NCBI GenBank assembly: GCA_039619475.1
Contig: CM077116.1
Span: 302,968,464-303,032,463, forward strand
Direction: 5' to 3'
Source of the DNA: Icerya purchasi
Taxonomy: Eukaryota; Arthropoda; Insecta; Hemiptera; Monophlebidae
DNA: 64,000 nucleotides
The position numbers and the translations under genes are program-made. How positions within the stretch are numbered: the first letter of the stretch is position 1; every line of letters begins with the position of its first letter. The notes below the pieces were generated by a model, which was given only the letters and a program-made list of their open reading frames with translations, was not told the DNA's origin and searched no databases. Below, piece by piece: positions 1 through 64,000 of this stretch.

Positions 1-665
1 TCTAAAAGGAACAAATAGCAGAAATAATTAGTGAGGAAGGAAAGGACAGGATATAATAGGAAGCACAATAAGGGGTAGGAAGTCCAAGCTTCAGAAAATA
101 AGAATACAAGGCAGAACGCTCCACAGAAAGAGATAAACACTGTGGAAAAACACATGATCGACGTCGCAAATAACTGCATCAACCGGACGGAGAGGACAGT
201 GTGGAGAAGAAATCAAGGAAAAACGAAATTAAGATAATGGCAGCAAAGAATGGCCAAAGCGCATACGAACAATGGAAACAACATCAGAACGTCGAAGGGA
301 GAGATGCAAAAGAAACCATGAATAATAGGGAGCAAGAGTAGGCTGAACAGACAGGTAAAATGAATAATTATTAGAAAAGGAGGAAGCGTAAATATCCGAT
401 ACCATGATCTGATATGGAATCTTTTACAAATTGATAGGAGGTTATCGGATGTAATTTTTAAAAAAAAAAGACGAGAGAAAGCAGCAGCAGCCCGAGGCAA
501 GGAATCAGCCGCTTCATTGCCAAATATGCCCGAGTGGCTAGGTACCCACAGCAAATCAATACTGAAAGATTGTGAATGAGTGAACGTATACGGAGGATAA
601 CAAAGTCACACGAATGATCAGGAAGGAGAGAGGATATGGAACCACTCGAATTATTTATAATACAA
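1..665 (-). pseudogene. Relic of non-LTR retrotransposon family A (RNase H and C-terminal tail)
   Basis: Read on the minus strand, this is a decayed copy of the element that is better preserved at 22,088-23,296. The end of an RNase H domain is visible (LLWVPxHSGIxGNExADSL), in two frames because of at least one frameshift near position 500. Upstream is the HSCDFxILRIRSL segment, which the 22-kb copy also has. Homology continues to the window edge, where the first 60 bases match the last codons of the 22-kb copy. RNase H in such elements removes RNA during target-primed reverse transcription. The copy lacks the RT, has several frame breaks and cannot be functional. It may extend beyond the window at position 1. 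The assignment to the same family is seen directly in the sequence; the clade (Jockey/I/R1-like) is inferred. Confidence 0.75.
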
Positions 666-981
666 TAGAAAAGAATCAATATCACATTCTATACCGGAAA
701 GGGGCAATCTCAAATAAGTAAAGTAACCGGTGTTTATAGATTCTCAAGGGGTTTATTATAGAGGAAATCAGTATTCGCTTATTTCTAGATTGTGCCCGAA
801 TAAAATGAAATCATCGCCAACGACTGGATCATATCGATATTGTTAATATTGTATTTTGCTGAAAATTTCTGGCGTTTTATTTAACAAATAATTCAGAAGT
901 TAAAACTTGTAGGACTGTATGGAACTAATTAAAAATTAACAAGAGAAACAAGAACTCGAATTTAGTTACACCATAGTCACG

Positions 982-984
<3 letters not shown>

Positions 985-1028
<44 letters not shown>
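985..1028. repeat. (TA)n microsatellite
   Basis: Uninterrupted TA dinucleotide run. It abuts the short element at 1,030-1,338, and other copies of that element also sit against TA runs. Confidence 0.95.
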
Positions 1029-1029
<1 letters not shown>

Positions 1030-1032
<3 letters not shown>

Positions 1033-1338
1033 TACAATATAATTCTTAAGCTACACCCCATTAGAAAAAATGTCCCAATTTAATGTAACGTTTGTTATAT
1101 TTTATAGGTTTTTTGTGATTATGTTATTATATTCATATGGACCGATTTAGAATTACGTTGTAAATTTTGATCATTTTATACAAAGACTCTCATTAGTGCC
1201 GTTAGGCTTTGTTTCACAATCCCCGACGCCCTGTCAAGGGTATTGGACTTACTTTACTTTTATAGAAGAGAAAGAGATAGAAATGTTAGCAAGAAGGGTC
1301 AAGGGGCACAGCCCCTTGCGAGACCAAAATGGCCGAGT
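1030..1338 (-). mobile_element. Short TA-microsatellite-associated element, copy 1, interrupted
   Basis: This stretch is the reverse complement of the element at 20,087-20,456. It starts next to a TA run with a segment AAGCTACACCCCATTAGAAA and ends with CTTGCGAGACCAAAATGGCC followed by AT-rich sequence. Near that end is a GC hairpin (AAGGGGC with GCCCCTT in the 20-kb copy, one mismatch here). No ORF is present, so it is non-autonomous. The copy is split by a SINE tail at about 1,187-1,261 that is missing from the 20-kb copy. The transposon class is unknown; a GC hairpin near one end plus a microsatellite at the other recalls Helitron/Helentron-type elements, but I cannot prove that. Confidence 0.6.
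1187..1261 (+). mobile_element. SINE-like family S, 3' tail only, nested insertion
   Basis: The segment carries the family S 3' end: CTCTCATTAGTGCCGTTAGG, then a CCCCGACGCCCTGTCAAGGG-like stretch, ending in ACTTACTTTACTTTT. It interrupts the short element: the 20-kb copy reads ACACAAAGAATAGAAGAG continuously across this point. It is strongly 5'-truncated, as expected for reverse-transcribed insertions. A target duplication longer than a few bases is not visible. Confidence 0.7.
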
Positions 1339-1609
1339 TAATATTATATATCCATTATATAATATTTTTTAACGTAATTTTTCCCGAAGTATGAATTTAG
1401 GGTGTGATGGTTCTTTCGTATTTTTTTTTTTATTTGTTTAACAACACTCCTCGACAGTTAGGTCATTTGCGTCATGACTATAATATCTATAAGTTGATAT
1501 AAATATTAAGTGCTATTAGAAAGTTAATTAAGATGTTAATATCATTCGCATTATTATCGGCTAGTATATAATTAATGCTTAAATTAATGCCATCGTAATA
1601 GCTTTTTCA

Positions 1610-2389
1610 TATTTCTGTCAATCGATCAGTACGTGGTACACCGACAGTTGACATTGATATTCTGAGCAGAGATTCGGTGTTTTGGAAAAGGTAATTATGC
1701 GTCAATTTGGTGTGTCCAATTCTTAATCACGGCCTCCTCTGTACGGTTTTGTTAGAACATCGGTTTAACAGCATTGAGTTTGTTCGCTTCCACAGAAGCG
1801 CTATTCTCATTCTGCTCGCCAGCGGTTCCCTTATTTTTCTGTATAAGTCGGCGCTGATGTGTTTTAAAGCGTTAATTGTTGGTGTATTTCCGTGAATGAC
1901 TTCGGGTAGCGCGATGTTTAATTCAGCGCACAGGATTTGCTTTTTACGCCTACCGGTCGTGGTGTTGCGGGTTTTGATTTATAAAGTTCCAGGAAGGCCG
2001 GGTCAGTTATTTTCCATGTATGTTGGCTTGCGTGGAAAGAACGATAGCTTGAAAAAATACTTTAACGTTAGGAAGTTACGGCGATCTGAGAGTTTGAATA
2101 GGCCAGTTTTCGCTAGTAAACTAGATAAAGGGCTCGATCTGAGGCTTCCTATAATCAGCCGCGTTGCTGTATTTTGAATAATGTCCAGCTTTTTTAACTC
2201 TTTGCTCCTTCCACCGCTATATAGAAAATCCATTTTCGATATTATTAGGCTTTTATATAACATTAACACTGATTTTTCATCTACGCCCCATCTTGTGCGA
2301 GGAAGAACCTTTAGTTCAAAGTGAAAAATTTTTTTTTTACCCCCACTCCATATAAAGCTGAATCCTATCAAAAATTTCGTAAAAGCCAC
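1610..2389 (-). pseudogene. Relic of non-LTR retrotransposon family B: post-RT region and C-terminal tail
   Basis: On the minus strand, the ORF starting at 2,389 has the thumb/connection segment seen after the RT palm in Jockey/I-type elements (RTRWGVDEKSVLMLYKSLI, then KKLDIIQNTATRLIIGSLR and SPLSSLLAKTG). Downstream, in a shifted frame near 1,640-1,720, is the C-terminal signature RIGHTKLTHNYL, which normally precedes the CCHC-like zinc motif. The RNase H core between them is mostly deleted. The palm motif of what may be the same element is at 3,085-3,215 in the same orientation, and the gap is filled by an oppositely oriented relic. Non-functional. Confidence 0.7.
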
Positions 2390-2489
2390 GAACAGAGATG
2401 GTGAAGGCTTTCAATATGTCAAAACCAAATTCCCTCGAATCAGCAACGCGAAATTGAACGAAGGAATCTCTTTGTAGGTCCCGAAATAC

Positions 2490-2885
2490 AAGAGTTTATG
2501 AAGGACTCAAATTTTATAGGTACGTTGAATAAGCTGAAAAAAGAGACCACTTACGTAGAAATGTGTCATAGTTTTCTCGGAAACAAAAAAAAAAAGGAAA
2601 ACTACCAGGAAGAAATCATCCAAGAACTTCTTTCCGCATATAAAGCTCTGAAATGCAAATTTTTTAGACTCTCACTTAGATTTCTTCCCCGTAAATCTTG
2701 GAGCAGTATAAACATGGTGAAATGTTTCATCGAAAGGCGCTACAACGGGAAATGGTTAGAGAAGCAATGCTTGCCGATTTTTGTTGGTCGATTCGTTGCG
2801 GAACTCCAATAGAAAATATGAAAAGGAAGAAAACTACAATACAAAGTGAAGTACTATTAACAGCAAGTAATTCGATTTTTTAATA
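2490..2885 (+). pseudogene. Relic of a repetitive arthropod gene family (C-terminal segment)
   Basis: Two overlapping frames give FLGN...NYQEEIIQELLSAY and then EQYKHGEMFHRK...MLADFCWSIRC. I recognise the layout (FLGN ... CNMS-type segment ... NLGAVSDEHGERFHQD ... MLADYCW) from a very common, transposon-associated arthropod protein family of unknown function. The frame changes near 2,690, so the copy is broken. It lies in the opposite direction between two pieces of LINE family B and probably inserted there. The family recognition is from memory and needs a protein search. I assign no function. Confidence 0.45.
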
Positions 2886-3084
2886 TTTTGTAGTAAATTT
2901 TATCTAATATTGTATCAGTTATAATAAAATATATAATTTAAGTGAAAAAAAGAGTTTTATTGAAAAATTACATTAAAAAAAAAAATGTATACGTGATTTG
3001 TAATTTTTTATACTACACTTATATTCAGAAATATTAAATTTATGATAAAATTATGCACAAAAATCAGAAGGAGAGAATTTTTTT

Positions 3085-3215
3085 TTTTTTTTTCTTTCTT
3101 GACCAGTATTATTAGGTCATCGGCGAAGAAACTGTTGAACCGGCGTAATTTGATGATTTCACTTATTTCGTTGATATCGATAATAAATAATGTCCGGCTA
3201 ATGATCGTATTAAAT
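3085..3215 (-). pseudogene. Reverse transcriptase palm fragment (FADD box) of a non-LTR element
   Basis: Minus-strand translation gives SRTLFIIDINEISE followed by FFADDLIIL. This corresponds to RT motifs B-C: GSxLSPxLFxIYINDI, then the catalytic FADD. The frame is open only for about 40 codons. It points the same way as the thumb segment at 2,003-2,389 and is plausibly the same insertion, family B. No catalytic domain can be rebuilt from it. Confidence 0.65.
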
Positions 3216-6200
3216 TAAATACGGCGTTACCTGCTGCGTATGTGTGTCTTCTTAATTACTTTTAGGAAAAACTGATCGGAGAAAAAATGAATCTATTGCA
3301 GACGTGATCGAAGCCAAAAACGTTACGCATTTTTCGGGCTAGCTATTTTAGCATTCGGGGAGATTAAGCGGATTATGTTTGAAAATGCGTAAATTATTTG
3401 TTTCAGTGCTCGAGAATATTAACTGGAAAAAAGTTCTACATCTAGTCGCAGTCTGTAAGTATGTCAAGCCTACTTTGACTATGTAGGTTAGTTTAAAAAA
3501 ATCATATATTTATCGGCCAAATGGAAGTTTTATTCTCAGTTTATTATCAAAAATGATTAGAAAAAGACTTTCTCACAACACGGTTTTTCGCCGAAATCGA
3601 GATTATCGCAATTTCTACAACGAAAAACATTACTTGTTGTTCGTTATATTTTGAAACAAAATTGTTAACAATGGAAAAAAAAAAAAAAAAAACTTCTAAA
3701 ATTTTTTAATAGACACTAAGTAAGTGTTTTTAAGTTAACCTTTACTCTTTCTTATTCCTTTTAGATCCCTCGCGTTTACTTAACCTTTATGTATTTTAAG
3801 TCGAAAAATTGAAAAAAAAAAAAAAAATCGATAATCGTCAGTCGTCAAATATCGAGAATGTGATCGTTGTAAAACGCATAAGATCATCGCGAGTTATACC
3901 GTCGAACATTTGATGTTTTTCTTACCGAGGGGAACGATAGAGATGCGTGTATAGAACGACAATTCATTAACGTATTTATCACATTACCAGTGCCATCGAA
4001 ACATCCTAGCAATTGAAGGTACGTAGTTCAGCTAGGTAAGTTTAAATATTCGCACCATCATCGCGTCAACAACAAAGGCTACCTCGGGGTCGTAATTTGA
4101 ACAACCGACGGGGTTAATATCTTTAGTACTCGTTAAACCGTTCATTAGAAGCGGCCGATAAAATGTAAGTTCCGCTTTTACAAACCGGCGAATTACCCGG
4201 ATGCTGTGGCCCGGTTGATTGGTTAATTGTGTTTCGTTCGGGACTCGCTAGGTTAACGTCCGTAGTTGACGAGTCCCCAAAAACAGAAAAAAACCACAAA
4301 AAAATAAGGGCGAATTAAACTGGCATTACTCACGGTCTGGAAAAACATACGAAAAAGCCAAACAATACTTATCGTACCGATAATAACAATACGAAAAATA
4401 AAAATTTTAAACGATTACTACCGTTACGAATCAGGTTAACTTCTTTAATAACAAAATGTGTGATTAGCTCTGACATCCTGTAATATCGATAAGAAGACTG
4501 AAAGAGGACGAAGATCAAATAATTGCTAGGATCCTGTCCTTTCCTAGACTTAAGGACTGAATCGTAAAGTCGCAGAGTAAGTAAATCTAGTGAAACTACT
4601 CCCTCGATCGGATAGGATATGATAGCCTTTTTTTTTTTGTAATTGGACTGCGAAGAATCTTCGGCGAAGTTAAAGAATAAATGAATGCGTAAAGATAAAG
4701 ATCATTGGTTTAATTTTAAAATTAGTATCGGTTTTTACATGCAGAGCCATCTTCATCTTCAGCGTAGAATGAGATCCGTAGATTGGAAGCGGTCGACTGA
4801 CTAGTAATAATACAGAGCTACGACACACGTTGAAACAGGACTCGTAAGCGAACATCTAATCCTGCTTCTTTTTTTTTTGTTTGGGTCCTCACTTCGGATA
4901 ATACCGATGAGGAGGCAAATGTATTTGCATTAGAGTAGTACATAAATTTTATGATGGTGAGGTTGAAACGACCCATCCAATGTGAAGTTTTTGGTGTCAG
5001 ATCATCCTTAACATTGATTGCGGTTAATTAATATTAATACAAGTGTGTATATATGTTGCTTAGGGAAATTAATTTCTGTAACGGTAAAATTGTTAAACAT
5101 TTGAAAATTCTTAGTTACTAAATCTTCTGCTGAGCACTGAAAATGGAGATCAGTGTGCTATTACATATCCAGTTAAAATATGAGCGATACGATTATCGAG
5201 AAAGTTACATTTAATACAATTTGGCGAATCAGCACAATTTGAAATCGGTGTAGATAGTCTTTAAAATTTCTGTGACCAGTGAGAAATTGTACGTTAAAAA
5301 AATCTGGTGTGTAATTTATATTGTTCATTCTATTTAATTAATGTTAGAGAAGAAAGTGTAAGTTATAATGTTATTACAATTATCCCACATGGTCTGATAT
5401 TGTGTTAGGTAATAGTCATGTAATAATCTTTTAAACTGCTTTACGTTAAAAGTGATTTTATTCTGATAGGTAAATTGACCATTTTGCGTAATAGGCATTA
5501 TTGAAGTTAGGCGAGTAATATTATTTTTAATGCAAAACAAATTTATGCGTTTACGCTAATTTCAAACTGCAGTGGCATAATTCCAGCTGTAACCGGTAAT
5601 CCGGCTTCTTCAGTCCGGATTTTTAAATAATGCGACCATCGATGGAGGTGAGAAAATTACAAAGTCAGACTTTCGGTACGTACAGAAGAAAGTTATAAAA
5701 AAATCAACATATTTCAGAAAGCGCTGAAATTACAAAAAGGAAGACTGAGTTTTATGTCGGATTTTAACGTTTTCAGAGACTTTGGGCCGTGCAAGCGCAC
5801 TAAGACTGCTCTCGGCTATTACGATAGTGAAGTTGAAGAATGCCGTGGGGCTATGCAGCCCCCTCAAAACAATCCGAGCCGAGCGAATTTATCATCGAGT
5901 TTATGCCGGCGAAGTTATTTTTAAATTTCGTAATTCTCCGATAAAGAGGTTCCGGCAGACTTACATGCCGGCTGGAGCTGTTTAGAGTACGGAAAGAATT
6001 GCTGCTGGAGTCACCGTTTGAAGAGCGTAATTGTGTAGCGTAGCGATAGGATAATCCCCCACCCCTATATAAAGTCTTACGCGTAAGTCGGTTAAGGAGT
6101 TTCCGCATTCGAGGGTATCGGAAAAGTTTTGAAATTTACAACAGCATAAACGATATCGCCTATCCACCGTTATCTTTTCATTCTTCTTTTATTCCTTTTT

Positions 6201-7577
6201 TTGTTTTTTTCAAAATAAATTTCCGCTATCATCATTACTGTCTCTCACCTACTTTTTTTTACTTCATCTTCAATTCGCAACTTTCATTCTTTTTATTCGG
6301 TTACGCAGAGCGTGTACAGGTATATAATATGTAACTTACTTTGAATTTAAATATTCGAATATCCGACCAGGAAACAAACAATTTTCAAAAGTGTAAAACT
6401 TTGATCAGCGGAATACTATATTAATTTAGCAATTTTTTTTCATACGGTTTTTAATTAATTTTCTTTTCTAAAATACAATTGTACAATTGTGCGAGGAATT
6501 TAAAAATAATTCGGGACAGTCGGAGTCGCGATCGAATCATCTCGCGCGGATTATTGACTCGCAGATAGTAGTATGTATAACTTTAGTCCCGGTTCTACGC
6601 TGAGCCGTAAAACATTTTACTAACCTCCAACGTTTCGACACAGATTACACTACTATTCATCAACGGAGAAACAGCTGAACAATTTGTTTCGAAACATTAG
6701 AGTTAACGATGAATTCTTCCAATGTGGTTTCTGCCGAAAACAGACATGTGGGTGTAACTTCAACTACCACGCAAAAACCGTTTTCCCCCCTTTAAATTAA
6801 AATAACCTCTTGCGAACCTCGATTGGCTCGGTAAAATTCTCTTCCAGTTAATCTATGTTAGCGGTTAAATTTTTCAACTTTCATATTCTATGTCACTATT
6901 TATTTTCCTTTAATAATAGCGGGTTTCGTCAACCAGGGCACAACATTAGCCCGCCAGAAATGGGAAAAAGGGTAGAGAAATAAAGTTGTATTCTTGCAAA
7001 AGTTTAAGGATAGTGAATAAATTCGAGGGCAGGGGAATAACCGAAACAAACACGAGAGAATACAAGAAGCACTATAACGAGTGTGTGTACCGAGTAGTTT
7101 TTTAGTGGAAGAGCGTTGAAGGACGATTGTTCGGCAGGAAAGGTCGAACATTCGAATAGAACATGATATCAGGGTGGAGTCGCAAAGAAAGTACAGTTAG
7201 AATTGAGTAAATGGAGTCAGATGAAAACCGAGAAAATGATGCAGCAAGGAGGAAAGACTCGATGATTGAAGGCGATAAATGAGACTGCGTGGTATCAGAA
7301 AAGTATATAGTAGACGGAGAGAAAGAGACGTCGAAATTGTAAAAGGATCCAGAATTAAAACGTGAAGAAGAATAAGTGTTGAGCCCCATGGTCTTGAAGT
7401 GTCATTTAAGGGACTATTTAAAAATTCGTCTAAAAATCTGCCGTTGGGGAAACATTTGTTCTACCTTTATTCCTTCGTTTCCTATTCAAAACTAAAAATT
7501 ATTGAAACTCTTATCGTTCAACACAAAATCCCATCCGTATTCGAAAGCTCAGTAGTGTCCCGAATCTAGCGTAGTAG
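3216..7577. other. No gene seen; unique AT-rich sequence
   Basis: I see no conserved protein, RNA gene or repeat unit here apart from poly-A and poly-T runs (for example 3,674-3,690 and 4,629-4,638). Short open frames exist, for example at 5,334-5,540 minus and 7,102-7,389 minus. They have low-complexity or unrecognisable products and no supporting context. The segment at 5,780-6,110 is richer in CpG than its surroundings but shows no clear exon. Confidence 0.5.
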
Positions 7578-8134
7578 TTAACTTTGTTTGGATACCAGGA
7601 CATGCGGATATCTATGGTAACGAAGTGGCAGATATGGCTGCCAAAGATACATGGGGATGAATAGTTGTTTAGTTCCATACTTTCCTAATAGAGACCTATT
7701 CGAGCTCATTAGATACGCTCATAAGGAATATTGAGAAGCTACATGGGCGAATCTATTTTACGTGCAACAGTACACAAAAGAGTTCAACCCAATATTCCTA
7801 ACGTTCCTTTTGGTTCAATTACATTACGACTGTTTCGATGAGTACCGGATCGTTCATCGTTACCTTATGTCGCCTCCGGCTGGGTATGAACTGCCTCCCT
7901 GCTTCTTTGTACAACATGCGTTTAATCTCTTCTTCCTATTTCCAACATCCACTAGACTCGGATAAAGTGGCGGACGATGATCACTTCATCTTCGAATGCA
8001 ATTTGCACACGGCGCAAAGAATTATTATTTCGTATAACTCGATAATAAATTTCCAGACCCCTCTGCCATGTAGTGTCAATTCTCTCCTGGCCACCGGGAG
8101 TGCTACAATATACAAGTCATTTAATTATATATAG
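7578..8134 (+). pseudogene. Relic of non-LTR retrotransposon family C (RNase H end and zinc tail)
   Basis: The plus strand shows the last part of an RNase H domain, NFVWIPGHADIYGNEVADMA, ending in a TGA at about 7,660. Downstream, in another frame, is the C-terminal tail: CRLRLGMNCLPASLYNM, then DDHFIFEC. This matches the RLRxGHxxLPxxL ... HFIFEC layout of Jockey-like ORF2 C-termini. The frame is broken at least twice. It differs in sequence from family A at 22 kb, so it is a separate lineage. There is no RT domain and no activity. Confidence 0.75.
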
Positions 8135-9869
8135 TACAATGCAATATTACTGCGTAGCGTTAATTAGTTAATTAATTATACTACACTGTCGATGGGTTGA
8201 ATTTTCGACTCCCAAAAAGAAAAAAAAAAAAAATTAAAAATTATCTAAATTTTTCTTTTGTAATCATGATTTTAGTTAATCGCTTTGACTTTGTAAAATT
8301 AACTTTAAAAAGGATACTGGCCCCGCGCGCATGCGAATGACATCCTTAAAGAGAATGTGTCTGAAACTTCGCTACATTTTCTTCGATTGGTTATCTCGTC
8401 TTGAAAGATTTGCACTTTTTTTTTTTTCGTTGGTTTTTGTTTCCTTTTCCTTTTTGTTTTTTTTGGTTTTTTTTTATCTTTTTTTGTAACTGGAAAAGTT
8501 GTTTCGCTTTAAATTTGCCTTTTCTTTATAAGAAAAACTGGTCAATGAATTAAGTTACCATAAGAAATTGTCGATACAGACTTTGCGGTGAACTATGCGG
8601 CACTGAGAGCCGCAGAAAAGTCTAAAACGGTACAAGTGTTCTCAGTGGTAAACTTATTATTTACTTATTTGTCGAATGGTGCTCATTCCGAGAAGTTTGC
8701 CGGTTGAGCGAAATTGAAATTTAAATAATTTCTCAGGATTACAATTGCAAATGAAATATACTTGTAAAACGGTCGCGCAAATAAAGAGGCATCCGGCTGC
8801 TGCTGCTGCTGCTACTGGAGGATAGGGGGGGGGATAAGAGGGCAAAGAAAGCGAGTAAAAATTGAAAGAAATAATACGCTGAAGAAGATTTTTGCAAAAG
8901 GGAGAATTTCACTAAAACGGGAAGTAAAAAATCAGAAAGGTTTGCCGGTGGAGGGGGAAGGGGGCGTCGGTTTGTAATTTTTTATCATCTGTCACGCGAA
9001 GAAACAGAAATGTAAATAGAGCGAGAACAAGTTCCCGTCGTTTGCATTTTAAAGAGTAAGCCGCATCGAACCGTCCGAAACACCGGAAAAATCTAGACGA
9101 AACAAAACTGAAGTAATTTTTAATATTCCAGTTCGATCAATTTGACAATTTGTTCGTAGGAAAAATGCCGGAATTCGGGAAAAAGTTCTTCTTCTCGGCT
9201 GTAATTTCGTCGAACGAGATTATCACGCGAGTTTTATATATTTGAACATCTAAACGTGTAGTATAAATATTGAAAATAATAATAATAGTATTACAAAATT
9301 TGCGTACCGAAATTGCCCCTAAAAATAAATACCAGAACAAAATCATTTATATATGGAGCAAAGCCGTGTATTTTTTTTTTTTTTTTTGTTTTTTTTGTTT
9401 TTTAACTCCGATAAATTAAAAAAAACATTCTTTCTATCATTTTTTTTTTTTTTTTTTTATTGCAATTTTTGAGTTATAATTTAACTTTGTAAACTTTATT
9501 AAGAATAATGCAAAAAAAATATCAAAATAAAATAGAAACGTTATCGGCGAATGAATCGCTATTTTTTTGTTCTGATACAATCCCCACGCTACATTACAGA
9601 AATACTTTGCTTAGATACAGCTTCTTTTTCTTCAGCATTTTCCCGCTGGAGCGGGGTCTGATATTTTTTAGTAGTTGCGACAAGTGAATGAACCAACCGG
9701 CCTGTCGGCCCGGGCCTGACGTTGGTGTATAGGCTATTATTATATGCAATGCGGGTGTACACAACACGCAAGACTACATTCGGAACAGATTAGTAATCGT
9801 TTGATTTATCGATATACAAAGTACAGTCCCGTGTATGTCTGCTCTGTACTGACCTAGCGCGCATATGAT
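8135..9869. other. Non-coding, rich in mononucleotide runs
   Basis: Long T-rich tracts (8,410-8,490, 9,370-9,460), a short CTG repeat at 8,797-8,815 and a G-rich patch at 8,820-8,835. The CTG repeat would encode an alanine run on the minus strand in a 62-codon frame with no other gene-like property. No gene seen. Confidence 0.5.
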
Positions 9870-9874
9870 GTTGT

Positions 9875-10013
9875 ACGTGGTGGTTTGCCATTGCCTTCCA
9901 CTTGTGATTATTAGCGATTATTTATTTTTATTTATTTAATTCTTGTAATAAAAGTTTGTCGTCGCTCGGGATCGAACCCGTGACCTCCATATCGGAAGTC
10001 AAATCGCGACGAC
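9875..10013 (-). mobile_element. SINE-like repeat with a tRNA-derived head lacking a D arm
   Basis: On the minus strand, 10,013-9,958 folds as an 8-bp terminal stem (GTCGTCGC with GCGACGAC), a 7-bp anticodon-like stem (GACTTCC with GGAGGTC) and a T arm. The T arm carries a near-perfect RNA polymerase III B box (GGGTTCGATCCCG). The D arm and A box are not recognisable, so this is not a working tRNA gene. The neighbouring stretch GGTGGTTTGCCATTGCCTTC (about 9,877-9,900) recurs at 21,742-21,790, which supports a dispersed repeat. Expected role: pol III promoter of a SINE, probably dead. Confidence 0.6.
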
Positions 10014-10435
10014 TAGATACAGCATACCGGCGAAATACCTAGCCCTAATAATATCGAATTGGGACAATAAATGCCCCCTATATATACATATGTATATATG
10101 TACGGCAGAGAAGGCAGTTTGAGCAATTAATAAACGTTCAGAGATCACCTGGTGTACATTACTGGGAGCTAGGGTACATGAGAAACACGCTATCGGCAGC
10201 TTGTGTTTTTGAAGACACGGTGCTAATACGTTTTTAGAGCTTCGACAATGCTGCTCTGCGGTACCGAATGTCCTGCTTTTAAACATCATCTCATCGTGAC
10301 CGACAATTAATATCTTTAGCGTTATTGTAAATCCTCGCAACAGTCTTTAAACATGATTAAAAAACGAAAAAGCAGTTAATAATAAAGATATACCACCGCC
10401 GTTTATAATAGTTGTAGCGGAGTGAGGGACCTTAC

Positions 10436-10565
10436 GTGACGTTAATTTGGGTTTCTGGGCATGTCGGGGTGTAACGGGCAGATCGACGTGATGACCCGAT
10501 CCGCCATGTTTTCCTTAATGCTCGCCGATACTCATTTTTTAAAAAATATGCAAAGAGAGACCTCT
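10436..10565 (+). pseudogene. RNase H fragment of a non-LTR element
   Basis: VTLIWVSGHVGV followed by a stop and, after a frame change, NGQIDVM-like sequence. This is the WVPGHxGIxGNexAD box that ends RNase H domains in LINEs. It is too short and degraded to assign to one of the other families in the window. Confidence 0.45.
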
Positions 10566-12775
10566 GTGAATGATTATTAAGTCGAACCATTGTGGCCATC
10601 GGTAGGAATAGTCTCAGTCGGCCGCGAGCCGGTCACGTCACCTAGACATAAAATCTACGACCGTCTTTGTGTGCGATCGGGCGGTGTTCCACCGTCTCGC
10701 ATTTACTCCCCTTATTCTTCGCCTAAAGTACTTAAGGGCCCTAAGTCTGTAAACATACAGGAACTCAAATACTTTAGTATTCATTAGAAGGGTTGTAACA
10801 TTCATTAGGATGACATTTTTTTTTTGGGAGGGGGGCGTCAACTATAGACATTTACCCAGTGCGAGTGATTTTTTTTTTTTTTTTTGTTTTTTGAACTTTC
10901 AGTGTGCAACATTGGGATTTGAACAAGGTCATAACCGAACGAAACTCAACCAATTACGCAACGGTAACTGACCTAGCATAAAAATTTAGAAAATTTCCTT
11001 TAACAGCTCGCAATAAACCCTGGGTAATTCTAAAAAAAAAAAAAAAACATAAAATAAGAAATAATTTTCAATTAATGCGAATTACATAATTTACTGTAAT
11101 TTATAAATTGTTTTTTTTCTATTTTTCAAGCGTCAGCTTTCGAAAATACCGTTAAAAGTTTTTCGTCGTAGTTGAAGAGGAAGATTTTTCAAAATGTTTC
11201 AGAATAATCTAACTTACGCTAGGCACTAAAAGTAAGACAGTTTTCCTTTTAAGAAGAAAGACAAATTTTCTTTTAAAAAAAAAAAAAGAAAAAAAAACAA
11301 AAACAGAAAAGAATCTCTAGTCGAATTTTCTTTTTTTTTTTTAAAAAAAAAAAAGTCTGCAGGAATAAGTTAAGTTTTCTAGAGTAAGGACGGTAAAATA
11401 GTCGTTAACTATAGTAGCCACACACCCCGCTATGTTTGGATGGGATAGTAATTTTACGGTTGAATTAATAGAAATGGTCGCTAGATAGAGGTTTATGGTG
11501 AATTAAAAAAAATTTTAATGTGGTATGAATTTCGGAGGAAAGGAAATCTATCGAGCTTGAAATAAGAGTTGAACGTTGATTCGGAGAGCAACAGATTGTT
11601 GTTGTCTCTGAGTGTTTATTGCTTACTCTTTTGCTTTCCTGATATTTTATTTCTGTAACTTATCTTTATATTTATATGTGCCCGTGTATGAGGGTATATG
11701 TATCTATGTACATATGCACATACATTCATATATATATATATATTAAAACGGACTCTGTTCCTCCTCCCCAGGATCGAGTTCCTCTTTGTGGAACCAATGA
11801 AACAAATCCGTTTTAGTCTGAAACGGACCGCTTCTCGTTTCTTTCGAGCATTAAGCCTTTACTTCTTCGATACGGGGGCAAAAAGAATATATTTTTACCG
11901 CAGAAAATAAAATAAAAAATGGTCACTTTCACTCCCGAGTGTCGCAGTGTGTCTTCTGTAAACAGAGCAAATACAAATACTTTAATAACAACAAAGAATG
12001 AAAAGACGATATCAAAAGAAAACGAATTATTTATTTTATTCGATTATGTGCGACTGGAAACAAAAAATTCAACATTCACGGAAATAGCACTCGATGCGAT
12101 GCTTGGGGGAAAAAAATGAAAAATCGACGAGAAAAATCTTCTTAATTTCAAAACGCAACTGAGGCTGAAGAAGATCGCCTATAAACATAACGGAACCCCT
12201 TATTAGTTGATCTAACGGAAACCAGCACGACGACACGGGATTTCACATCAGTGACACCGTTTAATACTATTCGGTATCTTCAAATTCGCCGAAAATAAAT
12301 TAAACAAAAGGCGATGTCGCAGATCAACAAAATAAATAAATATCGCCGAATTTTCTACTTCAAACGCATCACCTCTATAGACGGTGATATGCATACCGAA
12401 TCGTATTGGATACACATATCTCCAGAGATGGTTGTTGAAATTATTTCTTCTTCGATGTTATCGATATCTGTCATCATCAATTTTTCTTTGTAACGTTAAA
12501 TTTTAATCATTTCGTAGGCTGAGTAAACTCTGTCGATACAAGCTTATTCATTTAAAAATCATTCATTATAAAACGTTTTTATTAGTCACTTTTTCTATAT
12601 TTTAAGTTTAAAACAAAATCATACGAGAAAATTTTATTAATAAATCCTCTAACGTACTAACTATTAATTATGTATACATTAACAACTGATAAATTATTTA
12701 AATCTTTTATTAGCAATGAAAGAATATCGCCTCCATCACTATTTAGAAGTTCTATCGAGTTTTGTTGATACTTTT

Positions 12776-12829
<54 letters not shown>

Positions 12830-13929
12830 ACGACTTTAAGTTTTTTGAACTTGCCGAAAAATAAGCGCTGTTCAGATCTCATTCTTACATCGCAACTATG
12901 TTTTGACATCTTTGGAAGTTCTATAAGGTTTCGCCCGGTGGTACCCTCTGCGCCTCGTTTAAAACATCCTGTAAGTGACAATGTTTGCTTTTTGTCTACA
13001 CTTTGCAGTGAATAAAACTGTTTTCATTCGCAGCTACTTTAATTAAAACCTGTTTGTAGAAATTTGTTAATCTAGATAACATCGGGGGGGAAACGGCTAA
13101 TTATAAAAATGAAGTATTTATCTATTTACGTATATTTAAAAAAATTGAAAGTCATTTAACAAAATAGCGGAAAATAATATATTACGCGTATAATTAGATA
13201 TACTATTAATGGCGGGCACCTCAATTGATAGTTTTGCTATATACTTGTAGAGGAGCACAGTTCGCTGATTGATGAGTTTTACATAGCGATTTCTAGTACA
13301 AATTCAACTACAAATTTCATAGCGGTTTTTCTTTTTCCCCATGTTACTCCTGCCGCAAGATGTCTCCATTAATTCGATCTTTCGGACGACGATGCAAATA
13401 CCCACTAGACCCCCCGCGGGAGATAGTTTTTACATAATACTTATTGAAGAATAAGTTTCAATTGACTGTGCCACATTATAAATAGAAGAAGAAGAACTTA
13501 ATAATTTTTGGTTTGCATAGAAATTTGCAACTTCAGTTACATAGTTGTTAATAAAGAATTTTTATATCACTTCTCTGGTTCAAGGATGAAGTGGGGTTAC
13601 CTTTTTTGTTTCCTAACTAACCGGGCTATTACGGCACCTAGAACTAGAAGTTACAGTAGAGGTCTTGGTGCATTGTATGTTGTGCGATTTAAGACGGCCC
13701 AAACAAGGTCCGGTTAATTCAACAATAGTCGGTATAGTGGGGAATGGCTTACAGAGCTGGAAAAACGCTGGAACCGTTTTAGCAGAGCTCTACAGCTGCC
13801 AGTCCACATGTCCACAAAGTGAGCAAGAAAAGGGAAGAGGAGCTGATCCAAATATGTAGTCGTGAGACGATGCTGCGAGTCCCAACAATTGCAACCTCAA
13901 TAGAATTGAAAATTTCCCAACATAAGATT
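10566..13929. other. Non-coding stretch with microsatellites
   Basis: AT-rich sequence with poly-A and poly-T tracts (10,869-10,890, 11,030-11,047, 11,270-11,355) and a 49-bp TA run at 12,779-12,827. Frames of 60-100 codons that cross the TA run read as alternating Tyr-Ile and are not genes. No RNA gene or element end recognised. Confidence 0.5.
12779..12827. repeat. (TA)n microsatellite
   Basis: Uninterrupted TA run; the flanking sequences match no other feature in the window. Confidence 0.95.
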
Positions 13930-14040
13930 GAGAGCGGTGACCAGCGCACAATGCTGGTCTTTATGGACCTGAGTCAAGTTGTTTAGTTCGACCACAGTTC
14001 CATTCTGCGGAAAAGCATCTTTGGAAAATCATATGCGGAA
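13930..14040 (+). pseudogene. Possible reverse transcriptase motif A fragment
   Basis: DQRTMLVFMDLSQVV, a stop, then FDHSSILRKS. This resembles RT motif A of LINEs (DLSKAFDTVDHxxLL), with the first catalytic Asp inside FMDLSQ. The surrounding frames are not open, so this is at best a short relic. Confidence 0.35.
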
Positions 14041-15059
14041 AAGTGCATTGGGAACATTGCGGATCTCAGTTGAAGGAATAGTATGTTTAAGGGTATCGAG
14101 CCAGATAGGATTGTTTTAACTGGGAGGAACCCGTTAAAAATATTACTTGCGAATTTGATAGTGAGAGTTGATATATAACCATTTTTATTTTACTCGGTAT
14201 TGTTTAGCGTCTGGGCAGTTTTGATAGATAGAAAGTCCGAAATAAGAAGAACATTTTGGGATATAATGGTTCAAAAGAGATTGCATACATTTCCGTCTTT
14301 CAAAAGGAACCGGTAGTCATTTATCCATTCGGTGCACGTTACGTCATTAATTTCATAAGCGCAAGTTGTATGTAGAAAGGGATGAAATATAACTGTATAT
14401 GCACACTGTTAAAGTAAAAGGATATTTATGTACAATTTTTTTTTGGTGAAGAAGAATTTGTGAAGCTGGTTTCAGCCGCGTCGGCATACATGCGGATATG
14501 GCTAGGGAAGGATGCGAATTCGTTCGACGATAATACCTACACGGTTAAGTGAATAGAAATTCGGAAATACTCCCAGGGCGCATATTAATTAGGATTAATG
14601 TGACGGGCGATCTACCAATTGATGCATCTTCGAGAAAGAAAGGATAGCAGCTTAAATAATGGATTGCCTGGAAAAGGTGACAATAGGATTTGGAAATTAT
14701 TAATAGAGGATTGATGCGATATGACAGAACGAAAAGAATCATGAAGGGTGAGATAATCTTGGATAAAGGATAAGGGAGGAAAACCTGCCAAAGTAGTACA
14801 AACGTCCAACGAAGGAGATGACTGAAAGATTGTGAATCAAATAAAATGGATTTTAAAAGTGCTTCGTTAGCCGAAGTATACGCACCTGAAACCGTACGAC
14901 ATTTTACTTGGGTATACCGTTATTAGCAGTTTTTGATTTATATTGTATTTGTAGTTGGGTAGACACTTTATGACGGACGAGGATTTTACTCAACTATTTT
15001 TAATGTGAGCAGCCGGTGGTGACAATCTCTCATGAAACATTAGGTTCGCAAATTTTATA

Positions 15060-15560
15060 GCGGGAAAAATGTTTTAGGAAGAGTTTGATATCCGGAATTA
15101 GCGTGAAGCTGGAATAGGAATTTGACACATACAATTTTTGAGGATGAAAAATCCAAGCCATTCTTGTTTGTCAGTCCTGTTCTGCAATCTGTTGATTTTT
15201 GATCATTGGACGAATGTCGCATTAGCGGGGAATTTAAGCAGAGTGATATGTTAAGATTATTGATGATTTAAGTGGGCTAATCGGCTATATTATCGTTGAT
15301 ATAAAGGATAATTACGAAGAGGGGAACCTCGCGAAATTCATTTTTAGCTGTAAAAATGGAAGATGCTAAAGAGAGCCTATTTTGAGGAAGGTCCGGATAT
15401 TCCCGCTAATTCCGGTGTTCTTCATAAGCAGTTCGTATCGTCGTACCCGGTCGAAAGCTTCTTCTATGTTAAATCGAATAGAGCTGCTGCGATCCTTTTA
15501 GATTTTTCCTTGGTAAGCGTCAAGGAGGCAAAGGAGTGTAGATTTTTATTTGAGAGACTG
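15060..15560 (-). pseudogene. Reverse transcriptase relic of a non-LTR element
   Basis: Minus-strand frames show, in order, AAALFDL with EEAFDRVRRYELLMKNTGI (RT motif A region, catalytic Asp in FDL), then LFVIILYINDNI (motif B/C approach), then CRTGLTNKNGLDFSSSKIVC, the segment that follows the catalytic box. The order and spacing match an R1/Jockey-type palm. Several stops and frameshifts separate the pieces, so it is dead. Clade inferred only. Confidence 0.65.
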
Positions 15561-15981
15561 CCTATATGGATTGGAGAAAGGATATTTATTAATTCAAAGA
15601 AGAAACAAAGGTTACCGTCTTTTCTGATACTTTTGAAGGAAAAAATTAAAGAGATAAGTCTATGTTTTTAAGCAAGAATTGGGATAAAAGTGTCGCTTCA
15701 TGCGGAATAAAACCGTACGACTAAATTTCATTTTAAATGTGTAATTTCGTAGACGGAAGAAGGTGTTATGGCCGCATATATATCGAGTATTTCCCGTATT
15801 TTCAGCTGATGGTCCAATTTACTGATTGTAAAGGGAAGATTTAACGAATTATTTATATCGAGATTAAAATATATATATCGTATGTTGTAGTAGAACGTTA
15901 AGTACTAACAGAGTAGTGGCATCAAAAGGGGAAAAAGTACTCGAGAATACTTGAAAGTATGTCCCAAGCTTGATTCGAGTT

Positions 15982-16142
15982 AACAACTTCAAGAGAGAGA
16001 CTAACGATAACTAGATTGGGACAGGGCACAACAACACCTCTGTTCACTTGGCTAAAATTAATGTTGGCAATGATGGAGCATGCAGTGGTTGTAGAATGGA
16101 GGGTTCAATAGACCATTTTATTTGGTAATGTCTCTAGTTTAC
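15982..16142 (+). pseudogene. C-terminal zinc tail of a non-LTR element
   Basis: In one frame the sequence reads GTGHNNTSVHLAKINVGNDG, then ACSGC, then SIDHFIW and a cysteine after a stop. This matches the RLRTGH...HLxKI...CxxC...HxIxxC tail found after RNase H in Jockey/R1-like elements. It lies 400 bp from, and opposite to, the RT relic at 15,060-15,560, so it is a separate fragment. Confidence 0.6.
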
Positions 16143-17322
16143 GAACAGGGTAGTGACAAACTTAGAACGGAAATCCTATAACGGAGCTGCATGTGACTAT
16201 GACTCAGATGGGAGCAGATTCAACGTCAAATCTAGCTTTACTAGTATATAAATTTATACAGTACTATAAATTTATAGAAATTAAAAGTAAGAAAATTTTA
16301 TCCTATAATGGTGTAAGCAAAAGAAAAATCTGTCTAAATGGCGAAGGCTGAGCAAAAAAAAAAATAAAAAAATAAAAACATCGTTTATTGCTTTGAGAGC
16401 TGCAAAAATGATAGTAGCAGTACAAAGAGAGCGCAAAGACTTTCACAACGCCAAATTCCTCGAGTAACGTAGGAGTTAGCACATTGATTTTTTTTCTATA
16501 TAATGCTATTTCGTACATCCTTGGGTATATCTTTACTAATAAAAGAGGTAACATGTGTGTGTATAAAGAGTTGGAAGGGTGAATTTTAAATTTGTGTTCA
16601 TTTTTCTTTTTGTAATTTGTTTAATTTATGGTTAGTTATCAAGATCAGTAGAATTGTTCTATTCACTTTCTAAAAGAGCACGCCATTTCCAGACACTTTA
16701 AGTTTGCCAGAAATTAGCGAAGAGGAAGAAACAAACAAGTTCCCGGATGTTCTTCTAATGTAGTATGCACGAAAAACTGTGACGAATAGACCGTAAACAA
16801 AAGAAACGGCAGATGGTGCGTGAGGATATCAAATGCATAATTGCGTCAGAATTAGGTCCATCCTGCACACAGTCCGGTGCCGATAATTCCCTGTACGTGA
16901 ATGGACGGCCACCAAGTCTTCATGCCTAACTTTGTAAAGTCAAATTTCCCATAACCGAGCTTTCCGTGTTTATTGAGAAAATAAAATTATCGATCGAAGC
17001 AGGTGGTGCATCTTTAATCATAGCAACTGGTAATTGATAGTGTGCCTCTTTAGTTGTCAAACAACTCACTCTTACGTTGCCATGCATTTCAATGTGGAAT
17101 CGATGGACAAACTAGAGATTAGACAGAAATGAATTTCTTACAATTTCGCTTCGTGCCTCTGATAATCTCACGAAGTCTTACCGTATTTGTTACTGACCTT
17201 GAATGTGCATAATGTTGGTTAGGGGGCAATTTAAACTTTAAACTAGTTTTACTTTTACATTTTAATCAGTCGAGGTAAATTTCAGTTTCATATTTATACT
17301 ATTAAGCAGACTTGGGTAATAA

Positions 17323-17361
<39 letters not shown>

Positions 17362-17363
17362 GT
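16143..17363. other. No gene seen
   Basis: AT-rich DNA with no recognised element until the TA run at about 17,326-17,356 that precedes the old mariner. Confidence 0.5.
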
Positions 17364-17365
17364 TA

Positions 17366-18546
17366 GTGCGGCCAGAAGTTCTGTCAGTACTTTAAACGCG
17401 AATTACGACATAACAGAGTAACGGAGAATCAATAAAAATTATATTTTCGAAAAGTAGATGAAAAAAGCTACAAAACTACACACAAAAAGTTATTCAAAAT
17501 GTCCGTCTTCAGCAGCGACACATTTACGAAGACGTTTATGTGGAATTACGAATAATCGTGTCCAATGGAAAATTCTTTACAGTTTTCCTGATAGATTTCT
17601 CGAGTGCGTCGACATTTCGATGATTTTTCGCGCATGCTACCGCTTCTATCTTTTGTCGGAGAGAATAATCTAACGGATTTAAGTCGGGGCCACCACTTGG
17701 CCAGTCTTCTGCTCTGATAAAATCGGGAAGATTGTGCTGAAGCCAGGTTTGGGTCATGTTCGCTTTGTATCTTGCTGAAAAATCCAGCGGCATGCCTCAA
17801 ACATCTTCCTATTCAAAGGTTTAACCACCGCGTTCAATATTTTTTGCTACACAAGCGCGGAGGTTTTAACGCCAGTCTCGCAAAAGCGAACATCTGTGAA
17901 ACCTATCATCCAATTGACATCCAAAACTATACCATGACTTGAGCCGGATGATACCCGCGTTGAACGCAAGGTACTTTATGCCGTGTACTTCGATAGACGA
18001 CTTAGCATCTACACGGTGTGTCACTTTGTTCATTAAATGACTCTTGCGCAGTAAATCATGTTTTCATCTGTGAACAGGATATCGCGATAAGTGTCGCTGC
18101 CGTACAAATTACGAGCTCGAATGCGCCTACTTTCTTTTAATTTCGCCGCCGTCAACAGGTGTCGAACGTATCGTTTCTATGCGCAAAGACCTAAATCTTC
18201 ATTCAGAATGCACGATACAGTGTGAAGATCCATCTGTCGAGATAGGATTGTTTGCTTCCGCACAAGATTGCCCATTATCCTCGCACGAAACGTGTTCACC
18301 GCTTGTTTCGTTTGTACAGGAGGCGGACGGTTTGAGCCGATCATCGAGTGTGTTTAATTTCCATCGTTGATTGTCATACTGCGATAATGCGAGTACCGCA
18401 ACACTTACTCACTCGCTAAGCAGTCTTGCTGTGGTTACTGAATACTAATCGTATACACTACATTTAGGCAGTGTTACCATTTTTCTACGCTCAAAACTTC
18501 TTTTTTTCACCTGTTCAAATTTTACTGACAAAACCTATGGCCGTAC
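17366..18546 (-). mobile_element. Old mariner-type DNA transposon, degraded
   Basis: TA dinucleotides (17,364-17,365 and 18,547-18,548) bracket diverged terminal inverted repeats. Reading inward, the left end gives GTGCGGCCAGAAGTTCTGTC and the right end gives GTACGGCCATAGGTTTTGTC, both followed by AGTA. The length, 1,181 bp, is normal for a mariner. The minus strand carries a broken transposase. The terminal repeats and protein differ from those of the intact mariner at 59.5 kb, so it is a different lineage. Many substitutions between the ends show it is old. Confidence 0.8.
17536..18360 (-). pseudogene. Mariner-type transposase relic (DD41D/rosa-like layout)
   Basis: The C-terminal third is an open frame of about 85 codons starting near 17,793. 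It contains WLQHNLPDFI, DWPSGGPDLNPLDYSL and the tail AxxxNHRNVDALEKSIRKTV. Upstream frames give YGSDTYRDILFTDENM (first catalytic Asp in FTDE) and a degraded VMVW segment. A DDE transposase of this type cuts at the element ends and joins them to a TA target. Stops and frame changes occur throughout. The DLNPLDY box, in place of SPDLAPCD, places it near the DD41D rosa-like group; that is my inference. No complete catalytic triad can be read in one frame. Confidence 0.7.
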
Positions 18547-18548
18547 TA

Positions 18549-20086
18549 TGTATGTATGTATTATGGAATGTTTGATAATGTCTAAACGAGTCAGGGCACG
18601 AGGCGTCAACGTCCGCCCTATATATGAAATCGGATATGTTTAAGGCACTATCGATGATTATCGTATGGAAACATAACGAGGACTGGGGTTTCAAACGTTC
18701 GCAGATTGTACCAGTTAGGATTTTACACGTTAATGCAGAAATTCGACTTGATAGATCCGATAGAAATCGTTAGTCTTTCATTTCACACGTCGTTTTTGTC
18801 GCATAATCTTCCTAAAAAAATCAACTTGAAACGAGACGATTTAGGCAAACTGTATCTGGAGAAGAACGGCCGAACCTTTTTAAAGATGACGAAAGTTCGT
18901 AAAATTAGCTGCTACGCGCTTTGGAATTATGACATCGCGAAAACTGAGAACGGTTATTTTTACGTGCTCGTAAAAGCGCCTATGGCGGCCGGCTAAAGCA
19001 ATTTTCCTAGCAGCGATAAAGCGTACCGTTGGATGAAAGTATTTTTTGCGAATAATAATAATTTCCATCGATTTTCTCGTTACATCGAGCTCGGTTTTAT
19101 GCTGGAGTCGCGAATTTATTTTGCCATCGAGCTGCTAAAAATAAATATCCACTTCGTCACATGTACCTTTGATGGACGACAATAAGGAGAAGTTTGCGCG
19201 AACAACTTTACCCCTCGTTATCGCGAAAGAGTTCGATTTTAATCAGAAGATACGGCGATTTTTCTGCCGTTTTATTAGCGTTTTTATTGCATCGCTGGCT
19301 ATTATTCGGCACTCTGTTTATGAGAACTCTGCTAAGAGCGGCCGAAGCACAATCAAAGTTCACCTAGTTTTTCCGTCCGTGTGAAGAGGAAAGCGTGGCA
19401 AGAACGGTGCTGCAATAGTAGTAGAAAGAGCGTCCTCATTCGCCATCCCATTTTGGCGGGAAATTTAAGAAGTGCCCGAGATTTTTCCTGCAATACAAGA
19501 TACCACACAGGCTTCGCTTTTAATTATAGCTGTCTCTATCTGTAAAATACATTTTTTATCATATCGTGTGGAAGTTTTTGTGACGTAATCTGAACGATCT
19601 TGAAGTGTGCGCTTCTTATAACTCTTTAACATTTTATAAAAATTATTTTTTCCGAACAATCTATCGAGTATATACACCATAAAAGGTTAGTCGAGATTAG
19701 AGAATATGTGTTTAGGTTATTATAGTTGTACCATATGTTGTAATTGCAAGTGATATTATGATCAGAAAAACCACGCACGTCTAAAAATTTGATTACTATT
19801 TCAAAGTTGATAGACTCTGTAGAAACTGGTGTCTGGTAATCGATTTTTCCACAGTTACCCGATGTATTTTAGTTATTTAACGGCTGTGTAATGATAAAAT
19901 ATACGACCATACTTCTCTGCGTGATGAAAACCAGTAGCGTCCTTGAAGTAATAGTAATAATTCAATTTATTAGTAATAAAATTATAAATACATGTAAACA
20001 TTTATTAGAAAAATTGAACCTGTTTAGACATATTAAAAAAAAAAAAAAGTTATTCATAGAGTTGACTTATTTATTGTCAACAGAAA
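18549..20086. other. No gene recognised; one unassigned 96-codon frame
   Basis: A plus-strand frame at 18,706-18,996 (96 codons) has ordinary amino-acid composition but resembles nothing I know. It has no visible splice signals or neighbours that support it. The rest is AT-rich non-coding sequence. The frame could be an old relic or chance. Confidence 0.4.
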
Positions 20087-20419
20087 TATATATATATATA
20101 TATATGTATGTATAAACTCGGTCATTTTGGTCTCGTAAGGGGCTGCGCCCCTTGACCCCTTTTGCTTTTATTTCTGTCTCTTTCTCTTCTATTCTTTGTG
20201 TAACATGATCGAAATTTACAACGTAATTCTTCCTGACATCAACACAAAAGAAATAACATAATCACAAAAATCCTATCCTAACATTTAACTTTCATTATAT
20301 AAAAATAAGACATTTTTTAGTTACATAAAATTGCAACATTTTTTAAATAACAATCATAAAAATCCTATAAAATGTTACATTTTTTCTGATGGGGCATAGC
20401 CTAAGAAGTACGTTATAAT

Positions 20420-20456
<37 letters not shown>
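20087..20456 (+). mobile_element. Short TA-microsatellite-associated element, copy 2 (uninterrupted)
   Basis: TA runs flank both sides (20,087-20,105 and 20,425-20,456). Near the left end is AACTCGGTCATTTTGG, followed by a perfect hairpin AAGGGGC-TGC-GCCCCTT. Near the right end is GATGGGGCATAGC. No coding capacity. It is the reverse complement of copy 1 (1,030-1,338) and the best preserved of the three copies in the window. Confidence 0.65.
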
Positions 20457-20462
<6 letters not shown>

Positions 20463-20559
20463 ACCGATCAATCATCATGATTCTTTTTCATCTTGAGTCA
20501 TTTTCGTTATCGGAAATTTGGCGTCTATATTTTTCACTTCTTTGATTCATGCTTGTGGT

Positions 20560-20962
20560 TTCGTGTCAGATAGAAGAGTCTTCCTGTCTTGGTAACAGCC
20601 CTCCATTTTTGGGTACTGGAAATCCATGGCGTGCTTCTGTGGCCAACATCATGAACACCTTCTACTGGGCCTATCAGTATCGTTTGGAGTAACTCCGGCC
20701 CCGTATCAAATGACCCAGATAATTCATTTTCCTTAATTTTATTAATCTGATTAGTTCACGGTCCTTACTCATCCGTTTCATAACTTCTTTATTTGTAATT
20801 TTTTCTGTCCACAGTATTGCAGGTAAACGTCTATACTGTCATATCTCAAACGCTTCTAAGCATTTTATTTATTCTGCTTTTAATGTCAAATTTTCTGCCG
20901 CGTATAATAACGTGGAAAAAGCATAGCACATTACCCGTTTGTATATTCTTGTTTTTTAGATA
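20560..20962 (-). pseudogene. C-terminal relic of a non-LTR endonuclease-RT polyprotein
   Basis: Minus-strand frames read RIYKRVMCYAFSTLLYAAEN, CLEAFEI, ILWTEKITNKEVMKRM and RKMNYLGHLIRG. This is the post-RT tail of the widespread insect endonuclease-RT type (LKCYVFSxLLYGxE ... LEAFEMWxYRRML ... TNEEVL ... KRKLxYLGHxMR). Several stops. It lies head to head with a plus-strand relic of the same type at 21,180-21,640. Confidence 0.7.
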
Positions 20963-21179
20963 TCGGTAATGTTCATGGCAATTCTGTATGCAATGCAAGT
21001 GTACACAAGACTGCCGTTAAGGCAGCATCAAATGCTTGTCTATTCACATCTCAAAACAGTAGTGCAGTGGCGGGAAGACGGCTACTTAGCAACCATGATA
21101 AAATGGAACCCTACTGGGCAATTTGGAACTGGAATTCTTGCCTATGTTTTGTGGCGCAGGATGGGTGTGAAATAGACGA

Positions 21180-21640
21180 GCATAAATCGATTTTTTTGAT
21201 TGGTGTGGTGAAAGTCGACGTGTTTTCGGTCTTGCAGTATGGTTACGAAATCTGGGGACGTTGCATTCCACGTTGGAAAAACGCATACAGGCTTTCAAAA
21301 TGTACACCTACCGTTGTATGTTACGGATATCATGGATTCAAAGAATCACGAACAAAGAAGTACTAGATCGAACTGGAAGACAACCCATGCTGTTAAGCTC
21401 GGTCAAAGAACGTAAGCTATCGTATCTGGGCCACATAATGGGAAGCTCTAAGTACGAGATCCTGCGAGTCATCCTAGAAGGAAAAATAGCGGGAAAAAGG
21501 TCTCAGAACTCCTGGATGAAAGATAGTCGCCGATAACTAGGCTGCACATCAATTGAATTGTTCCGATTCGTCGATTCAAAGGTCATGCTGGCAAGACGGT
21601 GCGTGAAGAAGAAGAAGTGGTGAAAGTGAGCGAAGTCTTG
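21180..21640 (+). pseudogene. C-terminal relic of a second non-LTR endonuclease-RT copy
   Basis: The sequence reads VVKVDVFSVLQYGYEIW, then in the next frame KRIQAFKMYTYRCMLRISWI, TNKEVLDRTG, ERKLSYLGHIMGSSKYEILR and GKRSQNSWMKD, ending at about 21,536. Beyond the stop, a further LGCTSIELFRF segment still matches the family end. One frameshift near 21,290 and one stop make it non-functional. An AAG-rich tail (GTGAAGAAGAAGAAG) follows at about 21,603. Confidence 0.75.
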
Positions 21641-21741
21641 CTGATGGCGGGATAGAAAGGTACGACACTGAGATTCCCCATCTACGGGAACTGCTTTGCT
21701 TACTGTACTAAGACGTACATTATTTCCCTACTTATAATGGC

Positions 21742-21790
21742 ATCTGTGGTGGTTTGCCCATTGCCTTCCACGTGACTATTAGCAATAATC
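21742..21790 (+). repeat. Dispersed repeat module shared with 9.9 kb
   Basis: GTGGTTTGCCCATTGCCTTC and the following CAC-TG-GA-TATTAGC segment match 9,875-9,925 in the same orientation. No function visible. Confidence 0.6.
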
Positions 21791-21871
21791 AACGCTTTTA
21801 TAAGAATATAGAAAGGTACTATCTGTGGCAGAAAATGTCTGCCACTACATGGTGAATAAATTTTAATATAT

Positions 21872-21915
<44 letters not shown>

Positions 21916-21920
21916 TTAAC

Positions 21921-21995
21921 GTCAGTCGGCGCGATGGACTAGTGACTAAAGCGCTTAGCTTTCGTTTCGGAAGTCTCAGGTTCGGTCTATGAACA
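21921..21995 (+). mobile_element. tRNA-like SINE head
   Basis: GATGGACTAGTGACTAAAGC resembles a pol III A box region, and GGTTCGGTCTA is a degenerate B box about 40 bases later, with an anticodon-like stem between (TTTCGTTTCGGAAG). It follows a CA/TA microsatellite. A true tRNA is unlikely because the acceptor stem does not pair and the B box is changed. Confidence 0.5.
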
Positions 21996-22087
21996 CTAGT
22001 TAGTATGCAGAAGTATTGACACACTTAGGGAACTGCATTTATAGCATGATAACAAGCGACTATAGTCAGTTCCAAATATAGTCGTGC

Positions 22088-23296
22088 GTGTTGGCGTCAC
22101 ATGAATATTTAACTGGCGAGCTAATCAACGTAAGTCTAGTCGTCCTGGTTCGCCTCGCCACGGATAACCGGAATTGGCGCTTTGTGCCTAGGAAAATTCC
22201 TATCCTGTCCCTTATTTCTCTCCGTCTTAGTTCATTTTGGCCGTATACAATTTCCTTTAATAGTCTGCCTTATTTTTCCTTTAACTTCAGCGATCTCTGC
22301 CATCCTCCCAGAGTATTTATTTCGTCTACACTTGCAAAATCTCTCCCTCCAGCTGTAATTAAACAGGAATTCCACAGTATTGTCAATTCTCTCTTCCCTT
22401 CTCATGTTACCATTTTCACTGATGGTTCTAAGGGGCCTGATGGGGTTGGTGCTTCTTTTATTCTTCCAGACTATAACTTCTCTGAATCCTTCTGTCTTCC
22501 TTCTTTCTGTTCCATATTTACAGCCGAGCTAATGGCTATTTTACGTTCCATTATTTTTATCTCCTCCAATCGTCTTTCTTCCCAGTTCCTGATCATATCC
22601 GACTCCATGAGTGCTCTTCAAGCCATCTCTTCTCCTCTTCCTAATCATTCCTGTGATTTTTCTATTCTCCGCATACGTTCTCTCATTTGGACTCTCTCTT
22701 CTCTCCATGGAATCCATGTTGACTTGCTGTGGGTTCCTGGTCATTCTGGCATCTCAGGTAATGAGAAGGCTGATTCTTTGGCTCGGGTTGCTGCTTCTTC
22801 TTCTACATTCTTCTTCAAAAAAATCCCATCCTCTAATCTCTTGCCTTTGTGTAAACATTTCCATCTCAGATTTTGGTCGAATATGTACCCTTCCTCCTTT
22901 TCTAATTGTCGCTCCTTTTATCTGTCAGTTCAGCCTAATCTTCCTTCAAATCCTTGGTTCCTTCTGTTTCCTTCACTTCCTCGCTCTGTTGTTGTCTCCA
23001 TTGTGCGTTTGCGCTTAAACCATTCCTTGCTACCTTCCTCACGCTTTCGCCTCTCGTTGACCTCTTCCCCATGTTGTCCTCTCCATTCAAACGATGCGGT
23101 TGTTTGTGACACCGATCACGTGTTCTTTGAGTGCTCTGCTCTTTCGGTGGAGCGCTCGGCTCTATATTCCCACTTGCTTGGGCTGGGGCTTCCTGCTCCT
23201 TTTTGTGCTCGTTATATCCTGTCTTTTCCTTCTACACTTATTATCCCCTCCATTGTTTCCTTCTTATTAGCGATAGCTGATCGCCTCACTGTATAA
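22088..23296 (+). CDS. 5'-truncated non-LTR retrotransposon ORF2, RNase H domain intact (family A)
   Basis: The open frame encodes the C-terminal part of a LINE polyprotein. An RNase H1-type domain spans about residues 106-240, with all four acidic residues: D112 in TDGS, E147 in TAELMA, D172 in ISDSMSAL and D229 in GNEKADSLA. It ends with the WVPGHSGISG loop. A tail domain follows (about 300-350), with IVRLRLNHS, a Cys-Cys pair and DTDHVFFEC, probably zinc-binding. In the live element, RNase H strips template RNA after reverse transcription in the nucleus. The endonuclease and RT are missing, and the first ~50 codons may be pre-insertion flank, so the start codon is not meaningful. The frame is undamaged and followed by a clean poly-A tail, so insertion is fairly recent. 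Two decayed copies of the same family lie at 1-665 and 47,735-48,010. Confidence 0.8.
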   Translation: MLASHEYLTGELINVSLVVLVRLATDNRNWRFVPRKIPILSLISLRLSSFWPYTISFNSLPYFSFNFSDLCHPPRVFISSTLAKSLPPAVIKQEFHSIVNSLFPSHVTIFTDGSKGPDGVGASFILPDYNFSESFCLPSFCSIFTAELMAILRSIIFISSNRLSSQFLIISDSMSALQAISSPLPNHSCDFSILRIRSLIWTLSSLHGIHVDLLWVPGHSGISGNEKADSLARVAASSSTFFFKKIPSSNLLPLCKHFHLRFWSNMYPSSFSNCRSFYLSVQPNLPSNPWFLLFPSLPRSVVVSIVRLRLNHSLLPSSRFRLSLTSSPCCPLHSNDAVVCDTDHVFFECSALSVERSALYSHLLGLGLPAPFCARYILSFPSTLIIPSIVSFLLAIADRLTV

Positions 23297-23380
23297 CTTT
23301 CGTTTTCCCTTAATTGTTTCTGGGTGAAGGTCCTCGGTTGACGAGCCCAATTAATAAAAAAAAAAAAAAAAAAAAAAAAA
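23297..23380 (+). mobile_element. 3' UTR and poly-A tail of the family A LINE insertion
   Basis: A short 3' UTR of about 59 bases ends in TTAATA followed by a run of 25 A (23,356-23,380). This is the expected 3' end of a target-primed insertion and marks the right border of the copy. Confidence 0.85.
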
Positions 23381-24034
23381 TAACCTGTCTCACGTTGGTT
23401 GGCAGTATGGAAGCCAACGCTCCGGTTTCCGTGCCCCCAATTGCGCTGCTAATTTAACCCTTCGAGATAAAACTCATACTCGTAATCGCACGAGATTAGA
23501 AGAAGATATAACATTAAAGTTTATCAGCTGTTAAATAATAAAAACAGCTGTTTGTTTAATGGAGTTAAAATTATTAGCAAGAATTGTTTTAGAGGTGTCA
23601 CAGAAATCATTGAGAATTCATTAATTTTATCGCTAAATGAATTTTTCAAAGTGAATTAATCTTGGCATAAAATGTTAGAAAGGAAAGAAATAGCGGAGCA
23701 GTAAAGAAAACTGTTGTGTTACTTGTTCAGATGACCGTTATATTTATTAAATAAAATGCGTCGGAGAAATTATATTTGAGCTATAAAATCTCGTCTTCCG
23801 TGTCAAGTTTGTGCTGAATGATTACAAATGTTGGAGGGCTTACTCACAAACGGTAAATGTTTTTTTCAATTCTTTGAATTCACGTGAGTGTCCCTATCGG
23901 TGAAATAATGTCGCAAATTTTCGATTTTACCAGCTTTTGCTTAATTATTTTTAAGTTTTCTTTATATATATATTTTTTTTTATTATAGAGAAATTTTATA
24001 TAATTTTTTAATCAGGTACTTTTTCATTATTTTT

Positions 24035-24300
24035 AACCGACTTCAAAAAAGGAGGAGATATTCAATTCGAGGTTTTTTTTTTTTTTTTTTTTTTTTTTAT
24101 GTGTGTTACCTCAGAACTTTCTTTTAGGTGAACCGATTTTGATGATTCTTCATTTATTTAAAAGGTGGTGCTTCTCATGTGGTCCCATTTAAATTTGATC
24201 AAGATGTGATCGGTAGTTTTTGGGTTATTCTTAATAATGTGGGAGTTTCAGCTCTTTGGAAGCTTTTCATTCACGATTGGTTTCAACGTCAAGTTAGATT
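24035..24300 (+). repeat. Widespread insect repeat beginning AACCGACTTCAAAAAAGG
   Basis: The segment AACCGACTTCAAAAAAGG, then a T-rich run, then GTTACCTCAGAACTTTC, GGTGAACCGATTTTGATGAT and AAGGTGGTGCTTCTCATGTG, matches a repeat I know from many insect genomes. It has no plausible coding frame. The sequence ACCGACTTCAA recurs at 24,512 at the start of the fold-back element, so both may belong to one larger insertion. The family identity is from memory. Confidence 0.55.
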
Positions 24301-24484
24301 TATTGACTTCTATAAATTTGCCAAATTGCCACGGAAATACAGCTTTTGATGTTTTTACCGTGGAAACGCAGTACAAAATAATGAAGTCGATTTTTTTTAA
24401 AGTATTAAGTATGGAGAATAATGTGAAGAAAAATTGATCTTTAACAAAAAAAAAAATTCAAGCATAACGCTAAAAATTGTAAAA

Positions 24485-24910
24485 TAAAATGCTTTTGTAC
24501 AAAAAATAAATACCGACTTCAAGGTTTATTATAAAAATTTAAAAATGCACTAAAAATTAAAAAATAATTACTGCCGATAAAAAATATATCATAACTTAAG
24601 TGGTGATATCGTAATTCCTATACAACATTAATACTTTAATCAGAGTCGGCATTAAATTCATGTTACTATATATAGGAACAATTTAATGAACATTTAACGC
24701 AGTTTTTAATTATTCTTTTAATATGAATTTGATGCCAACTCTAATTAATATTAATGTTGCATAAGAATCACGATATCACCTTAAGTTATGTGTCACTCTG
24801 ATATATATTTTTTATCGGGAGTAATTATTTTTTACTTTTTAGTGCATTTCTAAATTTTTTATAATAAACCTTCAAGTATCGGTATTTATTTTTTGTAAAA
24901 AATCATTTTA
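24485..24910. repeat. Fold-back (palindromic) element of 426 bp
   Basis: The two halves pair about a centre near 24,697. For example, 24,498-24,516 pairs exactly with 24,879-24,897, and outer positions 24,485 and 24,910 still match. The arms are about 190-200 bp with scattered mismatches. No ORF. This is a MITE-like or fold-back transposon. I could not find a clear target duplication. Confidence 0.7.
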
Positions 24911-26546
24911 TTGATATATCTATAGATTACTTAGTATAGTAGAAATAATTAAAACACGTTATAAATATGCATATTGCGCAAAATTGTAAATTTATAAAAG
25001 TAAACACATCAGTATTATTATTTATATTATCGGTTATTATATTTTTATGGTCGATTTTTTATTTTTTTTAAATTTTATATGGCTAGGAAATATACCATGC
25101 TAATTCCACTTTGTATCTAAAGATTTACTTTAAAGATAATGTAAAACGATGACATTTTTGTAAGTTGATGAACCGACAAATCAGAAGGATATATAAACTT
25201 TTGTTTAGAAAATCAAACAAGACAGACAAAAAATAAAAAGGAAAAATAAGGGGAAAAGAGTGAAGATTAAATAATTGCAATACTTTACTTTTGAATAATT
25301 TAAATAATAATCCTCTGTTTTTTTTGAGAAGATGAATATACTGCAAGCGAAGCTCGGTTTCCCCATAACGCAGAATGAAACATTCTGCTTTGAGTAAGAT
25401 GTGCCCAAGGGGGAAAAAACACTGACGTCATAAGATGAGAATATATCTAAGTCGTAAACAAGAATTTTCTCTGCGTTTAAAGACAACATCTCACGTCCAA
25501 TACGGAATTTGTTCGTAATACGTAACGTGTTAATGAAAAAAAACAAAAACAAAAAGAAACAAAAAAAAAAAACGATTTCTTTTCTATATAATATAAGCAT
25601 CGTGATTGTTTTTAAACGTTAAATTTTTATGTACGTTTCTTTAAAATCAAATTTTACTTTTAAAGTTGTGTAAAATTTTAACTACCAATTAAAATGTAGT
25701 GCGTTTTACTTTTTTCTTTTAACGTAAAATGCTGCAAGTGGAGCTAATATTATTTACAATTTATAACACAGAATAAACTAATTTACAGATGCGTATGAAT
25801 TTTTAAGAGGAAAAAGAAACAATGATAATTTCGATAATTATTTAGCTAAATATTTTACGCTCAAAGCAATTTAGTCGAAAGGTCTGTGGAGTTTTAATTG
25901 TTTTTAGGGCCTGATTAAATTTAATGAAAAATGCGATAGTCTGGTAACCGTTGAAGCGGGACGAATTAATTTCAACTGCTCAAAATGGTTTGCGCTAGTC
26001 TTGACGTCGGTACAATGATTTCGGTTGTTGCGTGTTCGGTAAATAATTCGTACCTGCATTTCTTTTTTCAGTTTATTGTCGAAGTTCATAATCGTATGAA
26101 AACTATAACGAGTTACTTCAAGTGAGGCGCCGTATACCGATTAGAACGATAAGCTCATTACCATGCGAAACAAGATTACCTACCTGTAACATAAAAAATA
26201 TAGCGCTTTCAATAATTAAAACGAATTAACGAATATATAGCAGTGCCTGGAAAATAGGTACATTTAAATAAATTCGTATTCGGAATAAAAAACCAACCAC
26301 AAAGGTCGAATGCTTAAAAAATAAATAAGAAAAAAATAAATTAACGTATTTTAATGCACGAACATAGAGCAGACCACAAAAATATACATACTTATAGAGC
26401 AGAAGTTTTAACAGCGTCACTAACTGCAATTACGCAACGATTTCAGCGAGTAAAAAAGTAACAACCGGAATCTAGTGAATTTTAAGTATTAATTTTTTTT
26501 TTTTTAAAATATTCTCCTAAAATGAATATCAAAATTAATAAAATGT
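24911..26546. other. No gene seen
   Basis: Strongly AT-rich sequence. Frames of up to 131 codons on the minus strand (25,205-25,600) run through an A-rich tract and give low-complexity Phe/Leu-rich products, so I do not call them. Confidence 0.5.
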
Positions 26547-26656
26547 AGGAATTGGCCCCAGTGTTCTCATCAGATTCATTAGGCTTAGTTCATTGTGAAC
26601 CTTAACTTCACAATGCATGATACCTTATCAAGGGTATGGGACTTACTTTACTTTTA
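26547..26656 (+). mobile_element. SINE-like family S copy (3' half)
   Basis: GGAATTGGCCCCAGTGTTCT, then CATTAGGCTTAGTTCATTGT and the end GGGACTTACTTTACTTTTA match the other family S copies. It is 5'-truncated and lies about 540 bp outside the left end of the Polinton-like element. Confidence 0.65.
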
Positions 26657-27198
26657 GCTCTCCGTGGAATGATTAAAATTTCGAAAATAAAAACAAATTT
26701 AAAGCGAAAAAAGAAATGCATGAATTTCGCCGCATCTGATTTATAAATTAATTTTTTACCGTACGACCACAAACAATCTTAAAATAACGCTATCACCGAA
26801 TGTCCTGCACTATCAGTCCTACTAAAATGGACTGTCAATTTTCCGAGTGAGTTTGAAGTAAACAGGTACAACCGATAATGCTCGTTTAAATTACAAAAAT
26901 TGGATGCCGGAACACGGCAGAGGAAGAAGATCTTACATTTCTGTTGTTTTTAATTTTTTGAAAATTTTAAATCATTATCCGCAGAAAATTACGCACTTTC
27001 AATTGATCGCCGTTACTCTGCGACTAATCTATAATGCAACATCCATTTTGCTTAAAATCGACGGACCTGTCCCCAGTTGGTCAAATGATTATAAAATGAA
27101 ATTATAGATAAAAGACTGTCAATCGTCTGTGGCCACAAATTGAAACTCGATTAAATCATTCACTTTTCCCCTTTTTAATTAACCTGCATATTTCCACT

Positions 27199-27204
27199 AA
27201 CGGT
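27199..27204. repeat. Left target-site duplication AACGGT
   Basis: AACGGT directly precedes the AG terminus of the large element and is repeated exactly at 44,799-44,804. A 6-bp duplication is the Polinton/Maverick hallmark. Confidence 0.85.
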
Positions 27205-28320
27205 AGTAGTCATTAAATGGGGCGACTGGCCGTTCCGCTAATCCGAACCCCAATTCCTGTCCCGGAAGCGAAAATTCACCCCAGACCGGTAATCCGAACT
27301 CAAAATTCACCCCAATTCATGTCCAGGTGGCCAAAATTCACCCAAGTTTCCCCCGGACGGTTCCCGCTCGTTTCCGATAAACCGAACGTCCAAACAGTGA
27401 CCAGAGGTCAATAAACTACCCAAAGTGTTATTCGGGGGCGCAAGTAACCCCAATTAGTGTCCAGGTGCTGAAAGAGTTCCCCCCAGTTCCCTAAATTTCT
27501 GCGAAATTCCCTCGTACGCGTCCCGCTCGTTTCCGATAAACCGATCCGATTATTAATTAACATAAGTATATTAATTAATGTCCGAAAGTAACCCAAGTCT
27601 CCGCTGACCCCGCCAGTACTGCTATGGTACTGCAATTTCTTTTTCAAAATTCAGGGGCCTAAGTATGAAAATTCCAAAATTTAACCCCAATATATTATTT
27701 AAAGCGTAAATCTAACCCAACACCTCCGTTACACCTCTCACACGTATATTTCGTTCTCGCGCACGCTCCGGTCGCCGTCGCGAAAGCGCACACGCCGATC
27801 CCACGCATATTCCGATCTCCGCCGCGATATCACACCCACACACACACACACGCGCTCCGTTCCCAATACCGCGTTTTATTTTTTATAAAATTAACTTAAG
27901 TATAATTTTTTTATTTTCCCGATTCCCCGATCTTACTGCCATATGCCAAGACGCACGTCCCGATCCCGCGCATATATCTAACATAACGTTCTCCGCCGCG
28001 AAAGCACACACGCCGATCCCCCGCACGTGTCGTCCGTTTACGCTGCTCCAATTTTTTTTAATTATTATTTTTTTCACATAATAACCCAATTCCTGCTCTG
28101 TTGTCTAAACCTAGCCGGTTATCCAAAACATTTACAAATTAACAAATCAATTATTTCTATAGTCTAAAATAGCCTTACTCTCTTTACCCCTTCCACCCTC
28201 TTTACCGATCGATTCCGCTGTTTTAATATCGAATATATCGTTCTATTTACTTTTACTACGACCACCAAACCTCCGATCGACGCTCCCGACGCCTCCATCA
28301 TTTCATATTGAGAGGTAATT
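27205..28320. promoter_or_regulatory. Left terminal region with subterminal direct repeats
   Basis: GC-richer than the rest of the element and without a gene. A 24-bp unit (core GCTCGTTTCCGATAAACCGA) occurs exactly at 27,362-27,385 and 27,521-27,544. CCCCAATT(C/A)(A/G)TGTCCAGGTG occurs at 27,310-27,329 and 27,448-27,467, and AAATTCACCC occurs several times. In protein-primed linear elements the termini hold the replication origin and the integrase sites; assigning that role here is inference. Confidence 0.6.
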
Positions 28321-28329
28321 ATTTTTTTA

Positions 28330-28872
28330 TGTGACCGCTATGAATGCACACCGTCCATTCCCGCACACCCATCTGCTGTCGTTAGTTTCCATACCGTTCA
28401 TAATAACTTTTATTCAACTCCAAGTATTATGGAATTATTCCAATTATATATTTTCTACACTTCCGATCATTTCTTCTGACCGTTCATAATATTTTTATTT
28501 TCCTCCGGTTCTAAAAATAAATCCTACAATGTCTTCAACGCGATGAATGCGCACACATCTTCTGCAGTTAGTTTCCATATCGATCTTAATAATTTTTCGA
28601 GCCTAAATATTATAGAAATAGCCGAAGTATATTTTTTTCGTTTCTGATCATTTCTTCCGACCATTCATAATATTTTTATTTTTCTCCGGTTTTAAAAATA
28701 AATCCTACAATGTCTTCAAAGCGATGAATGTGCACATACATGCCGTCGTTAGTTCCCATACCGATCATAATAACTTTTTTCAACTCCAAGTATTATGGAA
28801 TTATTCTAACTATATTTTTTTTTTTTCGCTTCCGATCGTTTCTCCCGAACGTTCATAATTTTTTTCCAGACA
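28330..28872. repeat. Three diverged tandem units of about 150-210 bp (left arm)
   Basis: Units start near 28,330, 28,541 and 28,722. They share GATGAATGCGCACAC-like, GTTAGTTTCCATACCG, TATTATGGAATTATTC and CGTTCATAATATTTTTATTT segments. Further partial copies lie at about 30,139-30,310 and 32,370-32,470, before each gene leader. The function is unknown; repeated placement upstream of genes suggests a regulatory or packaging role. Confidence 0.7.
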
Positions 28873-30390
28873 TATGTATTCAAAAATGAAATCGAGTATA
28901 ATTTTATTTAACACGGTTTCATAATTTCCCTCTCCATCACCTATTCATCCTACACAAATTACAATTCTTTCATAATATATGTTCTAGACCCAGTCAAACA
29001 ATCAACTCTCGCAGAAGTGTAGACGTTGCATCCAACACCCATTTTACTATCAATTATTGTATATTATTGTTAGATTATTTTTCCAAAAAGTCTTTTGAAA
29101 TTTTTTCCGTTCGTACATTTTTTTTTTTTTTTTATTTGCATGACATCCATTTCCATGCATACACGTTTCCCTAACAATTATAATATGTTTTATTTATTTT
29201 TCAACTCCTCACAGACTTACATACACGCCATATTGTCACACTCACAGATAGGTTCCTTATTAATCGTGACCATTTTTTTTTTTTTTTTTGTATTATCCGC
29301 GGGAGCATATCACATCAGACCCACACATATACCACACACAGTTATTATATTTAATTTTTAATTATCGATCTTTAATTATTTTTACTGCTATTATTTTTCT
29401 GACACATTCACCCCGTCTTACATACTTTACATCTTTTAACATTTTGATAGAGAAAATCTCAGGGCACTAAATAATTTTTATCAACATCGTAACTAAGTTT
29501 AATATTATACACATCTCAGTATAATTATTAAACGAAGGAACTATTATTTTCATTGACGATATTGTTGCTACAAACATTAATCGTCCTTTTCCAGGTATAG
29601 TCAACCTCTTCATGTATTCGTCTCGTCTTTCTATCAACCTTTGACCGCTCAATACTCCCCCGCTATTTACCGTTATTCGCTAGAGGAATATTTTTTTAGA
29701 CTCGTTCAAATACACACATGCACATAAAAAAATCGACATCAACGTCATCGAACACTGATCTCGACATTTCCAAGAAATTCAATCGCTGCTCCACAGTCTA
29801 AGATGTCTCCGCCCGCCTCACCAGTCGTTTGTAACATTATTGAAGCGCCTGTCATGTATCGTTATTTACGACCTTTTACAACATACAAATTCACGACATG
29901 TATACACCTTTTCTAGAAAGCATGGTGAAAATGGACAATCTCTCCCGATGAAAACCAGCTTGAATGATGTAACGTTATTTCATTCATTTTGCAGAAGGTT
30001 AATTTAAGGCGTCCATGCACCTTTTCTACTAATAAATAAGCAAATGTAACCTTTAAACCTTTCTACCTTTTTGCAATCAATTTACTGATTGTACATACTT
30101 TTTATATTTTTTTCCACATACTCCTTGATCGTCACAAACACCACAAAAGCGCACCATCCATTCGCACACACTCATCTGCTACCGTTAGATCTCATATCAT
30201 TCATAATAATTTTTTCGATTCTATTAGTTTAAGAATATTTCATTTTTTTTTGTTGTTTTTTTCTAACTGTAACATTTTTTTTTTTTTTTTTGAAATCTTT
30301 CGTATTATATTTTTTCTCCCATATGGCTGTCACGTAGTCGTAGCGAAAAATGCTCCGTTCATAACCTTGCATGTATGTTGCCTTGCATGT
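28873..30390. other. No gene seen (left arm)
   Basis: AT-rich sequence with T-runs. Frames of 60-90 codons (for example 29,095-29,361 plus and 29,467-29,652 minus) are Phe-rich or unrecognised and lack start-context or termination signals like those of the two main genes. The end contains a partial tandem-unit copy. Confidence 0.5.
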
Positions 30391-30700
30391 TGCCATACCG
30401 ATCTATTAGATCGTGCGACAATGTTATTGAGTCTGCTGAAACAGGATCTTCCTCTTCATATCTTCTGTAGAAAACGGTTTACATGTACACACCTACACTC
30501 AAACACACATATCTTCATCTCCCCTTGACGATGTCTTTCAAACACCTCTATAACCAAAGGAATGTGGTTTTTCTGGTACAACCCTCCCTTTTCAAAGGCG
30601 AGCATCGAGGTAGATTGTTGAACGGATCTGATCGTGCAGGCAGTATTAGTTTTATGTTAAACGTGTTCATTTTGTAGAATCTGTGTTCTTCACGCGTTAT
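30391..30700 (+). promoter_or_regulatory. Shared leader module A, upstream of the 334-codon gene
   Basis: This ~300-bp stretch is closely similar to 32,527-32,850 upstream of the second gene. The strongest block, around 30,560-30,670, includes CAACCCTCCCTTTTCAAAGG and AACGGATCTGATCGTGCAGG followed by CAGTATTAGT and ATGTTAAACGTGT. It ends with CTTCACGCGTTATTAAAA about 70 bp before the start codon. Between the two modules a short frame is also maintained (LVQPSLFKG...NGSDRAGSIS...MLNV), so it could be a short upstream peptide instead of pure promoter. A duplicated promoter/leader is the simplest reading. Confidence 0.65.
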
Positions 30701-30772
30701 TAAAAATTTACTGTAACGGTAAAAGTAATCATTTTCTATTTTTTAGTAAAAAGTTAAAAATATTAATCAAAC

Positions 30773-31777
30773 ATGAATAACAATACCGAATCGATTGATA
30801 TTAAAGCCGACGAATTTATTCAGAATTCCTTTTCGAGTGATAGCGACTCGCATACGTCTTTTTCACATCCAACACCGCAATATGATGATGGTTATACATC
30901 AGAGGAATCAACATCTTTTGTACGTAAAATCGTTGGTCCAGTATTATTATCAGAACAAGTGGATATAGCGGAATATTTTGTAGATATCAGCGTCCATATA
31001 GATTGTGATTATGGGTTTCGAGTAATTGAACTAGCAATGATTGATATGTCTGGAGGGAAGTGTTTGCATACGCTGTATAAGCCAAGCAGAGCATGGCATG
31101 CATCAAAAATGCCACATTTACAATGTTCTTCAGTGAGTTATTACTTGAAGAACCCTTCATTATTTCCCTGTCGTGAAGAAATATTCATCGCGCGCGATAT
31201 ATTCACGATATTGTCCCAAAAACCGAGGGCTCGCGTATATGTTTTAACAGTATATGCTAAACTTACACTAATGGAACTTAACGAAAAGTCTGAATTGTTG
31301 CGTGATTTAGACTACGAAATCGTTAATATGGATCAAGTCTTTCGATTATCTAGTATTGAGAATCTACATGAAGAGTATTTTGGTATAAGCAATTTGATAA
31401 CTTGTAAACACCATAATGAGAATGATAGTTTTCATTATGCGGTGAAAAACGTTATGGTGATGAAGGCATGGTACGATCATGTCATCCGTCCGCTGAAGCT
31501 TATGAATAATCTCAATATAAATGATTTAAGTCAGTTGTTCATTACAACCACCAAAGAAATGATAATTACGTTATTTCCAAGTTGTGTTGGAGACATTTAT
31601 ACATTTTTACCAGATAGACTAAAACAGGATGATACGATAAAATCACTTCTACCATGTTTTGAACATGAGAATGATGAAGAATATTATTTCGATGACGATA
31701 TATTTCTGCATAGTACTCGAAATTGTATGAAAGTAAAAGATTGTATTGACTGCCAACGTACAATTCGCGCAGATTAA
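30773..31777 (+). CDS. 334-aa protein, diverged DnaQ/RNase H-fold-like family of Polinton-type elements (left arm)
   Basis: Residues 1-50 are acidic and Ser-rich, beginning with the MNNNTES tag shared with the second gene. From about 60 to 240 the layout FRVIELAMID (82-91), RVYVLTVYAK (154-163), YEIVNMDQV, then ITCKHHN (209-215) and AVKNVMVMKAWYDH follows an arthropod protein family that I know from Polinton-like loci, where the matching text is IKELAIYD...VYVKG..K...CxxHN..CAxxNVxxLYxW. That family looks like a 3'-5' exonuclease (RNase H) fold, but here I do not see a complete DEDD set, so it may be catalytically dead. A cysteine cluster closes the protein (C318, C324, C327). Start: the first ATG, in context AAACATGAATAAC, directly after a leader duplicated before the second gene. 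ATTAAA (31,774-31,779) overlaps the stop codon as a possible poly-A signal. Function not known. Confidence 0.75.
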   Translation: MNNNTESIDIKADEFIQNSFSSDSDSHTSFSHPTPQYDDGYTSEESTSFVRKIVGPVLLSEQVDIAEYFVDISVHIDCDYGFRVIELAMIDMSGGKCLHTLYKPSRAWHASKMPHLQCSSVSYYLKNPSLFPCREEIFIARDIFTILSQKPRARVYVLTVYAKLTLMELNEKSELLRDLDYEIVNMDQVFRLSSIENLHEEYFGISNLITCKHHNENDSFHYAVKNVMVMKAWYDHVIRPLKLMNNLNINDLSQLFITTTKEMIITLFPSCVGDIYTFLPDRLKQDDTIKSLLPCFEHENDEEYYFDDDIFLHSTRNCMKVKDCIDCQRTIRAD

Positions 31778-32526
31778 AAATTCATTAATTCGATCGTTTT
31801 TAACAATTTTGTATATTTTTTCTGTATATTTTTGTGTGTATTTGTACATATATATTTTTTTTTCAGACCGTTCGTTTTTATGTTTTCTTTAAAATTTTTT
31901 AAATATATTTTTATACACATGTAAATACTGTTTTGTATATATTTTGTATATATTTTTTCCCTCAATATCTATTCATTCTCATATTGTATATATTTTTGCT
32001 AATTATTTTTTCATCTTTTTCCGATCCTTTCCGATTTCTGTTTATTTAATTTATTTAGCGATCTATCCTTCTCTCCCCCTCTTAACTTAAAGTACTGGTA
32101 ATGACGAAATTTTCAAAAATCTGAACCAGTCGAGTATAATGTATATATAATTATTTAATTTTCGAATATATTTCCACATAATTTGTTCATATCTGTTTAG
32201 ATTAAAAAATTAGATTTTTGTCTGTAATACACCATTTTTTTATTTTTTTTGTGTGTAATAAGCGAATTTAACTGTTATACTTTTTCACGTACATCACGTA
32301 TTTCCGCAGCTGTGAGAGTTTTCATCTGTTTGTAAGATACATCCTCTGACTCTAAATGTTCTCTAAATATTTTTTTTTTGAGCCTAAATATTATAGAAAT
32401 AGCCGAAGTATATTTTTTTCGTTTCTGACCATTTCTTCCGACCGTTCATAATTTTGTATTTTTTCTCCAATATGTATGCTCACTATCGTAGCGTAAATGT
32501 GCGTCGCTCATAACCTTACATACATG
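31778..32526. other. Intergenic AT-rich stretch (left arm)
   Basis: Very AT-rich (TATATATTTTT motifs), non-coding. At about 32,375-32,470 lies a partial copy of the upstream tandem unit (GAGCCTAAATATTATAGAAA ... TTCCGACCGTTCATAAT). Confidence 0.6.
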
Positions 32527-32850
32527 TTGCCATACCGTTGTATTAGATCGTGCAACAATGTTATAGAGTCTGTTGAAACAGGTTCTTCCCTTTCATATCT
32601 TTTGTAGAAACAGACTCACATGTACACACCTACACACACATACACACACATATAACCCAAGGACACCTGCAAACTTCGTTCAGACACACCTGCATCCAAC
32701 TTTCACCAAAGGAATGTGGTTTTTTCTGGTGCAACCCTCCCTTTTCAAAGGCATGCTTCGAGCTCGAATGTCGAACGGATCTGATCGTGCAGGCAGTATT
32801 AGTGTTATGTTAAACGTGTGGAATTTGTTGAAGCTGTGTTCTTCACGCGT
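32527..32850 (+). promoter_or_regulatory. Shared leader module B, upstream of the second gene
   Basis: Paralogue of 30,391-30,700. The AACGGATCTGATCGTGCAGG block and its downstream neighbours are identical or nearly so. Here about 165 bp of pyrimidine-rich sequence separates it from the start codon; it ends in TTTTTTTAG, which looks like an intron polypyrimidine tract and acceptor at about 32,974-32,987. If so, the leader may be spliced onto the coding exon. Confidence 0.6.
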
Positions 32851-33014
32851 TATTAAAATATTCTCAAGAACGATAAAGTCTGTAATTTCCTACGTCTTTT
32901 CTCTTTTTCGTTCGCTCTTTATTTTCTGACTTTTTTCTCTCTTATTGCACGTTATTCTTTTCGCTCTTATTTTCTCTCATTTTTTTAGTATAAATATTAC
33001 AATAATAATCGAAT

Positions 33015-33863
33015 ATGAATAACAATACCGAATCGAATGTCGATAATGTCGCGGATTTCATTCAAAATTTTTTCGTAAATGATAATGATAATGCAATGTT
33101 TCCGGACGATTTTCCAAATATACATATGCCGCCACCACCACCACCAGCAGAAGAAACATCATTACAAGGGCCTTCGTTACATTCATTCTCAGATTTCATT
33201 CCATTGGCTACATCAACACCTTTAGCATCACCGGTAATGTCACAAGATTTGCAAACTCCGTCGTTAACGCAAGTACCTTTGGTACATGATGAAAAAGAAT
33301 ATAGCACAACAATGTTGGAATTACCCAAAGAAATATTTAACCGAAAATCAGTCGTCTATGTTAAAGACCCTAACGATCCAGAAAATAAAAATAGTTTCAT
33401 GTATGCGGTTTTAGCAAAATTTACATCAAAACCGTCATCGATGTGGCAGTACAATATTCTACAGAAAGTATACGATTTCAGCTTTATTCACTTACCGATC
33501 CAATCGCTGGCTGATATTGAAACGTTTGAAAGAATAAACGCTGTATCAATCAACTTATACAAGCTGATAGAAACCGACTATACAGATCAAAGTACATTCA
33601 ACTACAAAATAAAAGTCGTGTACGTCTGACGAAAAAATCACAGTTTGTTAAATCATAAACATCACACAAACATATTATATTGGGGATCTAATGGAAATTA
33701 TCAATTCGCATGGATAAAAAAATTCAGTCGATTGTTGCGGATTCAGTCGCCGAAAGCGAAATTTGTATGCTGGTCATGTCTCGATCCCATGAATACCGAT
33801 TACGAACATGATAATACTCACAGATGTGACGCAGTCAGTTGGCGTAATATGCACTATATGTAA
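33015..33863 (+). pseudogene. 283-codon gene with one in-frame TGA; polymerase-B-associated N-terminal region (left arm)
   Basis: Residues 1-100 are acidic, with a proline run (39-44), and start with the shared MNNNTES...ADFIQN tag. From about 110, the segments VVYVKDPNDPENKNSFMYAV, FSFIHLPIQSLADIETFERI and NAVSINLYKL match the arthropod layout CFxWAVLSAL...NFDGIxFPVKLKDIPKFEKxN-ISVNVY. After a TGA at 33,627-33,629, the same frame continues: NILYWGSNGNYQFAWIKKFS, then a CWSC...H...HRC zinc-type cluster, ending TAA at 33,861. In Polinton-like elements of arthropods this region sits just ahead of the polymerase B exonuclease domain; here the gene stops before it. AATAAA lies 3 bp past the stop (33,867-33,872), so the short form looks like a real gene end. 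The TGA is followed by C (a leaky context) but could simply be a mutated CGA codon. Confidence 0.7.
33627..33629 (+). other. In-frame TGA codon 205 (left arm)
   Basis: TGA followed by CGA splits the second gene into 204 and 78 codons without changing the frame. The same codon is present in the right arm at 38,374-38,376. Either readthrough or loss of a CGA arginine codon by C-to-T change. Confidence 0.8.
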
Positions 33864-33866
33864 TTA

Positions 33867-33872
33867 AATAAA
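33867..33872 (+). terminator. Poly-A signal AATAAA of the second gene (left arm)
   Basis: AATAAA starts three bases after the TAA stop. Such tight packing is typical of viral and large-transposon genes. Mirrored at 38,131-38,136. Confidence 0.6.
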
Positions 33873-34665
33873 GACGTATTTTTCGTATTCATAGATGTAT
33901 TTTTATTTTTCAAAAAATCTTTTTACATTGTTTCATACAAATTAATGTAATCTATATAATATAATAAATATTTTCATACGTATACATTTTTGTTTTTATT
34001 TTCCATAAACTTAAAATTCCAATTTTACTATTGTTGTTAATATATACTAAACTCCAGTTTGTATTAAATCCTCTCGCTCTTTATGTTGAACAGACGAATC
34101 AATATTATTTAACTGTTCAGTTAAGTATGCAGAGTCTTTTTATCTTGCTTAACTTTAAAGATATATGATAGATTCTTTTTTCATTTGACAGTGTAAACGT
34201 TTTCTTCTTTTACAATTTTCTTATGCTTTATCACTATTACAACATTTTTCATCATTTTCTAACTAATTGTAAACATTTTTCCACTATTTTGTAACATGTT
34301 CTTATGTTTTAGGACTTTTTGCCCTATTTTTTTCACCAATTTATACTATTTCGAAGTATTTCATATGACTGAACGCTACTTAAGAAGTTTTTCGATAATT
34401 ATCACCATTCCTCGCAATATTCATATGTTTTAACGCTTTTTACACTATTTTTCACAAATTCATGATATTTCGCTTCATTTCTAATGTTTGAACGACTCAT
34501 ATGCAGTTTTTCGACAATTTTTCACCGTTCATCACTATATTTTTTTATGTTGTATCACCTTTTATGAAGTCTTCATCAAATTTTACCTTCATTCAACAAT
34601 ATTTTCGTTATTGTACCCCTTTGAAGTGTTGTTTTACCCTAAAAGCGAGTGTATATCTAATTTGT
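33873..34665. repeat. Degenerate short repeats, non-coding (left arm)
   Basis: From about 34,195, loosely repeated phrases occur every 30-70 bp (ATGTTTTAACGCTTTTTACA, TTTTTCACAAATTCATGATA, TTTTTCGACAATTTTTCACC). Similar phrases reappear in the spacer at 35,750-35,830. No gene. Confidence 0.55.
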
Positions 34666-34669
34666 TATA

Positions 34670-34915
34670 ATTAAGAAAGAATATAATGTATATTACAAAT
34701 TTCCTTTCCTGGGAGTATGATTGTGTGTGCAGAATAATAAACTCTGGTAAGAAGCAGACTGTATCCACCATCAAGCAGGGTGTGTAAAGCGTGGTAATGA
34801 ACTCTGGCATTGCACACATTGCAAGGTAGTTATGATATGTTTGAGCATAAATTAGTTGTTGTATATCATTCATGTTAGTCATTAAATGTTCACACTGAGA
34901 GATGCAAGGGGGGCG
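34670..34915. repeat. Direct repeat unit, copy 1
   Basis: The segment with AATAATAAACTCTGGTAAGA ... AAATTAGTTGTTGTAT ... CACACTGAGAGATGC is a diverged copy of 35,500-35,740. A frame of 82 codons on the minus strand crosses it but is not kept open in copy 2, so I do not call a gene. Confidence 0.65.
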
Positions 34916-35109
34916 TCATCATATGAACCATTACGATTTTTATAATTATAATATACACTAAGCATGTATGTATTACAACGACCACATCAACTCTGTTAAG
35001 GACGGTAATGTTTGGAGGTAGATAGTGAACCGTTACATTAGAAGAGGAACATGGCTACATACATGGAAACATCATTAGCGATATTACATCACATGTATGT
35101 CATCAAATT

Positions 35110-35390
35110 TAACTAAAATATTGCGTCCATAGTAAAAAATGCGAGGATTTTTCCTAAGAGGTTAAATTTTATGTCTAAGATGGCGAATATAATAAAATTG
35201 ATGCGATTTTAGCTGAAGATGGGGTATTTTACACTAAAATCGTTGTTTTACACCTAAAGTGAGATTATTTGGGGAGTTAAACGGTCTTTTTTCATATAAA
35301 ATTTGATGTTTTTTCTAAATGTGGCTATTTTTTTGTCCTAAATGGAGTAATTTCTACATGAATGGTACTTTTTAGACTGACCTATATACT
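35110..35390. repeat. Degenerate ~30-bp minisatellite (left arm)
   Basis: Tandem variants of a CCTAAAGTGAGATTATTT / TCTAAATGTGGCTATTTT / CCTAAATGGAGTAATTTC pattern, about 8-9 units, all diverged. Confidence 0.55.
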
Positions 35391-35499
35391 TCTTGATGTG
35401 ATATTCCATTCATTGTGAAGTTATGCTTTGAAAGGATTTGTGTCTGGTTGTGGGAAGTTTCCGAACTTTTCTGATGCATCGATTATAGTATAATAGTTG

Positions 35500-35740
35500 T
35501 TGTGTGTTAGTGAGTTGATGGTGTTTGGTTGGGAATAATAAATAGGGGTAAGAGGTGAAGTGTACTACATCAAGCAAGGAGAGTACTGTTTGATAATTAA
35601 CTCTATCATTTAAACACATTGCAAGTCAGTTATAATATGTTAAGTCAAAATTAGTTGTTGTATCTCGTTCAGGATTTTACATTAAACGATCACACTGAGA
35701 GACGCGATGGACTCGTCATCATGAAGATCCATCCAATCAT
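35500..35740. repeat. Direct repeat unit, copy 2 (mostly in the spacer)
   Basis: Diverged copy of 34,670-34,915 (GAATAATAAATAGGGGTAAG ... TTAGTTGTTGTATCTCG ... CACACTGAGAGACGC). Because it starts at the arm edge and continues into unpaired sequence, the spacer's left half looks like the natural continuation of the parent element beyond the palindrome breakpoint. Confidence 0.65.
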
Positions 35741-36497
35741 TACATTATTTTTCACTAATTTGTAATCACCATTTTTTTATGTTTTGAACGAGTCTTATAA
35801 TGTTTTTTGATAATTTTCATGGTACAAGGTTCATAATGTAAAGTAATTTTAATTATTTCAACAGTCTTTACACACAAATAAAGCAATATATCTTAAGCAC
35901 ACTCAACATAATACAAATTTTTACAAACAGAAGTAAACAACGGATTTACTTAGAAATTTTAATAAAACTTAAGAATCATATTATATATGATATTGCTTGT
36001 TTTTTCAATCAATGATCCAAACTAGCAGGTTTAGAATTATATCAGACCTCGAGTAAAAACCACAAATTATTTAATGTGTACATCTTTGCTACTTTTTACC
36101 TTATATGTGTGAATGTACATATCTACACATATTCATATATATCCAGATATATACATATATCCATAAATATCTACATACATATATATATCTACATATATGC
36201 ATATATATCTACATATACACATATATATCTACATATACACATATATATCTACATATATACATATATCCATAAATATCTACATACATATATATATATACAT
36301 ATACACATATATATCTACATATACACATATATATCTACATATACACATATATATCTACATATATACATATATCCATAAATATCTACATACATATATATAT
36401 CTACATATACACATATATATCTACATATACACATATATATCTACATATATACATATATCCATAAATATCTACATACATATATATATCTACATATATG
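35506..36497. other. Central spacer of the palindrome
   Basis: 992 bp that have no mirror copy. The left ~570 bp are AT-rich element-like sequence with no gene. The right ~390 bp are a minisatellite that ends exactly at the start of the right arm. Confidence 0.85.
36112..36496. repeat. ATATATCTACATATACAC minisatellite with a higher-order unit
   Basis: Basic unit about 20 bp (ATATATCTACATATACACAT). Every ~90-107 bp a variant ATATATCCATAAATATCTAC-CATACAT appears (about 36,147, 36,253, 36,361 and 36,449), giving a higher-order period. Frames through it are Tyr-Ile-Thr-His repeats and not genes. The right palindrome arm begins directly at its end. Confidence 0.85.
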
Positions 36498-38130
36498 ACA
36501 CAACAACTATTATACTATAATCGATGCATCAGAAAAGTTCGGAAACTTCCCACAACCAGACACAAATCCTTTCAAAGCATAACTTCACAATGAATGGAAT
36601 ATCACATCAAGAAGTATATAGGTCAGTCTAAAAAGTACCATTCATGTAGAAATTACTCCATTTAGGACAAAAAAATAGCCACATTTAGAAAAAACATCAA
36701 ATTTTATATGAAAAAAGACCGTTTAACTCCCCAAATAATCTCACTTTAGGTGTAAAACAACGATTTTAGTGTAAAATACCCCATCTTCAGCTAAAATCGC
36801 ATCAATTTTATTATATTCGCCATCTTAGACATAAAATTTAACCTCTTAGGAAAAATCCTCGCATTTTTTACTATGGACGCAATATTTTAGTTAAATTTGA
36901 TGACATACATGTGATGTAATATCGCTAATGATGTTTCCATGTATGTAGCCATGTTCCTCTTCTAATGTAACGGTTCACTATCTACCTCCAAACATTACCG
37001 TCCTTAACAGAGTTGATGTGGTCGTTGTAATACATACATGCTTAGTGTATATTATAATTATAAAAATCGTAATGGTTCATATGATGACGCCCCCCTTGCA
37101 TCTCTCAGTGTGAACATTTAATGACTAACATGAATGATATACAACAACTAATTTATGCTCAAACATATCATAACTACCTTGCAATGTGTGCAATGCCAGA
37201 GTTCATTACCACGCTTTACACACCCTGCTTGATGGTGGATACAGTCTGCTTCTTACCAGAGTTTATTATTCTGCACACACAATCATACTCCCAGGAAAGG
37301 AAATTTGTAATATACATTATATTCTTTCTTAATTATAACAAATTAGATATACACTCGCTTTTAGGGTAAAACAACACTTCAAAGGGGTACAATAACGAAA
37401 ATATTGTTGAATGAAGGTAAAATTTGATGAAGACTTCATAAAAGGTGATACAACATAAAAAAATATAGTGATGAACGGTGAAAAATTGTCGAAAAACTGC
37501 ATATGAGTCGTTCAAACATTAGAAATGAAGCGAAATATCATGAATTTGTGAAAAATAGTGTAAAAAGCGTTAAAACATATGAATATTGCGAGGAATGGTG
37601 ATAATTATCGAAAAACTTCTTAAGTAGCGTTCAGTCATATGAAATGCTTCGAAATAGTATAAATTGGTGAAAAAAATAGGGCAAAAAGTCCTAAAACATA
37701 AGAACATGTTACAAAATAGTGGAAAAATGTTTACAATTAGTTAGAAAATGATGAAAAATGTTGTAATAGTGATAAAGCATAAGAAAATTGTAAAAGAAGA
37801 AAACGTTTACACTGTCAAATGAAAAAAGAATCTATCATATATCTTTAAAGTTAAGCAAGATAAAAAGACTCTGCATACTTAACTGAACAGTTAAATAATA
37901 TTGATTCGTCTGTTCAACATAAAGAGCGAGAGGATTTAATACAAACTGGAGTTTAGTATATATTAACAACAATAGTAAAATTGGAATTTTAAGTTTATGG
38001 AAAATAAAAACAAAAATGTATACGTATGAAAATATTTATTATATTATATAGATTACATTAATTTGTATGAAACAATGTAAAAAGATTTTTTGAAAAATAA
38101 AAATACATCTATGAATACGAAAAATACGTC

Positions 38131-38136
38131 TTTATT
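38131..38136 (-). terminator. Poly-A signal of the second gene (right arm)
   Basis: Mirror of 33,867-33,872; reads AATAAA on the minus strand. Confidence 0.6.
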
Positions 38137-38139
38137 TAA

Positions 38140-38988
38140 TTACATATAGTGCATATTACGCCAACTGACTGCGTCACATCTGTGAGTATTATCATGTTCG
38201 TAATCGGTATTCATGGGATCGAGACATGACCAGCATACAAATTTCGCTTTCGGCGACTGAATCCGCAACAATCGACTGAATTTTTTTATCCATGCGAATT
38301 GATAATTTCCATTAGATCCCCAATATAATATGTTTGTGTGATGTTTATGATTTAACAAACTGTGATTTTTTCGTCAGACGTACACGACTTTTATTTTGTA
38401 GTTGAATGTACTTTGATCTGTATAGTCGGTTTCTATCAGCTTGTATAAGTTGATTGATACAGCGTTTATTCTTTCAAACGTTTCAATATCAGCCAGCGAT
38501 TGGATCGGTAAGTGAATAAAGCTGAAATCGTATACTTTCTGTAGAATATTGTACTGCCACATCGATGACGGTTTTGATGTAAATTTTGCTAAAACCGCAT
38601 ACATGAAACTATTTTTATTTTCTGGATCGTTAGGGTCTTTAACATAGACGACTGATTTTCGGTTAAATATTTCTTTGGGTAATTCCAACATTGTTGTGCT
38701 ATATTCTTTTTCATCATGTACCAAAGGTACTTGCGTTAACGACGGAGTTTGCAAATCTTGTGACATTACCGGTGATGCTAAAGGTGTTGATGTAGCCAAT
38801 GGAATGAAATCTGAGAATGAATGTAGCGAAGGCCCTTGTAATGATGTTTCTTCTGCTGGTGGTGGTGGTGGCGGCATATGTATATTTGGAAAATCGTCCG
38901 GAAACATTGCATTATCATTATCATTTACGAAAAAATTTTGAATGAAATCCGCGACATTATCGACATTCGATTCGGTATTGTTATTCAT
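38140..38988 (-). pseudogene. 283-codon gene with in-frame TGA, right-arm copy
   Basis: Mirror copy of 33,015-33,863 with the same protein and the same in-frame TGA at 38,374-38,376. One synonymous difference is present (38,826 versus 33,177, within a Ser-Leu-His triplet). The same domain reading applies: acidic and proline-rich N-terminus, the SFMYAV and DIETFERI segments, and, after the TGA, a CWSC...HRC cluster. Shared damage means the TGA predates the arm duplication or has been spread by gene conversion. Confidence 0.7.
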
Positions 38989-39152
38989 ATTCGATTATTA
39001 TTGTAATATTTATACTAAAAAAATGAGAGAAAATAAGAGCGAAAAGAATAACGTGCAATAAGAGAGAAAAAAGTCAGAAAATAAAGAGCGAACGAAAAAG
39101 AGAAAAGACGTAGGAAATTACAGACTTTATCGTTCTTGAGAATATTTTAATA

Positions 39153-39476
39153 ACGCGTGAAGAACACAGCTTCAACAAATTCCACACGTTTAACATAACA
39201 CTAATACTGCCTGCACGATCAGATCCGTTCGACATTCGAGCTCGAAGCATGCCTTTGAAAAGGGAGGGTTGCACCAGAAAAAACCACATTCCTTTGGTGA
39301 AAGTTGGATGCAGGTGTGTCTGAACGAAGTTTGCAGGTGTCCTTGGGTTATATGTGTGTGTATGTGTGTGTAGGTGTGTACATGTGAGTCTGTTTCTACA
39401 AAAGATATGAAAGGGAAGAACCTGTTTCAACAGACTCTATAACATTGTTGCACGATCTAATACAACGGTATGGCAA
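39153..39476 (-). promoter_or_regulatory. Leader module B, right arm
   Basis: Mirror of 32,527-32,850 upstream of the right-arm second gene, with no difference noticed. Confidence 0.6.
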
Positions 39477-40225
39477 CATGTATGTAAGGTTATGAGCGAC
39501 GCACATTTACGCTACGATAGTGAGCATACATATTGGAGAAAAAATACAAAATTATGAACGGTCGGAAGAAATGGTCAGAAACGAAAAAAATATACTTCGG
39601 CTATTTCTATAATATTTAGGCTCAAAAAAAAAATATTTAGAGAACATTTAGAGTCAGAGGATGTATCTTACAAACAGATGAAAACTCTCACAGCTGCGGA
39701 AATACGTGATGTACGTGAAAAAGTATAACAGTTAAATTCGCTTATTACACACAAAAAAAATAAAAAAATGGTGTATTACAGACAAAAATCTAATTTTTTA
39801 ATCTAAACAGATATGAACAAATTATGTGGAAATATATTCGAAAATTAAATAATTATATATACATTATACTCGACTGGTTCAGATTTTTGAAAATTTCGTC
39901 ATTACCAGTACTTTAAGTTAAGAGGGGGAGAGAAGGATAGATCGCTAAATAAATTAAATAAACAGAAATCGGAAAGGATCGGAAAAAGATGAAAAAATAA
40001 TTAGCAAAAATATATACAATATGAGAATGAATAGATATTGAGGGAAAAAATATATACAAAATATATACAAAACAGTATTTACATGTGTATAAAAATATAT
40101 TTAAAAAATTTTAAAGAAAACATAAAAACGAACGGTCTGAAAAAAAAATATATATGTACAAATACACACAAAAATATACAGAAAAAATATACAAAATTGT
40201 TAAAAACGATCGAATTAATGAATTT

Positions 40226-41230
40226 TTAATCTGCGCGAATTGTACGTTGGCAGTCAATACAATCTTTTACTTTCATACAATTTCGAGTACTATGCAGAAA
40301 TATATCGTCATCGAAATAATATTCTTCATCATTCTCATGTTCAAAACATGGTAGAAGTGATTTTATCGTATCATCCTGTTTTAGTCTATCTGGTAAAAAT
40401 GTATAAATGTCTCCAACACAACTTGGAAATAACGTAATTATCATTTCTTTGGTGGTTGTAATGAACAACTGACTTAAATCATTTATATTGAGATTATTCA
40501 TAAGCTTCAGCGGACGGATGACATGATCGTACCATGCCTTCATCACCATAACGTTTTTCACCGCATAATGAAAACTATCATTCTCATTATGGTGTTTACA
40601 AGTTATCAAATTGCTTATACCAAAATACTCTTCATGTAGATTCTCAATACTAGATAATCGAAAGACTTGATCCATATTAACGATTTCGTAGTCTAAATCA
40701 CGCAACAATTCAGACTTTTCGTTAAGTTCCATTAGTGTAAGTTTAGCATATACTGTTAAAACATATACGCGAGCCCTCGGTTTTTGGGACAATATCGTGA
40801 ATATATCGCGCGCGATGAATATTTCTTCACGACAGGGAAATAATGAAGGGTTCTTCAAGTAATAACTCACTGAAGAACATTGTAAATGTGGCATTTTTGA
40901 TGCATGCCATGCTCTGCTTGGCTTATACAGCGTATGCAAACACTTCCCTCCAGACATATCAATCATTGCTAGTTCAATTACTCGAAACCCATAATCACAA
41001 TCTATATGGACGCTGATATCTACAAAATATTCCGCTATATCCACTTGTTCTGATAATAATACTGGACCAACGATTTTACGTACAAAAGATGTTGATTCCT
41101 CTGATGTATAACCATCATCATATTGCGGTGTTGGATGTGAAAAAGACGTATGCGAGTCGCTATCACTCGAAAAGGAATTCTGAATAAATTCGTCGGCTTT
41201 AATATCAATCGATTCGGTATTGTTATTCAT
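40226..41230 (-). CDS. 334-aa protein, right-arm copy
   Basis: Mirror copy of 30,773-31,777 encoding an identical 334-residue protein: acidic MNNNTES tag, IELAMID and YVLTVYAK segments, CKHHN motif and C-terminal cysteines. It remains fully open in both arms while the other gene carries a stop. This may reflect selection in a mobile parent, or merely the short time since duplication. Expression of both copies would be convergent toward the palindrome centre, giving the chance of opposing transcripts. Function unknown; the RNase H-fold relation is inferred from layout. Confidence 0.75.
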   Translation of the reverse strand: MNNNTESIDIKADEFIQNSFSSDSDSHTSFSHPTPQYDDGYTSEESTSFVRKIVGPVLLSEQVDIAEYFVDISVHIDCDYGFRVIELAMIDMSGGKCLHTLYKPSRAWHASKMPHLQCSSVSYYLKNPSLFPCREEIFIARDIFTILSQKPRARVYVLTVYAKLTLMELNEKSELLRDLDYEIVNMDQVFRLSSIENLHEEYFGISNLITCKHHNENDSFHYAVKNVMVMKAWYDHVIRPLKLMNNLNINDLSQLFITTTKEMIITLFPSCVGDIYTFLPDRLKQDDTIKSLLPCFEHENDEEYYFDDDIFLHSTRNCMKVKDCIDCQRTIRAD

Positions 41231-41302
41231 GTTTGATTAATATTTTTAACTTTTTACTAAAAAATAGAAAATGATTACTTTTACCGTTACAGTAAATTTT
41301 TA

Positions 41303-41612
41303 ATAACGCGTGAAGAACACAGATTCTACAAAATGAACACGTTTAACATAAAACTAATACTGCCTGCACGATCAGATCCGTTCAACAATCTACCTCGATG
41401 CTCGCCTTTGAAAAGGGAGGGTTGTACCAGAAAAACCACATTCCTTTGGTTATAGAGGTGTTTGAAAGACATCGTCAAGGGGAGATGAAGATATGTGTGT
41501 TTGAGTGTAGGTGTGTACATGTAAACCGTTTTCTACAGAAGATATGAAGAGGAAGATCCTGTTTCAGCAGACTCAATAACATTGTCGCACGATCTAATAG
41601 ATCGGTATGGCA
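41303..41612 (-). promoter_or_regulatory. Leader module A, right arm
   Basis: Mirror of 30,391-30,700 upstream of the right-arm 334-codon gene. Confidence 0.6.
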
Positions 41613-43130
41613 ACATGCAAGGCAACATACATGCAAGGTTATGAACGGAGCATTTTTCGCTACGACTACGTGACAGCCATATGGGAGAAAAAATATAATA
41701 CGAAAGATTTCAAAAAAAAAAAAAAAAATGTTACAGTTAGAAAAAAACAACAAAAAAAAATGAAATATTCTTAAACTAATAGAATCGAAAAAATTATTAT
41801 GAATGATATGAGATCTAACGGTAGCAGATGAGTGTGTGCGAATGGATGGTGCGCTTTTGTGGTGTTTGTGACGATCAAGGAGTATGTGGAAAAAAATATA
41901 AAAAGTATGTACAATCAGTAAATTGATTGCAAAAAGGTAGAAAGGTTTAAAGGTTACATTTGCTTATTTATTAGTAGAAAAGGTGCATGGACGCCTTAAA
42001 TTAACCTTCTGCAAAATGAATGAAATAACGTTACATCATTCAAGCTGGTTTTCATCGGGAGAGATTGTCCATTTTCACCATGCTTTCTAGAAAAGGTGTA
42101 TACATGTCGTGAATTTGTATGTTGTAAAAGGTCGTAAATAACGATACATGACAGGCGCTTCAATAATGTTACAAACGACTGGTGAGGCGGGCGGAGACAT
42201 CTTAGACTGTGGAGCAGCGATTGAATTTCTTGGAAATGTCGAGATCAGTGTTCGATGACGTTGATGTCGATTTTTTTATGTGCATGTGTGTATTTGAACG
42301 AGTCTAAAAAAATATTCCTCTAGCGAATAACGGTAAATAGCGGGGGAGTATTGAGCGGTCAAAGGTTGATAGAAAGACGAGACGAATACATGAAGAGGTT
42401 GACTATACCTGGAAAAGGACGATTAATGTTTGTAGCAACAATATCGTCAATGAAAATAATAGTTCCTTCGTTTAATAATTATACTGAGATGTGTATAATA
42501 TTAAACTTAGTTACGATGTTGATAAAAATTATTTAGTGCCCTGAGATTTTCTCTATCAAAATGTTAAAAGATGTAAAGTATGTAAGACGGGGTGAATGTG
42601 TCAGAAAAATAATAGCAGTAAAAATAATTAAAGATCGATAATTAAAAATTAAATATAATAACTGTGTGTGGTATATGTGTGGGTCTGATGTGATATGCTC
42701 CCGCGGATAATACAAAAAAAAAAAAAAAAATGGTCACGATTAATAAGGAACCTATCTGTGAGTGTGACAATATGGCGTGTATGTAAGTCTGTGAGGAGTT
42801 GAAAAATAAATAAAACATATTATAATTGTTAGGGAAACGTGTATGCATGGAAATGGATGTCATGCAAATAAAAAAAAAAAAAAAATGTACGAACGGAAAA
42901 AATTTCAAAAGACTTTTTGGAAAAATAATCTAACAATAATATACAATAATTGATAGTAAAATGGGTGTTGGATGCAACGTCTACACTTCTGCGAGAGTTG
43001 ATTGTTTGACTGGGTCTAGAACATATATTATGAAAGAATTGTAATTTGTGTAGGATGAATAGGTGATGGAGAGGGAAATTATGAAACCGTGTTAAATAAA
43101 ATTATACTCGATTTCATTTTTGAATACATA

Positions 43131-43673
43131 TGTCTGGAAAAAAATTATGAACGTTCGGGAGAAACGATCGGAAGCGAAAAAAAAAAAATATAGTTAGAAT
43201 AATTCCATAATACTTGGAGTTGAAAAAAGTTATTATGATCGGTATGGGAACTAACGACGGCATGTATGTGCACATTCATCGCTTTGAAGACATTGTAGGA
43301 TTTATTTTTAAAACCGGAGAAAAATAAAAATATTATGAATGGTCGGAAGAAATGATCAGAAACGAAAAAAATATACTTCGGCTATTTCTATAATATTTAG
43401 GCTCGAAAAATTATTAAGATCGATATGGAAACTAACTGCAGAAGATGTGTGCGCATTCATCGCGTTGAAGACATTGTAGGATTTATTTTTAGAACCGGAG
43501 GAAAATAAAAATATTATGAACGGTCAGAAGAAATGATCGGAAGTGTAGAAAATATATAATTGGAATAATTCCATAATACTTGGAGTTGAATAAAAGTTAT
43601 TATGAACGGTATGGAAACTAACGACAGCAGATGGGTGTGCGGGAATGGACGGTGTGCATTCATAGCGGTCACA
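43131..43673. repeat. Three diverged tandem units (right arm)
   Basis: Mirror of 28,330-28,872, same unit structure. Confidence 0.7.
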
Positions 43674-43682
43674 TAAAAAAAT

Positions 43683-44798
43683 AATTACCTCTCAATATGA
43701 AATGATGGAGGCGTCGGGAGCGTCGATCGGAGGTTTGGTGGTCGTAGTAAAAGTAAATAGAACGATATATTCGATATTAAAACAGCGGAATCGATCGGTA
43801 AAGAGGGTGGAAGGGGTAAAGAGAGTAAGGCTATTTTAGACTATAGAAATAATTGATTTGTTAATTTGTAAATGTTTTGGATAACCGGCTAGGTTTAGAC
43901 AACAGAGCAGGAATTGGGCTATTATGTGAAAAAAATAATAATTAAAAAAAATTGGAGCAGCGTAAACGGACGACACGTGCGGGGGATCGGCGTGTGTGCT
44001 TTCGCGGCAGAGAACGTTATGTTAGATATATGCGCGGGATCGGGACGTGCGTTTTGGCATATGGCAGTAAGATCGGGGAATCGGGAAAATAAAAAAATTA
44101 TACTTAAGTTAATTTTATAAAAAATAAAACGCGGTATTGGGAACGGAGCGCGTGTGTGTGTGTGTGGGTGTGATATCGCGGCGGAGATCGGAATATGCGT
44201 GGGATCGGCGTGTGCGCTTTCGCGACGGCGACCGGAGCGTGCGCGAGAACGAAATATACGTGTGAGAGGTGTAACGGAGGTGTTGGGTTAGATTTACGCT
44301 TTAAATAATATATTGGGGTTAAATTTTGGAATTTTCATACTTAGGCCCCTGAATTTTGAAAAAGAAATTGCAGTACCATAGCAGTACTGGCGGGGTCAGC
44401 GGAGACTTGGGTTACTTTCGGACATTAATTAATATACTTATGTTAATTAATAATCGGATCGGTTTATCGGAAACGAGCGGGACGCGTACGAGGGAATTTC
44501 GCAGAAATTTAGGGAACTGGGGGGAACTCTTTCAGCACCTGGACACTAATTGGGGTTACTTGCGCCCCCGAATAACACTTTGGGTAGTTTATTGACCTCT
44601 GGTCACTGTTTGGACGTTCGGTTTATCGGAAACGAGCGGGAACCGTCCGGGGGAAACTTGGGTGAATTTTGGCCACCTGGACATGAATTGGGGTGAATTT
44701 TGAGTTCGGATTACCGGTCTGGGGTGAATTTTCGCTTCCGGGACAGGAATTGGGGTTCGGATTAGCGGAACGGCCAGTCGCCCCATTTAATGACTACT
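43683..44798. promoter_or_regulatory. Right terminal region with subterminal direct repeats
   Basis: Mirror of 27,205-28,320. It contains two of the three arm differences (43,919 and 44,053). Ends in ...CATTTAATGACTACT next to the AACGGT duplication. Confidence 0.6.
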
Positions 44799-44804
44799 AA
44801 CGGT
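44799..44804. repeat. Right target-site duplication AACGGT
   Basis: Exact copy of 27,199-27,204. The sequence that follows (TTTTTCCACTTTTCCC) differs from the left-arm outer flank read in reverse, so the palindrome ends here. Confidence 0.85.
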
Positions 44805-45730
44805 TTTTCCACTTTTCCCTTTTCGGTATATCATTTAATGTAATAATTAAACCAAAAAAAACTGTAGGCACATTCTACAATAATAAACCGTAATGTAGCT
44901 TTTTTGTGAGAACTTTTAAGTAATATTTTTTCGGTATTAAAAGTATTTAAACTCCCGTTGCAGGATATTCTTTAATAATTTTTTTTGCGCAATCTAAATT
45001 TCTGAAATATTTTATCGAAATTAATAAGAGAAGTGGATAAATATTATTGTAAAGCCATTATTCATAATGTAACACGTTTATGTAACTAAAATACAAACGA
45101 TTATAACGTAATTGAATGCCGTGTCTACGTTTGTTTTTCGGGGTTTCACGAGTAAATTTGCAAGTACTTTGCCCCCACCCCCACCCCACAAAAAAAAATT
45201 AATTAGAGTCAACAGAGTGTCATTTCTGGAGCTTCCTAGCTCTTTAATCGCTGCAATTACCCGTTTTTTTATTCTTTATTCGCCATTTTCCTTATGTCAT
45301 GTGTCTATGCACTTTCCCGATTGCTTCTTCGCGCTTTCAATGTGAATAATGTTTATTTATTAACTTTCAATTAACATATTTATGTAAAGTCTTTCTTTCT
45401 TCGCGAAATATTTATCATCATCCGATGATGAGACACGGTGCTCACGTTTAGCTGAAGAATGCTAGCCATTTTCACAACAAAAACTTTCGCTCAGTTATAC
45501 GCGTACAGACGTCATTTTAGAAATGTAAAAATTCAACAACTGACGTATCCCCACCCCTTTACTTTACACGCATACAATACTCGCTCATTAATCGGTTGCC
45601 AGTTGTTCACACGGTAAACTTCTCCCAAAATTTAAGAGAATATCTTTCTCATCTATATGGCCGTTTTATTCTGATTTTTCGGACCTCTTCATCGAGATTT
45701 TTTCTTTTCAATTATTACTTTCAAAGTTAC
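44805..45730. other. No gene seen
   Basis: AT-rich flank. Right next to the element the sequence TTTTTCCACTTTTCCCTTTT resembles the left flank at about 27,160-27,180 (CACTTTTCCCCTTTTTAATT), which may be chance or part of a local repeat that was the target. Confidence 0.4.
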
Positions 45731-45970
45731 GGTAGCGTGGCTACCAAACTAGGGGTGTCGTATAGATTTTTGGGGAATGTTTTGTTCCGGATCCAAGTCG
45801 CCCTCAGATTTGTACCTAATATGAAATAGAGATTAAGTACAATAGAAATCTAGGGGCGGTTGACAAAAAAGAACTGGTCCCAGTAATCTTTTCAAATCCA
45901 TTAGGCTTCTTAGTATATTATGAAAAGTTGAATTACACAATCCACGATTTACTTTACTTTACTTTACTTA
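45731..45970 (+). mobile_element. SINE-like family S copy (diverged)
   Basis: Contains GTTCCGGATCCAAGTCGCCC, GATTTGTACCTAATATGAAA, AACTGGTCCCAGTAATCTTT, CCATTAGGCTTCTTAGT and ends in repeated ACTTTACTTT. All of these align with the other copies, so it is close to full length. Confidence 0.65.
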
Positions 45971-46413
45971 CTGTAAAGTTATCGGTATTTAATAAAATTA
46001 ATTGATAAATTATAATAAACATACTATTTTTTTTCCTGTTTCCTCGCGCCAGAAATTAACAAAATGTTTCTAGCGTTTATATTTATACATGTAACTACCA
46101 TAGTAAACGTTTTATCGAATCTTTTCATTTATTTGTTCAACTGTATTTTACTACTCCATTTTTCCACTTCATCCATAAAACTCCTTATAGATCGACTACT
46201 TCATCTACAAAACTCCTCATAGGTCGACTAAATCACACCTGAAAGTTATACAAATTGTGCATGAAAACCATTCTACCCATTGACCCAAAACTAAAACAAA
46301 ATCGGGTTGCTAATTCGTGCGATTAGCGCACACTGACAGGTAGATGCATGGATTTTCTGACTTTCATTTATATCTATATATCTATATATCTATATACATA
46401 TATATATATATAT

Positions 46414-46622
46414 TACTAGCTGTTGGTGACGGGTTTGAGACTTATCTTGTTCCAGATCGAAGTCACTCACAGGTTTACCCAGCCTGAAATAATTAGATAT
46501 CAGAAAAATCTTTGGGAAAGTAAAGGTGACCGAGAGAAAAGAACTTGTGCCCCTACTCTCATTAGTGCCGTTGGACTTAGTACACTCTGAACCTTAACTT
46601 CACAAACCCCTACGCTCCGTCG
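46414..46622 (+). mobile_element. SINE-like family S copy
   Basis: Starts after a TA/CTATATAT microsatellite. Contains CCAGATCGAAGTCACTCACA, GGTTTACCCAGCCTGAAATA, CCCCTACTCTCATTAGTGCC and CTTAACTTCACAAACCCC. The 3' end is cut at the CTCCGTCG segment before the usual ACTTTACTTT tail. Confidence 0.7.
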
Positions 46623-46679
46623 CCCATATATCAATACCCGTATAAATTTGTATCTAGAAATTAACAAAAAATAATTCAG

Positions 46680-46680
46680 A

Positions 46681-46719
<39 letters not shown>

Positions 46720-46900
46720 AAACTCGGCCCTTCGAGAATCGGAAAGGGCAAGCTTCCTTCATTTTCAGGTCTTGTTCTTCTATAATTTTTATAGAAGAGT
46801 AAATTTCATTGGCTACGCCGTTCGACAAAAAAAATCTTTATTTACACATTTAACTTTCATTACATAAAATTAAGAAATCTTTATTTACAACAACGATACA
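46680..46900 (+). mobile_element. Short TA-associated element, copy 3 (diverged)
   Basis: A TA run (46,685-46,716), then AAAACTCGGCCCTTCGAGAA and CATTTAACTTTCATTACATA match parts of the 20-kb copy, but the GC hairpin is rearranged (GAATCGGAAAGGGCAAGC). It touches the preceding SINE-like copy. Confidence 0.5.
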
Positions 46901-46954
46901 ATATAATTTTGGGACAAATTTCGTGACAGGACACGTTTCCTGATGATCCCTGGC

Positions 46955-47650
46955 CAGTGCCGGAATAAGCAAGCGCAGGGCCCGTAGCAAATTCTATCGG
47001 GGGGCCCTTAATCTATTGAGTTCTTAAGTATAAAATGGTAAAACAATAATAATTCAATACTCAAATATGTTTATTTGCCATCTATAGGTTATACAAATTA
47101 TGTTAGTGTTTAATAGTAAAGTAGATTACAATAGCCTCTGTTAGCCTTCGACAAGTACAAACAGTCAATAATTCTGGTAAGGAACTAACATTTTAAAACT
47201 GACGATTAGTAACGACGAACTTTTATTATTTTTTAAACTTATACAAAGTAACTTTTCCAAATTTAATGTGGACGAATTTAGAGATAATACGATACGAATA
47301 TAAATTTCTCTGAGCAAATCTTATATTTATCAAAAAGAATCCGTTCGTGACTCATCGTGTTCCATCTTAATTAATTTTATATACGTTTCAATGTCGAAAA
47401 TGAACGTTCGCCACTGACTAAAGTCATCATGAGAGACCAATAAATGCGCAAAGCAATTAATCTAAATTGGGCAAACATAATTCTAATGAATTTTCCATTA
47501 GGAATTTATGATGTTGAATTTGCAGAGCTTCGTTTTTTGAACTGTCAATCCCACTAGCCATAATAACAAATAATGAAACACTGTGAGTCTTACAAATGAA
47601 TAGACAATTTCAAAACATTTTGAATCGACCTATTTCAATTCTACTACGCA
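46955..47650 (-). pseudogene. hAT-type transposon relic (C-terminal dimerisation region)
   Basis: Minus-strand frames near 47,360-47,480 read IALRIYWSLMMTLVSGERSF, then STLKRI, a stop, and TMSHERI. This is the highly typical hAT C-terminus (ALRIxLTxPVTVASGERSFS-KLKLIKNYLRSTMSQERL). The catalytic Glu-rich and Trp-rich parts upstream are not readable. The end at 46,955 (CAGTGCCGGAATAAGCAAGC, then AGGGCCCGTAGC and GGGGGGCCC) looks like a hAT terminus of the ZMYM1-like group. Frame breaks and stops are present, so this is dead. The N-terminal extent is unclear. Confidence 0.7.
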
Positions 47651-47734
47651 TTCACACTGAGTATCGAGTAAGAGTGCTCGCACATGTCAGACTTCTTTTT
47701 GTAGGGCCAATTATCAGGCTGATTAAAATTCTGT

Positions 47735-48010
47735 ACATTTATACGAGGGACTTTTTGTAGACTCGATGGGATTTTTTTAAAGAAGAAGTGAGAAGAAGCT
47801 AGAGCCTGAGTACCAAAGAACACGCCGTTTCATTACCGAAGATGTCCGAATAGCTGGGAATCAACAGTAAATATCAATATATAAATGGAATGAAGGGAAG
47901 AAAGAACGTGGATGATAAGTGAGCGTATGTAGAGTATGATAAAATCACAGGTAGCATGGAGTCCGAATTTAGAGATAAGGTGATTGGAGGAAATGAAAAT
48001 AATGGAACAG
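47735..48010 (-). pseudogene. LINE family A fragment, third copy
   Basis: Read on the minus strand, the nucleotides follow the 22.6-22.85 kb part of the intact copy: GACTCCATG, then TGTGATTTT..CAT..TCT, CATACGCTCAC, TCTTCGGTAATGAAACGGC and TTCTTCTTTAAAAAAATCCC. It covers the end of RNase H only and has many small deletions. Confidence 0.6.
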
Positions 48011-48890
48011 TCATCAATTCGGCAGAATGGAAAAGGTTTTTTTTTTTTTTTTGCGAAATCTCTACTTCATCGACAAAACTCCTCGTCGCCATCTACTGGA
48101 AAAAGTAAGATATCGGAAAATGTGAAAACTTTTCTTTATATACAAAATAAAGTTACATGTAATTTTACATATAAAAGACGCAAATGGCCGTGCGTCGAGT
48201 ATCTTTAAACAAAAAAAAAGAAAAGTAAAATAAAGTAAAAATTTGAAAGAGAGAGAAAAGAAAAGTTCTTTGTTTTTTTGTTTCTTTTTTTTAATCGAGC
48301 ACGTAAGAAATCGGAGATAAATTAATTTCGAAAAGTTTTTAAATATTACAAAATTTCGCCTAATTATATACATTTGTATGCTTCAGAGTACACGTAATGA
48401 ATTCATTTTAAAAGGATGAAAATTAATTATACCAAAACTGTGAGTGTGGAAACCGAACGCGCTTTTGGAATAGAAAGCTCGGCGCGCGTGATCAATTAAA
48501 ACGGCGCCATTTATCCGGCAACACACAATTTAATGTACTCGGAACATGGTACAGATTTAATCTGGTTACTCTAATTACAAAAACCTAACTGGCATGATGA
48601 GAAGAATCCGCCGCCAAGGATTCCGCTGGAGTTAGACTTCTCCATCGAGAAACCAAACGACTCCGTGAAATTTTTATTAATTTCTTCTTTGCCGATATTA
48701 AAATGTGTACACTGTCGTCGTGTTGGAGTTCACGAGCGGCAAATTATTAATCGTTTATGAAATTTCGATTTCGATCTTAATAAATAAACGCGTAGAACAT
48801 TGTGATGTGAACGAGCTTAAATTGCCAAGCTGTGTAGTTTATCAAACTGCCATAGAGCAGGGCAAAGACGGGAGCAGGACGGGTCGAGCG
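48011..48890. other. No gene seen; CpG content rises toward the right
   Basis: T-run at 48,036-48,052, an A/G-rich tract at 48,208-48,265, then unique sequence with rising CpG density (GAACGCGCTTTTGG, CTCGGCGCGCGTG) that leads into the promoter-like stretch. Confidence 0.45.
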
Positions 48891-49176
48891 ATTGTATAAA
48901 AGAAGATATTCGAGCAAGTGCACCGACGGCAATGCGGTGAGTCGGCTGAACAGTCCGATGTATAAAAGCTAAAAGCTGAAAGCTGCCTTTACACCATCGT
49001 CGTCGTCGTCGATGGCGGCGGCGGCGGCGGCAGCATCGTCGTCAGAGAACTTTGAGCAAAGCGACCTGGCCAGCAACCCTGTTGACCTACTTTTGATCCG
49101 CTGCGCGAGGCAACTTTGCGAGAAACCAAACAAAAAAAAAAAGGACACTAGAAGAAACGTGTGCGTCTTGGTTTAG
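48890..49176 (+). promoter_or_regulatory. Candidate host promoter/5' exon with two TATA boxes and a 54-codon frame
   Basis: TATAAA at 48,895-48,900 and TATAAAA at 48,961-48,967 lie in similar contexts (CGATTGTATAAAAG and CCGATGTATAAAAG), 66 bp apart. The region is CpG-rich and has GTC and GGC trinucleotide repeats (49,000-49,030). A donor-like GCG|GTGAGT sits at about 48,936. An ATG at 49,012 opens 54 codons (an Ala run, Ser run, then ordinary residues), ending TAG at 49,174-49,176. I recognise no domain, and the frame could be a 5' UTR peptide. It is the only stretch in the window that looks like a host gene start. No initiator motif is evident. Confidence 0.35.
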
Positions 49177-51251
49177 TGTTTGACTTCGGTTTCTGCAGCT
49201 CTAGTACGAATTGCAGACACGGTGGCGCTGTGCAACCATTGCCGATTGTCTGTCGTTCTGGCAAAACTGATGCAGGCCGAGATCGTGAGGAATCACGCGT
49301 TCTCGCACGTGAATCGTAACGGAACGACTTGCAACGTGACGCCGTTTTAATTGAAAATTTTAAACAACAGCTCTATAGCTGGCAGCAGTTGACCGAGTTT
49401 GCTCGTAAAAGTTGTGAGTTGCATCGCGACGTTCGTTAACCGAACGAAATGGCGCTTAATGTATACGCTAGTTTTTCTCGCCATTTGGCCTGAGCAATAG
49501 AAACGTTGAAATTTACCGGCCCAATTCGAATTCCGCAAGTTCCAGGCGAGTTTCAAATGGCCACTTCGACGGAGACTGACAACAATATGATCGTATTTAA
49601 CGAGTTCGAAAGACTAGCGACATCCGATGAAATATTTTACTAAATCGGTGCGGAGTTTTCCATTAAAAAAAAACAAACAAAACAGTGAAAGTCTGCTTTA
49701 TTAAGCGCATATTTGCTTTCGATTTCCCTTGAAGAGGGCCCCTTTCGAATCATGACACATTTTGAAACAAAAAAGCGATCCATCAGCCGATACGTTAAAC
49801 TTGTTTCTGTTTGTTTTTTTTTTTTTGTGGAAATCTTCCACCGTTAATCGCGAAGATACAAGTAGTTTTCAGCTGGGTTTGAATCTGCACAGACACACTC
49901 TATATTATCGAACACGTTCCAATCTACGGTTCTCAGATTGACCGTTTTTCGTGTTCATTTTTGCTCTTACAATTAGATCGAAGAAGGATTAGCTAACATA
50001 TATTCACGGGGCTTTCGGAGAACAATAGGCGAGCGTGTGTTTATCCTTTTAATTGACCGCGAAATCGCCGTACGATTATATATAATTTTCATTCGACAAT
50101 TTACGACTAATAATACACAATTCCAGTTAAAAGAAGGGGAAGATTTATACCTAGGTATTTCTCGTAGAGCAGCCGTTTTTATAACGTTATTACCGTAATT
50201 CTTTAATTTTTAGTTTCTTAGTCAAGCAGTTTAAGAAAAGCAATTGTTTTTTTTTTGTATTTTTTTTTTTTTTTTTTTTGGCGCATCTGGACATTTATTT
50301 AGCGTAAGTGAAATTTTTGTATACTTTCAACGGGCCTGAACGAAATAATACTGTCTTCTAAAGAAAAATCCGCTCTGGTAGCTGTGATAAAACTATAAAA
50401 GACAGTTTTGTGAGAAGGAAAAAAAGAAAAAAAATCAAAATGTTCCAGGATTTTTTTAAAATTTTCAAACGTCGAAATTGCTAAAACCGTGGTCCCGAAG
50501 TTGTTTTTCGGCCGTGCGAATTTATCGGACGAAACAAGGCATAACTCGACGATGGATTTAGTTACACTTTTTTATTGAAACTCCTTACTGTCCGACCCAA
50601 ACAAGAATTTTCGAATTTTCGTAGCGCCCCCCCTTGTACAATTTTGATACTTTATCAGAGACCCTAATGGACTTAATGATTTCCCCATTAAAACCGTCGT
50701 GTTTGCCAGCTGCATTAGACGTTTAATTTGTGTTCTAAGGTCGTTGCATTTTTTCTTACATCTTAAAAATCTCTGCAATATAGAAAAAACATTTACAATC
50801 GTAAAAATTCTTTTTTTTCTGTTTTTTTCTGGTTTTATTTACAGCAGTCCTTTTTGCCTATGTGACCTCTTAATTAACATTAATTTAAAGCCGTTGAAAT
50901 TTTAATAATCGTTGAAATCTTATAAATCTTAAAAGAAAAAAAACAATCTTTGAAAAAGTGTTCGACTATAATTTTAATAAATTTTAACTTGAAATACGTA
51001 ACAGTTAAAGAGAAAATCATTCGGGCTTATAAGTGCTTAAATGTTCGTTTCATTTTAATGCCGCCTTTTTTCTTTTCAATTTCTCCCCAGAAAACGGAAT
51101 TTCGCGTGAATAGCATTTTGACGAAAAGTTATAGTAGCAGATTAAGGAGAATGATTACAATGCGGTCAATCGTTTTCTATCGTGGCATAAATACATCATT
51201 TTCGTATCTCATCTTGTATATATCGCATTTTGCCAACTTAAATACGTAACC

Positions 51252-51286
<35 letters not shown>

Positions 51287-52599
51287 TTTTTCATTTGGAA
51301 CGGTTTTCAAAAACCAAAAAACTAAGGTTCTATCGAACGATTGCTGGAAAATGTAAAAGTATCCATTACTCTCACGTTAGTGGTTGTCGAAAGTATGATA
51401 GATCGGTAAATATTGCAGTGGCGGAGGATTTATTATTTGGGACACGCACACTTTGGACTGGAAAATATCTCTAAAGATGTTTTCAGAAAAGTTGTAAATT
51501 CGAGGGAAACGTCGAAACTAAACTTTAATTATCATTTCGTAAGAGAGAACCTGTATCTTCAATTAGCGTTCGTTAAATAATCTTGCAAAGGACTACTGTT
51601 AGGTGGTTAGCTGGAACTCATCCCCATCCACGCAGGCGTAAGTCTGTTTATGAGGAACTCGTCCGGGTTTCTTCACCAACACCATTTTACTGAAGTCGAT
51701 GAGCGATAAGATACATCTTCTTTTCTAATAGCGTCACATATTTGCGGAACGATTACACCATCGTTTCCGTGAGCTGGTTTTCTAGATTTTTCCAAGCGTC
51801 GTCTCGCTCTTTTCTAAGAGATGTTTTTTTTTTCCAGACCACGACCAAACTGAATTTTTAACCTATTTTTTAACCCGCTTTTTTATTTTTTTTCTTTTCG
51901 TCTGCCTAGCATTCTTGAAGAATACAACGAGCTCCGACTACTGTCTTCAGATCATATTCACCGAGTTCATTCGCTGCCAGCTATTCGGATTAAATGTAAC
52001 ATAAGTGATCTTACATCAAGAAAGTATGACCTTACGGCAGTATGAACGGGGCGAGGCGTATAATAAGCCGATCATTTTAATATGGAACGAGAAAAAATGT
52101 ATTAAATAAATAATCTCATTTCAAAAAAAACTGTATAACGAAAAAATGCTTTGTTGTTCTTTCGTAGATCGTACAAATCTAACTAAACAGAGAGCTCCAT
52201 TGATGCAGCATCGCTTTAGCCAGGTTTCAGTTTTTGTTATCGTCTTTTGGTAATTCTGGCGAACTTTGATGTTACATTAACTACATTTTCTGGAAAATCA
52301 TCAATAAACAACAAATAAAACATAAGCTTTAAGATACTTAGCGTGCCGGCGATACAAGGCAGATGTTGGAATATTCATTCTGGAATTTAACCTAGCACTC
52401 AAGATTCATTTTGAGAAAACAATAAGGGCGAGGAAAAATTTTCTTTCTGATAATAGACCGGGATTTACGAAAGGCTTACTTTACGTACAAGGGGCATGCC
52501 CGTGGATACACTTGTCTACAGCTTCATAGCTTTTTCGCATAGTATATATATATATATATATAATTGGGCATATCTGATTTTGAAATAGAAAAAGACTTG
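49177..52599. other. Unique non-coding DNA, possible intron or upstream region
   Basis: Moderately CpG-containing up to about 50,150, then AT-rich. Contains poly-T tracts (50,260-50,280) and a (TC)n run at 51,255-51,283. No conserved protein or RNA seen. Confidence 0.4.
51255..51283. repeat. (TC)n microsatellite
   Basis: Uninterrupted TC run next to a short T-rich tract. Confidence 0.95.
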
Positions 52600-52796
52600 T
52601 CACGTACCGAATCACTTCTAAGTTTACCCAGCCTGAAATAATTGGCCGCCAAAGAAATATGGGAAAGTAAAAGCGAATCCCAAGGGTAGAAAAGAACGAT
52701 ATGTTTTTCAGATCCATTAGGCTTGGTACATTATGAAAAGCTTAAGTACGCAATCCACGATTCCTTATCAATGGTGTAGGAATTATACTTATTTTC
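52600..52796 (+). mobile_element. SINE-like family S copy
   Basis: AGTTTACCCAGCCTGAAATA, ATTGGCCGCCAAAGAAATAT, AGATCCATTAGGCTTGGTAC and CCTTATCAATGGTGTAGG match the family. The tail is altered (ATACTTATTTTC). Confidence 0.7.
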
Positions 52797-53181
52797 ATCA
52801 TATACTCTACCTGACTGAGCAACTAAGATGCGTTTCATTTGCATAAAAGTCACCGGGTACGTGTATAGTTCGTAGTGCAGGCACTAATCGTCAGGTTTTT
52901 TCCGAATGTAACCGACTTTAAAAGAGGTTTCGGAATAAAATGAAACGCAAATCGTATGAATTTCAGATTATAGAATGATTTAACGTAAATTTACCGGCCC
53001 ATGGATCATTTGAAAATCTGTTTAATCGTCAAATACTGGAATTAAAACTTTTTCAAAAATTTTTAACGTTACGGATCTTTAAGATGAGTTCCATCAAAAT
53101 ATTTCTATGAAAAAAAATTCGGGCACTAATAATTATTACCCTTTAAAAGCATTACAAGTTAAACAAGTATCGGCCGATTAA

Positions 53182-56100
53182 GACCTTTATTTATTTTTAT
53201 ATATAAAGTTATCATTTTCTGGAGAACTTGCAGCAACATGCTCGAAGGATGGTAAACCTTTTAGAAAGATTAGTTTTCGACAGAAAAACTTTTTTGCAAC
53301 AGTCAATATTAATTCATTACAAAAAGTAGGGAAGCGAAAACAATTGATAAATGCTCTAAGGGAGCATGATATACGTATCGCTGCAATACAGGAGACAAGA
53401 TATACAGATGAAAATGCTTTTGAATCTGAGGGATATTGAATTTTCAAAGGAAAAGCAGCAAGAGTAAAAACAAACAACGCTGCTTATTTAGGAACAGCTT
53501 TTGTAGTTAACTGCCGGATCCTGAATTCAGTTGTAGAATTTCAGTCATTTAACAGTAGAATATCTCTACTTAGCATTGCATGCACAAATAAAACGTACAC
53601 GTTAGTCAATGCGCATGCTCCAATAAATCAAAAAAATAGGACCAATAAAAAAGAAACAGATGTTTTTTGGGAAGAATTAGAAGAAGTCCTTATAAATATT
53701 CCAAGGAAACGCACAATTATATTACTGGGAGATCTTAACGCACAGCTAGGCAGAGAAAAGAAGTACAGAGATATTGTTGGAGGATACCCAGCCCACTTAA
53801 GACTAATAGATTTGTGCAGAGCAACGAACCTGATCATGAAATCCACGGCGTTCAAACACCTACCGAGGAAACAGAAAACATGGACGTCTCCAAACTCCAA
53901 ATTAGGTGAATTTCAAATAGACCATGTAGCGGTGTCAAAAGTATCCAAAAAGGAGATACAAAATGTAAAAGTAATAAGAAATGCTAAACTGGACTCAGAC
54001 CATTACCTTTCTAAAATTAGAATTAATTTTCAACCAAGAAATACAAGGAAACAAACTAAAACAAAAATAAACAAGTATGACACGATGAAATTAAAGAAAG
54101 GATCTGAATTTAAGGATAAACTAGAGACAAAAAATCCGGAGAACTGGGAACAACTGAAAGAAGCATTGGTGCAAACGGCTAAAGAAACGCTTAGCTTAAC
54201 AAAAGTAAGAAAACATTCGTGGTGGAACTACGAATACGAAGAAGCCGTTGAAAAAAGACAACAGGCGTGAAAAAAGTGGAATGCAAATAAAAATGTAGAA
54301 AATAGAACATATTTTATAGAAACGAGGAAAGAGACAGGAAAGACCATTAGAAAGGTGAAAAGAAAATATCACAGTGATCAACTAAGTACAATCGAGCAAG
54401 ACTTTCAGAAGAACAACACAAGGAATTTCTATAAAACATTCAAACAAAATGTGAATAAATTTATGTACCCATGCTTTATGTTCAAAGACAGAAATCAAAA
54501 GATGGCTTTTAGTAACAAAGAAAATTGTGAAATATTAGCAGAGTATTTCGAAACGCTGCTAAACTGCAAAAGAGATCAACACTAACCTTCACCTGCGAAG
54601 AAGGTCATAGGAATGTCGACTCTGTGCCTCCAGATAAAGGAGAAATTGCTAATATAATTAAATCTTTGAAGAACAATAAGGCCCCAGGAGAGGATACAAT
54701 AATAGCAGAGTTATGGAAAAACTCGAATGATATATGCCAAAACAAATTGGTTGAAATAATCAAAAATATTTGGGAAACAGAAATAATCCCCCAGGATTGG
54801 ACGACAGTATTGATACATCCACTACATAAGAAAGGAAAACAGACAGATGTGAACAATTACAGAGGTATCTCGCTGTTACCAGTTACCTATAAAATACTCT
54901 CTAAGGCAATTCAAACAAGAGCAGAAGAACAGCTGGACCCACAAATTGACGAATATCAATGTGGTTTCAGGAAACATAGATCATGTGTGGAACAAGTTTT
55001 CAACCTCAAGTCAATAATGCTGTATCTGAAGAGAAGATCTAAAAAATATGTAATAACGTTCGTCGATTTTAAGAAATCGTACGATTCCGTAGATAGAACA
55101 GTGTTGTTTAATGTCCTTAAAGAATTTGGCTTGGACAAAAAAACCACAAGTTTAATAATACAAACGTTAACGAACACATATGCTAAAGTGAAATTTAGAG
55201 GCGAAATATCTAGACAGTTTGAAATAAAAACAAGAGTTAGACAGGGGGATGGTCTGTCACCTTTACTCTTTAACTGCATACTTGAAAAAGTTATAAGAGA
55301 ATGGAGAAAAGCTATGAATGAAGAAAATATCACTGGGAAAATTAAACTAGGATACAAGAAGGTTAATTTATTAATAGATTGCTTAGCTTTTGCAGATGAT
55401 CTGGCAATAATAGCGGAATCTATGGAGACAGCAAAGCGGCAGATAGAACTATTAAAGGAGCAAGCGGATAGAGCAGGGCTGCAAATTTCCTTTGAAAAAA
55501 CCAAATTTATGACAAATATTACAACCGCTCCTGATAGAATAAAAACTGATGTGGGTCAAGTGAATAGAGTCAATAAATTCAAGTACCTGGGAGAATTAAT
55601 CAAGCAGAGTGGGTCAGAAAAAGAAGCAATTAAATATAGGATCGATAGAATGAAAGCGGCCTTTTATTTAACAAAAAAAATATATAATAAAAAATATCTA
55701 TCAAGAAATGCCAAACTGAGGCACTATAAAACTGTGATCAGACCAGAAGTATTATATGCAGCGGAAGGCCTAACAATGAACAGAAAAGGATTAAATGAAC
55801 AGCTTGAAATCGCAGAAAGAAAGATCGTAAGAAGAATACTGGGACCAGAGAAACAAGGTGGAAAATATATAAAAAGGAGCAACCAGGAAATATACCAACA
55901 TGTGGAAAGCATCACTACCGAGATCCGGAAAAGAAGAATTCGATTCTACGGGCATATGCAAAGGATGGAGCCGAGCAGGTTTACTGGAAGGTTGTTCCGT
56001 TACATGCGAAAGCTAAAAATAAACGGTACGTGGTATACAGAGACCAAAAAAGACCTGGATGAACTGAAGATCACGGCTGAAGATATAGAACAGCGATCAA

Positions 56101-56231
56101 CGTTAAATAAGAAATTATTTGACTGCAAAGGAAAAACTGGCGTTTCGTGGACCGAAGAAAGAAAACAAAGACACAGTGAAAGAATGAAAGCAGTATGGAA
56201 AGAGAGGAAGAAGAATGGCAGAACCAGTTGA
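53182..56231 (+). pseudogene. Nearly full-length RTE-like non-LTR retrotransposon ORF (APE endonuclease plus reverse transcriptase)
   Basis: One polyprotein. The apurinic-like endonuclease spans about 53,290-54,020: FATVNINSL, IQETR with the catalytic Glu, LLGDLNAQLG with Asp/Asn, and SDHYLSKI with the His. A linker follows, then RT in the 535-codon frame from 54,624: NNYRGISLLP (77-86), VDFKKSYDSVDR with D148, RQGDGLSPLLF (206-216), CLAFADDLAI with the FADD Asp pair (258-259), then thumb and a basic tail. Endonuclease nicks the target and RT copies the RNA from it. Damage: TGA at 53,437-53,439, TGA at 54,268-54,270, and a frameshift between about 54,570 and 54,590. Both TGAs sit where arginine (CGA) fits, so CpG decay is likely. 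A 3' UTR of only ~45 bp and a microsatellite tail fit the RTE clade, which is my inference. Confidence 0.85.
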
Positions 56232-56271
56232 CAACGTAGTCCACCAGTGGCTAATTCGAAATAATAATAAA

Positions 56272-56333
<62 letters not shown>
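56232..56333 (+). repeat. Short 3' UTR and AAT/TA microsatellite tail of the RTE-like element
   Basis: About 45 bp after the stop the sequence becomes AATAATAATAAAATATG and then a TA run (56,274-56,333). RTE-type LINEs end in short tandem repeats instead of poly-A. Confidence 0.7.
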
Positions 56334-56336
<3 letters not shown>

Positions 56337-56849
56337 GTAGCGGATCGGGGGAGGGGTAAATAGAGGACATTTTCCTCCTCCAAAGAACCAGAACCTCTAT
56401 GAAAAAATTTGTTAATTTATGCTATAGAAGATATTTGTATGAATTTTACTGACGGGTTTAATTATAATTAATATTTAATACTATTTTCTAGTAAAACTAT
56501 TAATGTTCTTTTTCTATTCTATTTTAAACACAACTGTCGTCGATCTTTTGCCATTTTTATTTATATTTAATTTTTATTTTGTAATGTAAATGAAATTAGA
56601 GTTCAGTGAGAAATATATATATATATTTAAACTTGCTCACGACCAAAGAGAATTCGGACCGGATTACTAATAAAAATAAAAAAGAAGTAAAGTGTCTAAT
56701 AAAAATACTATCTTTCTTACTATTTCTTGAATACCATTCTTTAGGTATCACCCCTAAATATAGGACAAAATTTAAATTAAAAATTGTAATAATCATGTAT
56801 TTTTAAAACACTTTAAAATTTTTATAAAGGTCGCTATTTGATTTTTTTT

Positions 56850-57071
56850 ATGAAACAAGGGGTATTTCCTACTGCCTGGCAGATGGACGAAGGAGAGATA
56901 TTGAACTGGCGACCATACACTGAAAGACGAAAACGAGCACGACCCCCAAGAAGATGGATAGATGACATAATAAGACAGGCAGGTCATACATGGATACGCG
57001 AGGCTCAGAACAGGCAACGGTGGAAAATTTTGGGAGAGGCCTATGCCAAACATTTGTGTCAGAAGGATTAA
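56850..57071 (+). pseudogene. Last segment of another non-LTR endonuclease-RT polyprotein
   Basis: RRKRARPPRRWIDDIIRQAG followed by TWIREAQNRQRWKILGEAYA matches the extreme C-terminus (GRPxxRWxDDI...W...AQDRxxWKxLGEAYxQ) of a common insect LINE type. It is followed directly by AAGAAGAAGAAG, the tandem tail of such elements. Strongly 5'-truncated. Confidence 0.75.
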
Positions 57072-57379
57072 AGAAGAAGAAGAAATTTGCCTACCGTAGA
57101 AGATTTTACTTAATTATATAGTTTTCCCCGCAAAATGCAAAATGTCCTTCTGGATCCGCCCCTGATATATGTATATGTGGAAGTTCACTATTTAGAGTTA
57201 GATTAAATTTAGAGTGTGAATCTTTTGTAGAGTCCGCTAAATCGGCTAAATAGCAAATTTTCAAATGATTATTGCTCTGCACTGGAAGCCGAATTACATG
57301 AAATCACTTTTGGATTGGAAGCGTGCGAGTGGTGGTAATAAGCAGTACACAATTATTATAGATTCCCCGGCTTCCGTTC
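57072..57379. other. No gene seen
   Basis: AT-rich spacer. The phrase TGTCCTTCTGGATCCGCCCCTGA near 57,140 looks like a decayed transposon end but is not assigned. Confidence 0.35.
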
Positions 57380-57932
57380 GAGCTATCAGGTCATTTTAAT
57401 CGGCGCCCTATAGCATATAAAGTAAGAACAACGGTGCAACGACTCTCCCAAGAGAGGATGCAGGTAGGGGTCCAAAGACAGAACATGTCGGAATATCCGG
57501 AGGAAACGAATGCGTAAATCGGATAGCCAAATTTATCTGCCCCTATGCCATTTGATGTTCCATCACCGGAAATAATTTCGTTCCTGTATAGAAGTATATG
57601 AAAGAACACTGGGTTTCAAACTGATCCCGACAAGCGCGACCTTCCTAAGGACCGTCAAATCGAACGTTGAACCTTGGTGGTAGCTACCGATCTAAATGTG
57701 AAAAAAAGATTGAAATTGGGACACACATCCGCATCATCTTTCAGGAAGTCCTCCTACTTTCTGCACATTCGGCAATGCAGCAGTGCCGCCTTCTGTTGAA
57801 CATATCTTAAAACAATGTAATCATTTTGGTGGAATTAAACGGATAAACCTCTCTACACATTCTCTCAGCCAATCATCCAGAACAGGTTCTTTGACTTTCC
57901 TTAACATCAACAACCTTTTAGACATTCTATAA
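57380..57932 (+). pseudogene. Relic of non-LTR element: RNase H end and zinc tail
   Basis: EHVGISGGNECVNRIAK is a damaged RNase H terminal box (GHxGIxGNExxDxxAK). A frame change later come LKLGHTSAS, then CTFGNAAVPPSVEHILKQCN, the C-terminal zinc-type motif with CxxCG-like and HILxxC parts. It ends at a stop at 57,930-57,932. The frame is broken at least twice. Different from families A and C. Confidence 0.65.
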
Positions 57933-58664
57933 TAATTCCACCGAGGCAAACGAAAATCGAAAACAAAATTAACGAAAATCGAAAACAAAATTAAAAAAAC
58001 AATCTCGAACAAAAAGTTGTAACTTCTAACAAAATAATCGTAATCGACGCGAGGTATCGAATCAACGGAGCGAACATAAATTAGCAGTCGTCCTCTATAT
58101 AATAAAATACATTCGGCTTTGTTAGTTTTCCGTCTCGATGCTCCTAAGAGGTATGTGTAATCTTAAGCTGCAGCCGTTCAGAAACAGTTTTAATACAGCG
58201 CAATTGATTAGCCAATGATGTTTCATCGTTCGAATTCTGTCGAGGCGCTCTTTGAAAATTTATTAAAAATAAATTTAAAAAAAGATGGAGAGAGGGTGGG
58301 AGGAGAGTGAAAAAAAAAACATTTAAAAAAACTTTATACGTATCTTTAGAAACAAAAATCGATTACACATATGTAACAAATATAAAATAACGGATATATT
58401 CGACACACGCGAGAAATCTATCAAAATTTTTATATCAAGCATAATACAAATAGCGAATAGATAATTTACGATACTTCTCAGTCTGCTTGGATCCTGATCC
58501 TGCGATTTTAATTCGTTATCTTTTTCGAATACGCTTATTCTTCTCTAGTTTCTAATTTTTTGACATTTTTATTTCTGACTTTAGCTTCGTTTGTTTATTT
58601 ATTTTTCTACTAATTTCTGTTTACAAAATATTGTTTATTCACAACTATTACACATATATTCTTT

Positions 58665-58897
58665 TGGCTGCCAAATCAGCGGTGTCCATAGGTTATCGAG
58701 ACCCGTTTCGTTTCAGATCGAAGTCGCTATCAGTTTTACCCAGCCTGAAACAATTGGGTACCAGAGAAATCCGGGAAGGTAATGGCGGATCCCAGGTAGA
58801 AAGGAATTGGCCCCCCTACTCTCGTTAGTATCGTCGGGCGTTGTATATACAAATCCCCGAGGCTCTGTCAACAGGGTATGGGTACTTACTTTACTTT
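58665..58897 (+). mobile_element. SINE-like family S copy, best preserved
   Basis: About 230 bp: CCAAATCAGCGGTGTCCATA, TATCGAGACCCGTTTCG, CAGATCGAAGTCGC, TTTTACCCAGCCTGAAACAA, GGTACCAGAGAAATCCGGGA, AAAGGAATTGGCCCCCCTAC, TCTCGTTAGTATCGTCGGGC and the tail GGTACTTACTTTACTTTTT. The first part (GGTTATCGAGACCCG) resembles a B box (GGTTCGAnnCC), so a tRNA origin is plausible. Confidence 0.7.
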
Positions 58898-59507
58898 TTT
58901 TTGTTTTTTTTTTTAAACTTAATAATCCACAAAAATTGATATTCGCAACTTTAAAATTTTTCTTTTTTGCGCCTAATTTAATAATCCAACTCATACAAAG
59001 CGCGTCTAGGCGCGCGTAGAATTGTTATATACACATTTCCGGTAGATTTATTATTTCGAAATAAAAAAAGGTCATACGAAACGAACAAACGGATTCGGAG
59101 GAGATGACAAATCGGAATTATCAGGTAGAGTCATGCTAACAAACGCAGAAGTTTTGCGTATGGTTGATATAAAAATCGATAGAGTTTGTGCATCTATTGA
59201 TTACTATGTGACCAAACTGAAATAACTGGCATATCTGAAAGTTATCCGTTATTTCATATTTGTTATTTATAGTCAATTTTGCGTTTGCTGAAAAGATGCG
59301 TAAATTTATTTGCTACGTGTAGTCAGCTATAAATCAATATAGTGTTTCATTAATATATTGTTTTCCGATTCGTTTGAATCTCTGCCGTAGGCTGCGATGA
59401 TAAACTGGTAAGTAGGGAATACCGTAGCAAATTGACAACGACAGAGCATTTATTAATCGATTAGAAAACAAGACAAAGCGGCTTTCACGTAAATGAATAT
59501 ATATATA
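58898..59507. other. No gene seen
   Basis: T-rich tract followed by AT-rich unique DNA up to the TA-rich target of the mariner. Confidence 0.5.
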
Positions 59508-59509
59508 TA

Positions 59510-60828
59510 CACCCTGTCAAGAAAGTATCGGGAATTGTTAAATAAAACGAACAATTTTTAATTTTCATCCAAATTTATTTTGTCACCTTCAAAATAACAT
59601 CCATTCGAAGCGATGCACATATGCCAACGCTTTTTCCACTCGGCAAAGCACTTCTGATAGGCGGTTTCCGGGATGGCCTTTAGCTCTCGCGTCGCATTCG
59701 TCTTGATGTCATCAATCGATTCGAAGCGCATTCCCCGTAGCGGAAATTTGAGTTTTGAGAATAGGAAGAAGTCGCAGGGTGCTAAATCTGGTGAATACGG
59801 CGGTTGTTCGATGATATTTACCGAGTGTTTGGCCAAAAACTCATTCACAATTATGGCTTTGTGAGACGGCGCATTATCGTGATGGAGAATCCAAGAATTG
59901 TCGACCCACAAATCGTTACGTTTACGACGGATAGCCTCTCTCAAACGTCTCAAAACACTTAAGTAAAACTCTTTGGTGACTGTCTGTCCGGCTGGCACAT
60001 ATTCATAGTGTACCACGCCTCGAATATCGAAGAAAACAATCAACATGATCTTCACTTTCGATCGGCTTTGGCGAGGTTTTTTCGGCTTTGGCGCGCCAAT
60101 TGGCCGCCATTCGGACGATTGCTGGTTCGTAAGCGTGTCGTACTCGTACACCCATGTCTCGTCACCAGTAATTATCTTTTCCAAGAAGGTAGGATCCAAA
60201 TTGGCTCGATCCAGCATGTCTGCAGCTACCTGTTCTCGGTACTTTTTTTGAAAGAAATTCAGGTCTTTCGGAACAAGCCGAGCCGCAACGCGTTGCATAC
60301 CCAATTTTTCGTGCACAATCGTACGTACGCTCTCGTGTGACATGCCCAATTCATGAGCCATCTCTCTCAAGCTCACATGACAATTTTCAGCAATGATTTC
60401 CTTGATTTTATCGACGTTATCATCGGTCACACTCGTTGAAGGCCGTCCAGAGCGAGGCATGTCTTCGACCGTCTCCCGACCATCCTTGAACGCTCTGTAC
60501 CACTCGTAAACCCGCGTTTTTGATAAAGCAGATTCACCAAAAGCCTTCTGTAACATTTTCAGTGTATCGGCACAAGAAATTTCGTTCGAAACACAGAATT
60601 TAACACAAGTACGTTGTTCAATATTTTCACTCATTGTAAAACTTCGACAAAACACTTCAAGGTCGACTGATTTTAACAGCTGCTGTAAACACACTGGTTG
60701 ACAGATCGCACTAAAAATAGGCATCATAATACAAAACAGTTGTACCAACCTGGAAAAAAAAAATTATCTGCCTAGCTATTACCCGGGAGATTTAAATTGA
60801 CAATTCCCGATACTTTCTTGACAGGGTG
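59510..60828 (-). mobile_element. Complete mariner transposon, 1,319 bp
   Basis: Bounded by TA (59,508-59,509 and 60,829-60,830). Terminal inverted repeats of 29 bp are perfect: 59,510-59,538 begins CACCCTGTCAAGAAAG, and the right repeat at 60,800-60,828 is its reverse complement. The target is a TA run. The transposase gene fills the minus strand. Perfect ends and an intact ORF mark a young, possibly active copy. Confidence 0.95.
59558..60634 (-). CDS. Mariner transposase, intact, 358 aa (D,D34D)
   Basis: Cuts the element at its ends and inserts it at TA dinucleotides in the nucleus. The N-terminal half holds the paired helix-turn-helix DNA-binding region: TLKMLQKAFGES...RVYEWYRAFKDG, the linker GRPSTS, and SLREMAHELGMSHESVRTIV. 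The C-terminal DDE domain has D158 in ITGDETWVYEYD, D253 in ILHHDNAPSH and D288 in YSPDLAPCDFFLF, with exactly 34 residues between the last two, the mariner signature. I start at the ATG at 60,634 because it gives the usual family length; an ATG 38 codons upstream is in frame but lies in non-conserved sequence. No stops or frameshifts. The subfamily is not assigned. It is unrelated to the broken mariner-type copy at 17.4 kb. Confidence 0.95.
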   Translation of the reverse strand: MSENIEQRTCVKFCVSNEISCADTLKMLQKAFGESALSKTRVYEWYRAFKDGRETVEDMPRSGRPSTSVTDDNVDKIKEIIAENCHVSLREMAHELGMSHESVRTIVHEKLGMQRVAARLVPKDLNFFQKKYREQVAADMLDRANLDPTFLEKIITGDETWVYEYDTLTNQQSSEWRPIGAPKPKKPRQSRSKVKIMLIVFFDIRGVVHYEYVPAGQTVTKEFYLSVLRRLREAIRRKRNDLWVDNSWILHHDNAPSHKAIIVNEFLAKHSVNIIEQPPYSPDLAPCDFFLFSKLKFPLRGMRFESIDDIKTNATRELKAIPETAYQKCFAEWKKRWHMCIASNGCYFEGDKINLDEN

Positions 60829-60830
60829 TA

Positions 60831-62568
60831 TATATGACGGATTAGATTATTTACTGAAATGAAAACTTTTTACAGGCTCGCAGTGGTAAATTGACTGTAT
60901 CAGGGATCGATTGGAGATTCTTTTAGGCTCCCACCGGAAGAAACCCGTTCAGAGGTGAAGTGATTTTTTTCAGAAGATTAGACTGACGGCTACTTGCAAT
61001 TTTACGTTGTGCCAATCGAGAGATTTCCATTGGAATTTTTCTCTGCCGATATCATCGGTTCTAAAATGTTGTCTTCCAAATCGCTTTAAATAAATAAATA
61101 ATACGTACTTCAACGGTCAAAAATATCCCTCAAATCTTTCAGTAAATTTTCTTTTTTTTTTCTTTTTTTTTTTTTTCTCCTTATTGCAGAAACGTGTTTG
61201 TTAATGGCCGATTTGCAACGCGCTAAAAACTGTTTAATTCGCTTAACGATTTCGCGTTTTTAAAAGTATTTGTTAGCGATGACACGTTTTTCAGGTTTTT
61301 TTCTTTTTTTTTTTTTCAAGTGCCGCTGCGCAACTGAAAAAAAAAGAAGGAAATTTGCGATCGAGTCTCACCTGTGAGGTATTGCGGTAGTTGGTCCGTT
61401 CTTTGTTGTTGACCGTTCATAGTTTGCTTCTTCTGTTGTCAACATTGTTGCTTATCCGCCTTCCCCGAAGTTTTCTTATCCGTATTTCTTAATTAGTTTG
61501 TTAAAAATAACCCTTTCTCGTTCCTTCGTTTTTTGTTTTTTTTTTTTGTTTTGTAAAAGTAGACACATCGCGTTATGTAGTTATCACTCCAAGTGTTTTT
61601 TTGTTTTTTTTCGATAATACAATTATTTTAGTCCGTGGAATTTTTAGTGTTTTAAATAAACCGTAAACAGAGCTTCTGTATTTTCTTTGAAATAAGCCGA
61701 CAATTCTTAGCAATGCCGGTAAGAGTTCATTTTAACCGTTCGTTTTGCAGCGAATAAGGAGAGAATAACGATATTCGATAATATTATTGCAATCAGGCTT
61801 ATGTGTTGGTCCGGGAAAAGTCCAGTCCGGTCGAGCAAGGTGGATAATTAACAGAGCCGGAAGCGGAAATCATCTAGCCCAACGCCCGGGCGTTTGTTTT
61901 ATAAATAAACCGGCGCACTTATCTTACATCTTAACTGACTAACACGCAGCCATTACGAAAGCTAGCTGGTACCCACGGGAAACATTATGCCGCCCCCGAA
62001 ATGAATAGGAGCTCAACCTCTTCGAGCTTGCAGCAAGCGCAGTTTACGACCCGGATGATGGTATCGACTAATAAAATCGACTCGGTTAAAAACGTTTAAA
62101 TTGTTCCGTTCATTCACGAATAGGATTTATTTGGTTCACGTTAATTTAGCCCGAAAAATTATATTTCGAATCTTCGATTCCGTCAAGGATTCGATTTCAG
62201 AAAAATCAAAAAGGGGATTCTTACTTTTCGTTCTGTGATTTAAGGAAAAAAGCTAATTTCCGGGTCTAAATAGGTTGCGTTTATTTCGGTCGGAAGTTTA
62301 ATATTTAAATTATATTTAAAACTCTTTGGATTTTAGAAAGTTGTTCTCTAGTAAAATATGTAAAAAATGAATAAAAAAAAATAAAAGCGACCGAAATTTA
62401 AACGCAAATCGAAGCGATTAAAAAAATGAAGTGACCGAAAAAAAGGAGCCTCCCCCTCCGGGGGGGGGTTAAGATTTATTCCAGGGAAAGAATGAAGAAA
62501 AAAAACAGTTCAGCCGAAACTGCGCTAGATGGTTTGCATATTCAAAACGAGAACAGCCTAGTGTAAAC

Positions 62569-62622
<54 letters not shown>

Positions 62623-64000
62623 CACACACACACACACTTTGGAACAACATAAATAACGAGCTTGACAAAATGTGAACCTGGCGCAAAAAAAGTCGCTATC
62701 CGTAATTTAATCGCCAGAACCGACACCGTTCCGAAGCGGGTAAATGTATACGTTTTTTTTTTTATCACTTTTTCTTTCTTATGATAATTATTTCGCAATA
62801 ATTAATTCTACAGTACCGTCGAAAGCATTCCCCTGCTCTCTCCCGACCGCCGTGGTACGGAAATTTTACATGCAAGCGGGGAGGACAGTTGATATAATCG
62901 GATGAAAGCGAGAACGTTTTTTGGAACTTGTTTTTTTTTTCCGGATGATGACGCAGTGGCGAGCGTTTTTGAGATGCCGCGTTAGTAAATTTTACTTAAT
63001 ACTTAAAATGCGTCTGAAAATTCTTACAACAGACGAGAAATCCAACCGACACGACATATCATTACAGCAGCGAGCTCCGAGTTAGAATAGGCTAGCTTTT
63101 GGTAATATTTTTTACATTCGTTCCGAAAACGGTTGTATTTCGTTTTGTTTTTTTTTTTTTGGTATTTTAGAAAAACAACAAAAATAAATTTAAACGTTAT
63201 CACACGGCGTAGATACAACTTTCACTCGGTAGAAAATCTCTTGTTCGCTCGACGAGTGTGTAGACCAGCACACGCTGCGAATTCCGACCAGCACCTTTTC
63301 ACAATGACTATAGCAGGGCTGAAAATTGATGGCGAATTTCAGTTCGCGGGCGGCGACCTCGCATATGGGGGGCATTATCGAAAAGGAGATGGATTTACCG
63401 TTTTGAAAATTTGAAAAATGTCTCTACTTTCGGCTTAGTAATAATCGTAAGAAATGCCGCTGGCCGAAATATGTTATCAATTTTGATTTATATTACACGG
63501 TTATTCGGATATTCTCCTATTTCATTACCGAAAGTTCGTTTTTAGCTGGAAACGTATAAATCTTCTCTGACACTGCTTTTTCGCGGTGTTAATTGATCGA
63601 ATGATTTTCATGCCGTTCGAAACTGTTCTAATTTAATTACACACAGAGCGGTGGAAAAAGCCAGAGCATTAGGTCTTGTAACTATTTGAGTACCTCGAAA
63701 GCACCGACTTTATGATGTCCAGCCCCCCCCCCCCTCCCACCTTCGAGTGCGAATTTCGCCAGTTTCGAAAACGCCGCTAGTGTAAATTAACGCACGCGCG
63801 TGCACAAAACGCGCGTTCGACACTGGACGTACACGTTACATATATTTATACGAACGGGTCGTCGTTGAAAGACAGAAATCTACGCGCAGTTCGTAGCGAA
63901 TTTATTTTTTACGAGGGCAAAAACGTCTTCGATGTTTACTTAAATAATAACGTTATCATGCACGGCGGTCGACGTCGATAATGGCTTAATTCGAAACGCA
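60831..64000. other. No gene recognised; microsatellite and CpG-containing DNA
   Basis: Poly-T tracts (61,150-61,180, 61,300-61,317), a CA/TA/CA microsatellite (62,570-62,637), and moderately CpG-rich unique DNA from about 61,700 on. ATG-CCG|GTAAGAG at about 61,713 resembles a start codon with a splice donor, and a 36-codon tail after the ATG at 63,304 (MTIAGLKIDGEFQFAGGD...) has a vaguely exon-like composition. Neither is enough to call a gene. Confidence 0.4.
62570..62637. repeat. (CA)n(TA)n(CA)n microsatellite
   Basis: About 41 bp of CA, 10 bp of TA, then CA again. Confidence 0.95.

Follow-up and report, generated by a model that had tools for sequence, protein, structure and literature searches.

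The 64-kb stretch of Icerya purchasi DNA analysed here (the window) carries a 17.6-kb element that is almost entirely one palindrome. It is best regarded as a non-autonomous derivative of the Polinton family, a reading supported by termini in common with core-gene-bearing elements of the same genome. The element belongs to a large family, within which the symmetry of the arms appears to have been renewed in each element's own history; this is a firmer finding than the snap-back origin discussed below.

Architecture of the palindromic element

The element spans positions 27205–44798 of the window (17,594 bp), with mirror coordinates that sum to 72,003, and inverted repeats occupy 94% of its length. 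A spacer of 992 bp (35506–36497) separates the arms, and the termini, AGTAGTC...GACTACT, are of the AGTAGT...ACTACT type. Its non-coding features are listed here.

27199–27204, no strand: left target-site duplication (TSD) AACGGT, directly abutting the element end
27205–35505, + strand: left palindrome arm, 8,301 bp, with 5 mismatches against the reverse-complemented right arm
27205–28025, + strand: terminal region common to ordinary Polintons (arm 1–821), beginning AGTAGTC; 89% identity to L047, 88% to L049, 87% to L050
28409–28820, + strand: tandem repeats of ~183 bp in the left arm (families D7, D11, D12), with mirror copies at 43183–43594
30568–30705, + strand: segment upstream of ORF1 (repeat family D9), 90% identical to 32721–32858
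32721–32858, + strand: segment upstream of ORF2, the counterpart of 30568–30705
35506–36099, + strand: non-microsatellite part of the spacer, found on both sides of the centre in the relative P11 and on one side here
36100–36497, no strand: ATATAC-type microsatellite array; the motif is also central in P11, and in L046 and L048 it is central or lies next to the centre
36498–44798, − strand: right palindrome arm, 8,301 bp
43978–44798, − strand: mirror copy of the Polinton-shared terminal region
44799–44804, no strand: right TSD AACGGT, directly abutting the element end

Over 8,301 aligned positions the arms differ by five mismatches and no indels (99.94% identity), and chance is much too weak an explanation for such identity over 8.3 kb. 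The near-complete giant palindrome described in the first-pass annotation, with its arm length and mirror sum, was recovered on remeasurement, as were the AG...CT ends and the perfect 6-bp duplication outside both of them. All five mismatches are transitions, at arm offsets (0-based) 745, 789, 879, 5972 and 7152. When polarised against relatives, offsets 5972 and 7152 proved to have changed in the left arm, and 745 and 789 in the right; offset 879 gave no polarisation, and at the mismatch sites several relatives agreed with neither arm word. Such scattered transitions in both arms are the pattern expected of two real arms that have mutated independently since insertion.

The similar segments upstream of ORF1 and ORF2 may perhaps represent a common promoter. 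An Rfam search returned nothing at gathering score anywhere in the 64-kb window.

Relation to ordinary Polintons and gene content

The terminal 816–821 bp are 87–89% identical to the ends of L047, L049 and L050 (one end was read for each). The first of these encodes a DJR capsid (E = 4e-69), a PLA2-like domain (E = 6e-13), an A32-like ATPase (E = 3e-10) and an rve integrase (E = 5e-10), while L050 carries an rve integrase (E = 2e-12). The PolB-like frames of L049 align with the PolB of L040, which matches PF03175 at E = 7e-12 and sits in an element with different ends. Relatives with core genes, for which the first-pass annotation had proposed a search, therefore exist in this genome. Vertebrate Mavericks have the terminal motif (AGT)2//(ACT)2 and, when intact, terminal inverted repeats (TIRs) of 46–1,447 bp with a mean of 402 bp (PMC8097293). 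The element studied here resembles Polintons/Mavericks, including adintovirus-like ones, in its ends, its 6-bp TSD and its similar size, and it has these ends in common with elements of this genome that encode capsid, integrase or PolB-like proteins. It differs from them in being 94% inverted repeat and in the lack of integrase, capsid, ATPase and polymerase domain. Two genes are present in each arm.

30773–31777, + strand: ORF1, 334 aa, left arm
33015–33863, + strand: ORF2, broken by an in-frame TGA at 33627–33629 (204 aa + 77 aa)
38140–38988, − strand: second copy of ORF2, with the same break point
40226–41230, − strand: identical second copy of ORF1, right arm

Pfam scans detected no PolB polymerase domain in the four scanned proteins, and no retroviral-type integrase, DJR capsid or packaging ATPase domain in the scanned ORFs of the element; the latter two are both present in the end-sharing L047. 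Beyond the scanned frames, no further ATG frame of at least 150 aa occurs in the element. The first-pass annotation had concluded that the core genes are gone, which holds for these four functions; a remnant of PolB nevertheless persists, as ORF2 is derived from Polinton PolB, namely from its N-terminal extension. The ORF2 frame is intact in some relatives, L031 and L048 among them. Its dN/dS of 0.17 points to purifying selection, although the copy here is interrupted, and pairs among palindromes spread from 0 to 1.56. When the two ORF2 pieces were compared with viral contigs, no relatives were found.

ORF1 and ORF2 have a short N-terminal leader in common. For ORF1, 111 of the 120 copies scored in the genome lack an internal stop, and the dN/dS values, taken at low divergence, are noisy, some pairs standing at 0.88–1.01. 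Beyond the family no relative of ORF1 came to light. Searches of ORF1 against Pfam, PHROGs and the PDB (by sequence) returned chance-level matches only, and a large protein collection yielded 507 candidates, none at E ≤ 0.001. Against the frames of seven loci and the window, ORF1 matched only itself, besides ORF2-carrying frames at E = 0.01–0.13. No fold was obtained, as the single-sequence AlphaFold model was worthless (mean pLDDT 30.5).

A family of symmetric elements

The first-pass annotation had treated the element as a lone form and suggested a search for further palindromic copies in the same assembly; many were found, and it is instead part of a large family. Ends could be paired for 14 elements, the studied one included, and in all 14 the inverted ends are near-identical. 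A perfect 6-bp TSD flanks 13 of them, again including the studied element, in a count that covers paired ends and leaves out 12 ends for which the list gave no partner, the partners perhaps being among the unscored candidates; one of these ends (C1:272636067) does have paired ORF1 copies. The exception is P5, which has no TSD and whose flanks are inverted instead. ORF1 has 3,531 candidate places in the genome. Of the 120 copies scored among these, 96 are arranged as 48 convergent pairs and 24 are unpaired, one of the latter lying inside a chimera. Dimer-like + − + − arrays occur at three genomic places.

Long-read assembly is known to produce spurious palindromes, and the doubling of one arm by fold-back of a read or contig has to be weighed. 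P5 is the sole examined case that is possibly of this kind. Only 10 of 100 scored capsid genes (from 784 Polinton capsid genes) are paired, against 96 of the 120 ORF1 copies, so that palindromy is specific to a class and not a general habit of the assembly. Together with the TSDs at both ends of 13 elements, the transitions between the arms and an assembly made from HiFi reads with hifiasm (PMC11183206), this renders an artefact highly improbable.

Over 3 kb of deep arm sequence, distances are 0.00–0.07% within elements (four read on both sides) and 0.5–3.6% between elements (eight elements), in a comparison confined to arms aligned over >2.7 kb, which left out L038 and L050. Left and right ends are sisters in the trees of 13 of 14 elements, the ends of P3 failing to group, a result that on its own is expected for any Polinton TIR. 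Bit scores are equal in 41 of 48 ORF1 pairs (shuffle mean 1.6, maximum 7), which does not by itself prove identical arms, and in all four ORF1 pairs with an in-frame stop the stop type is the same in both arms. Identity over whole arms is lower than in the deep stretch: 98.6% in P11, 99.2% and 96.0% for two pieces of P12, and 99.0% and 97.2% in P13, while the ends of P10 are ~98% identical. The lower-identity spans of P10–P13 take in repeats and microsatellite.

Long, near-identical inverted arms are prone to gene conversion, and conversion between chromosomal arms after insertion, as in Y-chromosome palindromes, could equalise arms that mobilisation merely copies. It would likewise give low distances within elements and stops common to both arms. 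However, the five differences of the studied element are scattered and accrued in both arms, the ends of P10 are ~2% apart and ORF1 scores are unequal in 7 of 48 pairs, so that conversion fails to keep every copy equal. We consider it an unlikely source of the symmetry.

The centre of the palindrome and its possible renewal

The ATATAC-type array is probably the ancestral palindrome centre. The spacer segment beside it flanks the P11 microsatellite on both sides, which indicates that the 17.6-kb element has lost ~590 bp on one side. P11 itself was considered as a spacer-less palindrome, a description ruled out by its centre, where a microsatellite runs in one direction for several hundred bp. 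In other type A (ORF1/ORF2) copies (L031/L032, L033, L042, L043, L044, L048 and L051), the arms continue beyond position 8301 directly into the same spacer segment. With one centre in common, the type A class looks descended from a single palindromic founder.

This bears on the proposal that every palindrome is newly made from an asymmetric master by template switching during replication, in the manner of adenovirus symmetric recombinants. Such switching accounts for identical arms and for the varied arm content, which comprises type A, type B (P13, with a 326-aa gene of dN/dS 0.26), the inner PolB-bearing element of P10 and five capsid-gene pairs; this variety means that palindromes arose more than once. 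A reading of P10 as a 36.6-kb PolB palindrome was rejected, since the sequence proved to be a type A palindrome broken up by another inverted element, which bears PolB. Against fresh switching for every copy stand the common type A centre and the absence of an asymmetric type A master among the copies read, which are part of all copies; it is the less probable even when set beside chromosomal conversion.

We favour, as the probable explanation, a non-autonomous palindromic Polinton satellite whose symmetry is restored with every round of mobilisation, hairpin (fold-back) replication being the probable mechanism. The proteins of full Polintons would replicate the satellite by protein-primed strand displacement and then integrate it. 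The displaced single strand would fold into a hairpin of ~8 kb with one protein-primed end, and copying round this hairpin, or mismatch repair within it, would equalise the arms ahead of integration. Once the element is inserted, its arms would diverge and its centre be trimmed by deletion, as with the segment lost beside the microsatellite here. ORF2 amounts to an N-terminal fragment of PolB on its own, and may recruit the helper replication machinery or compete for it. Of the earlier description as a snap-back Polinton derivative, the non-autonomous Polinton character is borne out by ends, TSD and missing core enzymes, while we infer the snap-back step as a plausible one; no replication intermediate was seen in this assembly-based analysis. 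More tentatively, the family might be a self-perpetuating satellite lineage whose replicating form is a half-element with a hairpin turn at the microsatellite centre, yielding a symmetric dimer each cycle. By-products would include heterodimers, in which a type A half meets a type B half at a centre of this kind, as well as tetramers and insertions that lack a TSD and have inverted flanks, and the conserved PolB N-terminal protein would hijack the helper polymerase.

Adenovirus symmetric recombinants and other snap-back defective genomes are palindromes born in protein-primed strand-displacement replication. They are transient laboratory products and are not known to form a heritable family within a genome, as the Icerya palindromes do. 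Foldback and Galileo of Drosophila are alike in that long TIRs can form most of a non-autonomous copy, hold tandem repeats and grow by inverted duplication of inner sequence. The TSD of Foldback is 9 bp, and the 6-bp TSD found here is neither 9 nor 7 bp. Galileo belongs to the P superfamily and is flanked by 7-bp duplications; in D. mojavensis its TIRs measure 18–1,250 bp, and the available portion of its description does not mention genes in both arms (PMC3573991). Teratorn, a piggyBac/herpesvirus element of 41–182 kb, differs in its 18-bp TIRs and in a unique region beside long inverted repeats (PMC6431247). Among titles and abstract openings in the open-licence literature we found no report of a palindromic or very-long-TIR Polinton, which is only a weak indication that none exists.

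Giant palindromes that form a heritable family, each copy near-symmetric while the scored capsid genes of this genome are mostly single, are a natural record of the replication of these elements, and an instance of a virus-like transposon accompanied by a gene-carrying satellite of its own. Near-perfect palindromes of several kilobases are commonly regarded as a threat to chromosome stability; this family shows that an animal genome can amplify them.

Structure and age of the palindrome P0

The palindrome P0 shares the window with frames of other mobile elements:

27205–44798: palindromic element P0, 17,594 bp
59558–60763, − strand: mariner-type transposase, 401-aa open frame (PF01359, PF13358, HTH)
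53440–56231, + strand: non-LTR retrotransposon frames (reverse transcriptase PF00078, E = 3e-39; endonuclease part below the Pfam cut-off)
22082–23296, + strand: 404-aa frame with an RNase H domain (domain match), probably part of a non-LTR retrotransposon

The 8,301-bp arms, AG...CT ends and flanking AACGGT described in the first-pass annotation were confirmed. An arm-to-arm comparison identified the outer 8,301 bases at either end as reverse complements with five mismatches and no indels; 992 bp separate the arms, the termini read AGTAGTC...GACTACT, and AACGGT lies directly outside each end. All five mismatches are transitions. Comparison with relatives places two changes in the left arm (arm offsets 5972 and 7152) and two in the right (745 and 789). 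Offset 879 receives no polarity, and several relatives fit neither word. As the mismatches fall in either arm, both arms look real and separately mutated since insertion. Their divergence, 5 differences over 2 × 8,301 bp, amounts to 3.0e-4 for each site and arm; with an insect mutation rate near 3e-9, this would place the insertion about 1e5 generations ago.

According to the available text of PMC8097293, the (AGT)2//(ACT)2 end motif and the 6-bp target-site duplication (TSD) are known from vertebrate Mavericks, which the P0 family resembles in both features, and the terminal inverted repeats of intact vertebrate Mavericks measure 46–1,447 bp (mean 402). Galileo/Foldback (PMC3573991) and Teratorn (PMC6431247) offer structural parallels, but in the available portions of these sources neither is a Polinton-type element with 94% inverted repeats. 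A literature search of partial coverage, by titles and abstract starts, returned no report of a palindromic Polinton.

A family of elements with paired ends

The assembly searched comprises 1,103,370,081 bases in 41 contigs, of which C1 has 601,656,059 bases. The available text of the genome paper reports 1,103.38 Mb, a scaffold N50 of 601.66 Mb and two chromosomes, assembled from PacBio HiFi reads with hifiasm and Hi-C; neither ‘Maverick’ nor ‘Polinton’ occurs in its main text (PMC11183206).

The first 1,000 bp of P0, used as a query, yielded 82 matches, with 40 of the 2,038 candidates scored. From the matches listed, 14 opposite-end pairs, 15–37 kb apart, could be formed (P0–P13, P0 included), and 12 more ends had no partner among these matches. 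In P0–P10, for which 2.3–2.5 kb was read per end, the opposite ends are inverted copies with an identity of 99.5–100% in ten of the eleven pairs and about 98% in P10 (outer 1.8 kb), and ten of the eleven carry equal 6-bp TSDs. For the other three, the inverted matches cover about 8–10 kb, as a single main piece or as two:

P11: TSD GAGAGG on both sides, inverted match 98.6%
P12: TSD TACGTT on both sides, inverted match in two pieces, 99.2% and 96.0%
P13: TSD TTCATA on both sides, inverted match in two pieces, 99.0% and 97.2%

A perfect TSD is thus present in 13 of the 14 elements. The sole exception is P5 (L012 and L011, C2:341937990–341961110), whose flanks, read for 1.5 kb per side, are inverted copies of one another at 99.9%, so that host DNA became part of the palindrome. 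At the right end of P12 (L034:6010–9900), the terminal ~1.8–1.9 kb occurs twice in tandem.

With the protein of ORF1, the 334-aa arm gene, as query, a first look found 3,531 places. Scoring covered 120 of them, every one with E at or below 1.2e-218, and 111 are free of internal stops. Of the 120 scored copies, 96 form 48 convergent pairs with a spacing of 5.7–15 kb (median 10.1 kb) and 24 have no partner within the scored set, against an average of 0.09 convergent pairs for 120 randomly placed points. Further palindromic copies, which the first-pass annotation had proposed to seek in the same assembly, do occur in it, among the 14 paired elements (P0 included) and the 48 ORF1 pairs. When the capsid protein of the ordinary Polinton L047 served as a contrast query (784 places, 100 scored, 85–100% identical to the query, some of which may sit in elements with other ends), only five convergent pairs (10 of 100 genes), 2.9–5.6 kb apart, were obtained. 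Since the scored capsid genes are so seldom paired compared with the scored ORF1 copies, the assembly has no general habit of folding sequences, and an assembly artefact is a very unlikely source of the palindromes. Palindromy is a property of the ORF1 class, plus a few capsid-bearing pairs; because the scored sets are the top-scoring copies, the paired shares may not hold for all copies. The five capsid pairs (C2:115857601, 367633590, 107093727, 253542052 and 105530472) are probably separate palindromes of capsid-bearing Polintons; two contain stop codons, of the same types in both copies.

Arm symmetry and palindrome centres

The comparison of the deep arm (positions 3923–6900) covered 12 sequences from 8 elements, four of which were read on both sides. 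Between the left and the right arm, the difference amounts to 0.03% in P0, 0.00% in P11 and 0.07% in P12, and to 0.00% between the two inner copies of P9, whereas different elements differ by 0.5–3.6%. A tree of the terminal 830 bp joins the two ends of an element as sisters in 13 cases out of 14 (the exception being P3); sister ends alone are expected of any Polinton, and the more informative evidence comes from the deep arm. Bit scores agree between the two arms in 41 of 48 ORF1 pairs (10,000 shuffles: mean 1.6, maximum 7), which suggests arm identity, short of proof, and all four stop-containing pairs have a stop of the same type, the feature compared, in both arms. Arms closer within than between elements indicate that each copy has regained its symmetry in the course of its own history and did not inherit it unchanged from a founder. 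Fold-back of a displaced strand probably equalises the arms in this manner; chromosomal gene conversion, the main rival, would equalise them as well, and we regard it as rather unlikely.

In P11, the arm runs past position 8301 through the P0 spacer segment on both sides, up to an ATATAC-type microsatellite. P0 has segment and microsatellite on one side only, and thus ~590 bp of the other side are missing; at the locus L043, the microsatellite is absent together with part of one side. To judge from these sequences, the centres of P0 and L043 look like trimmed versions of an old common centre. Fresh template switching could account for the origin of the different palindrome classes, but leaves this common centre of type A (arms with ORF1 and ORF2) unexplained. 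The element that includes L046 has a right half of the second class, with a 326-aa gene, 93–95% identical to P13. The locus L046 itself opens with the spacer segment of type A; upstream of it, at C2:341795818, is an ORF1 of type A, as far away as the length of such an arm predicts. This element is probably a chimera of a type A left half and a 326-aa-gene right half, joined at their shared kind of microsatellite centre.

ORF1 copies follow a + − + − order at three places: P9 (C1:178781294), where the inner arms meet and their ends are lost, C1:48920952 and C2:341047905. P10 is a composite: near C1:357691169, its type A palindrome is broken up by a second element, which starts with AGTAGATAG and bears polymerase B (PolB) in inverted copies, with 7.2 kb matching at 97.8%; by symmetry, this second element would be near 19 kb long. 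Near its centre lies a ~295-bp mini-element, AGTAGTC...GACTACT (L040:9399–9693), with inverted rather than direct flanks and no TSD.

Polinton relatives and genes of the arms

Three ordinary Polintons, L047, L049 and L050, each read at one end, share with P0 essentially the terminal region (816–821 bp, 87–89% identity) and short pieces, and L050 additionally the ORF2 region. L047 carries genes for a double-jelly-roll capsid protein (PF21738, E = 4e-69), an A32-like ATPase, an integrase and a phospholipase-A2-like domain, and it further shows a chromodomain match that does not reach its cut-off; L050 has an integrase of the same kind, beside which a long frame (L050:6657–9998, − strand) looks copia-type by eye. 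The PolB-like frames of L049 align by tblastx with the PolB of L040, the locus inside P10 (PF03175, E = 7e-12); one piece matches PF03175 weakly, below the cut-off (E = 0.008), and the larger piece has no such match. Of the relatives with polymerase B and integrase that had been anticipated, these single-end reads thus gave integrase in L047 and L050 and PolB-like frames in L049.

Each P0 arm holds two genes, with upstream segments 90% identical and similar leaders of 26 residues. ORF1 has no detectable relative in Pfam, PHROGs, a large protein collection, PDB sequences, or the frames of seven loci and the window. An open ORF2 copy in L031 aligns with residues 156–305 of the L040 PolB, upstream of the polymerase domain (29% identity, E = 9e-12, single comparison), and with L049 (E = 7e-07). 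In P0, an in-frame TGA interrupts the ORF2 copies of both arms, and open copies occur in relatives. For ORF2, dN/dS is 0.17 (palindromic loci L031 and L048 versus L050; dS 0.23–0.24), and for the 326-aa gene 0.26 between P13 and L046 and 0.48–0.52 against a distant relative in L047. Among type A palindromes, at low divergence, ORF1 pairs give mostly 0.3–0.6, some 0.88–1.01, and ORF2 pairs 0–1.56. These ratios indicate that ORF2 and the 326-aa gene are kept as proteins, and ORF1 probably so. These palindromes with Polinton ends are thus established as a large family that has genes of its own, and helper Polintons may act on it in trans.
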